Source: Verrucomicrobiia bacterium
GTDB taxonomy: Bacteria; Verrucomicrobiota; Verrucomicrobiia; Limisphaerales; Pedosphaeraceae
Assembly (NCBI GenBank): GCA_036268055.1
Contig: DATAUW010000016.1
Coordinates: 186,001-250,000 of the forward strand
Direction of reading: 5' to 3'
DNA length: 64,000 nucleotides
Shown here: in pieces, positions 1 through 64,000 of the stretch
Numbering within the stretch: position 1 is the stretch's first letter
Layout: each line of letters opens with the position of its first letter
Notes under the pieces: generated by a model
Databases searched by the model: none
Seen by the model: the letters and a program-made list of their open reading frames with translations, nothing else
What the model was told of the DNA's origin: nothing
Program-made: the position numbers and the translations under genes

Positions 1-1695
1 GGCATCTGGGTCCAGGCGATTTACGAAGGCGAAGACGAAGTCGTCAAGCTCAGCGAACGCCTTGTCGGACGCTTCTCTTGCGACGACATTCATAACCCGA
101 CGAACCCGAAGGAAGTGTTCGCGCATTCCAACGAAGAGATTGACGAAATCAAAGCCAAGCGGATTGACACCGCTGGCATTGACCGCATCAAGATCCGTTC
201 AGTGCTCACTTGCGAAAGCAAGCACGGCGTTTGCGTTTGCTGCTATGGCCGCAATCTCGCGACCGGCGGCCTCGTCAAGCTTGGTGAAGCGACCGGCATC
301 ATCGCCGCGCAATCCATCGGCGAGCCCGGCACACAGCTCACCATGCGCACGTTCCATATCGGTGGCACGGCGTCGCAGGTGTTCAAGCAGCCGCAGATCA
401 AGTCCAAGCACGAAGGCACCATTCGCTACAACGAACTGCGCCTCGTGCAACTCGAAGACGGCAACAACATCGTCCTCAACAAAAACGGTTCCATCTCCAT
501 CATGGATGATGATGGCCGCGAAGTGGAGACGCACAATCTCGTCATCGGCTCGGTCATCTCCGTGCAGAACAATGGCCGCGTGAAGAAGGGCGAAGCGTTC
601 GTTGAATGGGATCCGTACAACGTCCCCGTGCTTTCGGAAAAAGCGGGCCGCGTGAAGTTCCACGACATCATCGAAGGTGTCACCATGAAACAGGAAGTGG
701 ACGATACCACCGGCCAGGAAGCGATGGTCGTCATCGAGCACAAGGAAGATTTGCATCCGCAGATCGTCATCACCGATGAAAAAGGTGAAGCGCTCGCGAA
801 CTATCCGATTCCTTCCGGCGCGCACATCGTCGTGAACTCGGGCGACAAAATTGTCGCCGGCACGTTGATGGCGAAAACGCCGCGCAAACAATCCAAGACG
901 AAAGACATCACCGGCGGTCTCCCGCGCGTGGCTGAATTGTTCGAGGCTCGCCGTCCGAAAGACGCCGCGGAAATCTCGAAGATTGACGGCGTGGTGGACT
1001 TCGGACCGAGCGTGCGCGGTAAGCGTTGTATTCTCATCAAGAACACGCAGACCAACGTGGAAGAGGAACATCTAATCCCCATCGGCAAACACGTCATCGT
1101 CTTCAAGGGCGACTATGTGAAGAAGGGCCAGCAGTTGACTGAAGGCCCGGTTGATCCGCATGAAATTCTGGACATCTGCGGACCCCAGGAATTGCAGGAA
1201 CATTTGGTCAACGAAGTGCAGGAAGTTTATCGTCTGCAAGGCGTGACGATCAATGACAAGCACATCGAGATCATCGTGCGTCAGATGCTACGCAAGGTGC
1301 GCATCACCGAGCCCGCTGACACCACCTTCCTGTGGGGCGAACAGATTGACAAGATCGCGTTCGAAGAAGAAAATGCGCGCGTCGAAAAAATGGGCGGCAA
1401 ACCCGCGGAAGCCCAACCCGTGCTGCTCGGCATCACGAAGGCTTCACTGGAGACCGAAAGTTTCCTCAGCGCGGCTTCCTTCCAGGACACCACGCGCGTC
1501 CTCACCGAGGCGGCCACGCTCGCCAAGGTGGATTATCTCCACGGTTTCAAGGAAAATGTGATCATGGGTCACATCATTCCGGCAGGCACGGGTTATGATT
1601 ATCATCGCAAAGTTCAACTGAAACATTTGGTTGAATTGGAAGAAGAACCGGCCCCGGAACCCGCGTTATTAACGGAGAATCCGCTCGCCAGTTAA
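1..1695 (+). CDS. rpoC: DNA-directed RNA polymerase subunit beta', C-terminal part
   Basis: This is the 3' part of the RNA polymerase beta' gene; the reading frame is open from the first base, so the start lies upstream of the window and 564 residues are visible. The zinc-binding cluster C-x6-C-x2-C (in [16 protein letters not shown]) and the trigger-loop region [16 protein letters not shown] mark the catalytic C-terminal half. The remaining residues match the usual beta' C-terminus, with a short acidic Pro/Glu tail. rpoC upstream of rpsL-rpsG-fusA is the classical rpoBC-str arrangement. A 90-nt gap with a possible promoter separates it from rpsL. Identification is secure. Confidence 0.97.
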
Positions 1696-1712
1696 AAAAA
1701 GTGAAATAAAAG

Positions 1713-1740
1713 TTGCAACACAAAATAGTTTTGATATTAT
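1713..1740 (+). promoter_or_regulatory. Possible sigma-70-type promoter for rpsL-rpsG
   Basis: In the rpoC-rpsL gap a TTGCAA hexamer (1713-1718) is followed after 16 nt by TATTAT (1735-1740), which differs from the -10 consensus by one base; the -35 matches at four positions. The ATG of rpsL lies 45 nt downstream of the -10. The assignment is by eye only, and read-through from rpoBC is equally possible because no terminator follows rpoC. Confidence 0.4.
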
Positions 1741-1785
1741 CCGCGCTCCGTTTCCCTGATTACTGGGAGCGACGCAAAAGCTGAA

Positions 1786-2187
1786 ATGCCGACTATCAAT
1801 CAATTGGTCCGTAAGGGCCGCAGTAAGTTAAAGCGCAAGTCCAAGTCACCCGCCTTGGAGGTCGCGCCTTTTCGTCGCGGCGTGTGCATCCAGGTCATGA
1901 CCCGCACGCCTAAAAAGCCGAACTCGGCGATGCGCAAAGTAGCCAAGGTCCGTTTGACCAATGGCTACGAAATCATCGCCTACATTCCCGATGAAGGTCA
2001 CAACCTTCAGGAACATTCCATCGTGCTCGTGCGCGGTGGCCGTGTGAAGGATTTGCCTGGTGTGCGCTATCACATCGTCCGCGGGACATTGGATGCCGCT
2101 GGAGTTGAAAAACGCCGCGTCAGCCGTTCCAAGTACGGAGTGAAGCGTCCGAAGGCCCCGAAGGCCGGAGCCGAAGCCAAGAAATAA
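1786..2187 (+). CDS. rpsL: Small ribosomal subunit protein uS12
   Basis: Protein S12 of the 30S decoding centre, 133 residues against 124 in E. coli. The loop [11 protein letters not shown] with Lys43/Lys44 and the second decoding loop [13 protein letters not shown] are intact, so the residues usually altered in streptomycin-resistant strains are in the sensitive state. The C-terminus adds a short Ala/Lys tail after SKYGVKRPK. It begins the str cluster, with rpsG 9 nt downstream. A GGGAG lies about 18 nt before the ATG, too far to be a standard ribosome binding site. Confidence 0.98.
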
Positions 2188-2196
2188 AACGATTTT

Positions 2197-2670
2197 ATGT
2201 CCAGACGTCGTCAAGCAGTAAGAAGGCCGGTGATGAAAGATGCGAAATACGGCAACACGCTCGTATCGCGCCTCGTCAACACGGTCATGCAGAGCGGCAA
2301 CAAGAGTGTTGCGCAGCGCATCGTCTATGGTGCGTTCGATCAAATCGCGGAAAAGAACCCCGCGTCCAACCCGCTGGAAGTTTTGCAGCGCGCAGTTGAC
2401 AACGCGAAGCCCCGGCTCGAAGTTAAGCCCCGCCGCGTTGGCGGTGCGACCTACCAGGTTCCTGTGGAAGTAACCACGGACCGGCAGTTCGCCTTGGCGA
2501 TGCGCTGGCTGGTGGATTTTGCGGATGCCCGCAAAGGAATGCCGATGAAGGAAGCCCTCGCGGCTGAAATTCTTGAGGCTTATCAGGGGCAGGGCAACGC
2601 AATTCGCAAACGCGATGAAGTCCATAAGATGGCACAGGCCAACAAGGCCTTTGCACATTTCCGCTGGTAG
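2197..2670 (+). CDS. rpsG: Small ribosomal subunit protein uS7
   Basis: Protein S7, the primary 16S rRNA 3'-domain binder and head-assembly nucleator, 157 residues, the usual bacterial length. The N-terminus (MSRRRQAVRRPVMKDAKYGN) and the motif GGATYQVPVEV are characteristic. It sits 9 nt after rpsL and is followed by a clear terminator, so rpsL-rpsG may form a separate short transcript from fusA. No Shine-Dalgarno is visible; the ATG is preceded by GATTTT. Confidence 0.98.
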   Translation: MSRRRQAVRRPVMKDAKYGNTLVSRLVNTVMQSGNKSVAQRIVYGAFDQIAEKNPASNPLEVLQRAVDNAKPRLEVKPRRVGGATYQVPVEVTTDRQFALAMRWLVDFADARKGMPMKEALAAEILEAYQGQGNAIRKRDEVHKMAQANKAFAHFRW

Positions 2671-2687
2671 TTAAACGATAATTGAGC

Positions 2688-2724
2688 GCGCCCCGAGGGC
2701 CGAAAGAAACTCGGGGCGCTTTTT
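2688..2724 (+). terminator. Rho-independent terminator after rpsG
   Basis: A perfect 10-bp stem (GCGCCCCGAG at 2688-2697 with CTCGGGGCGC at 2710-2719) around a 12-nt loop is followed by five T (2720-2724). It lies 17 nt after the rpsG stop and 22 nt before the fusA start. Confidence 0.9.
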
Positions 2725-2746
2725 AATCTCTAAAATTAAAATTTAG

Positions 2747-4930
2747 ATGCAAGCTGTAACTGAAACGAAACCGGTCAATGCACCGGGCCGGCAATATACG
2801 ATGGAGCGCACGCGCAACATCGGCATCGCCGCGCACATTGACGCCGGCAAGACTACGACCACTGAGCGTATTCTTTTCTACACCGGCCTGATCCACAAGA
2901 TCGGCGACGTGGATGATGGCAATACTGTGACCGACTGGATGGAGCAGGAACGCGAACGCGGCATCACCATTACCTCCGCGGCTGTTACCTGTTTCTGGAA
3001 ACAGAAGCCTGAAGCGGGCATCCAAAAGCTTTTCAATAATCTCGAAAATCGCGTCAACATTATTGACACCCCCGGCCATGTGGATTTCACGGCGGAAGTC
3101 GAGCGCTCCATGCGCGTGTTGGACGGCGCGGTTGCCGTATTCTGCGGTGTGGCGGGCGTGCAGCCGCAATCCGAAACGGTTTGGCGCCAGGCCACCAAGT
3201 ATCATGTCCCCCGCATCGCGTTCATCAATAAGATGGACCGCACGGGCGCAAATTTTGAAAATGCGCTCAACGACATGCGCAAAAAACTCGGCGCGTATGC
3301 GTATCCCGTTTTTCTGCCCATCGGCGCGGAAGAACAGTTCGCCGGTGTCATTGATCTTGTCAATCAAAAGGCGTATGTCTGGGGACCAGGCGATGTTCCC
3401 AACGAAGGCCTAAAGTATGAGGTCACGGACATCCCGGCTGAACATAAAGAGCGCGCCGCCGCCGCTTTGCAGGAGCTGATCGAAGCCGTCTCGAACAAAG
3501 ATGACGCGATTGCTGAACTCGTGCTGGAAGAAAAGCCGATTGAGCCTTTGGTTCTCAAGGCGGCGATCCGCCGTTTGACTTGCAAGATTGAATTCATTCC
3601 GGTTCTTTGTGGTTCCGCCTTCAAGAAAAAAGGCGTGCAGGTTTTGATTGATACCGTGGTGGATTATCTGCCCAGCCCGCTCGACGTTCCTCCCGCTGAA
3701 GGTCTCGAACCCGGCACGACCAACGTCGTCAAGGTGGACACGGATGACAACAATAAGTTCTGCTCGCTCGCCTTCAAACTCTGGACCGATGTGTTCGCGG
3801 GCAAGCTCGTATTCTTCCGCGTCTATTCCGGCCAGTTGAAGAAGGGCGATACTATTTACAATCCGCGCACGCGCAAGCGTGAACGCGTCAGCCGCCTCAT
3901 GGTCATTCAAGGCAGCGAACGCAAGGACGTGGATCATGTTTATGCCGGCGATATCGCCGCGTTGGTCGGTCTGCGCAACATCACGACGGGCGATACGCTG
4001 TGCGATGAAGATTTCGACGTGACGCTCGAACCGCCAACCTTCCCCGAGCCGGTCATCAGCATGGCCGTCGAACCGAAGACCAAGGCCGACCGCGACAAGA
4101 TGTCCGAAGGTTTGCAACGCCTCGCGGAAGAAGATCCGACGTTCCGCTGTTTCACCAACGAAGAAACCAGCCAGCTTATCATCGCGGGCATGGGCGAGTT
4201 GCATTTGGAAATCATCATTGATCGCCTCAAGCGCGAATTCAAAGTGGACGCCAATACTGGCGCGCCGCAAATCGCGTATCGCGAAACGATCACCAAATCG
4301 GCGGACGGCGAAGGCAAATTCATCCGTCAATCTGGTGGTCGCGGTCAATACGGCCACGCCCTCGTCAAAGTCGAGCCAAACGAAAAAGGCAAAGGCGTCG
4401 AAGTCCTCAACAAAATTGTCGGCGGCGCGATTCCAAAGGAATACATCCCGGCCGTTATTGACGGCATCGAAGAAGCCATTCGCAGCGGCGTATATGCCGG
4501 CTTTCAGGTCATTGACATCAAAGTCGAAGTCGTTGACGGCTCCTTCCACGAAGTGGATTCCAATGAACTCGCGTTCAAGATGGCCGGCATCTTCGCGCTC
4601 AAGGACGCCTTCAAGAAGGCGAGCCCCATTTTGCTGGAACCGATCATGAAGGTCGAAGTCACCACGCCTGATGAATATCAGGGCGATCTGCTGGGCGACG
4701 TCAATCGCCGCCGCGGCACGATCATCGGCATCGAAGCCAAGAATGGCCAGACCATCGTCAACGCCAATGTGCCCCTGGCCGAAATGTTCGGCTATGCCAC
4801 GGCGATCCGCTCACTTTCCAAAGGTCGTGCCTCATACTCGATGGAACCGCTGACGTTCGAGCAGGTGCCCAACAGTGTGTTGACTACGATCCTTGACAGC
4901 GCAAAATCCAAACCCGCGGCACGTAGTTAA
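2747..4930 (+). CDS. fusA: Translation elongation factor G
   Basis: Ribosomal translocase GTPase, 727 residues. The G motifs are [12 protein letters not shown] (G1), DTPGHVDF (G3) and NKMD (G4), followed by the usual domains II-V. The reported ATG gives an 18-residue leader before [14 protein letters not shown]; an internal ATG at 2801 would give the canonical N-terminus and is a real alternative. Unlike in many bacteria, tuf does not follow. The terminator just upstream means that fusA needs read-through or its own promoter. The ATG is preceded by an A/T-rich stretch without a Shine-Dalgarno. Confidence 0.97.
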
Positions 4931-4956
4931 AACCAAATTATAAAATTGTTCTTTTT

Positions 4957-5265
4957 ATGGCTGGACAACGTATTCGTACTCGCTTGAAAGCATTTGACCA
5001 TCGGGTCATTGACCAATCCGCCCGCGACATCGCGGACACGGTCAAGCGCACCGGCGCCCGCGTCGCGGGGCCGATCCCTCTTCCGACCCGCGTCGAGCGG
5101 TTCACCGTTTTGCGCTCGCCGCATTCGGACAAGAAATCGCAGGAAACCTTCGAGCAGCGCACCCACAAGCGCCTGCTCGACATCATCGAACCCACGGCCA
5201 AGACTGTGGACGAACTTAAGAAACTCAATCTCCCCGCAGGCGTGGACATCACCATCAAGATTTGA
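4957..5265 (+). CDS. rpsJ: Small ribosomal subunit protein uS10
   Basis: Protein S10, 102 residues, also the NusE partner in antitermination. Characteristic pieces are [34 protein letters not shown] and [13 protein letters not shown]. It is the first gene of the S10 block and lies 26 nt after fusA with no terminator between them, so fusA and the S10 block may be co-transcribed. The ATG follows a TTCTTTTT run and no ribosome binding site is seen. Confidence 0.97.
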
Positions 5266-5269
5266 TTTT

Positions 5270-5959
5270 ATGCTCGGCTTACTAGGAAAAAAATTGGGCC
5301 AGACGCGCGTCTATGACGAAAAGGGCGTCCTGTCTTCTGTCACCATCGTGCTCGCCGGTCCCAACCGCGTGCTACAATGCAAGACTGAAGAATCCGACGG
5401 CTACAACGCCGTGCAACTCGGTTTTGACGATCAGAAAGACCAGCGCGTCACCAAGCCGCTGCTCGGCCACATCAAAAAGCACAACGGCGCCGCAGTGAAA
5501 CGCATCCGCGAATTCCGCAACTTCACGCTTTCGGTCAAACCGGGCGACATCGTCGGACCGACGATTTTTGCCAAGGGCGATTTTGTGGATGCCATCGGCG
5601 TCACCAAGGGCCGAGGCTTTGAAGGTGTCATGAAGCGTCATAATTTCCGCGGTGGCGATGCTTCCCACGGCGCAAAAGGCTGGCGCCGCCGCCCGGGCGC
5701 CATCGGTCAGCGTCTGTTTCCAGGTACCGTTATGCGCGGCATGCGCATGCCTGGTCACATGGGCCAGATCCGCCGCACCGTTCAGAATTTGGAAATCATA
5801 CAGGTTCGCGAAGCCGAAAATCTGCTGTTAATCAAGGGTGCTGTTCCGGGTGCCAACGGAGATTATGTCGTGATTCGTGAGGCGAAGAAATTGCGCAAAG
5901 GCTCCGCTGCCGCGGCTGCTGCTATCGCCGCACCCGCCGCCGCTGCAAAGAAAAAATAA
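5270..5959 (+). CDS. rplC: Large ribosomal subunit protein uL3
   Basis: Protein L3, an early 50S assembly protein near the peptidyl transferase centre, 229 residues. The start MLGLLGKKLGQTRVYDE fits the family and lies 4 nt after the rpsJ stop; the same frame is open much further upstream inside rpsJ, but that extension is only overlap. The central motif GVMKRHNFRGGDASHG is present. The C-terminus carries an Ala-rich stretch ending in Lys residues that is longer than in E. coli L3 (209 residues). Confidence 0.97.
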   Translation: MLGLLGKKLGQTRVYDEKGVLSSVTIVLAGPNRVLQCKTEESDGYNAVQLGFDDQKDQRVTKPLLGHIKKHNGAAVKRIREFRNFTLSVKPGDIVGPTIFAKGDFVDAIGVTKGRGFEGVMKRHNFRGGDASHGAKGWRRRPGAIGQRLFPGTVMRGMRMPGHMGQIRRTVQNLEIIQVREAENLLLIKGAVPGANGDYVVIREAKKLRKGSAAAAAAIAAPAAAAKKK

Positions 5960-5962
5960 CGG

Positions 5963-6595
5963 ATGCACATGAAACTCAAGATTCAAGATATCAAAGGCAA
6001 CAGCCAGGGTGAATTGGAAGTGAAATTTCCGATCATCGAAAATGGCAAGGGCACGCAAGCCGTTCACGACACCGTAGTCGCTTATAACGCTGCGCAACGC
6101 AGTGGTACCGCCTGCACTAAGACCGCGGGCGAAGTCGCCGGCACGAACAAGAAGCCTTGGAAGCAAAAAGGCACTGGCCGCGCTCGCGCTGGTTCTTTCC
6201 GTTCGCCCTTGTGGCGCGGCGGTGGCGTGGTCTTCGGTCCCAAACCTCGCGATTACAGCAAGAAAGTTTCGCGTTCGACCAAGCAACTTTCGTTGCGCAA
6301 GGCGCTCAGCGAACGTCTGCACGCGGGCGATGTCCTCGTGGTGAACGAAATCAAATTGGGCTCGGCGAAGACGAAGGAATTCACCGGCATCCTGTCCGCG
6401 TTGAAGCTGGTCGGCACAGCGTTGATCGTCGCTCAACCGGGCGACAAGAATTTGACGCTCGCGTCGCGCAACGTGGCGAACGTCCATTTGACGACGAGCG
6501 AATCATTGAACACTTATCAGGTATTGCGCAGCGACAAGCTGGTTTTCACCCGCGGCGCCTTTGAAAAAGTCGAAGAGCGTTTGAGCAAGGAATAA
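5963..6595 (+). CDS. rplD: Large ribosomal subunit protein uL4
   Basis: Protein L4, 210 residues. The exit-tunnel loop region is clear (PWKQKGTGRARAGSFRSPLW, then GGGVVFGPKPRDY). The start is the ATG 3 nt after the rplC stop; a second ATG two codons on is an alternative. Whether it also represses the operon, as E. coli L4 does, cannot be told from the sequence. Confidence 0.96.
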   Translation: MHMKLKIQDIKGNSQGELEVKFPIIENGKGTQAVHDTVVAYNAAQRSGTACTKTAGEVAGTNKKPWKQKGTGRARAGSFRSPLWRGGGVVFGPKPRDYSKKVSRSTKQLSLRKALSERLHAGDVLVVNEIKLGSAKTKEFTGILSALKLVGTALIVAQPGDKNLTLASRNVANVHLTTSESLNTYQVLRSDKLVFTRGAFEKVEERLSKE

Positions 6596-6602
6596 TTTCA
6601 TC

Positions 6603-6884
6603 ATGAATTCTTTTGATATCGTTAAAACCGTGCGTCTGACCGAAAAGGGGACGCGGCAGGGTGAAAAACTGAACCAATACACCGTCGTGGCCGACCGCCG
6701 CGCGAACAAAGTCCAGATCCGCCACGCGGTGCAGGAATTGTTCAAGGTGAAGGTGATCAAAGTGAACACTCTCAATGTGCGCGGCAAAGCCCGCCGCAAA
6801 CGCACCTCCCAGGCTGGCAAAACGCCCGACTGGAAAAAGGCGCTCGTGACCTTGAAAGAGGGCGACAAAATTACCCTGACCTAA
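6603..6884 (+). CDS. rplW: Large ribosomal subunit protein uL23
   Basis: Protein L23 at the tunnel exit, docking site for trigger factor and SRP, 93 residues. Matching features are the start region DIVKTVRLTEKGT, the strand YTVVADRRANKVQIRHAVQELF and the basic loop VRGKARRKR. It lies 7 nt after rplD in the S10 block. Confidence 0.95.
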   Translation: MNSFDIVKTVRLTEKGTRQGEKLNQYTVVADRRANKVQIRHAVQELFKVKVIKVNTLNVRGKARRKRTSQAGKTPDWKKALVTLKEGDKITLT

Positions 6885-6898
6885 ACTGATTTGAGCTT

Positions 6899-7738
6899 AT
6901 GAAAGTTTACCGACCACTAACGCCGTCCACGCGCTACATTACTGTCGCGTCGTACGCCGACATCACGAAGACCAAGCCCGAAAAGAGCCTGATCTTCACC
7001 CGCAAGAAAACGGGCGGGCGCAATCATTTCGGTCGCGTCACCAGCCGCGGCATCGGCCGGGGCAACAAGCAGAAGATTCGTAATGTTGATTTCAAGCGCA
7101 ACAAGCACGGCATCGTCGCTTCGGTGATCGCGATTGAATACGATCCCCGCCGCACGGCCCGCCTGGCGTTGCTGCAATATGCGGATGGCGAAAAGACTTA
7201 CATCATCGCTCCCGTCGGTTTGCAGGTCGGCGCGAGATTGATGAGCGGCGCGACTGCGGCTCCTGAAGTGGGAAATAATCTTCCTTTGAGCGCGGTTCCC
7301 GTGGGTCTGCCGATTCACAACATCGAATTGGTTCCTGGCAAGGGCGGCCAGATGGTTCGCACCGCTGGCGCTGCCGCGACTTTGATGTCGCGCGACGAAG
7401 GCTACGCGCAAGTACGTTTGCCCTCGGGCGAAATTCGCCGCATCAACGAAAGTTGCCACGCCACGATCGGCCAGGTCGGCAACACCGAACACGAAAATGT
7501 CATTCTCGGCAAAGCCGGGCGCAGCCGTCATCGCGGCATCCGTCCGTTGAGCCGCGCAGTCGCGAAGAACCCGGTGGATCATCCGATGGGTGGCGGTGCC
7601 GGCAAGACTTCGGGCGGCGGTCATCCGGTGACGCCTTGGGGTGTCATCACCAAGGGCAAGAAAACGCGCAATCGCCGCAAGCTATCGAACCGCTTTATTT
7701 TGGTTCGTCGCGATGGCCGGCCAATGAAACTCAAATAA
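6899..7738 (+). CDS. rplB: Large ribosomal subunit protein uL2
   Basis: Protein L2, 279 residues, needed for subunit association and peptidyl transferase activity. The C-terminal motif [17 protein letters not shown] with the functionally important His is intact, and the N-terminal part has [15 protein letters not shown] as in the family. It is 14 nt after rplW, with ATG preceded by GAGCTT rather than a Shine-Dalgarno. Confidence 0.98.
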
Positions 7739-7744
7739 TAATTT

Positions 7745-8026
7745 ATGGGACGTTCGATTAAAAAAGGCCCGTTCGTCGAGGCTCATCTGCTGGAAAAGAT
7801 CACGAAGCTTAACGCTGCCGGTTCGAAGAAGCCGATCAAGACTTGGTCGCGCCGCTCGATGATCACGCCGGAATTTGTCGGCCACACGTTCAACGTGCAT
7901 AACGGCAAAGTTTTTAACCCGGTGTTCGTCACCGAAAACATGGTGGGCCATCGTCTCGGCGAATTTTCGCTGACTCGCACGTTCAAGAAACACGGCGCGC
8001 ACACGGCCAAAGCGGAAGCCAAATAG
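7745..8026 (+). CDS. rpsS: Small ribosomal subunit protein uS19
   Basis: Protein S19 of the 30S head, 93 residues, the usual length. The start [19 protein letters not shown] and the block [19 protein letters not shown] are diagnostic. It follows rplB by 6 nt and precedes rplV by 3 nt. Confidence 0.97.
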
Positions 8027-8029
8027 CCT

Positions 8030-8380
8030 ATGCAAGTCCAAGCCATTACCAAAAATATCAACATGTCCGCGCAAAAAATGCGCGAAGTGGTTCGTCAGAT
8101 CCAAGGTTTGCCCGCGCTGCAGGCGCAGGCTATTCTTGCGGTCGTCCCGCGCAAGTCCGCGCGGTTCGTCGCCAAGACCTTGAAATCGGCCATCGCCAAT
8201 GCCGAAGACCAGGCCCGCTACCAAAAGATCAACCAGTTCAAGACTGAAAACTTGAAAGTGCGCTCCGCGGTGGCCGGCACGGCAACGACCGCAAAGCGTT
8301 TTACTCCGAAAGCGCGTGGTTCGGCCGGACCGATCCTCAAGCGCCATTGCCACATCAAAATCATTTTGTCAGACGAATAA
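8030..8380 (+). CDS. rplV: Large ribosomal subunit protein uL22
   Basis: Protein L22, 116 residues, whose beta-hairpin lines the exit tunnel. Family features include [18 protein letters not shown] and the end [19 protein letters not shown]. It starts 3 nt after rpsS. Confidence 0.95.
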
Positions 8381-8391
8381 TTGTAATTGTT

Positions 8392-9078
8392 ATGGGCCAA
8401 AAGACTAATCCAACGGGATTGCGCATCGCGGTCAATAAAGACTGGCGCTCCAAGTGGTATGCCGGCAAAAAAGATTTCGGCAAACTGCTGACCGAAGACC
8501 GCCAGATCCGCGATCTGCTCAAGAAGAAACTCGAGTCGGCCTCGGTGCCGCGGATTTTGATCGAGCGCGCGGCGACGCGTTGCCGCATCACGATCATGAC
8601 CGCCCGCCCGGGCGTGGTCATTGGCCGCAAAGGCGCGGAAATTGACAAGCTCAAGGAAGAATTGAGCAAGATGACCGGCAAGGAAATTTACGTGGACATC
8701 CTCGAGATCAAGACGCCGGAATTGGATGCCCAGCTCGTCGCGGAAAATATCGCGTTGCAGCTCGAACGCCGTGTTTCCTTCCGTCGCGCGATGAAAAAAG
8801 CATTGCAGACCACGAAGGATTTTGGCGCGGAAGGCATCAAGCTTCGTTGCGCCGGTCGTCTCGGCGGTGCGGAACTCGCCCGCGTGGAGCAATATCATTG
8901 GGGACGCGTCCCGCTTCATACGTTGCGCGCGGACATTGATTACGGATTTGCCGAAGCGAGCACTGTCTATGGCAAGCTCGGCGTGAAATGCTGGATTTGC
9001 AAAGGCGAAACCAAAGGTTCGAAAGTGCAGCAGCCGCAGGCGCCCGCGCCGATCGCTGCCGCTCCTGAAGCTGCTTAA
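8392..9078 (+). CDS. rpsC: Small ribosomal subunit protein uS3
   Basis: Protein S3, 228 residues, at the mRNA entry. The start [12 protein letters not shown] is canonical; the frame extends upstream into rplV but that is overlap. The KH domain carries the motif [12 protein letters not shown]. The C-terminus ends in a Gln/Pro/Ala-rich tail not seen in E. coli S3. It lies 11 nt after rplV. Confidence 0.97.
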
Positions 9079-9098
9079 TTTTTTAATAGGAATTTTTT

Positions 9099-9518
9099 AT
9101 GCCATTGATGCCCGCAAGAGTAAAGTATCGCAAAATGCACCGCGGCAGCCGCACGGGGATGGCCTCGCGCGGACAGACGGTCGCCTTCGGCGAATACGGA
9201 TTGCAATCCCTGGAACGCTGCTGGCTTGATACCAAGCAAATCGAGGCCGCGCGCGTCGCGGTGACGCGTTACATGAAACGCCGTGGCAAGGTCTGGCTGC
9301 GGGTTTTCCCGGACAAGTCGTACACCAAGAAGCCGCTCGAAACGCGAATGGGCAAAGGCAAAGGACCGCTCGAATCCTGGGTGGCCGTCATTCGCCCGGC
9401 GAATGTGCTGATTGAAGTGGACGGTGTGACGGAAGCGGTGGCCCGTGAATCCATGCGTTTGGCCGCGACCAAGCTGCCGATCAAAACCAAGTTTATTTCC
9501 CGCCACAAAGTAGGTTGA
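9099..9518 (+). CDS. rplP: Large ribosomal subunit protein uL16
   Basis: Protein L16, 139 residues, at the A-site finger and peptidyl transferase region. The start [16 protein letters not shown] and the motif [14 protein letters not shown] are diagnostic. ATAGGA followed by seven T before the ATG is one of the few places in this block with a weak ribosome-binding-like GGA. Confidence 0.97.
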
Positions 9519-9526
9519 GCCAATTT

Positions 9527-9730
9527 ATGAAAATGTCGGATCCTAAAATTAAAGATGCCACCGCCGATGAGCTGGCGGCCATGGGCCGTGACCTGCGGCA
9601 CGAGATGTTCACCCTGCGCTTGCAGCAGGCGAGCAGTCAGTTGGAAAAACCGGCGCGCCTGCGGAATATCCGCAAGGACATCGCCCGGGTCGAGACCCGG
9701 ATTTCCCAACTCCGCAAAAAAGCGAAATAA
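9527..9730 (+). CDS. rpmC: Large ribosomal subunit protein uL29
   Basis: Protein L29, 67 residues, near the tunnel exit next to L23. The helical hairpin with LRHEMFTLRLQQASSQLEKP and RNIRKDIARVETRI is typical. I chose the ATG 8 nt after the rplP stop; a TTG at 9515 overlapping the rplP stop would add four residues and is less likely because the ATG fits the TTT-ATG context of its neighbours. Confidence 0.94.
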   Translation: MKMSDPKIKDATADELAAMGRDLRHEMFTLRLQQASSQLEKPARLRNIRKDIARVETRISQLRKKAK

Positions 9731-9739
9731 CTGATTTGT

Positions 9740-10039
9740 ATGGCTGAAACAACTGTCAATCTCACGGATCGTGGCCACCGCAAAGAGCGCGTCGGCGAAG
9801 TCATCTCCAACAAGATGACCAAAACCATCATCGTGCGCGTCGAACGCCGTTTCCCGCATCCCCGCTACAAAAAAGTGGTGACCGGCTACAGCAAATTTTA
9901 CGCGCATGACGAAAAGAGCGAAGCCAAGATCGGCGATCGCGTGCGCATCCGCGAGACGCGCCCCCTTTCCAAAACCAAAAACTGGCGCCTCGTGGAAGTC
10001 GTCGAGCGCAACGCTGACGCCGCTCCCGTCGCCGCCTAG
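9740..10039 (+). CDS. rpsQ: Small ribosomal subunit protein uS17
   Basis: Protein S17, a primary 16S rRNA binder, 99 residues (84 in E. coli). The core [20 protein letters not shown] and [20 protein letters not shown] is diagnostic. Both ends are slightly longer than usual, the C-terminus being Ala/Pro-rich. It starts 9 nt after rpmC. Confidence 0.96.
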
Positions 10040-10051
10040 ACTATTTGAATT

Positions 10052-10417
10052 ATGCTACAGGTACGTTCCATTCTGGATGTGGCCGACAACAGCGGCGCGA
10101 AACGCGCCGCAGCCATCGGCGTGATCGGTCGTAACAAGCGCTACGCCATCATCGGTGATGTCATCAAGGCGCATATCAAGGAAGCCGCCCCGGATGGGAC
10201 CGTCAAGAAGGGCGACGTGGTGGACGCAGTGGTCGTTCGCACCCGCCAGCCGATTCGCCGGAGCGACGGTTCGTACCTGCGCTTTGACAGCAACGCGATT
10301 GTCATCATTGACAAGGAACACAACCCGCGCGGCACGCGCATCTTTGGGCCGGTCGCCCGTGAATTGCGCGAGAAGCGTTTTATGAAGATCGTCTCGCTCG
10401 CGCCAGAAGTGATTTAA
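10052..10417 (+). CDS. rplN: Large ribosomal subunit protein uL14
   Basis: Protein L14, 121 residues, contacting L19 and 16S rRNA at an intersubunit bridge. Diagnostic pieces are [29 protein letters not shown] and [16 protein letters not shown]. It is 12 nt after rpsQ and only 2 nt before rplX. Confidence 0.97.
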
Positions 10418-10419
10418 TT

Positions 10420-10695
10420 ATGAAGAGTTTTCATGTAAAAAAGGGTGATGAGGTCGTCGTGATCGCCGGCTCCGAAAAGGGCAAGCGCGGCAAGGTCATC
10501 TCGATCGCCGTCAAAAAAGAACGCGTCATCGTGGAAGGCGTCAAGCTGATCAAGAAGCACATGCGCCAAAACAAGAACAACCCACAAGGCGCCATCGTGG
10601 AACGCGAAGGCACCATTCACATCTCCAATGTGATGGCGGCGGAAGCATTCGACGCGCGCGCCAGCAAGCGCGGCACCGCCCCGGCAAAAGCATAA
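10420..10695 (+). CDS. rplX: Large ribosomal subunit protein uL24
   Basis: Protein L24, an assembly initiator, 91 residues. The KOW motif KKGDEVVVIAGSEKGKRGKV at residues 5-24 and the block HMRQNKNNPQGAIVERE are typical. It starts 2 nt after rplN. The following gap to rplE (54 nt) is longer than the others nearby and contains a small hairpin. Confidence 0.96.
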   Translation: MKSFHVKKGDEVVVIAGSEKGKRGKVISIAVKKERVIVEGVKLIKKHMRQNKNNPQGAIVEREGTIHISNVMAAEAFDARASKRGTAPAKA

Positions 10696-10724
10696 TTTAA
10701 TATTTAATTTAATAACATAACGAC

Positions 10725-10740
10725 CCCGGCAAAATCCGGG
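10725..10740 (+). other. Small hairpin before rplE
   Basis: CCCGG (10725-10729) pairs with CCGGG (10736-10740) around a six-base loop, 9 nt before the rplE ATG. A 5-bp stem is weak, but it lies in the longest gap of this stretch. It could mask or organise the initiation region; no function is shown. Confidence 0.3.
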
Positions 10741-10749
10741 ATCACAAAA

Positions 10750-11295
10750 ATGAAACCAAGACTCTACGAAAAATTTGTCAACGAAGTGCGGCCCGCGCTC
10801 CAGGAAAAGCGCAAGTACACAAACGTGCACCAGGTTCCGCGCATGGAAAAAATCGTCGTTAACATGGGCGTGAGCGCCTCGCTCGAAAAGGGCGCGATTG
10901 ACGACGCCGCGAAAGACCTTGCGATGATCACGGGCCGCAAGCCGGTCATCAGCCTTTCGCGCAAGAGCATCGCCAATTTTAAGCTGCGCGAAAACCAGCC
11001 CATCGGCTGCCGCGTGACGCTGCGCCGCGAAGCGATGTATGAATTTTTTGACCGCCTCGTCGCCGCCGCGCTGCCGCGCATCCGCGATTTTCGCGGCATC
11101 TCGACGCGCTCGTTTGACGGACGCGGGAACTACTCGCTGGGTGTTTCCGACCAGACGATTTTTCCGGAGATCGAATTGGACAAGATCAAGCGGCAACAGG
11201 GAATGGACATCACGATTGTGACCAGCGCGCCGACGGATGCGGAAGCGTTGGATTTGTTGAAACTGATGGGCATGCCCTTCGCGGAAGGAAGATAA
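10750..11295 (+). CDS. rplE: Large ribosomal subunit protein uL5
   Basis: Protein L5, 5S rRNA binder and P-site tRNA contact, 181 residues. The stretches [33 protein letters not shown] and [20 protein letters not shown] are family signatures. It opens the spc-type portion of the operon and is followed by rpsN after 4 nt. Confidence 0.97.
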
Positions 11296-11299
11296 TTTT

Positions 11300-11569
11300 A
11301 TGGCTAAGAAATCATGGTTGGAGCGCAATAAGAAAAAAGCCGAGACGGTTAAGAAGTACGCCGCGCTGCGTGCCGAGTTGAAAGCCAAGGGCGATTACGC
11401 CGGCCTGGCCAAGCTGCCCCGCAATGCGAGTCCCACGCGCGTCGTGAACCGTTGCGCAATGAGCGGACGCCGCCACGGTTATCTGCGCAAGTTCAACTGC
11501 TCGCGTTTGACTTTCCGTGAAGCGGCCTTGAACGGATTGATCCCGGGCGTAACGAAAGCGAGCTGGTAA
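11300..11569 (+). CDS. rpsN: Small ribosomal subunit protein uS14, zinc-free form
   Basis: Protein S14, 89 residues. It is the longer C-minus form: the two CxxC pairs of the zinc type are absent and only two single cysteines remain ([20 protein letters not shown]). A GGAAGGAAG run sits about 10 nt before the ATG and could act as a ribosome binding site, although it is part of the rplE end. Confidence 0.96.
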
Positions 11570-11574
11570 ATTTT

Positions 11575-11961
11575 ATGACTGACACGATTTCTGACATGTT
11601 GACCCGCATTCGCAACGCCAGCCGCGTCATGCTGCCCGGCGTCGAAATGCCGCACTCCAAAATGAAGGAGAGCATCGCGCACATCCTGAAAAAAGAAGGC
11701 TACGTGGCCGAAGTGGCCGTCGAAGGCAAAGTGCCCAAGAAGATCAAGCTCAAGCTGAAGTACGAAGGCCGCAAAAGTGTGATCGAAGGTTTGCGCCGCG
11801 TGAGTACGCCCGGTCTGCGCCGCTATGTGGGCGCGACGGAAATTCCGCAAGTGCGCAACGGCCTCGGTATCTCAGTCGTCTCCACGTCGCAAGGCGTGAT
11901 GACCGGCACGCAAGCCCGCAAGAACAATCTCGGGGGGGAATTGATTTGTTACGTTTGGTAA
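11575..11961 (+). CDS. rpsH: Small ribosomal subunit protein uS8
   Basis: Protein S8, 128 residues, binder of 16S rRNA helix 21 and, in E. coli, repressor of the spc operon. The N-terminus DTISDMLTRIRNASRV and C-terminal GISVVSTSQGVMTGTQARKN are diagnostic. It is 5 nt after rpsN and ends in GGELICYVW as is usual. Confidence 0.97.
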   Translation: MTDTISDMLTRIRNASRVMLPGVEMPHSKMKESIAHILKKEGYVAEVAVEGKVPKKIKLKLKYEGRKSVIEGLRRVSTPGLRRYVGATEIPQVRNGLGISVVSTSQGVMTGTQARKNNLGGELICYVW

Positions 11962-11973
11962 AATTTTAAAGTT

Positions 11974-12510
11974 ATGTCACGCATTGGAAAACAACCGATT
12001 GTCATTCCGCCCAAGGTCAAGGTGGCGGTGAACGGCCAGAAAGTTTCGGTCGAGGGCGCCAAGGGCAAACTCAACCTGGAACTCCACCGCCGCACCAGTT
12101 TGAAGGTCGAGGGCGACAAGGTCATCGTCAGCCGCGAAGGCGAAGACGCCGAAGCGAAGGCGATGCACGGACTCAGCCGCGCGCTGGTCAATAACATGAT
12201 CAAAGGTGTGAGCGAAGGTTTCGTGAAGCGTCTGGAAATTCAGGGCGTCGGTTTCAAAGCCGCCGTGCAGGGCAAGAATGTGAACCTGAGCCTGGGCTAT
12301 TCACATCCGCTGCTTTATCCTATCCCTGACCAAATCAAGGTCACGGTCGAGGAAAATACCAAACTGGTCATCGAGGGACCGGACAAAGCCGTCGTGGGCC
12401 GCGTGGCCGCGGAGATCCGCAGCTATTACCCGCCGGAACCGTACAAAGGCAAGGGCGTTCGCTATGCCGGCGAGAAGGTCATCCGCAAAGAAGGCAAGAC
12501 TGTTCAATAA
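11974..12510 (+). CDS. rplF: Large ribosomal subunit protein uL6
   Basis: Protein L6, 178 residues, at the sarcin-ricin/GTPase region. The start MSRIGKQPIVIPPKV and the end PPEPYKGKGVRYAGEKV are diagnostic. It is followed by a 38-nt gap holding an 8-bp hairpin before rplR. Confidence 0.97.
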   Translation: MSRIGKQPIVIPPKVKVAVNGQKVSVEGAKGKLNLELHRRTSLKVEGDKVIVSREGEDAEAKAMHGLSRALVNNMIKGVSEGFVKRLEIQGVGFKAAVQGKNVNLSLGYSHPLLYPIPDQIKVTVEENTKLVIEGPDKAVVGRVAAEIRSYYPPEPYKGKGVRYAGEKVIRKEGKTVQ

Positions 12511-12519
12511 TAATTAACC

Positions 12520-12540
12520 GGTTACGGCGCATCCGTGACC
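12520..12540 (+). other. Hairpin in the rplF-rplR gap
   Basis: GGTTACGG (12520-12527) and CCGTGACC (12533-12540) form an 8-bp stem (one G-T pair) with a five-base loop. It ends 8 nt before the rplR ATG and has no T-run, so it is not a terminator. A role in translational control or mRNA processing is conceivable but unproven. Confidence 0.45.
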
Positions 12541-12548
12541 CCAAAGCA

Positions 12549-12914
12549 ATGAGAACCGAAAAGAAACAACGACTTGGGCAACTTCGCCACTGGCGCATAC
12601 GTAAAAAAGTCATCGGAACGAAAGATCGTCCCCGCATGAGCGTCTGCTTCAGCAACCAGAACATTCACGTGCAGTTCATTGACGATAAGACCGGCGTTAC
12701 GCTGGCCTCGGCTTCAACGGTGCACAAGGACATGCCGAACCGCGAAAAATTGAACGGCAACGTGGCGTCCGCCAAGACGGTCGGCACGAAAGCCGCCGAG
12801 GCGGCGAAGAGCAAAGGCATCAGCCAGGTCGTGTTTGACCGTGGCACGGCCCGTTATCATGGCAAGGTGAAAGCGCTGGCGGATGCCGCGCGTGAAGCCG
12901 GGCTTAAATTTTAA
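12549..12914 (+). CDS. rplR: Large ribosomal subunit protein uL18
   Basis: Protein L18, 121 residues, which carries 5S rRNA into the 50S subunit with L5. The basic N-terminus, the strand [20 protein letters not shown] and the end [20 protein letters not shown] are family features. The start is the only ATG consistent with family length. Confidence 0.96.
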
Positions 12915-12931
12915 TTCAACCAATAAATACT

Positions 12932-13591
12932 GTGGCTGATATATCTAGAGCAGGTGGCGGTGGCAATAGCGGTGGCGGTCCCGGCGGACCACGTGGCGGG
13001 CGCGGCTTTGGCCGTGGGCGCCGCAATGCGGGTCCCGGAGAAAATGCGCCGGAATCCGGCGGCGATGGATCGTCCTCGCAGGAACTCGTCGAAAAAGTCG
13101 TGTTCATTAACCGTTCCGCGAAAGTGGTCAAAGGCGGACGCCGTTTTAATTTCAGCGCACTCGTGGTGGTCGGTGACAAGCGCGGCCGCGTGGGCATCGG
13201 TTTGGGCAAGGCCAGCGAAGTGGCCGACGCCATCCGCAAAGGCGGCGAACTCGCGCGCCAGCACATGGTTAGCGTGTCGTTGAAAGACGCCACCATCCCG
13301 CACGAAATTTTGTCACACTACGACGGCGCGAAAGTTTTGCTGCGTCCCGCTTCTCCTGGAACGGGCATCATCGCGGGCAAGACCGTCCGCTCCGTGCTGG
13401 AATCCGCCGGCGTGCGCGACATCCTCACGAAATCGCTCGGTTCAAAAAATCCGGCAAACGTGGTGAAAGCAACATTGCAGGCGCTTCAACGCCTTCGTTT
13501 GCGCGAAGATATTTATAAGAGCCGCGGTCTCGCGGTAAAAAAGACGCCGCCTCCCGCACCTGCGGAACCGGCTGCAACCGTCACTGAATAA
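12932..13591 (+). CDS. rpsE: Small ribosomal subunit protein uS5 with glycine-rich N-terminus
   Basis: Protein S5, 219 residues against 167 in E. coli, contacting the mRNA entry channel. The core begins near residue 52 ([20 protein letters not shown]) and contains [15 protein letters not shown]. The excess is a 50-residue N-terminal extension rich in Gly, Arg and Ser with RGG-like clusters. The start is GTG at 12932; no ATG precedes the core in frame, and the extension frame contains no stop, so it appears real. A short Pro/Ala tail ends the protein. Confidence 0.93.
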
Positions 13592-13599
13592 TCAAATTT

Positions 13600-14124
13600 A
13601 TGCGTTTACACGATCTCAAATACCGTCCCGGCGCCAAACATCGCCGCAAGCGCATTGGCCAGGGTGAATCCAGCGGCCACGGCAAGACCAGCGGACGCGG
13701 TGGCAAAGGCCAGACCGCGCGCTCGGGCAGTTCCATCCGCCCCGGTTTTGAAGGCGGCCAGATGCCCCTCATCCGCCGCATTCCCAAGCGCGGGTTCAAC
13801 AACACCAGCCACGGCACGGAATACATTCCCGTCAATCTCGACGAGTTGAACAGCTTTGAAGAAGGTGCGCGCGTGGACGAAACGGCCTTGCGCAGCCTCG
13901 GCCTGGCGAATGGCAAAATGACCCGCATCAAGATTCTCGGCACCGGCGAAGTTTCCAAGAAACTCACCGTGAGCGCGCATGCGTTCAGTGCTTCCGCCAA
14001 GTCGAAAATTGAAGCCAAGGGCGGCACCTGCGAAATCATCAATACGGATCGTGTCCGTCCGCAGGGTTATGCAAAACCTGAGAAGGCCAGGAAAGCCAAA
14101 TCTTCCAAACCTGCGGGCGCATAG
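13600..14124 (+). CDS. rplO: Large ribosomal subunit protein uL15
   Basis: Protein L15, 174 residues (144 in E. coli), a late 50S assembly protein. The Gly-rich N-terminal segment (RIGQGESSGHGKTSGRGGKG) and RIPKRGFNN are diagnostic. A Lys/Ala/Ser tail lengthens the C-terminus. It lies 8 nt after rpsE and is followed by secY as is usual. Confidence 0.96.
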   Translation: MRLHDLKYRPGAKHRRKRIGQGESSGHGKTSGRGGKGQTARSGSSIRPGFEGGQMPLIRRIPKRGFNNTSHGTEYIPVNLDELNSFEEGARVDETALRSLGLANGKMTRIKILGTGEVSKKLTVSAHAFSASAKSKIEAKGGTCEIINTDRVRPQGYAKPEKARKAKSSKPAGA

Positions 14125-14142
14125 CCTCTGCACCACTGAGAC

Positions 14143-15528
14143 ATGTTCCGCTCAATCCTTAATACCTTCAGTAACTGCTTCAAGATCCCGGAGTTGAAGT
14201 CGCGCATTGGCTTCACGTTTTTGCTGCTTGCGATTTGCCGTCTTGAGGCGTACATCCGCGTTCCCGGATTGGACGGCAAGGCGTTAACGGAATTCCTGCA
14301 CTCGAACTCCGGCGGCAACGGCGGCGCGTTGAGCATGTATAATCTGTTCACCGGCGGCGCGCTGGAAAATTGCGCGGTCGGCGCGTTGGGCATCATGCCT
14401 TACATCAGTGCGACAATCGTGCTGCAGTTGCTCACCGCAGTCGTGGGCAGCTTGAGCAAAATGGCGCGTGAAGAAGGTGGCCGCGTCAAGATCATCAAAT
14501 ATGGCCGGTACCTAACGGTTTTGCTGTGTGCGGGCCAAGGCTTGTTCACGGCGTATGGCTGGGAACATATCAATGGGTTTAATGGACAGTTAGTGTTGTC
14601 TGACAATATCTGGTGGTATCGCATCCAGACGACGATTGTGCTGACGACGGGCACTCTGTTGTTGATGTGGCTCGGTGAGCAGATCACCGATCGCGGCATC
14701 GGCAACGGCATTTCGCTGATCATCACCATCGGCATCCTGGCGCGTTTGCCGGCCGCCATTCGATCATTGGGCGATATGTTTTTCCCACCGGCTGGTATCG
14801 AGCGCCAATATAATCTCGGTCACGCGGTTGCGTTGCTGTTGTTACTTGCAGCGGTTGTGGCGGGTGTCATTGCGGTCACGCAAGCTGAGCGCAAGATTCC
14901 GGTGCAATACGCTCAGCGCGCTGTCGGCCGCAAGATGTATTCGGGCGGAACGTCCTTCCTGCCGTTGCGATTAAATTTTGCCGGCGTGATGCCGATCATT
15001 TTTGCGCAGGCGATTCTGATGGTTCCGCAGCAAATGTTCTCCAAGATTGGCGCCGCGGTTCCTGCGTTGAAGTTTTTGAGCCGCATCGGGGCGTTGCTGA
15101 CAGAGCGTTCGATGGTTTATATCATCATCTACTCTCTAATGATTTTGTTTTTCTCGTATTTCTGGACGGCTACACAATTCAATGAGTTGCAGATTTCCGA
15201 TGACTTGAAGAAGAACGGTGGTTATGTGCCGGGCGTGCGCCCTGGCCAGGCCACCAGCAATTATCTCCACAATGCCATGAGCCGCATTACGCTGGCGGGG
15301 GCGGTGTTTCTGACGGTCATCGCAGTAATCCCGATTTTCCTCGCAAGCTGGATGCATATTCCGATTGCGGTCTCCACATTCTTCGGCGGCACGAGCATGC
15401 TGATTCTTGTGGGTGTGCTGCTGGACACGATGCGCCAGATGGAATCGCACCTGATGATGCGCCATTACGACGGCTTTCTTAAAGGCAAGCGCGGTGGCGG
15501 CGGTTCACGTTTGCGCGGCAGATTTTAA
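14143..15528 (+). CDS. secY: Preprotein translocase subunit SecY
   Basis: Channel subunit of the Sec translocon in the inner membrane, 461 residues. About ten hydrophobic segments are seen, with the plug region following TM1, GEQITDRGIGNGISLII, the basic cytosolic loop AERKIPVQYAQRAVGRKM and the segment LNFAGVMPIIFAQ, all SecY hallmarks. It follows rplO by 18 nt. adk, its common downstream partner, is missing; map follows after a 56-nt gap. Confidence 0.97.
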   Translation: MFRSILNTFSNCFKIPELKSRIGFTFLLLAICRLEAYIRVPGLDGKALTEFLHSNSGGNGGALSMYNLFTGGALENCAVGALGIMPYISATIVLQLLTAVVGSLSKMAREEGGRVKIIKYGRYLTVLLCAGQGLFTAYGWEHINGFNGQLVLSDNIWWYRIQTTIVLTTGTLLLMWLGEQITDRGIGNGISLIITIGILARLPAAIRSLGDMFFPPAGIERQYNLGHAVALLLLLAAVVAGVIAVTQAERKIPVQYAQRAVGRKMYSGGTSFLPLRLNFAGVMPIIFAQAILMVPQQMFSKIGAAVPALKFLSRIGALLTERSMVYIIIYSLMILFFSYFWTATQFNELQISDDLKKNGGYVPGVRPGQATSNYLHNAMSRITLAGAVFLTVIAVIPIFLASWMHIPIAVSTFFGGTSMLILVGVLLDTMRQMESHLMMRHYDGFLKGKRGGGGSRLRGRF

Positions 15529-15538
15529 TCGCCATCCG

Positions 15539-15556
15539 ACCGGAGACGATTCCGGT
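15539..15556 (+). other. Hairpin in the secY-map gap
   Basis: ACCGGA (15539-15544) pairs with TCCGGT (15551-15556) around a six-base loop, between the secY stop and the map start. It is followed by TTGAAAGG rather than a T-run, so termination is unlikely; processing or attenuation is possible. Confidence 0.3.
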
Positions 15557-15584
15557 TTGAAAGGCAGATTTGAGCTGGCTCAAA

Positions 15585-16361
15585 ATGATTGTTCTGAAAA
15601 ATGAGCGGGACTTGGAAGCGATGCGGCCCGCTTGCACGCTGGCCGGAACGGTGTTGGATGAAGTGGCGGCGTTCGTGAAGCCGGGCATGACGACGAAAGA
15701 CATTGATGTCTATGCGGCGTCCCGGATCAAGAGTTACGGTGGCAAGAGTGCGTTTTTAGGTTATCGTAAGTATCCGTGTAATATCTGCATCTCGGTAAAT
15801 GAGCAGGTCGTACACGGTCTGGCGGGACTGCGCCGGGTGGAATTTGGTGACATAGTTAGTTTGGACGTCGGCGTTGTGTATAACGGATTTATCGGAGACA
15901 CGGCGCGGACAGTGGCAGTCGGTGGTTGCGGTGTACCGGCCCAGCGGTTGATGGATGTAACGGAAAAGTCGCTGTATGAAGGAATTGCACAGGCAGTTTC
16001 CGGCAAGCGAGTTTCGGACATCTCGCGGGCCATACAGAACTACGTTGAAAGCAACGGGTTCAGTGTCGTGCGCGAGTTCGTGGGCCACGGCGTGGGCCGC
16101 TCGATGCATGAAGAGCCGCAGATACCGAACTTTGTGGACGGAAAATCGTCCCCGAAGCTGCGTCCGGGAATGACGCTGGCGATTGAGCCGATGGTCAACG
16201 CCGGGACGCCCGGAGTAAAAATTTTAAATGATGGCTGGACAGTAGTGACGCAGGATGGTTCACTATCCGCCCATTTTGAGCATACGGTTTTAGTCACTGA
16301 AGGTGAGCCGGAGATTTTGACATGGCCCGAGCGGATGCCATCGAAGTTGAAGGCTCAGTAG
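15585..16361 (+). CDS. map: Type I methionine aminopeptidase
   Basis: Removes the N-terminal Met from nascent proteins; 258 residues, the usual type I length. The five metal ligands are visible in order: Asp in SLDVGV, Asp in GDTART, His in GHGVG, Glu in AIEPM and Glu in FEHTVLV. I chose the ATG giving MIVLKNERDLEAMRP; a TTG at 15570 would add five residues. Its last 40 nt overlap the start of infA, so the two are probably translationally coupled. Confidence 0.96.
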   Translation: MIVLKNERDLEAMRPACTLAGTVLDEVAAFVKPGMTTKDIDVYAASRIKSYGGKSAFLGYRKYPCNICISVNEQVVHGLAGLRRVEFGDIVSLDVGVVYNGFIGDTARTVAVGGCGVPAQRLMDVTEKSLYEGIAQAVSGKRVSDISRAIQNYVESNGFSVVREFVGHGVGRSMHEEPQIPNFVDGKSSPKLRPGMTLAIEPMVNAGTPGVKILNDGWTVVTQDGSLSAHFEHTVLVTEGEPEILTWPERMPSKLKAQ

Positions 16362-16546
16362 TGGAAGCTTTGCCGCACGCGATGTATCGGGTCGAGTTGG
16401 CCAACGGACATCGGGTGCTGGCGCATTTTAAGGGCCAGGCCCGCAAAAACGCGGTGAGTTTGGCGGCTGGCGATAAGGTAATGTTAGAGATGTCGCTGTT
16501 CGATTTGTCGAACGGCTGCATAGTGAGCAACGAGAAAAAATTATGA
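16322..16546 (+). CDS. infA: Translation initiation factor IF-1
   Basis: IF-1, 74 residues, an OB-fold protein of the 30S A site. [20 protein letters not shown] aligns from the first residue with the E. coli start MAKEDNIEMQGTVLETLP, so the ATG at 16322, inside the map coding region, is well supported. The remaining core [18 protein letters not shown] and [19 protein letters not shown] is typical. It overlaps map by 40 nt and rpmJ by 4 nt (ATGA). Confidence 0.95.
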
Positions 16547-16656
16547 AAGTTCGCGCATCAGTAAAAAAGCTTTGCGACAACTGCAAGGTCGTCCGGCGCA
16601 AAGGCGTCATCCGTGTCATTTGCACGAATGCCCGCCACAAACAACGTCAAGGATAA
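16543..16656 (+). CDS. rpmJ: Large ribosomal subunit protein bL36
   Basis: Protein L36, 37 residues, recognised from the start [20 protein letters not shown] and the end HKQRQG. Zinc ligands C11, C14, C27 and H32 are all present, so this is the zinc-binding form. The ATG overlaps the infA stop (ATGA), and rpsM follows after 9 nt. Confidence 0.97.
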
Positions 16657-16665
16657 TAGAATTTT

Positions 16666-17061
16666 ATGGCACGCATTATTGGAGTGGAAATTCCCGGCGA
16701 GAAGCGCATTGATATCGCACTTCGCTACATCTACGGCATCGGCCCGGTCAACGCCAAGGTCATCCTCGAAAAAGCGAAGATTGACCCGAGCATCCGCGCG
16801 AAGGACCTGAACGAGCAGCAGATGTCGCAGATCGTTCACGCCATCCAGGACGGCAAATACGTCATCGAGGGCGATCTGCGCCGCGAACTGGGCATGAACC
16901 TCAAGCGCCTTCAGGGCATCAAGTGTTACCGCGGCATTCGCCATCTGCGCAGTCTGCCCGTCCGCGGCCAGCGCACCCAGACGAATGCGCGCACGCGCAA
17001 AGGCCCGCGCAAGACTGTCGGCGTGCAACGCAATCCCAACGCCAAAACCGGCATCCACTAA
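16666..17061 (+). CDS. rpsM: Small ribosomal subunit protein uS13
   Basis: Protein S13, 131 residues, of the 30S head contacting the 50S subunit and P-site tRNA. The start [20 protein letters not shown], the helix-hairpin [13 protein letters not shown] and the basic tail [16 protein letters not shown] are diagnostic. Confidence 0.97.
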
Positions 17062-17070
17062 TCAATTTTT

Positions 17071-17664
17071 ATGGCTGAAGAAAAAAAGAAACCGGCTCCC
17101 AAAAAGGAAGCGAAACCCGAAGGCGCCGCCGAGGAAAAGACGGCCGCCAAAGCCGGCGAAGCGAAGCCCGCGAAGAAACCCGCTGCCGGTGCTGAAGGCG
17201 CTGCTGAAGCGAAACCTGCCGAAGGCGTCGTCGCCGCGGCTGTGGCTCCCACCGCGGCGGAGTTGCTCGCGGACGATCCCAATGCCAAGAAAATCATCAA
17301 GGCCAAGGGTGCGAAAAATATTTCCACCGGCATCGCGAACATCCTCGCGACCTTCAACAACACCCAGGTAAGCATCACGGATTTGCACGGCAATTTGCTG
17401 GGCTGGTCCAGTGCCGGCCGGGTGGGTTTCAAGGGTTCGCGCAAGAGCACCGCGTATGCGGCGCAGCAAGTCGCTCAGGACGCCGCCCGCCAGGCGATGG
17501 CCCACGGCATGCGCGAAATCGAAGTGCGCGTGAAGGGTCCTGGCTCCGGCCGTGAATCGGCCATCCGCGCTCTCCAGGCCATCGGCCTCGAAGTCACCGT
17601 CATCAAGGACGTCACGCCCGTTCCCCACAACGGCTGCCGCCCGCGCAAGAAACGCCGCGTTTAA
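17071..17664 (+). CDS. rpsK: Small ribosomal subunit protein uS11 with long N-terminal extension
   Basis: Protein S11, 197 residues against 129 in E. coli. The core from about residue 77 ([20 protein letters not shown]) to the end ([17 protein letters not shown]) is ordinary and binds the 3' end of 16S rRNA on the platform. The first 75 residues are a low-complexity Ala/Lys/Glu/Pro extension. The ATG at 17071 follows rpsM by 9 nt and has the TTTTT-ATG context of its neighbours, so the extension is probably translated. There is no internal ATG before the core. Confidence 0.93.
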
Positions 17665-17685
17665 TCAACCTCAATATTTTAAGTT

Positions 17686-18294
17686 ATGGCTCGTTATACA
17701 GGTCCCCGCGTTCGCATCAGCCGCCGTTTCGGCGTGCCCATCTTTGGCCCCTCGAAATATCTCGAGCGCCGCAATTACGGCCCCGGCGTTCACGGCCCGA
17801 AGTCCCGCCGCAAGCACACGGATTACGGCCTCGGCTTGATCGAGAAGCAAAAGTTGCGCTATTACTACGGCCTCATGGAACGCCAGTTCCGTGGTGTCTA
17901 TGAGCGCGCACTCCGCCGCCGCGGTGTCACCGGCGAACAGATGTTGCAGATCCTCGAGACCCGCCTCGACAACGTCGCATTTCATCTCGGTTTTGCCGCC
18001 ACGCGTTCCGCGTCGCGCCAGTTGATCAGCCACGGCCACGTGAAGGTCAATGGCCGCAAGGTGAACATCCCTTCGTTCGCGCTCAAGGTGAACGATATCG
18101 TGGAAGTCAAAGAGTCCAATGTCTCGCGCCAGCTTGCCACCAAGAACATGGAAATGGCGACCAGCCGCGCGGTGCCCGATTGGCTTTCGTTGAACAAGGA
18201 AGGCTTCAAAGGCGTGATTATGCGCATCCCTACCCGGGATGAAATCCAGCCGATCGCGAACGAGCAGGCCGTTGTTGAATTTTATTCCCGTTAA
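17686..18294 (+). CDS. rpsD: Small ribosomal subunit protein uS4
   Basis: Protein S4, 202 residues, primary 16S 5'-domain binder. The S4 RNA-binding domain is at about 90-150 (LETRLDNVAFHLGFA, then INWRQLISHGHVKVNG-like sequence read here as RQLISHGHVKVNGRKVNIPS). The N-terminal region has no cysteines, so it is the zinc-free form. It is followed by a 106-nt gap with a hairpin before rpoA. Confidence 0.96.
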   Translation: MARYTGPRVRISRRFGVPIFGPSKYLERRNYGPGVHGPKSRRKHTDYGLGLIEKQKLRYYYGLMERQFRGVYERALRRRGVTGEQMLQILETRLDNVAFHLGFAATRSASRQLISHGHVKVNGRKVNIPSFALKVNDIVEVKESNVSRQLATKNMEMATSRAVPDWLSLNKEGFKGVIMRIPTRDEIQPIANEQAVVEFYSR

Positions 18295-18302
18295 TTAAAA
18301 CC

Positions 18303-18320
18303 GCCCTTCTCGCGAAGGGC
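18303..18320 (+). other. Hairpin in the rpsD-rpoA gap
   Basis: GCCCTTC (18303-18309) pairs with GAAGGGC (18314-18320) around TCGC, 9 nt after the rpsD stop. It is followed by ACAAAAAGG, with no T-run on the + strand. It may be an attenuator, a processing site or a 3'-end stabiliser ahead of rpoA. Confidence 0.5.
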
Positions 18321-18400
18321 ACAAAAAGGCAAATACACGGGTCGTTCCGGCGCGGGAATAAAACCGGGGCGATCAGATTACATTTGCCAGAAAGAAAACC

Positions 18401-19429
18401 ATGCCAGTACGTTTAGGACGTTTCGAAATGCCCAAACGGTTGACCAAGGAAGAGTCAACCGCAACGGAAACCTACGCCAAGTTTGTCGCCGAACCCTTTG
18501 AAACCGGTTATGGCCACACTATCGGCAATTCCCTGCGCCGCGTGTTGCTCTCTTCTCTCGAAGGAGCGGCCATCACCTCGATCAAGATTGACGGCGCCAT
18601 GCACGAATTCACCACTGTTGACGGTGTGGTGGAAGATGTCACCGACATCGTGCTCAACTTGAAGAAAATTTTGTTCAAGGCCCACAGCCGTGAACCGCAG
18701 ACGCTCTTGCTTTCCGTGAACAAGGAAGGCGAAGTGCTCGCCGGCGATATCGAGCTGAACCAGAACATTGAACTTGTCAATCCCAAGCAGCACATCTGCA
18801 CGCTCGACAAGAAGAAAAAATTTGAGATGGAGCTTGAAGTCAAAGTCGGTCGCGGCTTTTGCCCGGGCGATGAAAACAAAAAGCCCAACCAAGCCATTGG
18901 CGTGGTCGCGATTGACTCGTTGTTCTCGCCCGTGACGCGCGTGCGTTACGCAGTCGAGAGCGCGCGTGTCGGTCAGCGCACGGATTATGACCGTTTGCTG
19001 ATTGAGATCTGGACGGATGGACGCATTTCGCCGGATGACTCGCTCACGCAAGCCTCGGCTATTCTCCAGCATCATTTGGATGTGTTCGTCGGCTACGACA
19101 AGAACGCCATCGAATTCGAAGAAGTGGTGGACAAGCAGGACGAGGAAAAGACCAAGCTCAAGAAACTGCTCGGCATGAGCGTGAACGAAATCGAGCTGAG
19201 CGTCCGCGCCGCCAACTGCCTCAACAACGCGAACATCACGACCGTCGGCCAGTTGGCCATGAAGACCGAAGCTGAGATGCTCAAATACCGCAACTTCGGC
19301 AAAAAATCCCTCAACGAAATCAAAGAGAAGCTGTCCTCGCTCGGCTTGACTTTGGGCATGACCTTCGACGCGGACACGCTCGAAACGCCCAAGGAAGACG
19401 CCGCCGCTGTGGCCGCCACCGTGGAATAA
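18401..19429 (+). CDS. rpoA: DNA-directed RNA polymerase subunit alpha
   Basis: RNA polymerase alpha, 342 residues. The N-terminal assembly domain has EPFETGYGHTIGNSLRRVLL, and the C-terminal domain (about 245-325) has ELSVRAANCLNNANI and KSLNEIKEKLSSLGL, the usual UP-element and activator-binding fold. A short Ala/Asp/Glu tail ends it. It lies between rpsD and rplQ, as is usual, after a 106-nt gap, and could have its own expression level. Confidence 0.97.
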   Translation: MPVRLGRFEMPKRLTKEESTATETYAKFVAEPFETGYGHTIGNSLRRVLLSSLEGAAITSIKIDGAMHEFTTVDGVVEDVTDIVLNLKKILFKAHSREPQTLLLSVNKEGEVLAGDIELNQNIELVNPKQHICTLDKKKKFEMELEVKVGRGFCPGDENKKPNQAIGVVAIDSLFSPVTRVRYAVESARVGQRTDYDRLLIEIWTDGRISPDDSLTQASAILQHHLDVFVGYDKNAIEFEEVVDKQDEEKTKLKKLLGMSVNEIELSVRAANCLNNANITTVGQLAMKTEAEMLKYRNFGKKSLNEIKEKLSSLGLTLGMTFDADTLETPKEDAAAVAATVE

Positions 19430-19434
19430 TTGTT

Positions 19435-19914
19435 ATGCGACACCTTAAACGAACCGCCAAGCTGGGCCGTACCGGCACGCACCGCAATGCGATGCTCGCC
19501 AACCTGGTTTGCAGCCTGATCAAACACAAACGCGTCACCACTACGCTGGCCAAAGCCAAAGCCGCGCGTTCTGTCGCCGAAAAAATGGTCACTCTCGCCA
19601 AGGCCGGCACGGTCCACGACCGCCGTCTCGCCGCCGCGCGTTTGCACCAGGAAGACGCCGTGAAGATCCTCTTCAACGAACTCGCTCCCGTCCAGAAAGA
19701 GCGCCACGGTGGTTACACCCGCATCGTGAAGTTGCACCAACGCCAGGGCGATGCTTCGCAGTTGGCCATCCTTGAATGGGTGGACGCAACGGCCGCCGCT
19801 GAGCCCGCTCCTGAAGCGAAGGCTGAAACGGAAACCAAGCCGGAAGGCGAAGCCAAGCCTAAGAAAGCCAAGAAGGCCAAAAAGGAAGAAGCTTCTGCTG
19901 AAGCGAAAGCTTAA
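19435..19914 (+). CDS. rplQ: Large ribosomal subunit protein bL17 with charged C-terminal tail
   Basis: Protein L17, 159 residues against 127 in E. coli. The core up to about residue 118 (MRHLKRTAKLGRTGTHRNAM, LVCSLIKHKRVTTTLAKAK, HGGYTRIVKLHQRQGD) is typical; the last 40 residues are a Lys/Glu/Ala/Pro repeat-like tail. It is the last gene of the block, 5 nt after rpoA, and is followed by a strong terminator. Confidence 0.96.
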   Translation: MRHLKRTAKLGRTGTHRNAMLANLVCSLIKHKRVTTTLAKAKAARSVAEKMVTLAKAGTVHDRRLAAARLHQEDAVKILFNELAPVQKERHGGYTRIVKLHQRQGDASQLAILEWVDATAAAEPAPEAKAETETKPEGEAKPKKAKKAKKEEASAEAKA

Positions 19915-19940
19915 GCGCGAGATCAATTAATTCAAACCAA

Positions 19941-19966
19941 GCCCGTTCTTCGGAACGGGCTTTTTT
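19941..19966 (+). terminator. Terminator of the S10-spc-alpha block
   Basis: A perfect 8-bp stem, GCCCGTTC (19941-19948) with GAACGGGC (19953-19960), closed by a TTCG tetraloop and followed by six T. Flanking A/T pairs lengthen the stem. It lies 26 nt after the rplQ stop. Confidence 0.95.
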
Positions 19967-20114
19967 ATTTTCCGGACCAATATGGCGATCGTTATAGACG
20001 TTTTCTTGACACCGCCTTCAAGGTAGGATGCGCGGTCGCGCCGTCGGGCATTCTTTTGTTTTCGTTCGACAGGACGCCGGGATTATGTAATTAAGGCGCG
20101 ACAAAACTGTGCGA

Positions 20115-21611
20115 ATGAATTCTCAAGCGCGCTCGGTCAACACAGCATCAAATCAAGACCAAGGCAAGCGAAGTTCGCTGGGGATTTCCATGTGGGGAGC
20201 GCTGATTTTTTTTGCCGCCTTGTGGTGCCTGGATTTTCCGAAACCCTACATAGATGATTTATTTTATTGCAGTGGCGGATTGAGTCTCGCACAGGGTGGG
20301 GGACTCGATTATCCGTTGATCGCTGGTCAGGGACTTGCCCATTCTTTTTTTGTTTACCCGCCAACTCATTCGTACCTGCTCGCGGGATGGTTGAAATTAT
20401 TCGGCATCAGCGCCGGTTCCATGACCGCATTTCCCATGGCGATGTATTGCCTCATCTCCGTGGCAACCATAGCGATATTGCGGCACAAACATTCTTCGGC
20501 GTGGGTGGAATGGTGCGTGCCGGTGGCGGTGGCGGCGGCATTTTTAAGGACAGGCGGTTTGCGGCCGGATGCTCTGGCCATCGCCATGCTGATGATGGCC
20601 CTGATGATTTTTGAGATCGCTCCGCGCAAGCACCGATGGCTGTTTTTATTCTTTCTCCTATTATTTTTCGTAGGCTCAACCGCGCCGCGCATGGCGATTT
20701 TTAGTGTCGCGATCATTTGTTTCGCAATTTTTAGTCTCTGGCGCGAACCCTTAAATACGCGGCCGAAAATGGAGATGGTTCTATTAAACACAATGACGGC
20801 GTTGGGAGTATCATTTTTAATTTTTCTTTTGATGATTCATTTTCGTCTGGGCGAATTCCTTTACACCTTCCGTCTTCATCTGACTCGGGTCGCCGATTTA
20901 TCTTCTTCGACGCGGATGTTTATCATGGATGAAGTCGGCGTGCTGTCATGGCCATTGTTGGGGTTGCCGCTATTGCTCTTATTATTATTTCGTCGCCGCC
21001 CGTGGGATCGTCCAACCTGGTTTGTGGCGTGGCTGGGGATAACCTTCCTCATGGCTGGTGTTCTGGGAATGCTTGGGCCGGGGGCAATCTGGTTTCCTAT
21101 TTTTGCTTCGCTGCTTTTGCTGGGATCCGGTTTTAGAACTATTTCCGGCTGGCGCGCGATCGGGATGCAGGGAGTGGTTCTTCTGGCGTTGTTGATCGGC
21201 AATGGAAAAAGTCTGGTTGCGGTTGGCGGAGAATTGACGGGAAAATTTCATCGCGGTCAGGGCGAACAGCGGGACGCGGCGCTGGCCTTGCAGCCAAGTC
21301 CGCAGCACCGGATATTTGTGGATACGGAACAAGCCCGGTATCTTTTCGGCTATCGCATCCCGCCGGGCTTTCTGGCATTTGAGTACGGGGCGCCATTTCC
21401 GAAGGAATATGTTTTTGAAGATTTGCGTCCGTCCGATATTTATTTGGTCGGGCCGCAAACTCTGGAAAAACTCAACGAGCGCACATTCCTTAATCACCCA
21501 TCCCCTTCCAAATGGAAACCGGTCGGACCAAAACGCTGGTGGCTCAATCAATACCCACGCTGGATTTACATTATTCCGGCAGAAGATTGCGGGAAGTTAC
21601 GAGCGCGATAA
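20115..21611 (+). CDS. Polytopic membrane protein, GT-C glycosyltransferase-like
   Basis: A 498-residue protein with about ten hydrophobic segments. The first loop after TM1 has KPYIDDLFYCSGGLSLAQGG, resembling the acidic loop-1 motif of GT-C enzymes (dolichyl-phosphate-mannose transferase/ArnT-like), and GLRPDALAIAMLMMAL is like the 'RP(E/D)' segment of the same group. The C-terminal 130 residues are soluble and probably periplasmic. By analogy it may transfer a sugar from a lipid carrier, but no acceptor can be named. A GTG at 20109 is an alternative start. It stands alone, downstream of the ribosomal terminator and convergent with the next gene. Confidence 0.6.
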   Translation: MNSQARSVNTASNQDQGKRSSLGISMWGALIFFAALWCLDFPKPYIDDLFYCSGGLSLAQGGGLDYPLIAGQGLAHSFFVYPPTHSYLLAGWLKLFGISAGSMTAFPMAMYCLISVATIAILRHKHSSAWVEWCVPVAVAAAFLRTGGLRPDALAIAMLMMALMIFEIAPRKHRWLFLFFLLLFFVGSTAPRMAIFSVAIICFAIFSLWREPLNTRPKMEMVLLNTMTALGVSFLIFLLMIHFRLGEFLYTFRLHLTRVADLSSSTRMFIMDEVGVLSWPLLGLPLLLLLLFRRRPWDRPTWFVAWLGITFLMAGVLGMLGPGAIWFPIFASLLLLGSGFRTISGWRAIGMQGVVLLALLIGNGKSLVAVGGELTGKFHRGQGEQRDAALALQPSPQHRIFVDTEQARYLFGYRIPPGFLAFEYGAPFPKEYVFEDLRPSDIYLVGPQTLEKLNERTFLNHPSPSKWKPVGPKRWWLNQYPRWIYIIPAEDCGKLRAR

Positions 21612-21629
21612 TACTTTCTAAAATCCACT

Positions 21630-22559
21630 TCAATTTCCCGAAGGCAAGGACATCCGTTGAAAAAGCCAGATGAAGTCAGCGCTTTCAGAAGAGTCAATCC
21701 ATAGCGGCAGCGCAAGAGTATCGGGCACGGGTGGTGGGCAGGTGCTGTTGAACTGCCAATGATGAATTTCCGAGTGTCCGTCCGCAAAAGAAAAACTACA
21801 GCCACCGTTGTGATAGGAGCCCGGCATGTCCACCCAATTATAATCAGGGTTGGCATATCCCGGCAAGGGAGATGGCGATTGCTCGACAAAATAACCGTCG
21901 TTGATGCTGTCAGGATGTTCGTCGAGAAAAACAAAAATTCCCGACGGATTTAAAATTTCGCCGTCCTTGAGAAATTGGCGGTAACCTTTGTTGTTAATAT
22001 TGCCGCCGGAGACGAGCAGGTTGCCGGGATCGCCAATCATTGCATTCATCGAGACGCTGCGCACCCGCGCGGTGAAACCGGCATTTTTTTGGGCGTCGCT
22101 TAGCACGCGATCGGCGGGGCATCTATAAATGCTCGCCGAATAACCGGTGTAAGGTCCAAGCAGCGAGGTCGAGACGAATGCGGTGTTGGTATTCGCCGGA
22201 GCAGTTGTCCAATCCATGACGTTGTCCACCCAGTTGGGCTGGCCGGCCGGGGCGACGTTTAGAAGGCTGTTGCTGCCGACCACGCCGCCGAGATTGTAAA
22301 CCAAACGATCCCCGTTATCGCCGGAATAAAGCGACCATGCGAAGGTTAATTGACGCGTATTGTTCACGCAACCGAGGGCAAGGGCGCGCGAGCGCGAGCG
22401 TGCCAACGCGGGGAAAAGCAACCCCGCAAGGATCGCAATAATGGCAATTACGACGAGTAATTCAACCAGGGTAAAACCATCGCCAGCGCGAGACCGGTAA
22501 GCTTGAAACAACCCAGCCGAACCGCTCTCACGTCTGCCGCTATGGAATTGAAGTGTCAC
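21630..22559 (-). CDS. Prepilin-like secreted protein with H-X9-DG motif
   Basis: A 309-residue protein with a type IV prepilin/pseudopilin N-terminus: after a 28-residue leader comes [19 protein letters not shown], with Glu at +5 of the presumed cleavage site. Near the C-terminus is the H-X9-DG motif ([14 protein letters not shown]) that marks a large family in Planctomycetes and Verrucomicrobia, of unknown function. No ATG precedes the motif, so a GTG start is proposed. The gene stands alone with no pilus assembly genes nearby. Export and processing by a prepilin peptidase are inferred. Confidence 0.85.
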
Positions 22560-22808
22560 GATGGGAAAAGGTGAGACACAAACCGATTCTGCAGGCTAGC
22601 AGTTAGGGAGGCCACTGTAAAGGGAGTTTTGGCCGGAAAACAGGGCAAAACGGGCGGAAAAACCTTTCGGATGTGCGAAACCAACGGTAGAAAGTTAAGT
22701 GACAAATGATTGCGGCGGGACGAAGATAAATCATCCGTGTTCGATCCATGACTAAAAAAATGGGAACAATTCGACCGGTTGGCGAGTCCTAACCAACATA
22801 ACGGTCAC

Positions 22809-23342
22809 ATGGCTGATGAATTAGACTTCGATACGCTGGTGGCCCAATTTTACGGGCCGCTGTACCAGTTCGCTTATGGTCTGACGCGGGCAGAGGCCGA
22901 CGCCAGTGATCTTACGCAACAAACATTTTACATTTGGGCCACCAAAGGCCATCAACTGCGGGATGGCTCCAAAGTGAAAACGTGGCTTTTTACCACCCTC
23001 CACCGGGAATTTCTGAACATGCGGCGCAAGGTCGTGCGGTTTCCCCATTCGGAATTGGAAGAGATGGACCACGAGTTGCCCGTCATCGCCCCGGAAATGG
23101 TGAATGCCCTTGATTCCATCCGCGCCGTCGAATTGCTTGAGCGCGTTGGTGAGCCCTATCAGGCGGCGTTGACACTTTTTTACATGGAAGACTGTTCTTA
23201 CAAAGACATCGCCGAGATTTTGAATGTGCCGCTGGGAACCGTGCAATCGCGCATCTCCCGGGGGCTTGCACAACTGCAACAATTAGTCACCAGTCCCACC
23301 CCCAGCCAGCGCGAGTCGGCGCGAAAGGAGTTGCATGGATAG
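22809..23342 (+). CDS. ECF-type RNA polymerase sigma factor
   Basis: A 177-residue sigma factor of the extracytoplasmic-function class. Region 2 is at about 10-75 (FAYGLTRAEADASDLTQQTF, then KVKTWLFTTLHREFLNMRRK) and region 4 at about 115-165 (ALTLFYMEDCSYKDIAEILN, PLGTVQSRISRGLAQL). I chose ATG 22809 (MADELDFDTLV); a TTG at 22779 would add ten residues. Its last 8 nt overlap the next gene, a probable membrane-bound regulator. Targets are unknown. Confidence 0.9.
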   Translation: MADELDFDTLVAQFYGPLYQFAYGLTRAEADASDLTQQTFYIWATKGHQLRDGSKVKTWLFTTLHREFLNMRRKVVRFPHSELEEMDHELPVIAPEMVNALDSIRAVELLERVGEPYQAALTLFYMEDCSYKDIAEILNVPLGTVQSRISRGLAQLQQLVTSPTPSQRESARKELHG

Positions 23343-24078
23343 GTGCGAAGCGCGGGAAATATTATCGCTGTTCCGGCCGGGAACGAAAGACGCCGAAGAC
23401 CCGAAAATCGCCGAGGCGTTGCGCTATGCCCAGACCGATGAAGAATTGGCACGCTGGTTCGCCGGGCATTGCAGCCTTTACGTGACCATGCGGGCGCGTC
23501 TGAAAGAAATCCCGGTGCCCTCAGATTTGCAGGCGAGAATCATGCGCATCGAGGCGCAGCAGCGCGGAAAAATAATTGACCTGCGGAAATGGTGGCTGCC
23601 GTTGACGGCGGCGGCAATGGTAGCGTTGCTCGGAATTATTTCGTGGATGATTTTCAGCCAGACGCGCCAGGATAATTTCAGTGATTATCGCGACCGCATG
23701 GCAAAGCTTCCACAGCGCGGTTATGCGATGACGATGTTCAACACGAACCTCGTGGAGATTCACACCTACCTTTTGAGCCATCAATGCCCTGATTACACCT
23801 TGCCCAAGCCGCTCACCATCCTTGCCGGTGAAGGTTGCGCGACGCTGGCCTGGCGCGATCGCAATGTCTCCATGATTTGCCTCAAGGATCCGGCGTCTCA
23901 ACACGCGGTATATCTGTTCGCGATGGACGCAGCGAAAGTGGAAAACGCGCCGGCTTCGAGCCAGCCGGAATTTCGCCAGGTGCGCGACCTCATGACTGCA
24001 AGCTGGACCGTGGGCGATAAAATCTACGTACTCGCGGCAACTGGAACCGAAGCGGAATTGAAGCGTTATCTGAATTAA
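23335..24078 (+). CDS. Single-pass membrane protein, probable anti-sigma factor
   Basis: A 247-residue protein with an 80-residue N-terminal cytoplasmic part, one membrane segment at about 84-104 (WLPLTAAAMVALLGIISWMI) and a 140-residue outer domain. It lacks an obvious HxxxCxxC zinc motif. The ATG overlaps the sigma gene end by 8 nt and is preceded by AAAGGAG at good spacing, one of the few clear Shine-Dalgarno sites in the window. Position, topology and coupling suggest that it holds the ECF sigma factor; this is inference, as no known anti-sigma domain is recognised. Confidence 0.6.
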   Translation: MDRCEAREILSLFRPGTKDAEDPKIAEALRYAQTDEELARWFAGHCSLYVTMRARLKEIPVPSDLQARIMRIEAQQRGKIIDLRKWWLPLTAAAMVALLGIISWMIFSQTRQDNFSDYRDRMAKLPQRGYAMTMFNTNLVEIHTYLLSHQCPDYTLPKPLTILAGEGCATLAWRDRNVSMICLKDPASQHAVYLFAMDAAKVENAPASSQPEFRQVRDLMTASWTVGDKIYVLAATGTEAELKRYLN

Positions 24079-24306
24079 AAATCCACCAGGGAATCGCTGG
24101 CGATCGGTTTCTTCATCTCGCAGATTCACCAATGTTTTCAGGGGGGCAAACTACATTCTTACTTCTTGCCTGGCGTTTAAATCCTTGTTTTGCAGCCACT
24201 TCAATCCCCGCAATGCCCGCAAATGGGCATCCGCAATAGACCCGACAAGAAATCCGTATTCGTTCAACTTTGCGAAAGCGCGGACCGGTGATTAACTGTT
24301 TGCACG

Positions 24307-24678
24307 ATGAATATGGAAATGCAGATGACAACGGCAACGGCAACGGAAACCACAGTGGTTCCCGCCGCGAAGAAAAACTCCGTTCTGTTTCCCGCTGTCT
24401 TCCGCCTCGCCCTCCTCGTCGGTCCCGAAGCCATCATCATGGAGACCATGTCCCACAGCCCGGTCATGATGCTCCTCGCAGGCTTCGCGGTGCTCGCCCT
24501 GTGGCTCTCGGTTGACATCGGTCCGTTCCGCGCCGCCGGTGCTCCCAAGCGCCAGAAGAAGGCCAGCCAACCCGCCGGTAAATACGCGCGGAACCTGACC
24601 AAAGCCCAGTGGTGGAGCTACCTGTTCTGTCGCTTGGTTATCGTCGTCGCGTTGCTGCACTCCCGCACGAATATTTAA
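24307..24678 (+). CDS. Small hypothetical membrane protein
   Basis: A 123-residue protein, not recognised. It has a hydrophobic stretch at about 50-66 (SPVMMLLAGFAVLALWLSVD), a basic linker rich in Lys/Gln, and a second hydrophobic patch near the C-terminus (WWSYLFCRLVIVVALLH). An open frame covers the same place on the opposite strand, but the strong terminator 43 nt downstream of this stop supports the + strand reading. Function unknown. Confidence 0.55.
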   Translation: MNMEMQMTTATATETTVVPAAKKNSVLFPAVFRLALLVGPEAIIMETMSHSPVMMLLAGFAVLALWLSVDIGPFRAAGAPKRQKKASQPAGKYARNLTKAQWWSYLFCRLVIVVALLHSRTNI

Positions 24679-24720
24679 TTTTTTAGAATTTTTCAGGGTT
24701 ATTGGTTATTGTTGAAGTGG

Positions 24721-24754
24721 GCCGGTTTCAGAAATGAAACCGGCTCTCTTTTTT
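24721..24754 (+). terminator. Terminator after the 24307 gene
   Basis: A perfect 10-bp stem, GCCGGTTTCA (24721-24730) with TGAAACCGGC (24735-24744), closed by a GAAA tetraloop, then TCTC and six T. Confidence 0.93.
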
Positions 24755-24846
24755 GTACATGCACCGCAAAAATTTCCCGCCCTGGGGCATTTGAACATTT
24801 GAACCATAGCCCAATTCAGAGTATCAGTTAGAAGCAGTTGCTTTTT

Positions 24847-25512
24847 ATGTTGCGGCGAATGACATGTCTATTCGAGGCGGCCTTTTTTTGGGGGCTCGCC
24901 GTGGCGTTGTTTGCCGGTTGTGGTCCCTCGCCATCGGCATCGAACAAAACGCCACCCGCAGAGATTCACGGCGAACCGATCACGCCCGTGAAAAATTCCT
25001 CCACCACGGTCGCCATTGCCGTTCCTATTCTCGCCGCTTCCATTTCCGCACCAATCACAAAAAATCCTGAGCCGATGTTGCTTGCCGAAAATTCCGATTA
25101 CATTCCCGTAGGCTTCGATAAATTGGCGTCTTATCATTTTGAAACTGACGACACCCCTTACACCAATCAAGACGCCACCGCTGACAAGGCGAACCAGCAA
25201 ATTCCCGATACGATCAAAAATTTGAGCGATAAAAAAATTTCCATCAAAGGTTTCATGTTGCCGTTGAAAGTGTCCGATGGTGTGGTGACAGAATTTTTGA
25301 TCATGAAAGACCAGTCTATGTGCTGCTTCGGCACGACGCCGAAAATCAACGAGTGGGTCAGCGTCAAAACCGTGGGCGCGGGCGTGAAGCCGATCATGGA
25401 CCAGCCCGTGAGCATGCTCGGCACGCTGCACGTCGGCGCGCTGCGCGAGAATGGTTATCTCGTGGGCATCTACCAAATGGACGGCGATAAACTTGTGGGG
25501 ACGGATAATTGA
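24847..25512 (+). CDS. Lipoprotein with DUF3299-like domain
   Basis: A 221-residue lipoprotein: signal peptide with lipobox LFAGC (lipidated Cys25), a Ser/Thr/Pro linker, and a C-terminal domain at about 85-220. The domain has IKGFMLPLKVSDGVVTEFLI followed by the conserved CCFG and INEWVSVKT, as in DUF3299 proteins, which are often found with ABC-type or metal-related periplasmic systems; its function is not established. A TTG at 24838 is an alternative start. The next gene begins 37 nt downstream. Confidence 0.75.
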   Translation: MLRRMTCLFEAAFFWGLAVALFAGCGPSPSASNKTPPAEIHGEPITPVKNSSTTVAIAVPILAASISAPITKNPEPMLLAENSDYIPVGFDKLASYHFETDDTPYTNQDATADKANQQIPDTIKNLSDKKISIKGFMLPLKVSDGVVTEFLIMKDQSMCCFGTTPKINEWVSVKTVGAGVKPIMDQPVSMLGTLHVGALRENGYLVGIYQMDGDKLVGTDN

Positions 25513-25549
25513 TGTTGCCTAACGCCTCCGATTATGTTCGCCAAATCAA

Positions 25550-25927
25550 ATGAACGCTGAAGAAAAAGCCATCATCGAATTTCTGCGCGGCTATGGGCCT
25601 ACATTCGTCACCGCCAAGGAAATCTCGCGCAAGGTCGGCGGACGCAAACGCTGTGAGAAAGAACCCGGCTGGGCGTTGCCGATCCTGGCAAAAATGACGC
25701 GAGAAGGAACCATCGAGGCGGACGCGCTTGGGCATTTCCGGCTGGTCAAACAGACGGACAAAAAAAAGCGCTTTGGGAAATTCGTTTCGCCACAGTTGCT
25801 GCGTATCCTGAAAAGCAGCGGGAGAACATTTGAGGCCATCGTCATTGACGAGGACGAAGAGCCAACCGAAGAGGAAAAGGAAAAAGAGAAAGAAGGCGAG
25901 AAGCCTTCTGAGGACGAGAAACTCTAA
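25550..25927 (+). CDS. Small hypothetical protein, winged-helix-like with acidic tail
   Basis: A 125-residue protein. Residues 5-70 (IIEFLRGYGPTFVTAKEISR, then GWALPILAKMTREGTIEAD) look like a winged-helix DNA-binding fold, which is an inference from the helix-turn-helix-wing pattern only. The last 25 residues are almost entirely Glu, Lys and Asp. It is downstream of the DUF3299 lipoprotein in the same direction. No function can be assigned. Confidence 0.6.
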   Translation: MNAEEKAIIEFLRGYGPTFVTAKEISRKVGGRKRCEKEPGWALPILAKMTREGTIEADALGHFRLVKQTDKKKRFGKFVSPQLLRILKSSGRTFEAIVIDEDEEPTEEEKEKEKEGEKPSEDEKL

Positions 25928-25931
25928 AAAT

Positions 25932-25963
25932 GGGAGGGCGGGCGTACTCGCGAGCCGTGACTA
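25932..25963. repeat. Solitary copy of the 32-nt repeat core
   Basis: This 32-nt stretch (GGGAGGGCGGGCGTACTCGC then GAGCCGTGACTA) matches the core that starts each unit of the tandem array at 59820-60300, with only two or three differences. It lies between two converging genes, like the array. Confidence 0.8.
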
Positions 25964-26017
25964 GTATCAAGATCGGGACAATCTAATTTGCACTGTTCGT
26001 GCTCGCCGAAATTATTT

Positions 26018-26698
26018 TTACTGCCACCCGTGCATCGAGTCGTAGCGGAACGTCATTTCATTCGTCACATATCCTTTGTACCACTTCGCGTGGCCATCAT
26101 CGAAAAGAATGTTTTGACCGCCATTATGAGTTTGCCACGCGGTTGAGGGCGTGCCGTTTTGATCGCCACCCACGCAATTCTGCGAGTAGTCGTCCTTGTC
26201 GGCATCGTCCGGAGTAAAATCCACGGTGTCACCCGATAACACATACGCCGACACATAAAGAATCTGCCGCGTGTCCACCGACGCAAAATTTTCATTGGCC
26301 GCGATGTAAGCCGCCCGGACGCCATTGAAATAACTATAGGAAGAGTGGATATCGGACGGACAATGATACGCGTTGGTGTTTTGCAGATACGGAATCAACT
26401 GCTGCATCCAGCTTGTTTGGAGCGTGTCGGTATCAACCTGGTTCCATGCGATCAATTTTCCCGATTCGGGATAGCGACCGTTGAAATCATCCGAGTAAAG
26501 CTGCATTGAGATGCTGATTTGATGCAGGTTTGAAGCGCATTGAATCGTCCGCGCGTGTTGTTTGGCCTCCGATAACGCGGGCAATAGCAACGCGGCGAGA
26601 ATCGCGATGATGGCGATCACGACGAGCAACTCGATCAATGTGAACGCGCGCATCGTCCGCAAAACTTTACGGTCTATTTTCGATCCTGATTTCATCAT
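26018..26698 (-). CDS. Prepilin-like secreted protein with H-X9-DG motif
   Basis: A 226-residue protein of the same general family as the one at 21630. After a basic leader comes [21 protein letters not shown], with Glu at +5; the residue before the cleavage site is Ala rather than Gly. THNGGQNILFDDGHAKWYKG near the C-terminus gives the H-X9-DG motif. I chose ATG 26698; a GTG at 26716 would add six residues. Its role is unknown, and no assembly genes adjoin it. Confidence 0.83.
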   Translation of the reverse strand: MMKSGSKIDRKVLRTMRAFTLIELLVVIAIIAILAALLLPALSEAKQHARTIQCASNLHQISISMQLYSDDFNGRYPESGKLIAWNQVDTDTLQTSWMQQLIPYLQNTNAYHCPSDIHSSYSYFNGVRAAYIAANENFASVDTRQILYVSAYVLSGDTVDFTPDDADKDDYSQNCVGGDQNGTPSTAWQTHNGGQNILFDDGHAKWYKGYVTNEMTFRYDSMHGWQ

Positions 26699-26835
26699 TG
26701 CCGGAAATCCATCCACGCTGGAAGTCGCCGTGAACTGGATACAAAGCCAAATTGCCTAACTTGAGTTAGCCAGTAACTCAGACGCAGCACGGGGAAAGTT
26801 TCTTCAAAGGAAAACTGAGGTGGACGAAACAGAAA

Positions 26836-28089
26836 TTATTTGCCGACGAGCGTTTGTTGGAAGTCGTCGAGATGACCGGCGAAAACCTGCGGCTTGAAAT
26901 CGGGAATGGATTGCGCGTCCTTGAACAACTGATTGAGCGGCGCGTCGAGACGCTTGCTGGTATCGGGATCTCCGAGACCGGCAATGAGGCGGTCAAGCGC
27001 AAGAACGAGTCGCTCCGCGCGGCGGGCCACGGTGGAATGCTTGACATTGGGTTCGCGGAAACTCGCGCCCGTCGCCGCTAGAGCTTCGAGGCATTTGCGC
27101 GCATCGGCGGCAGACCAGGAACTGGCCGCAGCCTGCTTCGCGAAATCATCCGCCCACTTTTGTGCGGCGGCGGCGTTATTGGGAGTGACATCGCCAGAGA
27201 TGGAAGCGGATGGCAGCGCGTCGTTGCCTTTCGCAGCGGACTCGAGCAACCAGAGCACGGCCGAAGTCCGCGCCTCGGCATGTTCACCGGCCACAGTTTC
27301 GCGGGATAATTGCCAGCTCATTTCGCGCAGCCCAACAGCCTGGCCGACCAGCCAGGTTTGCGGTCCCGACCAATTAGGCTTCTCTCGCCAATGCTTGGGC
27401 TCGGTGACCGATTGGCCGTCGAGTTCAAAAATCAATTCGGGATGGCCAGCTTTAAGAATATCACCATCCACATTTTGATGGCAGGCCACGCAACTATTCG
27501 CACGTGTATAAATATTGTCGAGGTCGCGCATGCCGGCGTGAACGCGATCAGCGTGGGTCCAATCAGGACGCGTGTGACCGAGCAGCCATTTTTGCGCGGG
27601 GCCGTGACAATTTTCGCACGAAACACCGGAAGCAGGATCGAGCGCCTTCACGAGCGCGTCGGTATTGGCAATCGTTTGAAAAGGTTCGTGGCAAACCGTA
27701 CAGCGTGAACTCACCGTGGGATCGCTGATTTTTAAATTGTCCGCTATGCGGGCGGAACGCGCGCCGGTGAGCGTGGCGAAGGAGCGCGTATGCACATCCA
27801 ATTTTTTCCAGCGAATGGTTTGATCGTGTTTTTCACCCGCACCCCCGTGGCAGCCGGAAGAAGCGCATGAAGACTCACCGAGAAAGGCACTCGCGGCAGA
27901 AGCATCCGTATCGGTGTTCTGCGCGTAGAGTGAAGTGGTGCGCGCCGTGAAAAGGGTCAGGAATAAACTGGCAAGCCAGACTGTGCTGGTATGATTGCGT
28001 CCCCAGTTTAGGCTTAGAAAAAGTCTTAAACTAAATCGTTTACTCCGCACGCTGGGTTTGTTAATAAACAAGCCAAGACAAAAATGCAA
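26836..28089 (-). CDS. Secreted tetrahaem cytochrome c
   Basis: A 417-residue exported cytochrome. After a signal sequence ending near ARTTSLYAQ (about residue 57) come four haem motifs: CASSGCH (75-81, with four residues between the cysteines), CTVCH (130), CENCH (158) and CVACH (200). The later AGHPELIFELDG and the helical C-terminal half resemble c554-like multihaem proteins. No ATG is available; the frame opens at TTG 28089, 28 nt from the divergent reductase gene, while GTG 28050 would be a shorter start. The neighbouring redox cluster suggests that it exchanges electrons with it. Confidence 0.85.
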   Translation of the reverse strand: MHFCLGLFINKPSVRSKRFSLRLFLSLNWGRNHTSTVWLASLFLTLFTARTTSLYAQNTDTDASAASAFLGESSCASSGCHGGAGEKHDQTIRWKKLDVHTRSFATLTGARSARIADNLKISDPTVSSRCTVCHEPFQTIANTDALVKALDPASGVSCENCHGPAQKWLLGHTRPDWTHADRVHAGMRDLDNIYTRANSCVACHQNVDGDILKAGHPELIFELDGQSVTEPKHWREKPNWSGPQTWLVGQAVGLREMSWQLSRETVAGEHAEARTSAVLWLLESAAKGNDALPSASISGDVTPNNAAAAQKWADDFAKQAAASSWSAADARKCLEALAATGASFREPNVKHSTVARRAERLVLALDRLIAGLGDPDTSKRLDAPLNQLFKDAQSIPDFKPQVFAGHLDDFQQTLVGK

Positions 28090-28117
28090 TCAAAGAATGT
28101 AACCAATATTCCAACGA

Positions 28118-29407
28118 ATGCAAAAAATCTTAGAGGGTAATCCGCTTCTGGTTATAGGGTACATTTTCCTGGGGATGCTTTTTGCGCAAGGATGTTTGAT
28201 TCTGTGGGGCACACTCAAACGAGTTTATTATCAGCAGGAGCATCACCGTCTTTCCCGCGAGCGGCTTCAGTTGCAGGTCAAGGCCGCCGCATTGCAGTGC
28301 CGTGAAGTCGAGGCAAATAAAGCGCTCTGGAACGGTTTTAGAAAATTTCGCGTTGAAAAAAAATTCACTGAGTGCAAAGGCGTCTGCTCTTTTTATCTCA
28401 AGCCGCACGACGGCAAACCGCTGCCCGCCTACAAGCCCGGCCAGTATATTACCTTTCAATTAAATATTCCCGGCGTGCCCAAGCCGGTGGTGCGTTGTTA
28501 CTCGCTTTCAGATAGTCCGCATCGGGGCGATTACTATCGCGTTACGATAAAAAAAGAACCAGCGCCGCCAGACAAACCCGAACTTAAGCCCGGCGTGGCC
28601 TCGAGTTATTTCGTGGACGTGGTAAAAGAGGGCGACATCCTCGACGTCAAGGCGCCGGCGGGAAATTTCTTTCTCGACATGGCAAAGGAAACTCCGGTCG
28701 TGCTCGTGAGCGGCGGCGTGGGTGTCACGCCGATGTTGAGTATGGCGCATGCGATCAACGCGGCGGGAGCACGGCGCGAAATTTATTTTTTCTTCGGCGC
28801 GCGCAACCACGACGAGCACATCCATAAAGAGGAAATGCTCCGGCTGGCTAAGGAGTATGAGAATGTCCACATGCATGTCTGCTACAGCCGCCCGGATACG
28901 GCGCGCGACAAAGCCGGCGTGGATTATCAGCATGAAGGCCGCGTCTCGGTGGAATTGTTCAAGGAAGTTTTGCCTTCCAATAATTTCGATTATTTCCTTT
29001 GCGGCAACGGCGCGTTCATGAAGTCTATTTCCGAAGGTCTCGAAGCGTGGGGCGTGCCGGACAAGAACGTGAACTTTGAAGCGTTCGGTCCCGCGACGGT
29101 GAAGAAAAAAGCCGCTCCCGCTCCCGCCGCGGTTACGGGTGCGCCCGCCGCCGGCATCGCCGTTACTTTCAGCAAGACTGGCAAGACCTGTGAATGGTCG
29201 CCCGGAGGCGGATCGCTTTTGGATTTCGCTTTGGAACAGGGAGTGCGCATTGATTCCGGTTGCCGCGCGGGAAGCTGTGGGAGTTGCCTCGTCGCCATTA
29301 AATCCGGCGACGTGGAGTATGTAAGTGAAGCAGGGGAAAAGCCCGAAACAGGTTCGTGTCTGACGTGCATCTGCAAGCCGAAGGGACCGCTGGTCCTGGA
29401 CGCCTGA
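28118..29407 (+). CDS. Membrane-anchored FAD/NAD(P)H reductase with C-terminal 2Fe-2S domain
   Basis: A 429-residue protein: one membrane helix at about 10-30 and a coiled stretch, then a ferredoxin-NADP reductase-like module with the FAD motif RCYSLSDSP (about 128-136) and the nucleotide-binding motif GGVGVTPMLS (about 193-202), an Ala/Pro linker (about 328-345), and a plant-type ferredoxin with C382, C387, C390 and C417. This resembles NqrF and flavohaemoprotein-type reductases rearranged with the iron-sulfur domain last. It is the first gene of a + strand redox set, divergent from the tetrahaem cytochrome, and probably feeds electrons from NAD(P)H into it. Confidence 0.85.
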   Translation: MQKILEGNPLLVIGYIFLGMLFAQGCLILWGTLKRVYYQQEHHRLSRERLQLQVKAAALQCREVEANKALWNGFRKFRVEKKFTECKGVCSFYLKPHDGKPLPAYKPGQYITFQLNIPGVPKPVVRCYSLSDSPHRGDYYRVTIKKEPAPPDKPELKPGVASSYFVDVVKEGDILDVKAPAGNFFLDMAKETPVVLVSGGVGVTPMLSMAHAINAAGARREIYFFFGARNHDEHIHKEEMLRLAKEYENVHMHVCYSRPDTARDKAGVDYQHEGRVSVELFKEVLPSNNFDYFLCGNGAFMKSISEGLEAWGVPDKNVNFEAFGPATVKKKAAPAPAAVTGAPAAGIAVTFSKTGKTCEWSPGGGSLLDFALEQGVRIDSGCRAGSCGSCLVAIKSGDVEYVSEAGEKPETGSCLTCICKPKGPLVLDA

Positions 29408-29432
29408 TTTTGAATTGGCTGGGATTTAATAT

Positions 29433-31160
29433 ATGGCTTCCGTAACCGCTTTAGTGCTGGACCGGCCGCAACGCTGGGACAACGCTTTTGATTCCGAAAT
29501 GACGCCGGAAATGGTGGCGCGCCTGCTTCAGTTGGCGCCTTTCCGGGACATGAAAGCGGAAAATTTTCCCAAGCGCCTCGCCCTCTCGGATATTCTTCAA
29601 CACGACGTTCGCATCCGCCGTTTTGACAAGGACGAAATCGTGGTGCGTGAAGGCGATTACGGCACGTCGGCGTTCATGATCATGTCCGGCAAGGTGCGCG
29701 TAGTGCTCGGCAATCTGCCGGCCTCGGTGCTGGGCCGCCGTGAACCGACGCGCAAAGGGATCTTTAGAGTGCTGGCGCAGATTTTTACGTCGCGCAAGGA
29801 ACCGGAAAGTTTCCGACCTTCGCAACTCAAGCAGGACAGCCGTGTCGCCGCGCGCAAGGGGCAAAACGATGAAGTGAAAGTTTTTCTCCAAGACGTGCCG
29901 CGCATCCTCGATGAAAACAAAACGGCCATCCTCGAACCGGGAGAATTTTTTGGTGAAATCGCCGCGCTGAGCCGCATGCCGCGCACGGCGACTGTTTTTG
30001 CGGACACCGACGAGACCGAATTGCTCGAAATCCGCTGGCAGGGTTTGCGCGATCTGATGCGCTATGACAACGGCCTGCACGAACACATAGATGCCATCTA
30101 TAGGAAGCGCGCCCTAGCCGCGGCCTTGCGCGAGATCCCATTTTTCCGCCAGTTGACCGACAGTGAATTGCAGCAGGTGATGGCTCAAACCGAGTTCGGC
30201 ACTTACGGCGAATATGACTGGTCGGGTGAATACAAGCGCCTCGCGCAATCCGGAAGCGGCAGCCAGAAACCGGAAGCGGTGATTGCGGCGGAAGGCGATT
30301 ATCCCAATGGCGTGGTCATTATTCGCGCGGGCTTCGGGCGGCTCAGCCAGAAATTTGGCAATGGCAACCGCACCTTGAATTACCTCGGCGCGGGCCAGGC
30401 CTATGGTTTCGAGGAAATCGCACACAACTGGCAAAATCCCAAAGCGCCCGTCGCCCTGCAACATTCCCTGCGTGTCATCGGCTACACCCACGTGCTGATC
30501 GTGCCGACGGCGGTCATGGAATCCATTGTCCTGCCGACCTTGCCAAAGCGTCTCATGCCGGACCCGGTGGTCGAGCGCGTGGATCGCGAAATAGTCGCTC
30601 CCGAGCCGGTGGATGCAGCCGCCAAAATCGGCGCGGACACCTTGGAATTTTTGACCGAGAATCGTTTCTTCAACGGCACGGCTTCCATGGTGATTGACCT
30701 GGATCGCTGTACGCGTTGTGACGATTGCGTGCGTGCGTGTTCGACGGCGCATGATAACAATCCGCGTTTTCTCCGCCACGGCCCGTCAAATGGAAATATT
30801 ATGGTCGCCAATGCGTGCATGCATTGTGTGGACCCGGTTTGCATGATCGGCTGTCCGACCGGCGCGATCCACCGCGATGCCTTCGGCGGCCAAGTCGTGA
30901 TCAACCCGATCACCTGCATTGGTTGTCGCGCCTGTTACAATAATTGTCCCTACGACGCCATCCGCATGGTGGAGATCCGCGATACCTCCGGCGAATTCAT
31001 GGTGGACCAGGACATGAAGCCGATCAGCAAGGCGACCAAATGCGATTTGTGCGTCGAACAAATGACTGGTCCGGCGTGCGAACGGGCGTGCCCGCACGGT
31101 GCGCTCAAACGCGTAAACCTTAACGAACTGGATGCGTTCGCCAAGTGGTTGAAACGATGA
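29433..31160 (+). CDS. Cyclic-nucleotide-binding-like domains fused to a four-cluster ferredoxin
   Basis: A 575-residue protein. Residues about 40-220 form a cNMP-binding-like domain, split by a 45-residue basic insertion; its phosphate-binding segment FGEIAALSRMPRTATV keeps the Glu and Arg typical of ligand binding. A second, more divergent domain follows at about 225-375. Residues 415-575 form a ferredoxin of the DmsB/HybA type with four cysteine groups: CTRCDDCVRAC (426), CMHCVDPVCMIGC, CIGCRACYNNC and CDLCVEQMTGPACERAC. No membrane segment is seen, so it is probably cytoplasmic. Its TGA overlaps the next ATG (ATGA). Such fusions exist in databases, but their role is not known to me. Confidence 0.85.
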   Translation: MASVTALVLDRPQRWDNAFDSEMTPEMVARLLQLAPFRDMKAENFPKRLALSDILQHDVRIRRFDKDEIVVREGDYGTSAFMIMSGKVRVVLGNLPASVLGRREPTRKGIFRVLAQIFTSRKEPESFRPSQLKQDSRVAARKGQNDEVKVFLQDVPRILDENKTAILEPGEFFGEIAALSRMPRTATVFADTDETELLEIRWQGLRDLMRYDNGLHEHIDAIYRKRALAAALREIPFFRQLTDSELQQVMAQTEFGTYGEYDWSGEYKRLAQSGSGSQKPEAVIAAEGDYPNGVVIIRAGFGRLSQKFGNGNRTLNYLGAGQAYGFEEIAHNWQNPKAPVALQHSLRVIGYTHVLIVPTAVMESIVLPTLPKRLMPDPVVERVDREIVAPEPVDAAAKIGADTLEFLTENRFFNGTASMVIDLDRCTRCDDCVRACSTAHDNNPRFLRHGPSNGNIMVANACMHCVDPVCMIGCPTGAIHRDAFGGQVVINPITCIGCRACYNNCPYDAIRMVEIRDTSGEFMVDQDMKPISKATKCDLCVEQMTGPACERACPHGALKRVNLNELDAFAKWLKR

Positions 31161-31981
31161 ATTCATTTTCGAAACAACGGTGGCGGGGAATTGTTTTGCT
31201 TCTGATTTTTTCTGCGGCCTGCATTGCGGCTTACTTCAAATACGGCCCGGTATTTCCGCGCTTGAGCTACTTTACCGGCGCGCTGCTCTTCGCCGTGATG
31301 GTGATCCTCACGCTTTATAATGGCCGCAAAAAACTGCCGTTTCTTCCGCTTGGCACTTCCGAAGGCTGGCTGCAATTCCACATCTACGCCGGATTTTTTA
31401 CAGCAGTGTTGTTTGTGCTGCACATCCGGTTTCGCTGGCCCACCGGCTGGTTCGAGATCGTGTTGTTCACACTGTATGTGCTGGTGACGTTGAGTGGCAT
31501 TGCGGGCTTGATCGTCACGCGCATGATTCCCAAACGTCTGACCACGCGCGGCGGCGAAGTTTTATATGAGCGCATCCCGGTTATTCGCGCGATGTTGCAG
31601 GAGCAGGCCGAGATGCTGGCCTTGAAATCCATGCCGGCGATGCACTCGACGACCATCGCGGATTTTTATACGCGTTATCTGGACGACTTCTTTGACGGCC
31701 CGCGAAATTTGTCGCTGCACATCTTTGAAGTCCGGCGTCCGCTCAATGTGTTGCAAAATCGCATCACCGACCTGAGCCGTTATCTCAACGCGCAGGAACA
31801 GGAGACGCTCAACAAAATCTCAACGCTCGTCCGGCAGAAGGATGGCCTGGATTATCATCAATCGTTGCAAACGCTATTGCGCGGCTGGCTGTTCGTTCAC
31901 ATCCCACTGACGTATAGCCTGATGCTGTTTTCGATCATGCACATTGTGTTGGTCTATGCTTTCTCGGGAGGAGCCCGGTGA
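31157..31981 (+). CDS. Cytochrome b-like integral membrane protein
   Basis: A 274-residue protein with about five membrane segments (residues ~9-27, 35-53, 77-95, 102-125 and 245-270) and a 100-residue helical loop between the fourth and the last. Histidines sit inside helices (FHIYAGFFTAVLFVLHIRF, FVHIPLTYSLMLFSIMHIVL) at spacings suited to bis-His haem b. It may be the quinone- or haem-bearing link between the cytoplasmic ferredoxin and the decahaem cytochrome. ATGA overlap upstream and GTGA overlap downstream imply tight coupling. Confidence 0.7.
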   Translation: MNSFSKQRWRGIVLLLIFSAACIAAYFKYGPVFPRLSYFTGALLFAVMVILTLYNGRKKLPFLPLGTSEGWLQFHIYAGFFTAVLFVLHIRFRWPTGWFEIVLFTLYVLVTLSGIAGLIVTRMIPKRLTTRGGEVLYERIPVIRAMLQEQAEMLALKSMPAMHSTTIADFYTRYLDDFFDGPRNLSLHIFEVRRPLNVLQNRITDLSRYLNAQEQETLNKISTLVRQKDGLDYHQSLQTLLRGWLFVHIPLTYSLMLFSIMHIVLVYAFSGGAR

Positions 31982-33699
31982 AAGACCAGTTGCCTTCGCC
32001 TGATCCCGATTCCAGCCATTATGTGCGGCCCACGCAGCAGTGGATTTGTGGCAAGGCGGCCGAAGGCCAGAGCTGCCGCATCGGCCCGGATTGCCACGGT
32101 AATTGCCGTGCCGTTTCTGAATGCGCGCCGGTGCTCGAAGTCAAGCCGGGCGACGCCAAGGGCCGTTACAAATGCACGCGCCCGCCTGAATACGGCGGCC
32201 CTTGCGAAAATGGCCCGCTGCCCAATGGCAGTTGCGGACGCCCCATCACCCGTTGCCAGCCAATCCGCAGTCTGCGCAACCGCCGCAAGGTGGTCACGAG
32301 TTTCATAACGATGTTGACGGTCGCGCTGCTGCTCGTCGCCATGGGTGGCGAAAAACGCTGGAACTTTATTAGCCCAGGAAAAATTTCGTCGCAACATTCC
32401 GGTTCAGGGTTTTCAGAAGCCTTCGCGTGGATGCATTCTGGCGAAGCCGCGACTGATTCCAGTTGCGCCGCCTGCCACGTTAGCGCGCGCGCGAAATCCG
32501 CCGGATGGGTAGTCACCGCACTCGAATCCAATCCAGGCCCATTGCATCGCCACACGCTCGCGCTCATGACCGTGTCGGACATGACTTCGATAGATGAGAA
32601 TTGCGAGCGCTGCCATACCGGCCACACTTTTCACGAGCCGAACGTGGTGCAGGACCATTCCTGCTCCGCGTGCCATCGCGAGCACATGGGCTCGGGGCTG
32701 ATGAAAGCGCCGGCGGACAGCAACTGCGAAATCTGCCACGGCAACGCGAGCATCATGGAAGCATCCGCCGCGAAAGGAGCTACTCTATCGCCGGCTCTGT
32801 TTAATTTCCGCCCTGACAACGGGCGCAATGTTTTTCACGCCCCGCGTCCGAAGGAAGGTTACACCAAAGTCATTCATTCCTTCGCAACCGACCATCCGGA
32901 ATTCCAAATCATCGCGGACAGGTTGCAGGATCCCGACTCGCTCAAGTTCAATCACCAAAAGCATCTGACCTCGCCCACGATTCCGCTGGTGAACGGCCAT
33001 AAATTGGAGTGCGTGGATTGCCATAAACTTGACTCGGCTGGGCATTACCGGCAATCCATCACGTTCGAGCAAAATTGCCGCCAATGTCACTCGCTGCAAT
33101 TTGACACGCACAACCCCGACCTTGCAGTGCCCCACGGCGACTCAGCGTTCGTGCGCGATTTCCTCCGCAGCTTGCCGGTGCAATACGCAGAATATGGCCT
33201 TCATAAAAGGGGCATCGTCGCGAAGGCCGACCTTGATGATTTCGTCCAACAACAGATGAAGCAAATCCGCGACGACGAAATCAGCGGCGAAGACCTCGAG
33301 CAAAAAGTTTTCTTCGGCGATTCCAAACAACAGCGCGCGCAGTTTCCCGCCTGCACTTACTGTCACGAAGTGAAACCGAATGGCGATGGCGCGCCGATCG
33401 TCACCAAGCCCGTGATCATGGATCGCTGGATGGTGCGCGGCAGCTTCGATCACTCAAAGCATCTAACGGTCGAATGTATGAAATGCCACGAAGTTTTGCA
33501 CAGCACGCAAACTTCTGATGTGTTGCTGCCATCCAAAGCAACATGCGTGGAATGCCACAGTCCCAAAGGTGGCGTGGCGAATGGTTGCTCGACTTGCCAC
33601 AGTTACCATGCGCCCTCCAATGGAACGCAAGTCCAGGTCAAGGCCATGCCCGGCGACCATGCGACGAGCGGTATGATAAGGTTGGCGGAGCAGAAGTAG
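31978..33699 (+). CDS. Decahaem cytochrome c with nine-cysteine N-terminal domain
   Basis: A 573-residue protein in three parts. Residues 1-100 hold nine cysteines (24, 33, 39, 43, 49, 66, 76, 86, 93) and many Gly/Pro, suggesting a cytoplasmic metal or Fe-S site. A membrane helix follows (about 105-123), preceded by RNRRK, which orients the N-terminus inside. The periplasmic part has ten CxxCH haem motifs at 163, 209, 229, 250, 345, 367, 459, 500, 523 and 537. The GTG start overlaps the previous stop. It is probably the terminal wire of the locus, able to pass electrons outward; the acceptor is unknown. Confidence 0.85.
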   Translation: MKDQLPSPDPDSSHYVRPTQQWICGKAAEGQSCRIGPDCHGNCRAVSECAPVLEVKPGDAKGRYKCTRPPEYGGPCENGPLPNGSCGRPITRCQPIRSLRNRRKVVTSFITMLTVALLLVAMGGEKRWNFISPGKISSQHSGSGFSEAFAWMHSGEAATDSSCAACHVSARAKSAGWVVTALESNPGPLHRHTLALMTVSDMTSIDENCERCHTGHTFHEPNVVQDHSCSACHREHMGSGLMKAPADSNCEICHGNASIMEASAAKGATLSPALFNFRPDNGRNVFHAPRPKEGYTKVIHSFATDHPEFQIIADRLQDPDSLKFNHQKHLTSPTIPLVNGHKLECVDCHKLDSAGHYRQSITFEQNCRQCHSLQFDTHNPDLAVPHGDSAFVRDFLRSLPVQYAEYGLHKRGIVAKADLDDFVQQQMKQIRDDEISGEDLEQKVFFGDSKQQRAQFPACTYCHEVKPNGDGAPIVTKPVIMDRWMVRGSFDHSKHLTVECMKCHEVLHSTQTSDVLLPSKATCVECHSPKGGVANGCSTCHSYHAPSNGTQVQVKAMPGDHATSGMIRLAEQK

Positions 33700-33775
33700 C
33701 AAAGTTGGTGGGCATCTTATTTGCGGCGAGCTTGTGCGCTCTTCAGTGCGAGATACAACCCAGTCTTTGCACAAA

Positions 33776-35353
33776 TCACAACGCCGGGTTGCGCGGGAAC
33801 TTGGCGTAGGGCAGACGGGCGTCACTGTAGAAAAAGTGGTCGGAACGGATGTTGACGGGCGCGAGAAAATTTGCGGTGCCGGAAGCAGTAATAATATCGT
33901 CCTGATCCACGCCATCGCCTGACACGCCGATGGCACCGATCAACTGGCCGTTGCGATACAGCGGAAAACCGCCGGGGAAAATCGTGATGCCGTTTGGCAG
34001 ATTGGGATCAGGTGTTGCCAAAGCGGAACTGAGCACGACGCCATTGAGCGGATTCATCGCGCCAGCCGGGAAAAGCGAAAAGTGCTCTTGCATGCCCCAG
34101 AAAATTCCCGGTTCAGTGCCATTGAGGCCGGGCGGGAAAAATTCCTCGGCGAGGAAGCCGACGGCACGTGCCGAGAAAGCGTAATTGGTGCTGGAGAAAA
34201 ATACGGCAGTGCGGGCCTTCTGAACCGCAACATCCCAACTGAACATGGTCGCGCCTTTGGTGCGAATCGTGCCGAGCACGACTGGAGTGCCGCCGTCTAT
34301 GTTCGGATTATTGACCACGGTGATGAAGACTTGCGCCGCCTGGCCGCGAGGAAGGCGGATGCCCGCGCGGGTGGTGCGGGCACGATCGGCGGCGAGCGAA
34401 AGGATGCCGACGACTTCATTAGATGTAAGGCGCGCTGCTCCATTGATGTTGCCCACGAGCGGATCATCGCGAATTGGCTGGCGGATTTCGCACATCTGGC
34501 CTCCAAAAGTATTGGTCGGGTACGGGAAAAGCGGCGGCGAGGCCATCACTGCGTACGGAGCCACATGCTGATCAGGTAAACTGGCAAACGGCGTGACGGC
34601 GCCAAGGCTCGTGGTGCTGCTGACATAGGCCAGGCGGAAGCCATTGATGGTATCGTTGGAGCCAAAATAAATCGGGTCGGGCGAATAATCAGTCTCGGCG
34701 GCCAGAGCCACGTCTTCATCAATGGTTGGCGTTTGCACGTTTTGGATGGCGGTGGCGTCATCCATGTGAGAAACACCCACGCCGCCGACGAGATAATTGC
34801 TGACGTAAAGGGGAACGCCGCCGGGTGCGCCAGCGAGGCCGCCAGTCACCGGTTGTGGAACGCTTACGACATAATTAGAAGTCGCAGGACTGGCGACATT
34901 GGTGACGATACTGCCGGGACCTTTGATGCGATTGATGTCGGAGAATTGCAGGTTGGAGAAATTGACGCCAACGAGTGGGCCAGGGCCGGAATTTTGGACG
35001 TTGGGCGGAAAATTTTGTTGAACAATGAAACCCGCAGTGCGAGAGGTAAAGGCATGTTGATCACTACTGAGAAAGGAGGCAGTCCCGGCCTTCCCAATCG
35101 CAATCGCGAGAACAGCTTGCGACGGGGTGGTCCCATTAACCGACCAGACGCCACAGACGAAACCCTCCCGATCCACCACGGCGATAACACTATCGGGAGA
35201 GATGACTTTTGCGCGGGCAACTCCTTGTGCGATAACCTTTTGCACGTCGGACAATGCGAGTTGTGGAATGGGCTGAAAAAGACCGTATTGGGCAAAGCCC
35301 GGATAGGCTGCCAGCCCCAGACCAAAAACGATTGCCAACAAGCGTTTTATCAC
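33776..35353 (-). CDS. Secreted protein with two GlcG/HbpS-type haem-binding domains
   Basis: A 525-residue exported protein: signal peptide MIKRLLAIVFGLGLAAYPGFA, then two GlcG/HbpS (Haem_degrading, DUF336) domains. The first (about 34-215) has VIAVVDREGFVCGVWSV, AFTSRTAGFIVQ and GVPLYVSNYLVGGVGVS; the second (about 310-505) has the matching AFSARAVGFLAEE and FPLYRNGQLIGAIGVSGDG. The family binds haem or acts as glycolate-utilisation accessory; the function here is unproven. No ATG exists in the frame; GTG 35353 gives a proper signal peptide, and a TTG at 35431 is less likely. It converges on the decahaem cytochrome gene. Confidence 0.75.
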   Translation of the reverse strand: MIKRLLAIVFGLGLAAYPGFAQYGLFQPIPQLALSDVQKVIAQGVARAKVISPDSVIAVVDREGFVCGVWSVNGTTPSQAVLAIAIGKAGTASFLSSDQHAFTSRTAGFIVQQNFPPNVQNSGPGPLVGVNFSNLQFSDINRIKGPGSIVTNVASPATSNYVVSVPQPVTGGLAGAPGGVPLYVSNYLVGGVGVSHMDDATAIQNVQTPTIDEDVALAAETDYSPDPIYFGSNDTINGFRLAYVSSTTSLGAVTPFASLPDQHVAPYAVMASPPLFPYPTNTFGGQMCEIRQPIRDDPLVGNINGAARLTSNEVVGILSLAADRARTTRAGIRLPRGQAAQVFITVVNNPNIDGGTPVVLGTIRTKGATMFSWDVAVQKARTAVFFSSTNYAFSARAVGFLAEEFFPPGLNGTEPGIFWGMQEHFSLFPAGAMNPLNGVVLSSALATPDPNLPNGITIFPGGFPLYRNGQLIGAIGVSGDGVDQDDIITASGTANFLAPVNIRSDHFFYSDARLPYAKFPRNPAL

Positions 35354-35441
35354 CGCCAAAAGTGTGTGGCGGAAAAGAACTGGCGGCAAGTGCAAAGTTG
35401 GGTATGTTAGGTGCTGTTGAGAACATAGCAAAAATGAGAAG

Positions 35442-35470
35442 TTGACATCGCTTCCCGATTTTGCTTATTT
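35442..35470 (+). promoter_or_regulatory. Possible promoter for rplU-rpmA
   Basis: A perfect TTGACA (35442-35447) is followed after 17-18 nt by TTATTTAT (35465-35472), which is a poor match to the -10 consensus. It lies 24 nt before the rplU ATG, and TTTGAGGGGA in between may serve as a ribosome binding site. Confidence 0.45.
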
Positions 35471-35493
35471 ATCCGTCCCTTTGAGGGGAAACT

Positions 35494-35805
35494 ATGTACG
35501 CTGTATTAGAAACTGGTAGCAAACAATACCGTGTCGCCGCGGGCGATACGCTGGAAATCGAGCGCCTGGAAGTTGAATCCGGGAAGCCACACACTTTCGA
35601 CCGAGTCCTGTTGGTGAGTAATGACGGCAAGCTGACGCTGGGTTCGCCCACTGTCGCCAACGCCAGCATCGTCGCCGACGTGATTGCACATAAACGCGGC
35701 GAAAAGAAAATCGCGTTCAAGATGAAACGCCGCAAGGGCTATCACCGTACGGTCGGCCACCGCCAGGAATTGACGGTCATCAAAATCACAGAGATCAAAG
35801 CATAA
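35494..35805 (+). CDS. rplU: Large ribosomal subunit protein bL21
   Basis: Protein L21, 103 residues, the E. coli length. [20 protein letters not shown] at the start and [16 protein letters not shown] near the end are diagnostic. A GAGGGGA lies 9 nt before the ATG, better than in the main ribosomal block. It is followed by rpmA 17 nt on, as is usual. Confidence 0.97.
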
Positions 35806-35822
35806 GGGAAGCAGAAGAAGTT

Positions 35823-36086
35823 ATGGCACATAAAAAAGGTCAAGGCAGCGTCCGCAACGGACGCGACAGCGCGAGCAAACGGCTCGGCGTGAAGCGGTAT
35901 GGCGGTGAGTTTGTCACCGCGGGCAGCATCCTCGTGCGCCAGCGCGGCACGAAATTTTATGCCGGCAGCAATGTCGGCACTGGTCGCGATTGGACTTTGT
36001 TCGCCCTCGTGGACGGCAAAGTGCAGTTCGACAAGGAAAGCAAACGCATCAACGTGGTGGCGGAAGCCGCCGCGGGGAACAATTAA
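35823..36086 (+). CDS. rpmA: Large ribosomal subunit protein bL27
   Basis: Protein L27, 87 residues, whose N-terminus reaches the peptidyl transferase centre. It begins [16 protein letters not shown], the ordinary Gram-negative form without the cleaved leader found in Firmicutes. [20 protein letters not shown] is diagnostic. obg, often the third gene, is not next; a terminator follows at once. Confidence 0.97.
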
Positions 36087-36106
36087 TTTTCCAAAAATTT
36101 ATTCGC

Positions 36107-36136
36107 AAAGGCGGGGTCATTGACCTCGCCTTTTTT
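36107..36136 (+). terminator. Terminator after rpmA
   Basis: AAAGGCGGGGTC (36107-36118) pairs with GACCTCGCCTTT (36122-36133), one G-T pair included, around a three-base loop, with six T from 36131. It lies 20 nt after the rpmA stop. Confidence 0.9.
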
Positions 36137-36165
36137 ATTTGCCACCATCGCGCCAAATCAACCCA

Positions 36166-36435
36166 ATGAAAAATATTTTTACGCTGTTTTTGTTTTCCAT
36201 TTTATTCTGTGCGGCAGGTTGCGCTTCAAAGCCAGATTCAAACCCGGCGGGCGCCGCTCAACAAGCAGACTGGCAATATCGCACATTCCCCATCTCGGCA
36301 AAAACCTTCAGCGATGTTCAATATCAGATGCATAATCTCCAAATGCAGGGTTGGACGTATGTGGCAGTGGATAGTTCAAGCGCCACCACTGCCGGAGGCC
36401 TCTACCTCGTGCGGATGAAAAGGCCGAATCGTTAA
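36166..36435 (+). CDS. Small lipoprotein of unknown function
   Basis: An 89-residue protein: signal sequence MKNIFTLFLFSILFCAAGC with the lipidated Cys at 19, then a 70-residue outer part with WQYRTFPISAKTFSDVQYQM and MQGWTYVAV, resembling small DUF4177-like beta domains. That resemblance is by eye. It lies between the rpmA terminator and lptD; lptD starts 95 nt later in the same direction. Confidence 0.75.
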   Translation: MKNIFTLFLFSILFCAAGCASKPDSNPAGAAQQADWQYRTFPISAKTFSDVQYQMHNLQMQGWTYVAVDSSSATTAGGLYLVRMKRPNR

Positions 36436-36530
36436 ACGGAGGCGTGATTAGTTCTGCGCGCGCCATTTTTTCTTCAATCGTAAATCCAGCTTGGCAGTTG
36501 CGGCGCAGTTTGTTTAGCTGTGCGCACCTG

Positions 36531-38759
36531 ATGAGATACTTCCGCGCGCCACTGGCCTTTTTTTGTGCCTGCTTGTTCGCAGGAACCAGATTCGCCAGTG
36601 CCGCCGACACGCCGCCTCCCACGCTCGACATTCAGGCGCGCACCGAAGCGACCTTTTCCGAGACCAATGGCCTGTTGACCATCACCAATGGCGTGCTGGT
36701 GAAATACACGGACGCCACCGGCCTCACCGTTCTCACCGCCGACCGCGCCTCTATCAATCAACGCAGCGGAGATATTTTTGCCGAGGGCGGCGTGCATCTG
36801 CAAAAGGACAACGAGACCTGGGCGGGCGAAAAGCTGCATTACAATTACGAGACGAAGGAAATGGAGGGCGATAAATTCCGCCTCGGCAAAGCGCCTTTCT
36901 ACGTCGCGGGCGAAGGTCTTCATGGCGCATCCGGTGGCTCTGCCACCAACGGCGTTTATCAGGGCACGAATGTCCTTGTCACCACCGATGATTATTACGA
37001 GCCTTTGCAAAAAGTCCGCGCGCAACATTTCACCATCGTCCCCGGCGAATATGTCGAGGCGCACGATGCCACGCTCTACATTGGTTCTGTGCCCGTATTT
37101 TATTTTCCGTATTATCGCAAGAGCCTCCAGCCCGACCAAAACTTTTTCACTTTCCTGCCCGGCTATCGCAGTTCGTACGGGCCCTATCTGTTGTCCACCT
37201 ATAACATGGTTTTCAACGAGGCGTTTCGTGCAGCGGTGCATTTGGATTATCGCGTGACGCGCGGCGTGGGCCTGGGGCCCGACTTCGATTATGATTTTGG
37301 CAAATGGGGCCAGGGTTCTTTCAAATATTATTACATTCGCGACCACAAACCGGGGACCGATCCCGACATCGGCACGCCCATTCCCAAGGACCGCGACCGC
37401 GTTTATTTCTCTTATCACGCGAATCCCGCGACGAACCTGAATATCATGTCGCAGGTCGCGTATCAGCGCGACGCCTTCGTGGTGCGCGATTTTTTTGAAT
37501 CGCAATATCAGAAGGACATTCAACCCAACACGTTCTTCGACGCGAATCAATTCTGGAACAACTGGAGTCTTGATGCGCTGGTACAACCGCGCCTCAATCC
37601 GTATTGGGAAACTGTCGAACGTCTCCCCGACGTACGCCTGACCGGCTTCAAGCAACAACTCGGCAATACACCGGTGTATTACGAGAGCCAAAGTTCCGTC
37701 GGATATTTTCGCCGATTGTTTGCCGATACAAACACTCTCATCGCCGGAATACCGGGCTCAGGGGATTTTTCCGGTTCACGCGCGGATACATTTCATCAAC
37801 TCAGCATCCCTGAAACTTTCTTTGGCTGGCTGACCATCACACCGAAAGCCGGCGCGCGTTTCACTTACTACGATTCGACTTCAGGCGTTGGTGCGGACAC
37901 CACCAACCATTCGCGCACGGTCTTGAATACCGGAGCCGAAGCGTCGTTCACTATGTCACGCGTGTGGCCGGGCATCCGCAATGAATTTTTTGACGTGGAT
38001 GGCATACGCCACATTTTTCAGCCCTCGATGGATTGGGTTTACGTTCCGCAGCCGAGCACGCTGCCCTCGCAACTGCCCCAATTCGATTATCAACCGACCA
38101 ACAGCCTGCGCCTGTTGCCCATTGATTATCCCGATTACAACTCGATTGATTCGATCAACAGCGAGAACACCATTCGTTACGGTCTAAATAATCGTATCCA
38201 GACCAAGCGCAATGGCGAACTTGATGACCTCGTGAACTGGGGTGTTTACACCGATTGGAATTTGCGACCGCGCAGTGATGAAACAACTTTCTCGGATATT
38301 TATTCCGACCTGAGTGTCAAACCCAAGAAGTGGCTGACCTTCAATTCCTATACCCGTTACAGCATTGAAAATGGCCAGTTCAATTTGTCGCAACACAACA
38401 TTACCTTGCAGCCGAACAGCACTTGGAACTGGAGTGTCGGCCATCTTTATTTGCGCAGCGGCACCATCTTCGGCGCGGGTGATAATCTCTATACGAGTGT
38501 TTTCTTCTACAAGCTCAACGAAAATTGGGGCACGCGGCTCGCGCATTATTTTGATGCCACCACCGGCACATTGCAGGAACAGGATTACACGATCTATCGC
38601 GACATGCGGAGTTGGACGGCGGCATTGACGTTCCGCGCGCTGAATAATTTATCCAACGGCAAAGACTACACCGTCGCCTTCAGTTTCTCGCTCAAGTCCG
38701 TTCCGAAATTCGGACTCGGCGCCGACACCGTCCGCGCCGCTCCGCTGGTGGGCTATTGA
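36531..38759 (+). CDS. lptD: LPS-assembly outer-membrane protein LptD
   Basis: A 742-residue outer-membrane protein that inserts lipopolysaccharide in the outer leaflet. Signal peptide MRYFRAPLAFFCACLFAGTR is followed by an OstA/LptA-like domain (about 25-190; ADRASINQRSGDIFAEGGVH and VPVFYFPYYRKSLQPDQN) and a long beta-barrel rich in Tyr, Asn and Asp. I chose the ATG that gives a signal peptide; a GTG at 36444 would add 29 residues. Its presence implies an LPS-type outer membrane. No lptE is nearby. Confidence 0.88.
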   Translation: MRYFRAPLAFFCACLFAGTRFASAADTPPPTLDIQARTEATFSETNGLLTITNGVLVKYTDATGLTVLTADRASINQRSGDIFAEGGVHLQKDNETWAGEKLHYNYETKEMEGDKFRLGKAPFYVAGEGLHGASGGSATNGVYQGTNVLVTTDDYYEPLQKVRAQHFTIVPGEYVEAHDATLYIGSVPVFYFPYYRKSLQPDQNFFTFLPGYRSSYGPYLLSTYNMVFNEAFRAAVHLDYRVTRGVGLGPDFDYDFGKWGQGSFKYYYIRDHKPGTDPDIGTPIPKDRDRVYFSYHANPATNLNIMSQVAYQRDAFVVRDFFESQYQKDIQPNTFFDANQFWNNWSLDALVQPRLNPYWETVERLPDVRLTGFKQQLGNTPVYYESQSSVGYFRRLFADTNTLIAGIPGSGDFSGSRADTFHQLSIPETFFGWLTITPKAGARFTYYDSTSGVGADTTNHSRTVLNTGAEASFTMSRVWPGIRNEFFDVDGIRHIFQPSMDWVYVPQPSTLPSQLPQFDYQPTNSLRLLPIDYPDYNSIDSINSENTIRYGLNNRIQTKRNGELDDLVNWGVYTDWNLRPRSDETTFSDIYSDLSVKPKKWLTFNSYTRYSIENGQFNLSQHNITLQPNSTWNWSVGHLYLRSGTIFGAGDNLYTSVFFYKLNENWGTRLAHYFDATTGTLQEQDYTIYRDMRSWTAALTFRALNNLSNGKDYTVAFSFSLKSVPKFGLGADTVRAAPLVGY

Positions 38760-38816
38760 TTTGCAACCGCGTATTCGCACCTTTTCTTTCGCCGTAATTA
38801 GTGCATAGTTGAGCCA

Positions 38817-39704
38817 ATGCAATTTGTTCGCGATATTTTAAAGGCACGGCAAGCCGCCGGCAAACCCGTCATCTCCTTTGAATTTTTTCCGCCAAAAACT
38901 GACGAAGGCGATCGCACGCTGCTTGAAAAAACCCTTCCGGCATTGATGCCTTTGAAGCCAGACTTTTGCTCCGTCACCTACGGCGCGGGCGGCGGCACGC
39001 GAGATAAAACCTTGATGATCGTGGACCGCATCCAGCGCGAGCATAATCTCACGACCGTCATGCACTTGACGTGCGTCAATGCGACCAAAGAAGAAATCGG
39101 CAGTGTCGTTAGCGAAGCCCGCAAGCTTGGAGTGAAAAATATTTTGGCCTTGCGCGGTGATCCGCCGGGCGGCAATGGCGTGTTTACAAAAACCGAAGGT
39201 GGCTTTGAATTTTCCTATGAGCTGGTGAGTTACTTAAAAGAACTGGGCGGATTTTCCATCGGGACGGCCGGTTTTCCCGAGGGGCATATCGCCTGCACGG
39301 AAGGCAAGGTCGTGGATTGGGGGCGGTTGAAAAATAAAATTGATTGCGGCGCGGATTTTGTGGTGACGCAATTATTTTTCGACAACGCGGATTTTTTTGA
39401 GTTCCGCGATCATCTAACGAAACTCGGAGTCACCGTGCCGATCTTTCCGGGCATCCTGCCCGTCTTGAGCGCCACGCAGACGAAACGCATTACTGCCTTG
39501 TGCGGCGCCAAACTACCGAAGGCGATGGTCTCCGGCCTGGAAAAATTCGCGGACAATGACGAAGCCGCGATGCACTTCGGCATTGATTACGCGACGAAGC
39601 AATGCGCGGAATTACTGGCCGCGGGCGTCCCCGGCATGCACATGTACACGCTGAACAAGGCACTTTCGACGACGCAGGTGTTGAAGAATTTGAATTTGGT
39701 TTAA
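38817..39704 (+). CDS. metF: 5,10-methylenetetrahydrofolate reductase
   Basis: Reduces methylenetetrahydrofolate to 5-methyl-THF for methionine synthesis; 295 residues, the bacterial MetF length. The TIM-barrel motifs are clear: SFEFFPPKTDEGD with the catalytic Glu, SVTYGAGGGTRDKT, HLTCVNATKEE, ALRGDPPGG, and ADFVVTQLFFDN. The start is 57 nt after lptD. No SAM or cobalamin riboswitch is recognisable upstream. mqnC begins 65 nt downstream. Confidence 0.95.
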   Translation: MQFVRDILKARQAAGKPVISFEFFPPKTDEGDRTLLEKTLPALMPLKPDFCSVTYGAGGGTRDKTLMIVDRIQREHNLTTVMHLTCVNATKEEIGSVVSEARKLGVKNILALRGDPPGGNGVFTKTEGGFEFSYELVSYLKELGGFSIGTAGFPEGHIACTEGKVVDWGRLKNKIDCGADFVVTQLFFDNADFFEFRDHLTKLGVTVPIFPGILPVLSATQTKRITALCGAKLPKAMVSGLEKFADNDEAAMHFGIDYATKQCAELLAAGVPGMHMYTLNKALSTTQVLKNLNLV

Positions 39705-39769
39705 CCGCGGTTAAAAAAGGTTCCTTTGCAACGCTTGTTTCTCGTGTTGATTTCAATTACTGTGCTTGC

Positions 39770-40861
39770 GTGATTTACGACGCGTCGCTTGATGAATTGC
39801 TTCAGAAGGTCTGGGACGGCCAGCGCATTAATGCCGCCGAAGCCTTGCGGCTTTATCATTTGCCACTGGAGGAATTGGGCGCGCTGGCGGATCGCCGCCG
39901 GCAGTTGATTAAGCGGGATGCCTACAGCGGCCGCGGCAATGACATCGTGACTTACATTGTGGACCGCAATGTTAATTATACGAATGTCTGCAATGTCTAT
40001 TGCAAATTTTGCGCGTTCTATCGCGTGACGGGCGATGATGATGCCTATGTCATCACGCACGCCGAGATGGACAAAAAAATCGAGGAGACGATTGCGCTGG
40101 GCGGCACGCAGATTTTGATGCAGGGCGGGCATCATCCGAAATTGACGATGCAGTGGTATCTCGACCTGCTCTCGCACATCAAAGAAAAATTTCCGCAGAT
40201 CAATATTCATGGTTTCAGCCCAAGCGAGTTCGTCCATTTTCGCGAAGTGTTCCAGTTGCCGCTTGAGGAAATTATTTCGCAATTCGTGAAGGCCGGGCTT
40301 GGTTCCATTCCCGGTGGCGGTGGCGAGATTTTGGTGGATCGCGTGCGTCAGCGCATCTCCCCGCTCAAAGCGATGAGCGATGATTGGATGAGCGTGATGG
40401 ACGTGGCGCACAAGCTGGGATTGGCTTCGACGGCGACGATGATGTTTGGCCACGTGGAAACAGTGGAGGAACGCATCGAACATTTCGAGCGCGTGCGGGC
40501 GCAGCAGGACAAGAGCAAAGGTTTCACGGCATTCATTTCGTGGACGTTCCAAGCGGAAAACACGAAATTGCGCGCGCCGACGGTGGGCGCGCACGAGTAT
40601 TTGCGGACGCAGGCGGTGAGCCGAATCTATTTGGACAACGTGCCGAACATCCAAAGTTCATGGGTTACGCAAGGTCAGGAGATCGGACAAGTCGCGCTTA
40701 AGTATGGTGCGAATGATCTGGGTAGCATCATGATCGAGGAGAACGTGGTGAGCCAGGCGGGAACTACGTTCCGCATGGGCGTCGCGGATATGCAGCGGTT
40801 AATCAAAGACCTGGGATATGAGCCAAAGCAGCGGGATAATTGGTATCGGCTTTTGAATTAG
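39770..40861 (+). CDS. mqnC: Dehypoxanthine futalosine cyclase (radical SAM)
   Basis: Radical SAM enzyme of the futalosine route to menaquinone, 363 residues. The cluster motif CNVYCKFCAFYR (Cx3Cx2C) follows NVNYTNV, and GGTQILMQGGHHP and GLGSIPGGGGEILVD are characteristic of MqnC. The frame is open far into metF, but the first start fitting the family is GTG 39770 (VIYDASLDELLQKVWDGQRI). The gene shows that this organism uses menaquinone made by the futalosine pathway. Other mqn genes are outside the window. Confidence 0.92.
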   Translation: MIYDASLDELLQKVWDGQRINAAEALRLYHLPLEELGALADRRRQLIKRDAYSGRGNDIVTYIVDRNVNYTNVCNVYCKFCAFYRVTGDDDAYVITHAEMDKKIEETIALGGTQILMQGGHHPKLTMQWYLDLLSHIKEKFPQINIHGFSPSEFVHFREVFQLPLEEIISQFVKAGLGSIPGGGGEILVDRVRQRISPLKAMSDDWMSVMDVAHKLGLASTATMMFGHVETVEERIEHFERVRAQQDKSKGFTAFISWTFQAENTKLRAPTVGAHEYLRTQAVSRIYLDNVPNIQSSWVTQGQEIGQVALKYGANDLGSIMIEENVVSQAGTTFRMGVADMQRLIKDLGYEPKQRDNWYRLLN

Positions 40862-40954
40862 GGAAAAGTTTCAGTTTCAAATTTCAGCAAGGGCTTGCCG
40901 GAAGGCGCGCTTGACTGGCAGGCGGAGGAAAAGTAGGATGACTTCCCATCGGTT

Positions 40955-41030
40955 GGTGGCCATAGCTCAATGGTAGAGTCCAAGCTTGTGGAGCTTGTTG
41001 TTGCGGGTTCGAATCCCGTTGGCCACCCCA
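40955..41030 (+). tRNA. tRNA-His (GTG)
   Basis: A full cloverleaf with encoded CCA. The acceptor stem GTGGCCA pairs with TGGCCAC, the D stem is GCTC/GAGT, the anticodon stem CAAGC/GCTTG frames the loop TTGTGGA with anticodon GTG, and the T arm is GCGGG-TTCGAAT-CCCGT. The extra G at -1 opposite C73 is the tRNA-His identity element and is encoded. Confidence 0.97.
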
Positions 41031-41129
41031 TCTTTTGAGGTTACTTCCGGCAAAGCAATAATTCTTGCCGCCAAATCAAATTCAACACAAAGTTGGCTTG
41101 AAACCGTTCACCCAAAATAAAATAAACAT

Positions 41130-41552
41130 ATGATTAAAACCTCAACCTCCATTATCAAATACGTCGCCGCAGCGCTGTTGTTGCTGGCTGTGACCGCCCA
41201 TGCCGAAGGCAATTCACCCGCAGGTTCATGGACCTGGTCAACTCCCGGCCGCAATGGCGGAGCCGACCGCACCAATACACTGGTGTTAAAAATCGAGGAT
41301 TCCAAATTGACGGGCAAACTGTCCGCGCCCGGACGCGGTGGCCAGGTCAACGAGACTTCCATCACCGACGGCACTGTCACCGGCGACACTATTTCTTTCG
41401 CGGTGGTTCGCGAATTCAACGGCAACTCGAACACGAACAAATACTCGGGAAAAGTCGCGGGAGATCAACTCACCGGCAAGATCGAATATACTCGTAATGG
41501 AGAAGCCCAATCGCGCGATTGGAAAGCGACCCGCGTGACGGAAATAAAATAA
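41130..41552 (+). CDS. Small secreted beta-rich protein, unknown
   Basis: A 140-residue protein with signal peptide MIKTSTSIIKYVAAALLLLA (cleavage likely after AHA, residue 26). The mature part has GSWTWSTPGRNGGADRTNTL, KLTGKLSAPGRGG and FAVVREFNGNSNTNKYSGKV, a repeated 'tolerance/binding' strand pattern seen in many uncharacterised exported proteins. It stands alone after tRNA-His and is followed by a strong hairpin. No function can be assigned. Confidence 0.75.
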   Translation: MIKTSTSIIKYVAAALLLLAVTAHAEGNSPAGSWTWSTPGRNGGADRTNTLVLKIEDSKLTGKLSAPGRGGQVNETSITDGTVTGDTISFAVVREFNGNSNTNKYSGKVAGDQLTGKIEYTRNGEAQSRDWKATRVTEIK

Positions 41553-41571
41553 TTCGTTAAACGTCTCATAA

Positions 41572-41610
41572 TTGCGCGGGCGGAATTTATGCAAGGTTCC
41601 GCCCGCGCAA
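41572..41610. other. Strong 14-bp hairpin after the 41130 gene
   Basis: TTGCGCGGGCGGAA (41572-41585) pairs perfectly with TTCCGCCCGCGCAA (41597-41610) around an 11-nt loop, 19 nt after the stop. There is no T-run on the + strand, so it may be a 3'-end stabiliser or non-canonical terminator. Confidence 0.6.
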
Positions 41611-41720
41611 AGCCGGGCAGATTATCTCCAGGCGTATCCGGCTGCCGCTTCCCCTTCCACTATCGCGCACATTTGAAAAAATCACCGGTGAAAATGGTGG
41701 GCGTTTCCTAATATATTAAT

Positions 41721-41749
41721 TTGACATTATTGTATTTTCAGTATTTATT
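41721..41749 (+). promoter_or_regulatory. Promoter of the GbsR-type regulator
   Basis: TTGACA (41721-41726) and TTTATT (41744-41749) are spaced 17 nt apart. The expected transcription start falls on or next to the ATG at 41756, so the message may be leaderless. The -10 lies inside the palindromic operator. Confidence 0.5.
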
Positions 41750-41759
41750 GAAAATATGA
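41733..41759 (+). promoter_or_regulatory. Operator 1, palindrome at the regulator start
   Basis: TATTTTCA (41733-41740) and TGAAAATA (41749-41756) are inverted repeats separated by 8 nt. The 27-nt block is identical to operator 2 (42340-42366) outside four or five central bases. It overlaps the -10 region and the start codon, which suits autorepression. Confidence 0.75.
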
Positions 41760-42298
41760 ATGATAAGGTGGAAGCGGTTGACCGGTTAAATGCGGCGCGG
41801 GATGAATTCATTTCGCAATGGGGCGCGATGGGCGGAGCGTGGGGCATCAACCGGACCATGGCACAGGTCCACGCGCTGCTCATGACAAGCGAGGACGCCT
41901 TAACCACGGACGAAGTCATGGCCGAATTAGAAATAAGCCGTGGCAACGCCCATCAAAATTTGCGCGAACTCGTGGGCTGGGGGCTCGTCCGCAATATCAT
42001 CCGAAAGGGCGAACGCAAGGAATATTACGAGGCAGAAAAGGACGTGTGGCGAATGTTTTGCATCATCGCTCGCGAGCGCAAACGCCGCGAGATCGAGCCC
42101 GCGCTTCGCGCCCTGCAAACTTGCGATGAACAAACCGGCTTGCTGCGAACCGACAAAGCCGTTGCATTTAATCGGCAGGTAAAAGCCCTGATTGGATTTC
42201 TCAGCCAGGCGGATGCAGTTTTGGACCGGGTTTCCCGCTCCGAGCAAAGCGCGATCATGCCGCTGATGCTGAAGATGTTTTTAAAGAGCGCAAAGTGA
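41756..42298 (+). CDS. GbsR/MarR-type transcriptional regulator
   Basis: A 180-residue DNA-binding protein. Residues about 10-95 form the winged helix (WGAMGGAWGINRTMAQVHAL, TTDEVMAELEISRGNAHQNL, then wing GERKEYYEAEKD), as in GbsR-family MarR-like repressors; the C-terminal helices (about 105-175) would dimerise. The start codon lies in a palindrome that recurs upstream of the next gene, so the protein probably represses itself and the downstream membrane protein. The inducing signal is unknown. Confidence 0.85.
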   Translation: MNDKVEAVDRLNAARDEFISQWGAMGGAWGINRTMAQVHALLMTSEDALTTDEVMAELEISRGNAHQNLRELVGWGLVRNIIRKGERKEYYEAEKDVWRMFCIIARERKRREIEPALRALQTCDEQTGLLRTDKAVAFNRQVKALIGFLSQADAVLDRVSRSEQSAIMPLMLKMFLKSAK

Positions 42299-42337
42299 AC
42301 CTCATTGGAATGGAAATATTGTGGAATTGTGAATAGA

Positions 42338-42366
42338 CATATTTTCAATAGTTATTGAAAATATGA
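42338..42366 (+). promoter_or_regulatory. Operator 2, palindrome before the 42377 gene
   Basis: ATATTTTCAATA (42339-42350) and TATTGAAAATAT (42353-42364) form a perfect 12-bp inverted repeat with a two-base centre, extended by C/G to 13 bp. It lies 12 nt before the ATG of the membrane protein. TATGAT or GATAAT within or beside it may be a -10. Confidence 0.8.
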
Positions 42367-42376
42367 TAATTATATT

Positions 42377-43810
42377 ATGAATATGAGACTGTTCTCGAAG
42401 CGAAATGTGCCGGAAACATTGATCGGCAGGATTTGGAAGAGTCCGCTGGACCGGATGAGTTATTTTTGGTGGGGGGTCATATTGATGGCGGTTAAATACA
42501 ACCTGGATCGGTTGATCGCAAAAACTCTATTCGGCCGAAGCTGGTATATTTGGAATTATTTCAAGCCGTCCGACTTCGCAAATATTGGGTCCATTCCGCC
42601 GGATGACCAGGGCTTTTATTTGGTTTTGCTGGTGACAGCCCTGCCGTTTTTATTTTTAGGAACAGTGCTGACTGTTTGCCGGCTGCGCTCGGCGGGATTG
42701 CCGTTGCCACTGTTTCTGTTTTTTTTCGTTCCGATCATCAACCTCAGCTTCTTCGCGCTTTTATGTGTGATGCCAGCGAAAGAGTCGGTTTCGGTTCTAC
42801 TGGAAGAACCGGTTTCCAGGCGATGGCTGCCGGTGAGCGCGGTTGGCAGCGCGGTTTTTAGCACGGTGGTGGTGGGATTGATTGGGGTAGCGCTGGTGTT
42901 TCTTTCGACAGAGGGTCTGGGCAGTTACGGCTGGGGATTATTCGTCGCGTTGCCTTTTACGATGGGACTGGTTTCCGTTTTGCTTTATGCCGGACGACAG
43001 CATAGAAGTTTGAACAGTTGTCTGGCGGTTTCGGTACTGCCGATTTTGTTTTGCGCAATCGGTTTGTTATTTATCGCCGTCGAAGGCGTGATTTGTATTG
43101 TGATGGCGGCGCCGATCGCCGTTGTGCTCGCGATTTTTGGAGGACTTTTGGGCTTTATGATCGTCGGAATCCGGCACAAAGGTGCCCACCCGGCGGTCAC
43201 GTTGCTGATTCTTTTGGCTGTGCCATTTACGATGGGCATGGAGCAGCGCGCGGGTGATAAACTGCCGATGCTTTTTGTAACGAGTTCGGTCGTGATCAAT
43301 GCGCCGCCGGAAAAAGTCTGGCCCAATGTGATTTCGTTTTCACCGATTCCACCGCAACGCGATTGGGTTCTCCACAGCGGCGTAGCTTATCCGACGCAGG
43401 CGCGAATTGACGGGCAGGGCGTCGGCGCGATTCGGCATTGTATCTTTACGACAGGCGAATTCTTGGAGCCGATTGAAGTTTGGGATCAACCGCATCGGCT
43501 CCGTTTTTCCGTTGCCGATCAACCTGAGCCATTGGAAGAGCTTTCGCCCTATGGCCACTTGGACGCACCGCATCTGCATGGCTATCTGGAATCACATGAA
43601 GGGGAGTTACGGTTGATCGCATTGCCCGGCGGGAAAACTCGGTTGGAAGGAACCACGTGGTACACGGACCGCATCTCGCCTACTCCTTATTGGCAAATCT
43701 GGTCGGATATGTTGATCCATCACATCCACCTGCGCGTCCTCAACCACATCAAAGCGCTTTCGGAGCAAACAGCCGGGAATTTTACTCCGTCGCCAAGCCA
43801 ACCTTCGTGA
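42377..43810 (+). CDS. Polytopic membrane protein fused to an SRPBCC-like domain
   Basis: A 477-residue protein. The first 290 residues contain about seven membrane helices (for example LPLPLFLFFFVPIINLSFFA, GDK preceded by LLILLAVPFTMGM); residues about 300-465 form a soluble domain beginning VVINAPPEKVWPNVISF, which is the opening strand of the polyketide-cyclase/START-like (SRPBCC) fold and has the matching C-terminal helix LIHHIHLRVLNHIKALSEQ. Such domains bind hydrophobic ligands. It follows the GbsR-type gene and shares its operator. Its 3' end overlaps the convergent exbD by 29 nt. Confidence 0.75.
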   Translation: MNMRLFSKRNVPETLIGRIWKSPLDRMSYFWWGVILMAVKYNLDRLIAKTLFGRSWYIWNYFKPSDFANIGSIPPDDQGFYLVLLVTALPFLFLGTVLTVCRLRSAGLPLPLFLFFFVPIINLSFFALLCVMPAKESVSVLLEEPVSRRWLPVSAVGSAVFSTVVVGLIGVALVFLSTEGLGSYGWGLFVALPFTMGLVSVLLYAGRQHRSLNSCLAVSVLPILFCAIGLLFIAVEGVICIVMAAPIAVVLAIFGGLLGFMIVGIRHKGAHPAVTLLILLAVPFTMGMEQRAGDKLPMLFVTSSVVINAPPEKVWPNVISFSPIPPQRDWVLHSGVAYPTQARIDGQGVGAIRHCIFTTGEFLEPIEVWDQPHRLRFSVADQPEPLEELSPYGHLDAPHLHGYLESHEGELRLIALPGGKTRLEGTTWYTDRISPTPYWQIWSDMLIHHIHLRVLNHIKALSEQTAGNFTPSPSQPS

Positions 43811-44192
43811 TGTCCAATTGCTGCAAGGCGTCCAAGACTTTGATCATGCCTTGATATTCCACGTCGTCGGAACCTTTCACGACGACTTTGGGGTCGGGAT
43901 CGGAGGCTTTGAGGCTTTCGAGTTTGGGCTTGAGGGCGGCATCGGCGATGGCTTCGCCGTTGAGGAAGACTTGCCCGTGGTTGTCCACGACGATGCGATT
44001 GATTTTCGGTTTGGGCGCATTGGGATCGGGCGGCGGTGGCGGCTTGCCGGAGGGCAGGGCCATCTCGAGGCTGTTGACCATCTGCGGCGTGGTGATGATG
44101 AAGATCACGAGCAGCACGAACACGAGGTCGAGCAGCGGCGTGATGTTCAGCTCGTTCATGGTGCCGTGGCCCCGGCGCGAAGTTTTTTTCAT
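43782..44192 (-). CDS. exbD: ExbD/TolR-type biopolymer transport protein (second copy)
   Basis: A 136-residue proton-channel partner protein: cytoplasmic start, one membrane helix with the essential Asp in NITPLLDLVFVLLVIFIITT, and a periplasmic domain with a Pro-rich linker (GKPPPPPDPNAPKPK). I chose the ATG giving MKKTSRRGHGTMNELN. It is the last gene of exbB-exbD-tonB-exbD, one base after the TonB stop, and overlaps the convergent 42377 gene by 29 nt. Confidence 0.9.
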   Translation of the reverse strand: MKKTSRRGHGTMNELNITPLLDLVFVLLVIFIITTPQMVNSLEMALPSGKPPPPPDPNAPKPKINRIVVDNHGQVFLNGEAIADAALKPKLESLKASDPDPKVVVKGSDDVEYQGMIKVLDALQQLDITKVGLATE

Positions 44193-44193
44193 A

Positions 44194-44865
44194 TCACGGT
44201 TGGATGGCTTCAGCTTGAACGACGTCGAATCGCACAATAACGCGCGGCGGAAAATTTGAGGGCGGCGGGCGGTTGACGCTGCGGGTCATCGCGAGCGCCT
44301 GGCGGACGGAATCGTCCCAGCGTTTGTTGTTCGAACTTTTTTTCCAAACGGGGTCGCTGATTCCGCCCTGGCGATCCACGGATATTTCGATCTCGGCGGC
44401 AAAATTATGATCGTCCATGTCTTCAGGCCGATCCCATTTCGATTGCAGCGCGTATTGCAATAATCCCTTGTATAATTGGATGGGATCGGACGAAGTCTCT
44501 ACGGCCTTTCCACCTTCAAAATTAAAGGACGCAACATCCGCCGCAGCCGGCGCGATGGACGGCGGCGCAGCCGAGGGCGGCGGGGCGGTTTGAACAACTT
44601 CCTTGGGTACATCCATCTTGGGCGTGGCTTTTGACTCCTCAGCGATCTTCGGTTGCTCTTTGGGTTTCTCCGGCTCCTTCGGTTTTTCAGGCGGCTTTTC
44701 CTTGACCATCTCGACTGCGATCTTTTTGAGCGACTTGCCAAGCAAGCCTTCGCGCGCCGCAAAATAAATCACAGCCCCGGCGATGATGGCGTGAAACCCA
44801 ACCGAAATCAGCAGATTGACTTTCGAGGAATTACGCGGCTTGCGCTGCTGAGTTTGCGGGAGCAT
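44194..44865 (-). CDS. TonB-like energy transducer
   Basis: A 223-residue protein with one N-terminal membrane helix (VNLLISVGFHAIIAGAVIYF), a Pro/Lys/Glu-rich spacer (about 50-110, KPPEKPKEPEKPKEQPK) and a C-terminal domain of about 90 residues. Its layout is that of TonB; the C-terminal part lacks the classical YP motif, with ISVDRQGGISDPVWKKSS instead, as in TonB-C/TolA-like variants. It lies between two exbD genes and should pass proton-motive force to outer-membrane proteins. Confidence 0.8.
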   Translation of the reverse strand: MLPQTQQRKPRNSSKVNLLISVGFHAIIAGAVIYFAAREGLLGKSLKKIAVEMVKEKPPEKPKEPEKPKEQPKIAEESKATPKMDVPKEVVQTAPPPSAAPPSIAPAAADVASFNFEGGKAVETSSDPIQLYKGLLQYALQSKWDRPEDMDDHNFAAEIEISVDRQGGISDPVWKKSSNNKRWDDSVRQALAMTRSVNRPPPSNFPPRVIVRFDVVQAEAIQP

Positions 44866-44869
44866 GAAA

Positions 44870-45283
44870 TTATTTCTTGTCGGCGGCCTCGGTGGCTAAG
44901 TCCACCTTCACGACATTGGCCTGCTGGCACGCATCGAGCACGGCGCGGATCTGGCGGTATTTTGTCTTGCCATCGCCGCGGACGATGACGCTCAGGTCAG
45001 GATCATCCACGCGGAGATTCACCAGGGTTTGCTGCAACTCCGTCATCTGGATCATTTTTTTGTTCATCCACACGTTGCCGTTGGCTTCGACGGTGATGTA
45101 ATTGGCCTTGCGCGGCGGGTCCTTCTGATGCTTGGAACCCTTGGGCAAAGCCAGGTCGAGGTCATTGACGATCGGTGTGGTTGTGATGATGAAGATGACC
45201 AGCAGCACGAACGCGAGGTCGAGCAGCGGAGTGATGTTCAACTCCGTGAGCGTTTCGTGCGCCGTATGCGAACACTTCTTCAT
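44870..45283 (-). CDS. exbD: ExbD/TolR-type biopolymer transport protein (first copy)
   Basis: A 137-residue protein with the same layout as the copy at 43782: LTELNITPLLDLAFVLLVIF carries the membrane Asp, and a 90-residue periplasmic domain follows. The spacer is Lys-rich rather than Pro-rich, so the two copies are not simple duplicates. It is 21 nt after exbB and 4 nt before the TonB-like gene. Confidence 0.9.
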   Translation of the reverse strand: MKKCSHTAHETLTELNITPLLDLAFVLLVIFIITTTPIVNDLDLALPKGSKHQKDPPRKANYITVEANGNVWMNKKMIQMTELQQTLVNLRVDDPDLSVIVRGDGKTKYRQIRAVLDACQQANVVKVDLATEAADKK

Positions 45284-45304
45284 GGCAAAGCGGCGGGCTC
45301 GTTA

Positions 45305-46189
45305 TCAGGCAATCGCGGGAATGCCATCGCGCCTGACCGACTTCAACGCGCCGACGATGCGCGTGGCCAAAGCTTCGTTGGCCGCTTTCATTTCCTCGGA
45401 GAGCGGGCGGTTGTCCACGTAGCGATGTTCCAACTGATTGGCGTAACGCGCCGCAAAACCGTCCAGCTCCTGAGTAATATTGCGGATAGTGGTGACCATG
45501 AAATTGTAGCTGAACATCGCCGGGATTGCCACGAGCAGGCCGATGACCGTACAGATCAACGCCCCGGCTACACCGGGGGCCATCGCCGCGAGGCTGGCCG
45601 AACCGGCATTGGCGATGCCCGAGAAAGTTTCCATGACGCCCCAGACCGTTCCGAGCAAACCAATGAACGGGCCGCCGGCGACCGCAGTGGAGAGCACGAT
45701 CATACCTTTTTCCAGATTCATCGCCTCGGCGGCGGCGGCTTCTTCCATTACGACCTTGACCGCCTCGAATGACGCGACGCTGATTTTGGTTGTGCGGGAG
45801 CGGGCGATGATGTCGGTATTGCCGTGGTCCAATTCCGGCGACGATTCGATGTTCGTGCGCGCCTCGACCTGCACCGGATTATTTTTCAAATGATAATCCA
45901 CTTCGTCCGCGCCGCGGATGTAAAGACTGTAAGCCGGCGCGCCTTCGAATTCCTCCTGCTTGCGCTTGATGTCCATCGGGTCGCGGGTCTCATTATAGGC
46001 CGTGAAGAATTTCTTCGCCCACGAACGCGCAATTATGAGTTGGCGCGCCTTCGTGATGATGATCGTCCAACTGAAGAGCGAAAGCAGGAGCAGGGCGGAC
46101 ATGGTGATCTTGCCTTCCGGCGTGGCGCGGCGGACGGCGAATGAAAGCGCGCTCTCGGCGAGCATGGGCATGGTGTGAAATAAGTGCAT
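45305..46189 (-). CDS. exbB: ExbB/TolQ/MotA-type proton channel protein
   Basis: A 294-residue inner-membrane protein with three helices: at about 28-48 (MSALLLLSLFSWTIIITKAR) and, after a long cytoplasmic stretch, at about 160-180 (FIGLLGTVWGVMETFSGI) and 200-225 (GVAGALICTVIGLLVAIPAM), as in ExbB/TolQ. I chose the ATG giving MHLFHTMPMLAES. It opens a four-gene - strand operon with two ExbD proteins and a TonB-like protein. Confidence 0.92.
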   Translation of the reverse strand: MHLFHTMPMLAESALSFAVRRATPEGKITMSALLLLSLFSWTIIITKARQLIIARSWAKKFFTAYNETRDPMDIKRKQEEFEGAPAYSLYIRGADEVDYHLKNNPVQVEARTNIESSPELDHGNTDIIARSRTTKISVASFEAVKVVMEEAAAAEAMNLEKGMIVLSTAVAGGPFIGLLGTVWGVMETFSGIANAGSASLAAMAPGVAGALICTVIGLLVAIPAMFSYNFMVTTIRNITQELDGFAARYANQLEHRYVDNRPLSEEMKAANEALATRIVGALKSVRRDGIPAIA

Positions 46190-46369
46190 AATTTTGGTTG
46201 ATGCTTGCTTGAAACTACAGCGCTCACGGCTCCAAGCCATGCAGCGAAATCAAAAATTGTCTCTGGTCAAACAAACGGACAAATAACGGCATTAGCCAAG
46301 TAAATCCGTCGAATGTTACGAACAGTCGTCAAAATCCAAACAATTTGGCGACATTCTCAGTCCGGCAGC

Positions 46370-48043
46370 TTACAAACTCGCCAGGGCCACTTTGACCATC
46401 GCATTTTCTTCCGGGAGGAGTTTGGCCGCCGCAGCGCGTTCCAGCGGCGCTTTGGCTAAATCCTTGTGGCCACTCTGCGCCTCAACCACGCCGTAATAGG
46501 CCGCGACCGAGGGATTTTTAAGCGATTCGGGTTTCAAGCTATCCACGATTTTGGCCGCCTCCCCGGGTTTGTTTTGCAACAGGAGCGAGTAAGCGTAAGT
46601 GGAAGTAAAAAAGGGATTTTCGGGCGAGCTGTCGTAAGCTTCGCGCGCGAGGCGGAAAGCTTCCTCGAGGTCCGCCTTGCGCAGCATGGACAGGTTGGCC
46701 AGGTTGTTTTTCAGGCGGGCGTTGGAGGAATCGGCGGCATAGGTTTTGGAGATCAGCTCGGACAATTCGCGCGTGTTGCCGGAGGCATAATATTTGCCGG
46801 CAAGGTTTTCCACCGCCCATTTTTCCTTGGGAAATTCGGCTGCGGCTTCGCGCAAAACTTCTGTGTTTTCCGTATCCCAACCGTGCTCGGCAGTGGCTTG
46901 CGCGAGACGCGCTAAACGGTCCGAATGATGGCCCGCCAGCCGGAGCGCCTTGTGCCAGGAGGATTGCGACGCGGTATTTTCATTCAATTCCCGCTGTCCG
47001 AAAGAGAGCAGGGTGAGACGGTAGCAGTTGGCATCGCCCCAATCCTGTTTTTCCAGCAAGCCTGTCAGTCCCTTCCAGTCTTTCATTGCGACATAACAGT
47101 CGGCGGCGATGAGCGGAACCGGCTGGTTGGTTTGCATGGCGGACGGTAATGTGCCCAGCCAGCGCAGGGTGTTGGTGGGACCCTCGATCAGGCCCATCCA
47201 TTGGCCCAACGCGAAAGCGCAGCCAGGCGATTTGCTGGCTTCGGATTTTAACGACGCAAGCCACGGCGCGAAATTAGTGCTGCCCGTGCGGTGTAACAAC
47301 TGCAAGTGTTCGATCTTGTCGCTGATGGTTGCCGAAGGTTCGCGGACGATCTCGGAGGAAAAATAAACTGCCCGCTCGAACGATTTATGGGTCGTCGCAT
47401 CTGCCAGCAGGTAATGTAAAGCGATCGGGCGCACTGTGGCATTGGTAGAGAGTGCTTCCATCGCCGTGCGAGCCGAGGCGACGGTCTGCGTGTTCGTCGA
47501 GGCCAAGGCGATGGTTTGGATGTTCAGCGAAATGGTTTCGTTGCCAGGCTCAAGGCGCAAAGCTTCATGATAATGTTTTTGCGCTTCGTCCGACTTTCCC
47601 TGACTCCAAGCCATAGCGCCGCATAATTTATGATACATGGCGCCGTTTTTTGATTTTTCATCCAGGCCGCCGAGGGCCTCATCGGCGGATTTGAAATCGT
47701 GCAGTTTGATGGCGGTTTCGGCCCAGAGCAAACGGTTGGTCATGTTGTTGGGCTCAAACTGCGCCGCGTGCATGCGCCAACCAAGGGCGTTGGACGAGTC
47801 AGCGCCTTCGAGGATATCGGCCATGAGCTTGTAAGCGGGCACGCTGATGGGATTGATCTGCAAGGCGCGTTGCAGGCAAAGGGCGGCGTTACGCGGATCT
47901 TTCTGTTCGAGATAATGATTGGCCTCGGCGATGGCGCGCCGTTCGGTGGCGTTTTTGTAGGCTTTGCGGCCGAACCAGCCGGCCAGGGCCACAACGGCCA
48001 TCACCGACAAAAAAATAAACATCTTCTTGATTAGGCTGTTCAT
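46370..48043 (-). CDS. Membrane-anchored TPR protein
   Basis: A 557-residue protein with an N-terminal membrane helix (KKMFIFLSVMAVVALAGWFG) followed by about ten tetratricopeptide-like repeats to the end (for example AEANHYLEQKDPRNAALCLQ and KHYHEALRLEPGNETISL). Such proteins are scaffolds in envelope and exopolysaccharide systems. The ATG is 17 nt after the NusG-like stop, so the two are probably co-transcribed. Confidence 0.85.
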   Translation of the reverse strand: MNSLIKKMFIFLSVMAVVALAGWFGRKAYKNATERRAIAEANHYLEQKDPRNAALCLQRALQINPISVPAYKLMADILEGADSSNALGWRMHAAQFEPNNMTNRLLWAETAIKLHDFKSADEALGGLDEKSKNGAMYHKLCGAMAWSQGKSDEAQKHYHEALRLEPGNETISLNIQTIALASTNTQTVASARTAMEALSTNATVRPIALHYLLADATTHKSFERAVYFSSEIVREPSATISDKIEHLQLLHRTGSTNFAPWLASLKSEASKSPGCAFALGQWMGLIEGPTNTLRWLGTLPSAMQTNQPVPLIAADCYVAMKDWKGLTGLLEKQDWGDANCYRLTLLSFGQRELNENTASQSSWHKALRLAGHHSDRLARLAQATAEHGWDTENTEVLREAAAEFPKEKWAVENLAGKYYASGNTRELSELISKTYAADSSNARLKNNLANLSMLRKADLEEAFRLAREAYDSSPENPFFTSTYAYSLLLQNKPGEAAKIVDSLKPESLKNPSVAAYYGVVEAQSGHKDLAKAPLERAAAAKLLPEENAMVKVALASL

Positions 48044-48060
48044 AAAATTGCTTTCTGTTT

Positions 48061-48666
48061 TCAGGCAACTGCGGCGAAGCACGACAAACGCGGCGCGTTC
48101 GTGGCGGGAAAAATAAGTTGGTTGCGATCGAGTTCGACCGTCGTTTGCCGTCCAAGGAAATTCAAGAGGACGGCGACGCGTGATTGAGCAGGCATGACGC
48201 GCGCGACGACAGCTTCGAGGCCGAGGAGCGCGCCGTCTATGATTTGCACCGCGTCTCCGGGTTTGAGAATGTCTTCAATCACGCGCAGGTCCGCGCCTTC
48301 CATCGCTTCGCGCAAATCATGGATGGCCGTCTGCGGAATGCTCGGCCAATATTGACCAAAATGGACGACGCCACTGACCCCGCGAGTTGCCTGGACATGA
48401 CGCAGCGAAGCGCGCAAGTCGAACCGGGCGAAAAGGTAATTAGGAAACAAGGCTTCGGTGACCCACGCGGGACCTTTGCGAGTGGCACGCTGGTAGCGGA
48501 TGCGCGGCAGAAAAACTTCAACCCCGGCGTCCTGCCGAAGCTGCGCCGCTGCCACGTGTTCGTGCTTGGGTTGGGTACGCAAGCAAAACCACGCCGGTGT
48601 TTGGTCAGGGGCTTCAGAATCCAAAACGGGACGGCTGGTGATATTTTTTTGCGGCCAAAAATTCAT
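48061..48666 (-). CDS. NusG/RfaH-type transcription antiterminator
   Basis: A 201-residue protein. The N-terminal NGN domain (about 25-125) has AWFCLRTQPKHEHVAAAQLR, FLPRIRYQRATRKGP and ALFPNYLFARFDL; the KOW motif is at about 137-160 (ILKPGDAVQIIDGALLGLEA). It resembles specialised NusG paralogues (RfaH/UpxY) that bind RNA polymerase to read through long surface-polysaccharide operons. It sits after a Wza-type gene and before a TPR gene, fitting that role. It is not the housekeeping nusG, which usually lies beside secE. Confidence 0.88.
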   Translation of the reverse strand: MNFWPQKNITSRPVLDSEAPDQTPAWFCLRTQPKHEHVAAAQLRQDAGVEVFLPRIRYQRATRKGPAWVTEALFPNYLFARFDLRASLRHVQATRGVSGVVHFGQYWPSIPQTAIHDLREAMEGADLRVIEDILKPGDAVQIIDGALLGLEAVVARVMPAQSRVAVLLNFLGRQTTVELDRNQLIFPATNAPRLSCFAAVA

Positions 48667-48880
48667 CGTGAAATGAAGCTAAACACAAAGGTCTCAACTG
48701 TGGTAGGCAAGCGGAAAGACAACGGCTCAATCATTAAGCCATCGAACTTTAATGTGTTAATGGCTGTGGTGAGGCCAGATAGGAGCGGGCGATTTTTTAG
48801 TCTAACAACTGTAAACGACCGGTCACCGGTTTTTAACTTCAGGAAAAAATCGAAGCCGCCGCGGGTCTGAAAATACGCCG

Positions 48881-49549
48881 TTAATAATTAAATGTCTTGG
48901 TTGGAACGTGGACGATGTCGAAGGGTTTCAGAAAAAATGGCTGTTCGTCCTCGCCGCCCAGAGCATGTTTTAAGTTGAGGTGATAACTTTTTTGTTTGCC
49001 GTCTTCGAGACGCACGACCACCACCTGCGAGAGCTTGGCGCGGTTGGGATCAAATCCGCCGGCTTCCATGATGGCCTCGAGCGCGGTCAATGGCCGTTCC
49101 ATCGCAATTTTTCCGGGACGGATCACCGCGCCGGAAATGTAAACGCTGTTGCCGGATGAAACAACTTTGACAGTAATGATATCATCCTTGACCTGCTGCT
49201 TGTAAAGCTTGCTCAAGTCCGTCTCTAACTGAGTGACGGTTTTTCCGGCGGCCTTGACGGAGCCGACGTCAGCCAGGTTTACCGAACCATCAATGGTTAT
49301 TTTTTCGATGGCATTAAAATTCGTTGAATATTGAAACATGATGCTTACGACATCGCCGGCCTGGAGCGCGTTTGTGGAATAGGGTGAAGGGTGAAAGTCC
49401 GGCGGGGCGTTGGTGGTGGCCTCATCGTACGGGCCGGCCGGGTCGGCAAATTTTGCGGGCGATTGACAACCGGCCAGCAGACACGTCACACATAACAACA
49501 ACGCGGCGGCGATCACTCGATTTAAAAACGGAAATAATTTCGGGTTCAT
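48881..49549 (-). CDS. Polysaccharide export lipoprotein, Wza type
   Basis: A 222-residue outer-membrane lipoprotein: lipobox LLAGC (Cys28), then the polysaccharide export domain (about 60-140; LQAGDVVSIMFQYSTNFNAI, ITIDGSVNLADVGSVKAAGK) and one SLBB-type domain (VVSSGNSVYISGAVIRPGKI). It is shorter than E. coli Wza. I chose ATG 49549 over a TTG at 49558. A hairpin lies 13 nt upstream, and a NusG paralogue is the next gene. Glycosyltransferases are not in the window. Confidence 0.88.
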   Translation of the reverse strand: MNPKLFPFLNRVIAAALLLCVTCLLAGCQSPAKFADPAGPYDEATTNAPPDFHPSPYSTNALQAGDVVSIMFQYSTNFNAIEKITIDGSVNLADVGSVKAAGKTVTQLETDLSKLYKQQVKDDIITVKVVSSGNSVYISGAVIRPGKIAMERPLTALEAIMEAGGFDPNRAKLSQVVVVRLEDGKQKSYHLNLKHALGGEDEQPFFLKPFDIVHVPTKTFNY

Positions 49550-49561
49550 TAAAGGCAAATG

Positions 49562-49579
49562 CCGGGCATGCTCGCCCGG
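49562..49579 (-). other. Leader hairpin before the Wza-type gene
   Basis: CCGGGC (49562-49567) and GCCCGG (49574-49579) form a 6-bp stem with a six-base loop in the leader, ending 13 nt before the ATG at 49549. No T-run follows on the - strand. Confidence 0.35.
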
Positions 49580-49714
49580 GCGAACTCAACTAGAAAAGCC
49601 CGTGGTCAAACTGGCAAGCAGCAAACGGGGGCGAACGTCAAATTTACCTGTCCGTAACATTGGAAAAGGTTTCGGCGAGAAAAGCAGGCTGATCCGGCCC
49701 GTTTTCACGTTTGA

Positions 49715-51037
49715 TCAAAACGCGTAATCCACTTTGAAGGCCACGGTGTTGTCCTGATAGCCGCGACCGGCAAGGTTGGAATCACGCAGATAATAATTAT
49801 AGTTGAGCGATGCCGTGAGTTTGTCCGTTGCGTGCCAGGTGAACGAGGGGCCGACGGCGTAGTGATCGTAATTTTCTGTCTGATTAACCAGGAAACCCAG
49901 GCCTTCGGCGATCACGATTTCGTTTTGGAAAGTTTGTGTGCCGCGTTCGTAGGCGGCGTTGATTCCGATGTCGAGAAAGCGTGTCTGAGAATATGTCAGC
50001 GAATAGGCCGCAGTCAGTTGGGTGAGAAAATTGCCTCCTTCATTAAGGCCCAAACTTACTTCGCGCTGCACGCTTACTTGATGCGAAAGATAATCAGTCA
50101 GTTGCTGGTTGAGTTGCGCGCCGGCGTAATAAGAATTCAGACGAGTGCCGGAGTTGCTGCCAGCACCCGGTTGTGCGTCGAATAAATATATCGTCGGGCC
50201 ACCGCGCAACGTGGCGCGGATGGCTTCGGTGATTTGCCAGTCGGCAAACGGGCCGATGCTGATGCTGGTGTTGCCTGCCTGCGCGGAAATTTCAAACGCG
50301 GTGATGCTCGCGCTGGCCTCGAGGCCCGCCTGAGTGTTTTCAGCAAAGCGCCATGCGCCGCGCGCGAAAAAATATTCGGACGTGCGGTTCAGATAATTGA
50401 GCGCGCTCAGGTCGGAAAAATATTCGTCGTGACTGTAACCGGCCTGGAACAGCCACGCGTCAGGCGTCCAACTGGCGCGGAAACCGGTGACGTTGTCGAA
50501 CACCGGAAAGGTGGCGAGATCACTCAAGGCGCCCTGCGTGACGACGTCCTCCGTATAGCTGAATTGATCGTAGAACGTGAGCGTCACGTCTTGCAGAAGG
50601 ACATTCCACGTGAGCGCGGAAGTGGGCGCGAAGTCAACGCGATCGTTCTGTGAATATTTTAAGTAGCGCGAATAGCCGACGCCCGCGTTTAGATCCACTT
50701 CGGATTGATCCGTGGCGGCCCAGTGGAAACTGGTGTTGAGGCTCGAATGAAGGATGACATCGGCCTGCGGATTGGTTTGCGCGGCATTGATGTTGTCCTC
50801 GAATTGAAAGCCGCTATCCACGCTGAGTGAAAACGGCACAGGACCGATGTGCGGCTGGACCGGCCCTAAATCAACGGCGCGGTTTTGCTGCGTGGCGAGA
50901 GTTTGATCGAGCGAAAGGGTGCTACGAAGAGCTTCCTGGGCGGAAGCGCGAAAGGAAACGGCCGTTGCGGCCAGGACGCCGCCAATGACTGAGAGAGGAT
51001 GAACCGGGCGGGAAAAACGTGTTCGGCGGCTCTTCAA
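49715..51037 (-). CDS. Outer-membrane beta-barrel protein (BBP2-like)
   Basis: A 440-residue exported protein; after a signal sequence ending near VSFRASAQ it is rich in alternating aromatic strands and ends in Phe (VDYAF), as outer-membrane barrels do. DSGFQFEDNINAAQTNPQAD at the start of the mature part resembles putative beta-barrel porin-2 proteins found with polysaccharide export genes. The frame has no ATG; the TTG at 51037 overlaps the TGA of the small gene upstream (TTGA), which supports this start by coupling. It lies 165 nt before the Wza-type gene. Confidence 0.75.
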   Translation of the reverse strand: MKSRRTRFSRPVHPLSVIGGVLAATAVSFRASAQEALRSTLSLDQTLATQQNRAVDLGPVQPHIGPVPFSLSVDSGFQFEDNINAAQTNPQADVILHSSLNTSFHWAATDQSEVDLNAGVGYSRYLKYSQNDRVDFAPTSALTWNVLLQDVTLTFYDQFSYTEDVVTQGALSDLATFPVFDNVTGFRASWTPDAWLFQAGYSHDEYFSDLSALNYLNRTSEYFFARGAWRFAENTQAGLEASASITAFEISAQAGNTSISIGPFADWQITEAIRATLRGGPTIYLFDAQPGAGSNSGTRLNSYYAGAQLNQQLTDYLSHQVSVQREVSLGLNEGGNFLTQLTAAYSLTYSQTRFLDIGINAAYERGTQTFQNEIVIAEGLGFLVNQTENYDHYAVGPSFTWHATDKLTASLNYNYYLRDSNLAGRGYQDNTVAFKVDYAF

Positions 51038-51264
51038 GCAGGAATGGTCTTTTTTAAATATCGTCGCGCGGCCGCGCTTGGAGCTTTCAATAAAATGCGT
51101 TCGGAACGCTTGATGAACTTGACCGGCGCAGGCTGCGTTCCGGCGAAAGTTTGAAAATATTTTTGACGGCAGGATTTGTTGCCCAAACAAATGCCGCAGA
51201 CTTTGCTCTGGGCATCGAACTCTTTTCCGAAACAGGGCGCATCTGAGTATTTAGGTTCACGCAT
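51034..51264 (-). CDS. Small cysteine-motif protein, unknown
   Basis: A 76-residue basic protein with cysteines at 11, 23, 26 and 32 (C-x11-C-x2-C-x5-C in PCFGKEFDAQSKVCGICLGN and following), suggesting a zinc or iron-sulfur site, then a Lys/Arg-rich C-terminus. Its stop overlaps the TTG start of the beta-barrel gene (TTGA), so the two are coupled. Reality rests on the ATG start, the cysteine spacing and this overlap; no function is known. Confidence 0.6.
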   Translation of the reverse strand: MREPKYSDAPCFGKEFDAQSKVCGICLGNKSCRQKYFQTFAGTQPAPVKFIKRSERILLKAPSAAARRYLKKTIPA

Positions 51265-51381
51265 GTTTCCATCGTATGGCCGGACGGAAAAACTGCACGT
51301 GACAGATTCAAAACGATTGTGCTCTCAAAAAGGAATTTCCGCTTGCGCGCGTCCGTTTTTCTAAATGGTTCGGACATGGCG

Positions 51382-51414
51382 GCGCGGTTTTTTACCGTTG
51401 TGAAAAAACCGCGC
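51382..51414. other. 12-bp hairpin downstream of the porin gene
   Basis: GCGCGGTTTTTT (51382-51393) pairs perfectly with AAAAAACCGCGC (51403-51414) around a 9-nt loop, 17 nt beyond the porin stop. The A/T part is next to the loop, not outside the stem, so it is not a standard terminator but could mark the transcript's end. Confidence 0.6.
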
Positions 51415-51430
51415 GACAAAATGGTGCGCG

Positions 51431-52999
51431 TTAAAAGCGCAAAGCGAGATCGAACTGCAGCAGATTATATTCGTGGATCGCGTTGATCTGCGGAACGTCT
51501 TGGTTGCTTCCGCCGGTGCCGAGCTTGTCGTTGATGCGATGTGCGTAACCGTAACGGACAGTGCCGATGATATTATCGGTGAAACCGTACGCGAACGCGG
51601 CGTACAGACCTTCCATATTTGCGCGGCCTTCGAAGAAGTCGGAGTCGAGCAGGTTGGGGTCGAGCGCGTATTGTTCGACGTGCTGCCAAAATGCGCGCGC
51701 CTCCCAGCCGTGCTTTCGCGAAGTGGTGTTGTACACCATGCCGAGACTGTCTTTGTTGCCGACGGCCAGACCCACTTGATAGGCGTGGTTGTCGTCTGTC
51801 TGGGGCGAGGGAATCGGTGTGATGAACGAGTTGGCGAGCAAAGGAGAATTGAGCGCGTTGAACGCGGCGGTGGCGCGCGCGGAGCCATCGAGGTTTTGCG
51901 CGTAATCACCGAAGAGCCGGATGTCGTGATTTTCCATGTGGTAATTCAATTCCCAGGGAATTTCGATGATGGACAGGTCATTGATACCAGTTTGATTGGC
52001 GGCAAAACCGTCAAACTGCCCGTTAGGAAATCCGCTGAACGACGCGGGCACACCGTTGACGCCGGCCGATGAGCCTTGGCCGATGAATGTGCCGTTGAAA
52101 TCCGGCGTGAGAGTGCCCACCGCGCTGTCCTCGCCGTGCGTGGTGTAATTATAAAACACGGGCGCGACCTTGAAGGAGAGTTTCTTGGTGATGTGATAAT
52201 TGACTCCCGCCTGCCACGCGAGCAGGAATGCGGGATTGGCGGAAGTGTAAGTGATATTGAAAAATCCCGGCGATGCGGAAACGGGATTGACGTCCTGATA
52301 GATGAATTGACCGAACGTCGCAAATAAATCGGCCTCGCCCACGGTATATTTGAACCGCTCGGCAACGCCTTCCGGAAGGTAATCGGAGTCCCACACCATC
52401 GAAGTGGTGTAAAGCGGATTGGGCATCTTGCCGACCGTGAGGTCAAACCAATTCAAGCCGCGCCAACCCAAATAAATTTGACCGACATTCAAACCCGCAT
52501 TGCCTTTTCCAAACGGCCCCTGATAAGGCGAACTGCTGGAGGACGTGCCAAAAGTGACCCACGGCGAACGCGGATTGGCGGAAGTCTCGAGGCGGACTCC
52601 ATAATAAAAATCGTCAAAGGCTTCGCCGCGCACGCCGACGCGCACCGCATAACGAAAACGGTCCAGAGCAATCTTGCCGCCCTGGGGATCGTGCGCTTCA
52701 CGGTCTTCGTAACGCACGCGCAGATCGCCAAAGAGTTCGATGCTCTTGATGCCGGTATTGATCTTCCACTTGGAAGATTCCATCACCGGCATGTTGGTCT
52801 GGCTGGCATCGGCATCGGCCTTGATAGACTTGGCTTCGTCCTCGGTTAAAATACCTTTTTTGATCAACGCATTGAGCAGCGGGTCGGAACTCTCCGCGCG
52901 GGCGCCACCGGCCAGGAGCAGAGCGGCGAAAATTCCTGTGGTTCGCATCGTCCAGCCACTGCACTTTTTCAAAATCGTTTTGTTTGCTTGGCTCTTCAT
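51431..52999 (-). CDS. Putative outer-membrane porin
   Basis: A 522-residue exported protein. Signal peptide RTTGIFAALLLAGGARA is followed by DPLLNALIKKGILTEDEAKS, a short motif and helical linker common in Planctomycetes/Verrucomicrobia porins, and a barrel from about residue 80 (IELFGDLRVRYEDREAHDP) to the terminal Phe (LLQFDLALRF). A 16-18-stranded channel is likely. Substrates are unknown. The long N-terminal stretch before the signal peptide suggests that ATG at TMRTTG (codon 18) may be the real start. Confidence 0.82.
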   Translation of the reverse strand: MKSQANKTILKKCSGWTMRTTGIFAALLLAGGARAESSDPLLNALIKKGILTEDEAKSIKADADASQTNMPVMESSKWKINTGIKSIELFGDLRVRYEDREAHDPQGGKIALDRFRYAVRVGVRGEAFDDFYYGVRLETSANPRSPWVTFGTSSSSSPYQGPFGKGNAGLNVGQIYLGWRGLNWFDLTVGKMPNPLYTTSMVWDSDYLPEGVAERFKYTVGEADLFATFGQFIYQDVNPVSASPGFFNITYTSANPAFLLAWQAGVNYHITKKLSFKVAPVFYNYTTHGEDSAVGTLTPDFNGTFIGQGSSAGVNGVPASFSGFPNGQFDGFAANQTGINDLSIIEIPWELNYHMENHDIRLFGDYAQNLDGSARATAAFNALNSPLLANSFITPIPSPQTDDNHAYQVGLAVGNKDSLGMVYNTTSRKHGWEARAFWQHVEQYALDPNLLDSDFFEGRANMEGLYAAFAYGFTDNIIGTVRYGYAHRINDKLGTGGSNQDVPQINAIHEYNLLQFDLALRF

Positions 53000-53162
53000 C
53001 AGTTGGTCTCCCGTCAGTTTCGTGAGTCGGCAACGCTAGGAACGCCTTGTGACGGTATGGCAGCCATCTTGTTACGTTTGGGTGACAAGTGGAAAGGAAA
53101 AACCAGATTTGCCTATGGAAATTTAAGCGGCTGCGATTAGCAAGCGGGTGCGAGCATGGAAA

Positions 53163-54365
53163 TCACCAACGGCGGACGCGATAAAATCGCCCGGCATTGT
53201 TGGTTGCCGACGGGTCGGAAAAAGTTTGCAGACCGCCGGTTCCGGCGACCAAAGGCAGGCCCGTCCATGAAGGTGCGGCAAGCGAAGGAGTATATTCCAG
53301 GCGATAAACATGGCCGTTGCGCGTGGGAATCGCGACTGTGAAACCATTGGTCGAAGTTTGTGGCGTCACAAACTTTGCACTGGTAACGGGCGGCGCGCTG
53401 CCGGTGATCACGAGGCTGTTGACGTTGCCACCGGCGATTTGAACGACGTTGGTGAGATGGGCAGGCACGATGTTTTGCTGGTTGTCCACATATACATTGG
53501 TTCCGGTGCCTGCGCCCCAGGCAACGACCGTGCCGTCACTTTTAAGCGCCAGATTATGCCAGCCACCCGAGGCGATCGCGATGACATTACTTAGCTCGGT
53601 TGGAACATTCGTCTCGCCATACAGGTTCAATCCCCAAGCCACGATTGAGCCATCCGCCCGCAACACGACCGTGTGCGCCGCGCCGGCTGAAATGGCCACG
53701 ACATTGGAGAGGCCCGGTGGCACGGCAAGCTGGCCGCTGTCGCTGCGGCCCCAGGTGCGGATGGTTCCATCGGCCAAAAGCGCGACGTTGTGCCAGCCAC
53801 CAGCAGCGATCTGCACCACATTGGAAAGGCCCAGCGGCACGATGGTTTGTCCATAGTCAGGATCCTGGCCAACATTGGCGACATTCGTGCCCGGTCCCCA
53901 CACGACGACAGTTCCATCCGATTTCAACGCAAGGCTGTGATAAAATCCACCGGAGATTTCCACGACATTCGTCAAGCCAGACGGCACATCAATTTGCCCA
54001 AAGGAATCATCACCCACGGCCACAACCGTTCCGTCTGAGAACAAAGCCAGGCTATGTTGCCGCCCACAGGCGACGGAGATGTAATTCGTATCCTGGAAAA
54101 AATCTAAAACCCCAAAACCATCCGTCCCCCAGTCAGCCAGCGTGCCATCGGCATTGAGGGCGAGACCTTGAAGCAAACCGCCCGCGACCATCACGGCATT
54201 GGTGACATCTGCCGGCACGATGGATTGGCCGTAATTATTAATTCCCGAAGTGGTCGTGCCCGCCCCCCACGCGATGACCGCAGCCCGCGCTCCCGGCATG
54301 GCGGCCATCGTCAGGGTTAAAAATAATACGACGCCGCAAAAAAACCTTTGACCGCGAAAATTCAT
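53163..54365 (-). CDS. Secreted RCC1-repeat protein
   Basis: A 400-residue exported protein: signal peptide in QRFFCGVVLFLTLTMAAMPG, then about six RCC1-like repeats, each ending in a phrase like SLALKSDGTVVVWG, that should form a beta-propeller. The last 75 residues are a separate domain with HVYRLEYTPSLAAPSWTGLP and the end RFYRVRRW, a C-terminal module frequent in secreted Verrucomicrobia proteins. I chose ATG 54365; the frame is open 22 codons further. The role is unknown. Confidence 0.83.
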   Translation of the reverse strand: MNFRGQRFFCGVVLFLTLTMAAMPGARAAVIAWGAGTTTSGINNYGQSIVPADVTNAVMVAGGLLQGLALNADGTLADWGTDGFGVLDFFQDTNYISVACGRQHSLALFSDGTVVAVGDDSFGQIDVPSGLTNVVEISGGFYHSLALKSDGTVVVWGPGTNVANVGQDPDYGQTIVPLGLSNVVQIAAGGWHNVALLADGTIRTWGRSDSGQLAVPPGLSNVVAISAGAAHTVVLRADGSIVAWGLNLYGETNVPTELSNVIAIASGGWHNLALKSDGTVVAWGAGTGTNVYVDNQQNIVPAHLTNVVQIAGGNVNSLVITGSAPPVTSAKFVTPQTSTNGFTVAIPTRNGHVYRLEYTPSLAAPSWTGLPLVAGTGGLQTFSDPSATNNAGRFYRVRRW

Positions 54366-54760
54366 AAATAATCTTTCCAGCTCTGTTAATGCCGAGGGCA
54401 TTCCGTAAATATTATCGTCGCCCAGCCGCACACAAGATTTTTCATGTTACTTTTCGGCTACAGAGCAGAAAAACTCGGAACCTCAAAAATTATTTCCCCA
54501 CCGCGCAAAGATTTTTTCGTTACCATCCTGCGACAACCTGCAACGATTGCGCGCATTCCCGCGCACTCAAATACATAAGATTCTTTCCATAAGTAACATA
54601 CATCAAAAATCGTCGGTTCTTAAAACAGACGTCGCGTGTCCTGAAGCAGGAAGCGGTTGTGGGAACATTCTCCTAAAGTGAGCACCGTTAATCCACAGCA
54701 CATTGAGTGGCTTAGCACCAAACAACAAACTCGAACTCGGAATCAACAAACCAATATAAT
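54366..54760. other. Intergenic region between divergent secreted-protein genes
   Basis: This 395-nt divergent region should hold promoters for both the RCC1 gene and the 54761 gene, but no clear -35/-10 pair was found. Near the right end is CACCAAACAACAAA (54716-54729), which recurs at 55466-55479 before the next gene. The 5' leader before 54761 is A/C-rich and appears unstructured. Confidence 0.5.
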
Positions 54761-55447
54761 ATGAAACAATTCACCAAATTGGCGATGGTTGCCGCCTCGG
54801 CCCTCACGGTCGTCGCTTCTGCCAGCGCTGCTACTTACAATGGCGACCTCATCGTCGGCTTCACCACCGCCAGCGGCAATGACCTCGTTTATGACCTCGG
54901 CAGCGAACCCTCGCTGGTCAACGGCGAAACCTGGAACCTCAACTCCCTCCTCGGCAGCAGCTTGAACACCTCCTCCGTCAACTGGGGTGTCATCGGCAGC
55001 AATCCTGTCGGCGGCGTGAATACCACCTTCAGCACCACGGCCAGCATGGACTTGGTTCCCAACACTGTCCCCCGCACTGGTTATACCGGGATTCGCAACG
55101 CTGTCGCTTCTGTCTATAGCTTGATGCCGGCCGCCGGCCAGGGCAACTCCGAGATGATCGCTGCCACGGGCACGACCAGTTGGAATACCGAAACTCTCAA
55201 CCCGCAGATCCCGGGCGACTACAAAAACGCCTATGGCGATCCCAACAGCGTCGGTTACACCACCGAAGTTCTTTGGGGCGCGGATAATGCCAGCGATGCT
55301 CCCGTCCAAATCGGCACCTTCTCCTTCGACAACACCGGCACGCTGACCTTTGATTCGGTCTCCGTTCCTGAACCTTCCACCTACGGTCTGTTCGCGGGCG
55401 TCGGCCTCCTGGCTATCTCGCTCCGCCGCCAGTTTGCCAAAGCTTAA
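54761..55447 (+). CDS. PEP-CTERM secreted protein
   Basis: A 228-residue exported protein with signal peptide MKQFTKLAMVAASALTVVAS, a beta-rich body (YNGDLIVGFTTASGNDLVYD) and a C-terminal PEP-CTERM signal: VPEPSTYGL, a hydrophobic stretch (FAGVGLLAISL) and RRQFAKA. Proteins of this type are anchored or sorted by an exosortase, which is not in the window. The body is paralogous to the protein at 58846, which lacks this signal. The gene has an A-rich leader. Confidence 0.9.
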   Translation: MKQFTKLAMVAASALTVVASASAATYNGDLIVGFTTASGNDLVYDLGSEPSLVNGETWNLNSLLGSSLNTSSVNWGVIGSNPVGGVNTTFSTTASMDLVPNTVPRTGYTGIRNAVASVYSLMPAAGQGNSEMIAATGTTSWNTETLNPQIPGDYKNAYGDPNSVGYTTEVLWGADNASDAPVQIGTFSFDNTGTLTFDSVSVPEPSTYGLFAGVGLLAISLRRQFAKA

Positions 55448-55491
55448 TCGTTTTACCTCACTCAACACCAAACAACAAAAAATAAATAAAA

Positions 55492-56667
55492 ATGAAAATC
55501 AATAAATTCGCTCTTGCTATGGCACTCGGAATGAGTGCGGTCACCCTGGCCAGCGCTCAGACGGTTTATCTCACCGGTTCCACGGCTTTCCGCGGAAACG
55601 TGTTCACCGCTCTGTCCACCGACAACATTGTGTTCCATCCGGCTCCTGCGGTCACCACCTACGGCGGCAAAGGCAGCGGCTCGACCTTCATGGCGTTCGT
55701 CGGCACCCCCAAGGGCGGCAGCGGAACCTTGACGGTTCTCTGCGACTGGTCTGGCTCGGAAGCGGGCATCTCGGACGTCGCCACTCCTGGCGGCGCTTCC
55801 GAAGCATTCCCCAACCCTCCTTATGACGGCCTGAACGACGCCGGCAATCCTACCACCTTCACCCACGCTGTTGATATCGCGATGGCGGACAACAACACTC
55901 AGTTCTCCCGCATCTACGGCTTCCTCCCGAATCCTCCCGCCGCTCTCACCAGCAAGACTGAAGTCGGCATTGTGACCTTCAAATGGGTGCGCAATAAAGG
56001 CCTCTGGACCGGCAGCAACGTGACGGATTCCCAAATCCGCCAGGCCCTGAATCTCGGCGGCGTGCAAGCTGTGTTCTCCGGCAATTCCGCGGACAACAAC
56101 AACTTCGTGTATGTCTCCGGCCGTGACAACTCGTCGGGAACCCGCGTCAATGCCTTCGGTAACACCGAATTCGGCATTTTCGGTGTCCCTTCGCAGATTG
56201 AAATCAGCACCGGCGGCGCCATGCAGGACCTCAATCCCCCGAATGGCACTTACTTCGGTGACTTCGGCTTCAGCAGCGGCGGAACCTTGGCTGGCACGAT
56301 GGGCGCTGACACGACCACCGCGACCGACCAGATCTTCGGTGGCACGGGCTTCTCGGTCATCGCTTACCTCGGTGTGAGTGATGCCGCCACGGCCCTTACC
56401 GCTGGCGCAACGGAATTGTCCTACAACGGCGTTCCCTTCAGCGTGGCGAATGTCGAAGAAGGAACCTACACCTTCTGGGGCAACGAATACATCTGCGAAA
56501 AGAACGGCGCGGTCGCTCCTGCTACCACCGTTTTCAGTCAGTTGGCTGGCGCTACCGGCATCGCTTCCACCATCCCGGTCGGCGGTGGCTCGACCCCAAG
56601 CGCTCTGCGTTTGACGGACATGCACACCAGCCGCCCTGGCCCGACGGGCGATCCTGCTCACAACTAA
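55492..56667 (+). CDS. Secreted PstS-like binding protein
   Basis: A 391-residue exported protein (signal peptide MKINKFALAMALGMSAVTLA, cleaved after ASA). The mature N-terminus TVYLTGSTAFRGNVF, the segment AGISDVATP and VSGRDNSSGTRVNAFG resemble the phosphate-contact motifs of PstS-type periplasmic proteins, although the whole protein is divergent and no pst genes adjoin it. It may bind an anion or be a surface protein built on that fold. It follows the PEP-CTERM gene by 44 nt and is followed by a hairpin terminator. Confidence 0.7.
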   Translation: MKINKFALAMALGMSAVTLASAQTVYLTGSTAFRGNVFTALSTDNIVFHPAPAVTTYGGKGSGSTFMAFVGTPKGGSGTLTVLCDWSGSEAGISDVATPGGASEAFPNPPYDGLNDAGNPTTFTHAVDIAMADNNTQFSRIYGFLPNPPAALTSKTEVGIVTFKWVRNKGLWTGSNVTDSQIRQALNLGGVQAVFSGNSADNNNFVYVSGRDNSSGTRVNAFGNTEFGIFGVPSQIEISTGGAMQDLNPPNGTYFGDFGFSSGGTLAGTMGADTTTATDQIFGGTGFSVIAYLGVSDAATALTAGATELSYNGVPFSVANVEEGTYTFWGNEYICEKNGAVAPATTVFSQLAGATGIASTIPVGGGSTPSALRLTDMHTSRPGPTGDPAHN

Positions 56668-56688
56668 TTTAGTTAGTTGTCTGTTCCA

Positions 56689-56724
56689 ACCGGCGTGGAT
56701 GACCTCCACGCCGGTCTCGCTTTT
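56689..56724 (+). terminator. Terminator after the PstS-like gene
   Basis: ACCGGCGTGGA (56689-56699) pairs perfectly with TCCACGCCGGT (56705-56715) around a five-base loop. The following CTCGCTTTT is a weak T-run. Confidence 0.75.
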
Positions 56725-56764
56725 GGTCGTCCCAAAAAAATTGAGTTATATTTGCTGGTAACAC

Positions 56765-57583
56765 ATGAAAGCGGCCTTGAAGATTTCCCTCCTGCTTAAC
56801 GCCGGCCTGCTGGGCGCCTTGTTTTTTGCGCTGAACCGCGGCCAGAAATTGCCACCCACCGCTGCAAATGAACCTTCTGTCCCCGCTTCGTCTTCACTTG
56901 ATTCCGCCACTCCCACAACCGTTGTAGTAACTAATCTGGTCGAAAAACCTTTTCGCTGGAGCCAGCTCGAATCTTCCGATTATCGCGTTTACATCAAAAA
57001 TTTGCGCGCCATCGGCTGTCCGGAACCAACCGTGTGCGACCTCGTGACTGCCGACGTGGACAGCCTCTTTGGCGAAAAATCCCGCGGCTTGGAAAAAAAA
57101 ATCGCCGATCTGGCCAATGGCCCTCTGTCCGAACGATTGGCTTCCGAACCCGCTTTAAAAGCCGAACTCCTGAACCTGCCGCAGGAACAGGCCAGCCTTA
57201 TCGCCTCGTTGCTGGGCATCGCGCCACCGGCCAATGTCGTCAGTATTGCTGACGCGCCAGTTCCAGTTGCGCGCGCGCGCGTCGCTCCGCAAGTCGCCCA
57301 ACCCCTTTCGATGCCGCTGGTTTTTGCCGATGTGGATCTGAGTGCGCTGCATCTCGACGATGCTCGCGTTCAAGTGATCAATAACCTGCGCCAGCAATTT
57401 CTGGACGAAGTGGGCGCCAATACCAATGCGGACCCCAATGATCCGGCTTATCTCGAGCGCTGGCGCAAAGCCCAGCCGGAAGCCGACCAGATGCTGCGCG
57501 GCATGATCGGCATCAATGCCTATCAGGCTTACGATCTGGCCGCCCATGCGAGCTGGCAACATTTGGCCAGCGTGGCTCAATAG
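56765..57583 (+). CDS. Membrane-anchored hypothetical protein
   Basis: A 272-residue protein with one N-terminal membrane helix (LKISLLLNAGLLGALFFAL), a Pro/Ser/Thr linker and two conserved-looking parts: FRWSQLESSDYRVYIKNLRA, IGCPEPTVCDLVTADV at about 60-105, and a C-terminal helical part. The 'W..lEs.DY..Y..NLR.iGCP' segment recurs in many unnamed Verrucomicrobia proteins. Function unknown. It converges with the Sel1-repeat gene 13 nt away. Confidence 0.75.
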   Translation: MKAALKISLLLNAGLLGALFFALNRGQKLPPTAANEPSVPASSSLDSATPTTVVVTNLVEKPFRWSQLESSDYRVYIKNLRAIGCPEPTVCDLVTADVDSLFGEKSRGLEKKIADLANGPLSERLASEPALKAELLNLPQEQASLIASLLGIAPPANVVSIADAPVPVARARVAPQVAQPLSMPLVFADVDLSALHLDDARVQVINNLRQQFLDEVGANTNADPNDPAYLERWRKAQPEADQMLRGMIGINAYQAYDLAAHASWQHLASVAQ

Positions 57584-57595
57584 TTTATCCGGCGC

Positions 57596-58537
57596 TTATT
57601 TCGCTCCGGGCGCCGATACCCGCGCCACGATTTTCGCCTTGCGCCATTCTTGCGCCTGCTTGGTGGCTTCAGCGATTTGTTCGGGCGTCAATAAACCAGT
57701 CTTCGCATTGATGGCCGTCTGGCCGGACATATCCCTGAGATAATGATTCGCCAGCCGTTCACCATCCAAATTGGCGAGATAAAACCATTTGTAGGCTTCG
57801 ACCGGGTCAGCCGCCACGCCCGATCCCTCCAGATACAAGCGGCCAAGATTCATTTGCGCTTTGCCGTCCAGCTTGTCGGCTCCCTCCTGGTAGCACTGCC
57901 TCGCGCGGGCTAAATCCTGCGGGATTTCCGGCGGCGCGCCGTGCTCATAAATGTAACCCATGCCATTCGCCGCGCCAGCCTGCCCATCAGCAAACGCTTT
58001 TCCGTACCAATTCAGCGCTGCCTGGCAATCTATCGGAACCCCCGTGCCGTTGAGGTAAATATCAGCCACGGCAAATTCCGCGTCCGACTGATGTTGCTCA
58101 GCGGATTTCTTGTACCACTTAAGCGACTCCTGCGGGTCCGCCGGAACGCCGCGTCCTTCGGCGTAAATTCTTCCCATGCTAAACTGCGCTAAAGGATCGC
58201 CGTGATCGGCTGCCTTGCGATACCACGAAGCCGCGATCTCAAAATCCTGCTTCACGCCGCGGCCCTTGGCGTAATAAGAACCCAGGTCATTTTCCGCAAA
58301 GGCAAAACCCTTCTCGGCCGACCGCGTCATGTAATCCACCGCCTTGGCTTGATCCGGCGGCACGCCGGTGCCTTTGGCGTAATGCACCGCCAGGAAATAA
58401 AGCGCCGAGGCGTCGCCGTTGGTCGCCGCGCTTTGGGCGGTTTCAATCGTGAATTTGTCCTCCGCGTGAATGCCTTGCACCGCGCAAAAGCAGGCGCAAC
58501 CGATCGCGAGCCACAGAGTCCGAGCATTTATCTTCAT
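57596..58537 (-). CDS. Secreted Sel1-repeat protein
   Basis: A 313-residue exported protein: signal peptide through HAEDKF (about residue 25), then six Sel1-like repeats, each like SALYFLAVHYAKGTGVPPDQ with a following A..W/Y..AA..G helix, and a helical C-terminus. Sel1 repeats are protein-interaction scaffolds in signalling and envelope systems. It stands alone between convergent and divergent + strand genes. Confidence 0.87.
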   Translation of the reverse strand: MKINARTLWLAIGCACFCAVQGIHAEDKFTIETAQSAATNGDASALYFLAVHYAKGTGVPPDQAKAVDYMTRSAEKGFAFAENDLGSYYAKGRGVKQDFEIAASWYRKAADHGDPLAQFSMGRIYAEGRGVPADPQESLKWYKKSAEQHQSDAEFAVADIYLNGTGVPIDCQAALNWYGKAFADGQAGAANGMGYIYEHGAPPEIPQDLARARQCYQEGADKLDGKAQMNLGRLYLEGSGVAADPVEAYKWFYLANLDGERLANHYLRDMSGQTAINAKTGLLTPEQIAEATKQAQEWRKAKIVARVSAPGAK

Positions 58538-58845
58538 GGTGGAATGGTTATTACCAGTCTCCTGCCGCTATTGTCATGTTACGAATTTTGAAAATAAATG
58601 GCGGGACCGTTAAGAACCTGTGGCGGAGTGTCAGATGGCGATTTTCACCGCCCTGCTATCCAATCGAAATCGTCAAAAAGGCCAATCATTTCAGGCCGAA
58701 AACCTCCCTGCTGGAAAATCATCAGCCCATGTCCTCAAAATGCATCCGATGTCGTTTAGTTTGCTCAAGTCCGTATCGCCAAGCCAGCCCGCTCTGTCAA
58801 AATATCCGCTCAATGACGAATGAAACCAACCTACCACGCCGAACC
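58538..58845. other. Intergenic region before the 58846 gene
   Basis: A 308-nt divergent region. An open frame runs through part of it in the frame of the downstream gene (from 58576), but it has no signal-like sequence and the ATG at 58846 gives a proper signal peptide. No clear promoter or RNA was recognised. Confidence 0.5.
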
Positions 58846-59709
58846 ATGAAACATTTTCTCAAGACCCTGCTCGTGACCGCCGCCGTTGCTGTATTGTCTA
58901 TTGGCTCCCTTCAGGCACAAAGCACTTCCACCAAGTATGACGGCGATTTGCTGATCGGCTTCACTGCCGAGACGGGCAATGATTTGATTTACGATTTGGG
59001 TCCGGCATCCGCGCTCAGTGACGGCAAGACGTGGAACCTGAGTTCGTTGCTTTCCATTTATGACCTGACCACCGTGCAATGGGGTGTGGTCGGTTCAACG
59101 AACCTGGTCACGGCCAACGCCACCAACAAAGCCTCCTACATCACCGTTGCGCCTGGATTTACGCCTGACCAGATACCCAACCGCTCCGCGTTTCTCTCCA
59201 TCAGCAATTCCATCGTCGGCATGTACCAGCTTTTTCCTGCTGCTGGCGCTGGACAATCCCTCTCCGTCAGTTCCATTTCTTCGGAAAGCTGGAATGAACA
59301 AACCATTAATGGTTCGCAGCCTACCGATTATCACAATCTCTATGATAACCCCAATGTCACCGGCAATACCTCGGCCAGCCTCTTCGTGGTAGGCACCAAT
59401 TCCGCGCCGGTATTGGTCGGCGGATTAGCCCTCGGACTGAACGGAGTCCTCACTTTCCGGCAGCCCGGTTCTACACCTCCCACCGCGCCGCTCCTGGGCC
59501 TGGCTCGCGTCGGCAACGTCAACACGATTTCGTTCACCGCAACCAGCACCGCCACCTACAACCTGGTTTTCACCAACCTGTCCGGCATCAATACCCCGCG
59601 CAGCACCTGGTTCCCGCTGGCCAGCCCGATCACCGGCATGAGCGGAACCACCACCTTCACCGATACCACCACCGACACCAATCGTATCTACAGCGTCAGC
59701 GCCCACTGA
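58846..59709 (+). CDS. Secreted paralogue of the PEP-CTERM protein
   Basis: A 287-residue exported protein with signal peptide MKHFLKTLLVTAAVAVLSIG. The body YDGDLLIGFTAETGNDLIYD, WNLSSLL, VQWGVVGS closely parallels the protein at 54761 (YNGDLIVGFTTASGNDLVYD, WNLNSLL, VNWGVIGS), so the two are paralogues. Here the PEP-CTERM end is replaced by about 80 residues of a Thr/Ser-rich domain ending NRIYSVSAH, like the C-terminal modules of other secreted proteins. Presumed sorting therefore differs. A strong terminator follows. Confidence 0.82.
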   Translation: MKHFLKTLLVTAAVAVLSIGSLQAQSTSTKYDGDLLIGFTAETGNDLIYDLGPASALSDGKTWNLSSLLSIYDLTTVQWGVVGSTNLVTANATNKASYITVAPGFTPDQIPNRSAFLSISNSIVGMYQLFPAAGAGQSLSVSSISSESWNEQTINGSQPTDYHNLYDNPNVTGNTSASLFVVGTNSAPVLVGGLALGLNGVLTFRQPGSTPPTAPLLGLARVGNVNTISFTATSTATYNLVFTNLSGINTPRSTWFPLASPITGMSGTTTFTDTTTDTNRIYSVSAH

Positions 59710-59755
59710 TGCCTGGCAAATAAGAACAAAAAGTTTCCCCAACCTTTCTTAACCC

Positions 59756-59785
59756 AAAGGCCGGCCGCAAAGCCGGCCTTTATTC
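59756..59785 (+). terminator. Terminator after the 58846 gene
   Basis: AAAGGCCGGC (59756-59765) pairs with GCCGGCCTTT (59772-59781) around CGCAAA, followed by ATTCTTTT. Confidence 0.88.
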
Positions 59786-59819
59786 TTTTCAAGACACAGT
59801 CTGCCGCCAATCCCAATAA

Positions 59820-60300
59820 GGGAGGGCGAGCGTACCCGCGAGCCGTAACTAAAAAAATACCCACGCCCCCGTAAGCCGCACGATTGAACCTAAACTATTC
59901 TTCTTCTCCCTCTCCTCCAATTCAGTTGCAAGAGAGGCGGAGTGAGCTTGCGCTCATTGAGAAAAACCATAGCGTCAGTCTATGGCGCCAATTCCAAGAA
60001 AGGGAGGGCGAGCGTACCCGCGAGCCGTAACTAAAAAAAATACCCTCACCCCCCGCGAGCCGCACGATCAAACCTAAACTATTCTTCTTCTCCCTCTTCT
60101 GCAATTCAGTTGCAGGAGAAGCGGAGTGAGCTTGCGCTCATTGAGAAAACTATAGCGTCAGTCTATGGCGTCAATTCCAAGAAAGGGAGGGCGAGCGTAC
60201 CCGCGAGCCGTGACTAAAAAAAACCCTCACCCTCCGCGAGCCGCACGATTGAACTAAACTATTCTTCTCCCTCTCCGCCGCCGCCAGCGGGGGAGAGGGC
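59820..60300. repeat. Tandem array of about 182-bp repeats
   Basis: Three units begin at 59820, 60002 and 60185 with the 32-nt core (GGGAGGGCGAGCGTACCCGC then GAGCCGT(A/G)ACTA). The first two are 182 and 183 nt long and share a second half with TGAGC-TTGC-GCTCA and CATAG-CGTCAGT-CTATG hairpins. The third diverges after about 85 nt into a CCCTCTCC/GGAGAGGG hairpin (60269-60299). No coding frame covers it. A solitary core lies at 25932. The array fills most of the 640-nt gap between 58846's stop and the adhesin's 3' end. Confidence 0.9.
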
Positions 60301-60349
60301 CGGGGAGAGGTGGTCCCCTCATCCTCCCCCACGCACCCTCAAATTCATT

Positions 60350-63300
60350 TTACTGTGGCGGCAAAATAACCGTCACCCGGCTAACCCACCGGGCGAGCAC
60401 AGGCAATTTCCTCTTCTTCAAATCATCATCGCTGGAAGTCGTGTCGGCCGTCGCCGTCGTTTGATCCTTGGCATCCGCCGTCGCCGTGCCCGCGGCAGAT
60501 TGCGCCGTGCTGGTCGCCGCCGCCGTGGTTCCCAGCGTGGATTGCGCCGCCCCGCCGTTGACGGAAACATTTTGGCCCAGGACACTCGCCGAAACATTCG
60601 CTCCACCTACGCTCGCTCCGCTGATGCCGATCACCGTTCCCGAAACACTTCCCCCCGCCGCCACCGTGGCCGATCCCGCTGAGAGCAGTGTGCCGCTGAA
60701 ACTGCCGGTCGTATTTATCGTTGAGTTCTGGCTGGAGATGATTGTTCCCCCGACGTTGCCTTGGGCAGTGATATTCACCGTGCCGCCGATTAGCCCGGAA
60801 GTCCCAAGATCAATATTCCCTGGAATGGCGGGAGTGTCGCCCATCGCCGGTGTGCCCGCCACTAAAGTGATCGTCGGGCCGCCAGCGACGTCGCCGCCCA
60901 AAGCCAACTGCAAAATTCCCGCCGTATCGCCATGGATATTCCCGCGCGGTGTCTCCACAGTGATGTCGCCCGGCAGTGAGACCCCGCCTTGCGCGCTCAA
61001 ACTGTCCGGCAGGGAGGTGGCCACAATGCCGCTGCCATATATCTGATCGGAAATGCTGTTGGGCGTGCCGCTTGAATCTTTGGAGACCAATGGCACATAC
61101 ACGTAGTTATTACCGCCGCTACCCACCTCCACATCGCCGTGGGTCGAGGTCACACTGACGGCGCCACCGTTATACGCCGCGATGCGCGAACCGTTGATGT
61201 TCACATCACCAAAAGCCGACACACTCACGTCACTGTGTCCGCTGGTAAAAATGCCGTAGGCCAGTTGCGTGCCGGTCGTAATAAAAAAGTCCTGCGAACC
61301 TAAATCCAATTCACCTCCGGTGCTGGTCACATTCACGTCACCGCCATACGTCGAAGCAATGCGCGAAGTCAGCATGGACAAATTACCGGTGACCGTCACA
61401 TCCACCTCCGCGCCCACGGGCGTGTAAGGCGTCAACGTCGAATAATCCACGCCGCTCGCCTGCGTGCCGTTGCCGATCCCCCACGACATGATTCCCGGCG
61501 AATCGCCCAGTTCAATGGAACCGGCGTTGATCGTGAAAGTTCCCGGACCGCCGATTTGAAAGCCCGATGCCGGCGTCGTCGGCACTTTCGAACTGTCCGT
61601 CACCAACTGGGAAATCACCGAGCCCGGCACGAACGTATAAGTCATCGTCTCTAGCTTGCCGTCGGTTGTGAAAAGCGGATTGCCGTTGGCGTCAATTTTC
61701 AGCACGGTAAAAGATCCGTTTTCCAGCGCCATGATTTGTGACGCGCTCAGCACGGAAAGATTGCCGTTGAAACCGATGCGCTGGCTGCCCGAGGTTGGAT
61801 CGTAAATGAACCCTGGGTTCGCTCCCAGCGCGTAACGCGATTGCACCTGGGGAAACAAAAGGTAACTCGCGCGCAACACATCCTTCAGCGCCGCCGTCGA
61901 GGTAAACGTATTGACGTTCAAATTCATCACGCTCGGATCCACCGCCAGTTCAAACACCGAGTCCCACATCAAGGGCTGAAGCGGATTGGCGCTGATGATC
62001 GCCGAGTCCAGGTTTTCAAAAGTAAGGCTGGGCGTATTATAAATTTGCCCGTGGACAGTGACAATCGTGTTGTCGCCGGTGTGCAGGTTTTCCCCGATGA
62101 AACTCGAGTTGTTCATGTCTCCATCCACCGTCAACACCGTTTCTTTGTCCGTGTAAAAAGTGATGTTGTCCGCGTCGCCCGCCACCGTGATCTCCACCGG
62201 CTGCTTGTTGTTCAACTGCGGTGGCGTTGCCGCATGGTCATTGGAGAGGAACGCGCCGTCGGTCCATTGCGTAGCGCCGCTGTCGGACATCTCGAGATAA
62301 TTATTATTGCCCTGGATGCTCCCGCCGCTCTTGACGTTGATGTTCAAATTTCCGTCTGCCGAAGGAAATAAAATCACCGGCACATCCAGCGTGAGCCCCG
62401 ACGAACTCGCCGGCCCACCCATCAAACCCGTTTCAATCGTCAAGCTCGGCGGAAAAATCACCGGCACCGGGGCCTCTGACGGACGCGGCCCGCCGCCCGT
62501 GATCTCAACAAACAAACCCGCCTCCAAATCCACCGACGCCGTCGGCGTATAATCAAAATTATGATAACTGACAAACGTGCCTGCCGCACCGCTGTCATTG
62601 AAAATGCCGTTCGGATTGCGCACCTCGCGCAAATAAATATATCCCTTCGGCGCATTGACCGTCCAACTGCCATTGACCAGGCTCAAATCAAAATCCCCAT
62701 TCTTCGTCACCGGCGCGCCAATATTCCCCCCCGTGGACGTGATCATCCCCGTGCCATTGGCCACGACATAATGACCAGAAATACTCTGCCCCGCCGTGAT
62801 CGTCACGTTCCCGCCGCCAAAAGCCCCCGTGCCCGCGTCCGAACGCGAAACACTGTTGTCATAATCCGCCTGCGTCGGCAAATAACTGGCCACCGACCCG
62901 TTGATCGCGTCAATCGTCACGCTGCCACCCGCCGCCGTGCTGATCCCGCCCAGCGTTGGAGAAACCGTATAATAAGGCGGCGGCGCCACCGTGCCGCGGT
63001 TGCGGACGCTGGTGAAAACAAATCCCGCCGGGTCAATGCCCGTATTCACATTGCCAAAATCCGCCGTCACATTGATCGCTCCGCCCCCAAGCGTGCGAAT
63101 GGCCCCCGTATTCACCAGCACGTCATTGGCAGAGTTAAGAGTGATGCTGCCGTTTTGCGTTTGTAGAAACCCGCTGCCATTCAAATAAATTCCATCCGTA
63201 TTAGCCGTCGTGGGGCGCGACGTAAGGTTCTGCGGCCCCGCCGTAAAATCAAAACTCCAATTATTCCCCGCCTGAATCCCCGCCTTGTCATCCACCACAA

Positions 63301-64000
63301 TACTTCCCCCCGCCGTCAACGTCAGGCTCGCCGTCGGGTCCTTGCTCGCCGGCAAGATCCAGTCCGTAGCCACCTCAATCCCATCTGAAGCGCTCAACGA
63401 AATGTGCGATAGCGAACCCGAACTGATCAACGTGTTCAGCGAATTGACATTGAGCGTCAGCGTCGTGGCGCTGCCGCTGCTCGGCGGATCGTCAGCGTTC
63501 ACCGTGCCGCTGGAATTATCCCCCGTGGACGACAACTTGATTTCCTGCGGATCAATGAACATCGTCGCCGCCAGAAAACCATTCGCCGCCTCCCCGTGGA
63601 TTTGCGTTTGCAAGTCATCGAACTGCTGCGCGGAAATTTCAATATGCCCGCCGTCGCCGCCCTGCGCGCCGCCCGAAACCTCAATCCTCGAAGTCGCGCT
63701 ATCGGAATATTGATTGGCCGATTGCAGCGTCACACTCCCGGCATCGCTCACGCCCTGCGTGTCGCCCTTGGCCGAAATCACCGAGCCCGAACCTATATTG
63801 AGACTGTCGCTGGCCACCAATTCAATCACCCCATTGACCTCGCGCACCGAATTGGCTTGCACCAACCCGCCCTGATTCACGACTTGCGCGCGCATCTCGA
63901 TCGTCCCCGCGTCAGCGATAAGTTTCCCTTGGTTGTCCACCGAGCCTTGGGGAAGTGTGACCGTCGCCGAAAGCCCACGCCCATCCGGTCGCTCCGAGAG
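60350..64000 (-). CDS. Filamentous-haemagglutinin-type adhesin, C-terminal part
   Basis: The visible 1216 residues are the C-terminal part of a very large protein; the frame stays open to the window's end, so the N-terminus is missing. It is made of repeating short strands with motifs like GGSVTIDAINGSVAS, GNVNITSTGG-like phrases and many Gly, Asn, Ser and Thr residues, as in beta-helical two-partner-secretion proteins (ADAGTIEMRAQVVNQGGLVQ, GGHIEISAQQFDDL). It ends in a basic Lys/Arg segment (KKRKLPVLARWVSRVTVILP). It should be surface-exposed or secreted; the transporter is not visible. Confidence 0.85.
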   Translation of the reverse strand, partial: LSERPDGRGLSATVTLPQGSVDNQGKLIADAGTIEMRAQVVNQGGLVQANSVREVNGVIELVASDSLNIGSGSVISAKGDTQGVSDAGSVTLQSANQYSDSATSRIEVSGGAQGGDGGHIEISAQQFDDLQTQIHGEAANGFLAATMFIDPQEIKLSSTGDNSSGTVNADDPPSSGSATTLTLNVNSLNTLISSGSLSHISLSASDGIEVATDWILPASKDPTASLTLTAGGSIVVDDKAGIQAGNNWSFDFTAGPQNLTSRPTTANTDGIYLNGSGFLQTQNGSITLNSANDVLVNTGAIRTLGGGAINVTADFGNVNTGIDPAGFVFTSVRNRGTVAPPPYYTVSPTLGGISTAAGGSVTIDAINGSVASYLPTQADYDNSVSRSDAGTGAFGGGNVTITAGQSISGHYVVANGTGMITSTGGNIGAPVTKNGDFDLSLVNGSWTVNAPKGYIYLREVRNPNGIFNDSGAAGTFVSYHNFDYTPTASVDLEAGLFVEITGGGPRPSEAPVPVIFPPSLTIETGLMGGPASSSGLTLDVPVILFPSADGNLNINVKSGGSIQGNNNYLEMSDSGATQWTDGAFLSNDHAATPPQLNNKQPVEITVAGDADNITFYTDKETVLTVDGDMNNSSFIGENLHTGDNTIVTVHGQIYNTPSLTFENLDSAIISANPLQPLMWDSVFELAVDPSVMNLNVNTFTSTAALKDVLRASYLLFPQVQSRYALGANPGFIYDPTSGSQRIGFNGNLSVLSASQIMALENGSFTVLKIDANGNPLFTTDGKLETMTYTFVPGSVISQLVTDSSKVPTTPASGFQIGGPGTFTINAGSIELGDSPGIMSWGIGNGTQASGVDYSTLTPYTPVGAEVDVTVTGNLSMLTSRIASTYGGDVNVTSTGGELDLGSQDFFITTGTQLAYGIFTSGHSDVSVSAFGDVNINGSRIAAYNGGAVSVTSTHGDVEVGSGGNNYVYVPLVSKDSSGTPNSISDQIYGSGIVATSLPDSLSAQGGVSLPGDITVETPRGNIHGDTAGILQLALGGDVAGGPTITLVAGTPAMGDTPAIPGNIDLGTSGLIGGTVNITAQGNVGGTIISSQNSTINTTGSFSGTLLSAGSATVAAGGSVSGTVIGISGASVGGANVSASVLGQNVSVNGGAAQSTLGTTAAATSTAQSAAGTATADAKDQTTATADTTSSDDDLKKRKLPVLARWVSRVTVILPPQ

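Follow-up and report, generated by a model that had tools for sequence, protein, structure and literature searches.

The locus at positions 28118–33699 of the window (the whole stretch of 64,000 nucleotides that was analysed) would encode those parts of a porin-cytochrome conduit for extracellular electron transfer that lie in the cytoplasm, the inner membrane and the periplasm. This conduit would take its electrons from NAD(P)H, bypassing the quinone pool, and would probably be gated by a cyclic nucleotide. We place the probability of this reading at about two in three. The original prediction was of a transmembrane conduit leading from NAD(P)H to periplasmic haems, and both the synteny and the composition of the locus support such a conduit.

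All four open reading frames were found on the + strand at the coordinates first assigned to them, and the reductase, CNB-ferredoxin, membrane protein and decahaem cytochrome that they had been said to encode in one direction were confirmed: FNR (gene 1, 28118–29407, 429 aa), CNB (gene 2, 29433–31160, 575 aa), MB (gene 3, 31157–31981) and CYT (gene 4, 31978–33699, 573 aa). The start of MB is most likely at 31157, which gives an ATGA overlap with CNB at 31157–31160; the GTG at 31145 is a less likely alternative. CYT starts at 31978 and overlaps MB by GTGA at 31978–31981. These two overlaps, which had been pointed out before, are recurrent: among the relatives, the CNB/MB junction is overlapping in 45 of 56 pairs and the MB/CYT junction in 45 of 62.

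The four genes stay together across phyla. In a sample of 80 loci from relatives (Verrucomicrobiota, Planctomycetota and, as labelled, SAR324 and Poribacteria), FNR is located beside the CNB, MB and CYT genes in 75, most of which also carry a C554-like gene, and the order FNR-CNB-MB-CYT is seen in further loci of same-order genomes. Because the order is preserved in almost all of the 80 relatives, the gene arrangement is not a matter of chance. The locus occurs in the closed genomes of IMCC26134, ZRK34 and Uabimicrobium amorphum, and the genome of the window has another complete operon at C24, which belongs to a sister type (clade B). The set had been described as matching no named complex, and none of this composition was found in Pfam, NCBIfam, PDB sequences or the literature searched; as candidates for a named complex, NCBIfam gives only partial matches below the cut-offs (such as Hmp, HydN and DmsB), which were rejected.

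FNR has an N-terminal transmembrane (TM) segment within residues 4–34, followed by KR (hydropathy), and carries FAD_binding_6 and NAD_binding_1 domains with a C-terminal plant-type 2Fe-2S Fer2 domain (Pfam); its nucleotide motif is present in 63 of 63 homologues. We assign it, from these domains, as a membrane-anchored FAD/NAD(P)H reductase. CNB consists of tandem cNMP_binding domains (81 bits against a cut-off of 27.5) fused to a Fer4 ferredoxin (Pfam), and its matches among PDB sequences are HycB and the CNB domains of PKA and PKG. CNB has two conserved features. One is the phosphate-binding cassette GEFFGEIAALSRMPRTAT (29940–29993, + strand): its Glu and Arg (E175 and R184) are invariant in alignments A1 and A3, and the pattern is found in 74 of 74 homologues. 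With the CNB fold and these two residues, CNB is classed in the cNMP_binding family, and ligand binding is predicted. Another is the set of four cysteine motifs (C426–C553, 30708–31091, + strand): 16 cysteines, invariant in alignment A1, form four quartets for putative [4Fe-4S] clusters, as in the four-cluster ferredoxins of the HycB/DmsB type, and the counts of the cluster motifs are identical in 73 of 74 homologues. The original prediction counted four Fe-S clusters in the path; the four sites in CNB bear this out, but the count omits the 2Fe-2S centre of FNR and a possible Cys4 pair in CYT. The genome of the window encodes six class III cyclases, and CHASE2-cyclases adjoin 14 loci; both findings favour the conduit reading given above, but the adjacency is concentrated in one subclade.

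MB has no match in Pfam or NCBIfam at E 0.001. It has up to five TM segments (hydropathy), and a loop of ~120 aa is predicted on the cytoplasmic side from the charge pattern. Four histidines, H75, H89, H248 and H262 (counted from 31157), are invariant in 39 of 39 members, and they form two pairs 13–14 residues apart in two TM helices, which is the spacing of the NOX/ferric reductase/FRD proteins. They are placed for two stacked haems b, with haem loading predicted, and the membrane haem b proposed earlier gains support in this way. Among the 39 members, the family profiles gave Ferric_reduct in 3 (E 0.035 at best) and DUF4405 in 24. The AlphaFold model (pLDDT 91.5) gave nothing at E 0.001 with Foldseek; VIA-align matched it with HyaC cytochrome b, cytochrome b6, b561 and SpNOX at Z 8–10, the level expected of generic helical bundles. 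Because these fold matches are mixed with those of unrelated bundles, it is on the invariant histidines that the haem-b assignment is based.

CYT has exactly ten CxxCH motifs, as had been claimed, and the same is true of 74 of 76 homologues. It is predicted to be an N-in, membrane-anchored periplasmic cytochrome c: a single N-terminal TM anchor (residues 103–125, 32284–32352, from hydropathy; AlphaFold helix 99–123), with RSLRNRRK just before it, lies between a ten-haem periplasmic region (32464–33600) and a predicted cytoplasmic domain of residues 24–93 (32047–32256), referred to as Cys8 hereafter. Cys8 is composed of two C-x8/9-C-x9-C-x5/6-C-x-P-like repeats, and its eight cysteines are invariant (44 of 44). 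It has no match in Pfam or PDB sequences and is a possible pair of Cys4 metal sites, for which any metal content would be a guess. The family matches of CYT as a whole are weak ones to Cytochrome_C7/c3, and one to TmcA that scores 19.7 bits where the cut-off is 114; there is no match to the MtrA/DmsE family in Pfam or NCBIfam. The CYT model (pLDDT 77) gave weak ActA-like matches (Z 4.0) in a search that barely probed the Cys8 part.

The loci without FNR are informative. In clade C, most loci lack FNR and retain CNB-MB-CYT, and Cys8 is missing in all six clade C loci without FNR (6/6); in L119, CYT with Cys8 is retained, yet no FNR is found within 9 kb upstream, and in L170 only C554-CYT is retained. 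The clade C loci imply that NAD(P)H is not the sole possible input. Both they and L170 fit a different wiring, in which MB is fed by menaquinol and FNR-CNB forms a separate or reverse branch reducing NAD(P)+ or ferredoxin. A start at the quinone pool is typical of the best-known extracellular conduits (CymA, CbcL and ImcH), and MB resembles the quinone-handling HyaC cytochrome b and cytochrome b6. We nevertheless regard this wiring as unlikely: FNR occurs with CNB in 75 of the 80 loci, a four-cluster ferredoxin on the cytoplasmic side would be superfluous for a step from quinol to periplasm, and Cys8 and FNR disappear together.

The four genes were ruled out as the whole unit, because almost all clade A loci with room for a C554-like gene have one next to FNR. 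In the window this gene (26836–28089, − strand; Pfam Cytochrome_C554) encodes a predicted periplasmic tetrahaem cytochrome with three CxxCH and one CX4CH, and its start codon is uncertain. The gene is divergent from FNR in these clade A relatives and co-oriented in clade B, and the haem count is conserved among relatives. From its haem motifs and conserved place, we assign it as the fifth member of the gene set. The convergent neighbour on the other side (33776–35431, − strand; Pfam HbpS-like) encodes an HbpS/GlcG-like double-domain protein; it occupies an identical place in many clade A loci, lies beside PORIN_A and an extracellular decahaem gene in L156–L158, and is a probable accessory part. 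Thus, the four-gene unit originally proposed holds in that its genes are kept together, but the divergent tetrahaem cytochrome belongs to it too, and the HbpS-like gene is linked with it.

Both neighbours also fit other roles. The HbpS-like haem-handling protein, whose gene is part of the locus or adjoins it and also neighbours the porin pair, would suit a system for acquiring iron, in which ferric iron or haem is reduced at the cell surface or beyond it, instead of one for respiration or redox balance. The histidine spacing of MB, which is that of ferric reductases and NOX, would suit such a system as well. This possibility is slight: more than 20 c-haems per conduit would be a costly route to iron, and the conserved neighbour clusters that were inspected showed no recognisable gene for a TonB receptor or a siderophore. 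Nitrogen metabolism is a known setting of C554-like cytochromes and HbpS is tied to redox stress, and these associations speak for a periplasmic reductase (of nitrite, nitric oxide, peroxide or a sulfur/selenium compound) whose terminal enzyme would be C554 or CYT and from which no electrons would leave the cell. A part of the large decahaem protein described below also matches NCBIfam ExtM of a selenite/tellurite operon; this match covers 50 residues and scores 60 bits against a cut-off of 800, far under the family level. The genes for outer-membrane partners speak against this alternative, which we consider improbable.

In many clade A loci, the module is adjoined by two genes: one encodes a porin-like protein of ~800 aa ending in -TY (PORIN_A), and another an exported decahaem LVIVD cytochrome of ~1300 aa. 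In clade B, a porin-like protein of ~490 aa ending in -KF and a pentahaem cytochrome are encoded beside FNR. Neither PORIN_A nor the clade B porins match any named porin family. An outer-membrane porin, predicted to be a barrel from its C-terminal signature and length, is encoded with multihaem c-cytochromes. In the genome of the window, the pair of porin and large decahaem cytochrome lies on another contig (C4) and not adjacent to the locus within the window. Among 58 same-order genomes, a porin with an exported decahaem cytochrome was found in 16 of the 16 with CYT and in 1 of the 42 without it (Fisher p = 2e-13), which argues against a purely periplasmic reductase; in a wider sample, three genomes have the decahaem partner but no CNB match, and each has CYT. 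The candidates for the role of MtrA are CYT, which is membrane-anchored, and the C554-like cytochrome, which is small. Either extracellular or periplasmic acceptors had been thought possible, and the co-occurrence and adjacency of the porin and the exported cytochrome favour the extracellular ones.

For the NAD(P)H-fed extracellular conduit, the following path may be proposed. Membrane-anchored FNR would oxidise NAD(P)H and hand the electrons on one at a time, via FAD, to its 2Fe-2S centre, as is known for the family. The electrons would then enter the four [4Fe-4S] clusters of CNB; because Cys8 and FNR are absent together, Cys8 may dock FNR or relay its electrons. The ferredoxin would reduce the cytoplasm-side haem b of MB, from which electrons would reach the periplasm-side haem, as suggested by the histidine pairs and the topology. 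MB would in turn reduce the ten haems of CYT, with the tetrahaem C554-like cytochrome aiding the crossing of the periplasm. Since the outer-membrane pair co-occurs with and adjoins the module, PORIN_A and the LVIVD decahaem cytochrome may pass the electrons to an acceptor outside, for example humic quinones or metal oxides. The FNR-CNB-MB-CYT chain would need no quinone step, and its input would thereby differ from that of the CymA, CbcL and ImcH type. The electron flow is presumably outward. All the carriers are reversible in principle, and a donor outside the cell, for instance Fe(II) or reduced humics, might drive the reduction of NAD(P)+ or of a low-potential ferredoxin; this is very improbable, because known potentials indicate that energy must be put in for a donor at or above about −0.2 V to reduce NAD+, and the set has no energy-coupling subunit.

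Because the phosphate-binding cassette is preserved, the conduit is probably gated by the binding of a cyclic nucleotide at the CNB domains. A fuller version is more tentative: the nucleotide on the ferredoxin subunit would open or close a direct path from NAD(P)H to the outside that bypasses the quinone pool, with the two-site Cys4 domain of CYT as the reductase relay. If so, extracellular electron transfer would be under post-translational control by cAMP or cGMP. If the conduit operates as proposed, widespread and mostly uncultured bacteria (Verrucomicrobiota, Planctomycetota and others) would discharge electrons outside directly from NAD(P)H without a quinol step. This could explain anoxia survival in organisms without anaerobic reductases, and second-messenger signalling would be tied to electron flow. 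CNB-ferredoxin, MB and Cys8-containing CYT may serve as marker genes for metagenomes, where present searches use porins and haem counts.

Two earlier descriptions come close to this conduit. He et al. 2017 (PMC5615132), who share with us the phylum, the idea of extracellular electron transfer and the organism IMCC26134, described verrucomicrobial porin-MHC clusters with an eight-haem periplasmic cytochrome, and neither a ferredoxin nor a reductase nor a cyclic nucleotide is mentioned in their text. Identity with their clusters was rejected, because a separate cluster in the same genome (L172) fits their description in haem count and organism: it encodes an NrfH-like hexahaem cytochrome, an eight-haem DmsE/GSU2203-like cytochrome and a 763-aa porin without similarity to PORIN_A or PORIN_B. 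Thus, they very likely describe a different conduit. In the 2026 ghost-rock survey (PMC13264449), the Group 1 clusters, in the parts of the text available, have a large decahaem cytochrome next to a porin of ~20 strands and probably overlap the outer part of the present conduit; the porin-cytochrome MAGs there are mostly Gammaproteobacteria or Acidobacteriota. A ferredoxin-NADP+ reductase gene was reported nearby in 7 of 11 Group 1 clusters, with coupling suggested, so the NAD(P)H link has not gone wholly unnoticed. The available passages on these clusters mention no CNB-ferredoxin, no such b-cytochrome partner and no cyclic nucleotide. In the literature searched, we found no description of a CNB-ferredoxin/b-cytochrome inner-membrane module, and nothing combining a cyclic nucleotide with multihaem or extracellular electron transfer.

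Compared with known conduits, the input module is distinct. MtrCAB of Shewanella and OmbB-OmaB-OmcB of Geobacter are alike in having multihaem cytochromes, an outer-membrane porin and an exported multihaem cytochrome. The input here is FNR, CNB-ferredoxin and a b-cytochrome instead of CymA or another NapC-like quinol oxidase, and the conserved genes include neither an MtrA/DmsE-family decahaem cytochrome nor a NapC/CymA-like input. FdnH, HycB and DmsB share the ferredoxin fold family and are likewise wired between a catalytic subunit and a membrane haem b; here, however, the ferredoxin shares its chain with tandem CNB domains, whose phosphate-binding cassette is intact, and its partner is FNR, not a molybdoenzyme or hydrogenase. 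In Fre-MsrQ-MsrP and the NOX/ferric reductases, electrons of NAD(P)H pass from a flavin reductase to the outer side by way of a dihaem-b membrane protein. This wiring is similar to that proposed here (MB aligns with SpNOX at Z 8.3), whereas in the present locus a four-cluster CNB-ferredoxin would stand between the flavin and haem b, and the electrons would be delivered to a chain of multihaem c-cytochromes.

The four genes of the locus were borne out by translation and domain scans as originally predicted. FNR (28118-29407, +) encodes an N-terminal transmembrane segment followed by basic residues, an FAD/NAD(P)H reductase core and, at the C-terminus, a ferredoxin domain of the 2Fe-2S type; CNB (29433-31160, +) encodes a HycB/DmsB-like ferredoxin, containing 16 cysteines, to which cNMP-binding domains are fused; MB (most likely 31157-31981, +) encodes a membrane protein with no family assigned; and CYT (31978-33699, +) encodes a transmembrane segment at residues 103-125, followed by ten CxxCH motifs. 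Both predicted junction overlaps are also present in the translation: ATGA at 31157-31160 (CNB/MB) and GTGA at 31978-31981 (MB/CYT). Overlapping reading frames occur at these two junctions in most of the relatives' pairs.

When 20 neighborhoods (19 belonging to same-order relatives and the other to a second contig of the window genome) were compared by tblastn and ORF mapping, a fifth gene was found: C554, a tetrahaem c554-like cytochrome gene (26836-28089, − in the window). The predicted four-gene unit thus holds for its genes but is too small, as C554 belongs to it. C554 is divergent from FNR in the window-type loci (clade A); in the sister type (clade B), it is co-oriented and mostly lies between FNR and CNB. 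The original prediction named conserved synteny as its check, and a scan with the CNB alignment, using one genome per species, gave at least 565 relatives. Among the best 80 of these, FNR accompanies CNB in 75, MB and CYT are found wherever the contig extent permits, and C554 occurs in the majority of the loci. These 80 belong mostly to Verrucomicrobiota, and also to Planctomycetota (including Uabimicrobium amorphum and strain ZRK34), SAR324 and Poribacteria, the last two as labelled in the database.

The cofactor ligands are conserved. In the alignment of CNB, all 16 cysteines are invariant, and the PKA-like phosphate-binding cassette (GEFFGEIAALSRMPRTAT), with its invariant Glu/Arg pair, is found in 74/74 homologues. 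MB carries four invariant histidines, arranged as two pairs with 14-residue spacing, in 39/39 sequences. Its AlphaFold model is helical and confident (pLDDT 91.5), and a long insert separates TM4 from TM5. Because the distribution of charges would allow the N-terminus and the TM4-TM5 loop to lie inside, the histidine pairs would place one haem near each membrane face. The structural matches of the model (HyaC cytochrome b, cytochrome b6, b561 and SpNOX; Z 8-10, weak for helical bundles) agree with a putative haem-b protein. Ten haem motifs occur in 74 of the 76 CYT homologues.

CYT has another feature, absent from the original prediction: its N-terminal domain (residues 24-93) carries eight invariant cysteines as two four-cysteine repeats (44/44 sequences) and falls on the predicted cytoplasmic side. 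No relative of this Cys8 domain was found by Pfam or PDB sequence search. At six loci of the third type (clade C; L031, L033, L168-L171), CYT lacks the domain, and no FNR was found in their neighborhoods. This suggests that the domain works for the FNR branch, the joint absence giving a Fisher value of 4e-7 in a manual tally of related loci, three entries of which are uncertain or lie at a contig edge. L119 is the one exception: the domain is present there, and no FNR was seen. At L170, a divergent C554-CYT pair (6663-10733) has no CNB or MB nearby, and the porin and big cytochrome of that genome are located elsewhere; another inner-membrane input may exist.

The outer-membrane partners were sought by clustering the ORFs flanking the loci. 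Clade A provided a protein of approximately 800 aa, found at 27 loci, whose terminus bears the aromatic signature of outer-membrane barrels (-TY, -RY or -TF in full-length copies), and an approximately 1300-aa ten-haem LVIVD cytochrome (18 loci). In clade B, the partners were a barrel-like protein of approximately 490 aa (12 loci), with -KF as the terminus of most copies, and a cytochrome (13 loci) that carries five CxxCH motifs. Among 58 same-order genomes, both clade A partners are present in 16/16 that carry a CYT of clade A or C and in 1/42 of the others, that one genome being 57% complete (Fisher 2e-13). Among 289 genomes across the phylum, three have the big cytochrome but no CNB match, each with a clade C CYT elsewhere, and five have CNB only, all with clade B loci. 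In the window genome, the porin and a 1281-aa decahaem LVIVD cytochrome are neighbors on another contig, C4 (6033-13635 in C4:45500-65400), where they probably supply the outer-membrane half to the conduit encoded in the window; an NHL-like repeat protein follows them in the same direction. Contig C24 carries a second, complete clade B operon (1037-11619 in C24:79000-98500), with all genes in one direction: pentahaem cytochrome, porin-like protein, FNR, tetrahaem C554, CNB, MB and decahaem CYT.

The window locus is thus real and conserved, and it probably encodes a trans-envelope conduit. From the gene content, ligands, synteny and co-occurrence, we infer the following order of transfer. Electrons would pass from NAD(P)H (quinol being the rival input to the conduit) to the FAD and 2Fe-2S cluster within FNR, then to the four [4Fe-4S] clusters of CNB, the two haems b of MB, the ten haems c of CYT, and C554. 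From there, they would reach the porin with the exported decahaem cytochrome and an acceptor outside the cell; a periplasmic reductase system and iron acquisition are the rival functions here, and inward flow is the rival direction. We put the overall mechanism, from NAD(P)H to an outside acceptor, at about two chances in three. Cyclic nucleotide bound to the CNB domains would gate the conduit, as suggested by the intact cassette, the six class III cyclases in the window genome, and the CHASE2-cyclases adjoining 14 relatives' loci, although the last are concentrated in one subclade. A block recurring downstream of CYT (L045, L049, L055-L058, L061 and L062; about 11500-19300) encodes three proteins, one outer-membrane-like and approximately 350 aa long, one with a FecR domain and one a CHASE2 nucleotidyl cyclase, and could be a signalling partner of the CNB domains.

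As for the neighbors, the HbpS-like gene convergent with CYT (33776-35431, −) probably encodes an accessory part of the conduit, because its homologues adjoin the porin pair in L156-L158. Two prepilin-like proteins are encoded near the locus (21630-22559, − and 26018-26716, −); proteins of this kind are common in Verrucomicrobiota. A DUF3299 protein (24838-25512, +) has a homologue in L034 (15726-16397), a few kb from the conduit locus, possibly by chance.

He et al. (2017; PMC5615132) proposed verrucomicrobial porin-multihaem cytochrome clusters with an eight-haem periplasmic cytochrome, IMCC26134 being among the carriers. In that genome, a separate cluster (L172, 7423-12271) encodes an NrfH-like protein, a cytochrome with eight motifs (seven CxxCH and one CX4CH) and a 763-aa porin unrelated to those described here. 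This cluster is likely the conduit of He et al., which is thus very likely different from that of the window, and, since it is separate from the window-type locus, the genome has two kinds of porin-cytochrome system. The consulted passages of a June 2026 survey (PMC13264449) report pairs of a porin and a large decahaem cytochrome, 7/11 of which have a gene for a ferredoxin-NADP+ reductase close by; as described there, these pairs probably overlap the outer part of the present conduit, and the same passages name no cyclic-nucleotide or CNB-ferredoxin subunit. In the openly accessible journal literature searched, no description of the CNB-ferredoxin/b-cytochrome/Cys8-CYT module was found. The kind of conduit itself is already known, and what is new here is its previously undescribed input module.

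Follow-up and report, generated by a model that had tools for sequence, protein, structure and literature searches.

A conserved, putative cyclic-nucleotide-binding pocket in the predicted Fe-S subunit of a verrucomicrobial electron conduit related to PCC4

Electron conduits of PCC4 subgroup II, as outlined by He et al. 2017 (PMC5566968), comprise a porin, cytochromes with 4, 5 and 10 haems and a protein with five transmembrane segments (5-TM protein) in which the motif WX3HX13H occurs twice and an SGxxG motif lies in TM4. In that outline, a gene given as 'Fe-S cluster (pfam13247)' is located directly upstream of the 5-TM protein gene; neither cyclic nucleotides nor cyclic-nucleotide domains are mentioned in the main text. 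With regard to domain architecture, Table 1 of Kannan et al. 2007 (PMC2246266) lists a family, 'Bact_Pyrredox', in which tandem cyclic-nucleotide-binding (CNB) domains are fused to a redox enzyme, as is also the case in the CNB-CNB-ferredoxin protein described here (hereafter CNBFd), and which suggests nucleotide control of redox chemistry. The redox partner in Bact_Pyrredox is an N-terminal pyridine nucleotide-disulphide oxidoreductase, whereas that of CNBFd is a C-terminal four-cluster ferredoxin belonging to a predicted membrane electron conduit. Kannan et al. do not use the word 'ferredoxin' in their main text.

CNB-gated channels such as MloK1 and SthK share with the first CNB domain of CNBFd (CNB-A) both the fold and a canonical cassette; these channels gate ions via a fused pore, whereas in CNBFd the fusion partner is an electron carrier and the membrane component is a subunit of its own. 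Four-cluster ferredoxins of the DmsB/HybA/HydN type work with molybdenum enzymes or hydrogenases, and have four Cys motifs and sequence similarity in common with CNBFd. They are not known to carry CNB domains, which sets them apart from CNBFd.

Gene content of the locus and its porin-less relatives

CNBFd is encoded at positions 29433..31160 (+) of the window, a term used here for the whole stretch of 64,000 nucleotides analysed from a Verrucomicrobiia genome. The gene is part of a tightly spaced operon in the order reductase, CNBFd, 5-TM protein and decahaem cytochrome, next to which a tetrahaem cytochrome gene is oriented divergently. The reductase (28118..29407, +) is FAD/NAD(P)H-binding and carries a 2Fe-2S domain at its C-terminus and a single hydrophobic segment near its N-terminus (residues 10-28); homologues of it accompany most CNBFd loci. 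The CNBFd gene lies directly upstream of, and overlaps, that of the inner-membrane protein (31145..31981, +), a likely di-haem b protein with five hydrophobic segments, SGIAG in the fourth of these and two W-x3-H-x13-H motifs (W75/H79/H93 and W248/H252/H266) that are kept in 79-80 of 81 sequences. It is followed by a membrane-anchored decahaem cytochrome c (31978..33699, +) composed of an N-terminal module with 8 Cys, a hydrophobic segment (residues 105-123) and 10 CxxCH motifs. The divergent tetrahaem cytochrome (26836..28089, -) belongs to the c554 family and displays three CxxCH motifs and one CX4CH motif.

The window locus and PCC4 subgroup II are alike in having the Fe-S gene upstream of a 5-TM protein with two motifs, 4- and 10-haem cytochromes and a further redox gene; they differ in that the window locus has neither a porin nor a pentahaem protein and that its tetrahaem gene is divergent, with a CX4CH motif. 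At other loci, the same set of genes was found together with a pentahaem protein and an outer-membrane beta-barrel-like protein that has no Pfam match. Based on gene content, CNBFd very probably corresponds to the 'Fe-S cluster (pfam13247)' subunit of a conduit of the PCC4 subgroup II type.

The N-terminal region of the decahaem cytochrome (31978-32289) presumably forms a cytoplasmic module, whose eight cysteines (C24, C33, C43, C49, C66, C76, C86 and C93) are invariant in 78/78 relatives. No Pfam match was obtained over 31978-32289, and the module is absent from a member of the distant clade described below (L094). A metal or cluster held by this module could connect the periplasmic haems with the cytoplasmic side.

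No porin and no pentahaem cytochrome gene was detected in the 64 kb window, nor in the available flanks of any of the 25 window-type loci, the window included, and for this reason the locus is termed here a porin-less relative of PCC4 rather than a member. Among loci of the other type, a porin was seen in 30 of 49, several of these loci being cut by contig ends. The first haem motif of the tetrahaem protein, CX4CH, has both Cys in all 25 window-type loci, and a single change on the tree, obtained by a quick method, separates the two types. The genome of the window contains a second locus (L091) that is complete and PCC4-like, with all the listed PCC4 features, including a 5-haem cytochrome and a porin-like beta-barrel gene which is the only porin of this type in that genome.

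Three further observations relate to these loci. A protein with two HbpS-like (PF03928) stretches is encoded beside the operon (33776..35431, -); it adjoins the operon in many verrucomicrobial loci and occurs near it in 15 of the 25 window-type loci, its membership of the system being unproven. One locus labelled Acetobacteraceae (L008) encodes a protein 82% identical to that of the window in a verrucomicrobial gene arrangement, and its genome is probably mislabelled or misbinned. Finally, two ORFs lie downstream of a porin-less operon (L100:13371-18999): the product of one (807 aa) has a weak alginate-export match, and the other (1066 aa) has 10 CxxCH; the two may possibly represent a different porin-cytochrome pair.

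The CNBFd protein and the pocket of its first CNB domain

The CNBFd gene has an ATG start and encodes 575 aa. The presence of two CNB domains and a ferredoxin in one chain, first proposed by a sequence-only reading of this DNA, was confirmed by Pfam on the 575 aa ORF and is further delineated by alignment and a structure model: CNB-A occupies residues ~45-232, the second domain (CNB-B) residues ~233-372 and the four-cluster ferredoxin part residues ~404-575. In Pfam, the cNMP_binding model matches CNBFd at 5.9e-23 in three stretches, and Fer4-type models match it as well (Fer4_7 at 1.6e-12, PF13247 at 9.5e-10). A genome scan detected 186 relatives, from which 80 loci were kept, with 45-82% identity to CNBFd over the best segment. 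A stray or chance ORF is ruled out by the near full-length conservation found in these 80 loci. No match to CNBFd was obtained at E 1e-30 among 72,556 plasmid records.

The ferredoxin part contains 16 cysteines in four motifs (residues 422-575; 30696..31157, +), each of which is invariant in 57/57 aligned sequences, so that four [4Fe-4S] sites are expected. In NCBIfam it lies near AegA, HydN, DmsB and HybA, every curated cut-off being missed by far; the DmsB model (TIGR02951), for instance, yields 58.7 bits against a curated cut-off of 214.1. That CNBFd would be the DmsB/HybA subunit of a molybdoenzyme or hydrogenase was rejected because of these missed cut-offs and because no such catalytic gene occurs among the Pfam-scanned neighbours in the window.

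The phosphate-binding cassette of CNB-A spans residues 173-184 (29949..29984, +) and has the canonical form, F-G-E followed by P-R. The intact FGE...PRTATV segment reported by the sequence-only reading is indeed found, as F173-G-E175-I-A-A-L-S-R-M-P-R184-T-A-T-V. By eye, the pattern F-G-E-x-A-A-L ... P-R-T resembles the PKG consensus, GELALLYNDPRTATVIA, which is given in Table 1 of Kannan et al. (PMC2246266) and contains PRTATV. That reading had also named loss of the Glu and Arg in orthologues as evidence against itself; such loss was looked for and not seen, since E175 and R184, as well as G174, occur in all of 109 distinct sequences, with F173 in 108. These sequences correspond to 102 from a main group and 7 from a distant clade (L124-L130), and include those added by scans of the phylum (16/335 genomes, E 1e-60) and of the class (33/236, E 1e-40); five duplicates and one fragment (L096) were left out of the count. 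This fragment is a broken second CNBFd copy in genome G121, split across two ORFs amid transposase-like ORFs, in which the cassette arginine is lost.

In the alignment of the window protein with 81 relatives, F173, G174, E175, A178, R181 and R184 are each present in 82/82 rows, and R184 is followed by Thr in 84 and by Ser in 11 of the 102 main-group sequences. Of the 19 positions that are invariant within residues 1-405, 6 fall in the 12-residue cassette (hypergeometric P ~4e-6). According to Kannan et al. (PMC2246266), the beta2-beta3 glycine varies together with the cassette Arg, which it couples to the B/C helix. This glycine, the equivalent of PKA Gly169, is G77 in CNB-A and is found in 107/109 sequences, the two others being a row truncated at a contig end, with a gap at this position (L041), and a distant-clade member with Asp (L125). 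Mean pairwise identity over 57 rows is 61% for residues 164-201, 46% for CNB-B, 36% for the insert described below and 68% for the ferredoxin. The conservation of the Glu and Arg could partly stem from that of CNBFd overall (median pairwise identity 51%), though the distant clade speaks against this. As judged from the sequences, ligand binding at CNB-A is well supported and is probable.

The situation is different for CNB-B, whose cassette is degenerate in the window protein and in the main group: position 342, judged by eye to be the counterpart of the cassette Arg, holds Leu, Phe or Met in 74/82 rows, and the position of the coupled Gly is occupied by Pro in 92/102 main-group sequences. The main group has no canonical cassette in this domain, yet W263, E281, R298 and R303 are invariant. 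In the seven members of the distant clade, both CNB domains have intact cassettes. CNB-B may serve as an internal control, its cassette having apparently decayed in the main group while that of CNB-A was kept in the same chain.

An unusual, basic insertion of 45 residues inside the first CNB domain had been described from the sequence alone. An insert is indeed present between beta4 and beta5 of CNB-A, but it comprises 71 residues (93-163), is only mildly basic and occurs throughout the family. In the window protein it carries a net charge of +6, with 40/505 stretches of the same length equally or more basic, and across 105 aligned rows its length ranges from 62 to 91 and its charge from -4 to +10 (median +4); in the seven distant members it is 55-59 residues long. 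The insert, modest in its basicity, is a family feature and does not single out the window protein.

A ligand-free AlphaFold model of CNBFd (mean pLDDT 76.5, pTM 0.65) was obtained, structure prediction having been proposed earlier as a check on the first CNB domain. CNB-A aligns with the CNB domains of MloK1 (Z 14.4-14.5, rmsd 2.5-2.6 over 130-133 residues, 24-25% identity), in support of the fold; matches to the CNB parts include PKA, PKG and MloK1 CNB structures, and hardly cover the ferredoxin part. The insert is modelled with low confidence (10-residue blocks at pLDDT 31-67), which weighs against claims on access to the pocket.

Signal input, rival readings and proposed mechanism

FHA domains precede the CNB domains in three of the five CNBFd proteins submitted to Pfam (L031, L049 and L054, but not L098 and L094), one of which (L049) has two of these phosphothreonine-binding domains. 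Class III cyclases, whose co-occurrence was examined in order to test the nucleotide hypothesis, have 6 matches in the window's own genome, at least one in 14/15 other CNBFd-positive genomes of the phylum and at least one in 31/32 genomes behind the loci of relatives, against a phylum background of 49/115 genomes (44/110 when five CNBFd-positive ones are removed). In the family richest in CNBFd, cyclases also occur in CNBFd-negative members; co-occurrence is non-discriminating and confounded by kinship. Neither a class III nor a class I cyclase was found in two CNBFd genomes, G121 (94% completeness) and G341 (genome of L036). With regard to gene location, a class III cyclase occurs in the flanks of 5/80 loci (L010, L033, L047, L072 and L073), and in the 32 loci for which genome counts were available, 4 cases, detected with a model built on one cyclase, were seen in the available flanks against 1.28 expected. 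In one of these genomes (L072), there is one class III match and a class III gene lies beside the operon; no cyclase was found in the whole window or at the second locus of its genome. The enrichment near the operon is weak.

Several readings of the CNB domains were weighed. If they were structural remnants that bind nothing, conservation of the Glu and Arg would reflect domain packing, and main-group CNB-B, with its degenerate cassette and Pro in place of the coupled Gly, is already in that state; the retention of E175/R184 in all 102 main-group and 7 distant sequences is the behaviour of a functional site, unlike that of CNB-B in the same chain, and makes this reading very unlikely. The ligand of CNB-A may instead be a structural cofactor required for assembly or for stability of the membrane complex, with CNBFd as a constitutive electron carrier. 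This would agree with the conservation in main-group relatives of the entire N-terminal half, insert and CNB-B included, and with the invariant positions that CNB-B keeps without its cassette, which imply that the CNB fold is used as a scaffold in CNBFd. Since the N-terminal FHA domains of some members point to signal input and the Gly77/Arg184 pair, tied to allostery by Kannan et al. (PMC2246266), is kept, this explanation is considered unlikely. It is also conceivable that the pocket senses another nucleotide or a phosphate-bearing metabolite, as a conserved cassette can bind another ligand, CNB domains that bind haem and other ligands are described in the same paper and two CNBFd genomes have no class III or class I cyclase, as indicated above. 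The cassette is, however, canonical and close to the PKG consensus, and the families with other ligands presented by Kannan et al. have altered cassettes, so that such a ligand appears improbable.

A further alternative concerns direction, with electrons flowing inward from extracellular Fe(II) or another donor and the nucleotide controlling uptake. This would match the proposal of He et al. 2017 (PMC5566968) that PCC4 takes electrons from a donor outside the cell and feeds them into the quinone pool, which was drawn from its occurrence in iron oxidisers. The scanned reductases (window and second locus of its genome) are of the NAD(P)H type, with homologues at most loci; this type of reductase and the resemblance of the membrane protein to ferric reductase/NOX speak for outward flow from NAD(P)H. 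Reduction of NAD(P)+ by electrons from Fe(II) is energetically uphill, and most host lineages are not known as iron oxidisers. Inward flow is regarded as somewhat unlikely.

The explanation that best accounts for the data, which we put forward tentatively and at close to even chances, is that CNBFd is the cytoplasmic Fe-S adaptor of a PCC4-type conduit and that a cyclic nucleotide at CNB-A governs its delivery of electrons. The four [4Fe-4S] clusters of CNBFd would carry electrons between the FAD/2Fe-2S NAD(P)H reductase, which is tethered to the membrane, and the di-haem protein of the inner membrane; the next carriers would be the decahaem protein, anchored in the membrane, and the tetrahaem cytochrome. 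From there, electrons would continue to the pentahaem/porin pair where the PCC4 locus is a full one, and in the porin-less variant of the window their final acceptor would be periplasmic or of another kind. The intact CNB-A pocket would be occupied by a 3',5'-cyclic nucleotide, and the usual CNB allostery, involving the cassette Arg, the beta2-beta3 Gly and the B/C helix, would shift CNB-B and the ferredoxin relative to their partners and turn electron delivery up or down. The sequences show the domains, the cluster ligands, the haem motifs, the operon and the conserved pocket, whereas the identity of the ligand, its binding, the gating and the direction of flow are inferred. Direct gating by a nucleotide, as advanced by the sequence-only reading, is partly supported in that the sequences favour ligand binding at CNB-A; gating itself is inferred and can be put forward only as a possibility, somewhat short of an even chance. 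That reading had missed both the membership of the conduit and the canonical CNB-B of distant relatives.

Implications for conduits of this type

The conduit was already known as a prediction, and the new part is the canonical, conserved CNB pocket in its Fe-S subunit. No description of a CNB-ferredoxin fusion in a conduit was found in the open-licence papers searched, nor of the conserved pocket in a conduit Fe-S subunit, the FHA-fused forms, the distant clade with two cassettes or the porin-less type. CNBFd conduits occur in records labelled Verrucomicrobia, Planctomycetota, Proteobacteria, SAR324, Nitrospinaceae and others. Cultured members include Oceanospirillum beijerinckii DSM 7166, named by He et al. 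2017 (PMC5566968), and Planctomycetales bacterium ZRK34, which was among the relatives detected by the genome scan.

The control of extracellular or trans-membrane electron transfer is usually discussed at the level of gene expression. The system may, on a reading that is possible but held with reserve, be an electron wire gated by a second messenger, in which a cyclic nucleotide would act directly on the Fe-S entry subunit, not via transcription, and would switch electron export (or uptake) on a signalling time scale. With a canonical nucleotide pocket in every intact member examined, direct and fast control of electron flux becomes testable. The CNB pocket also provides a telling feature for uncharacterised PCC4 systems, and CNBFd a natural part for nucleotide-switched bioelectronic circuits. 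If true, the gated wire would be the electron counterpart of the cyclic-nucleotide-gated ion channel, to which a phosphorylation input, via FHA domains, would have been added in some lineages.
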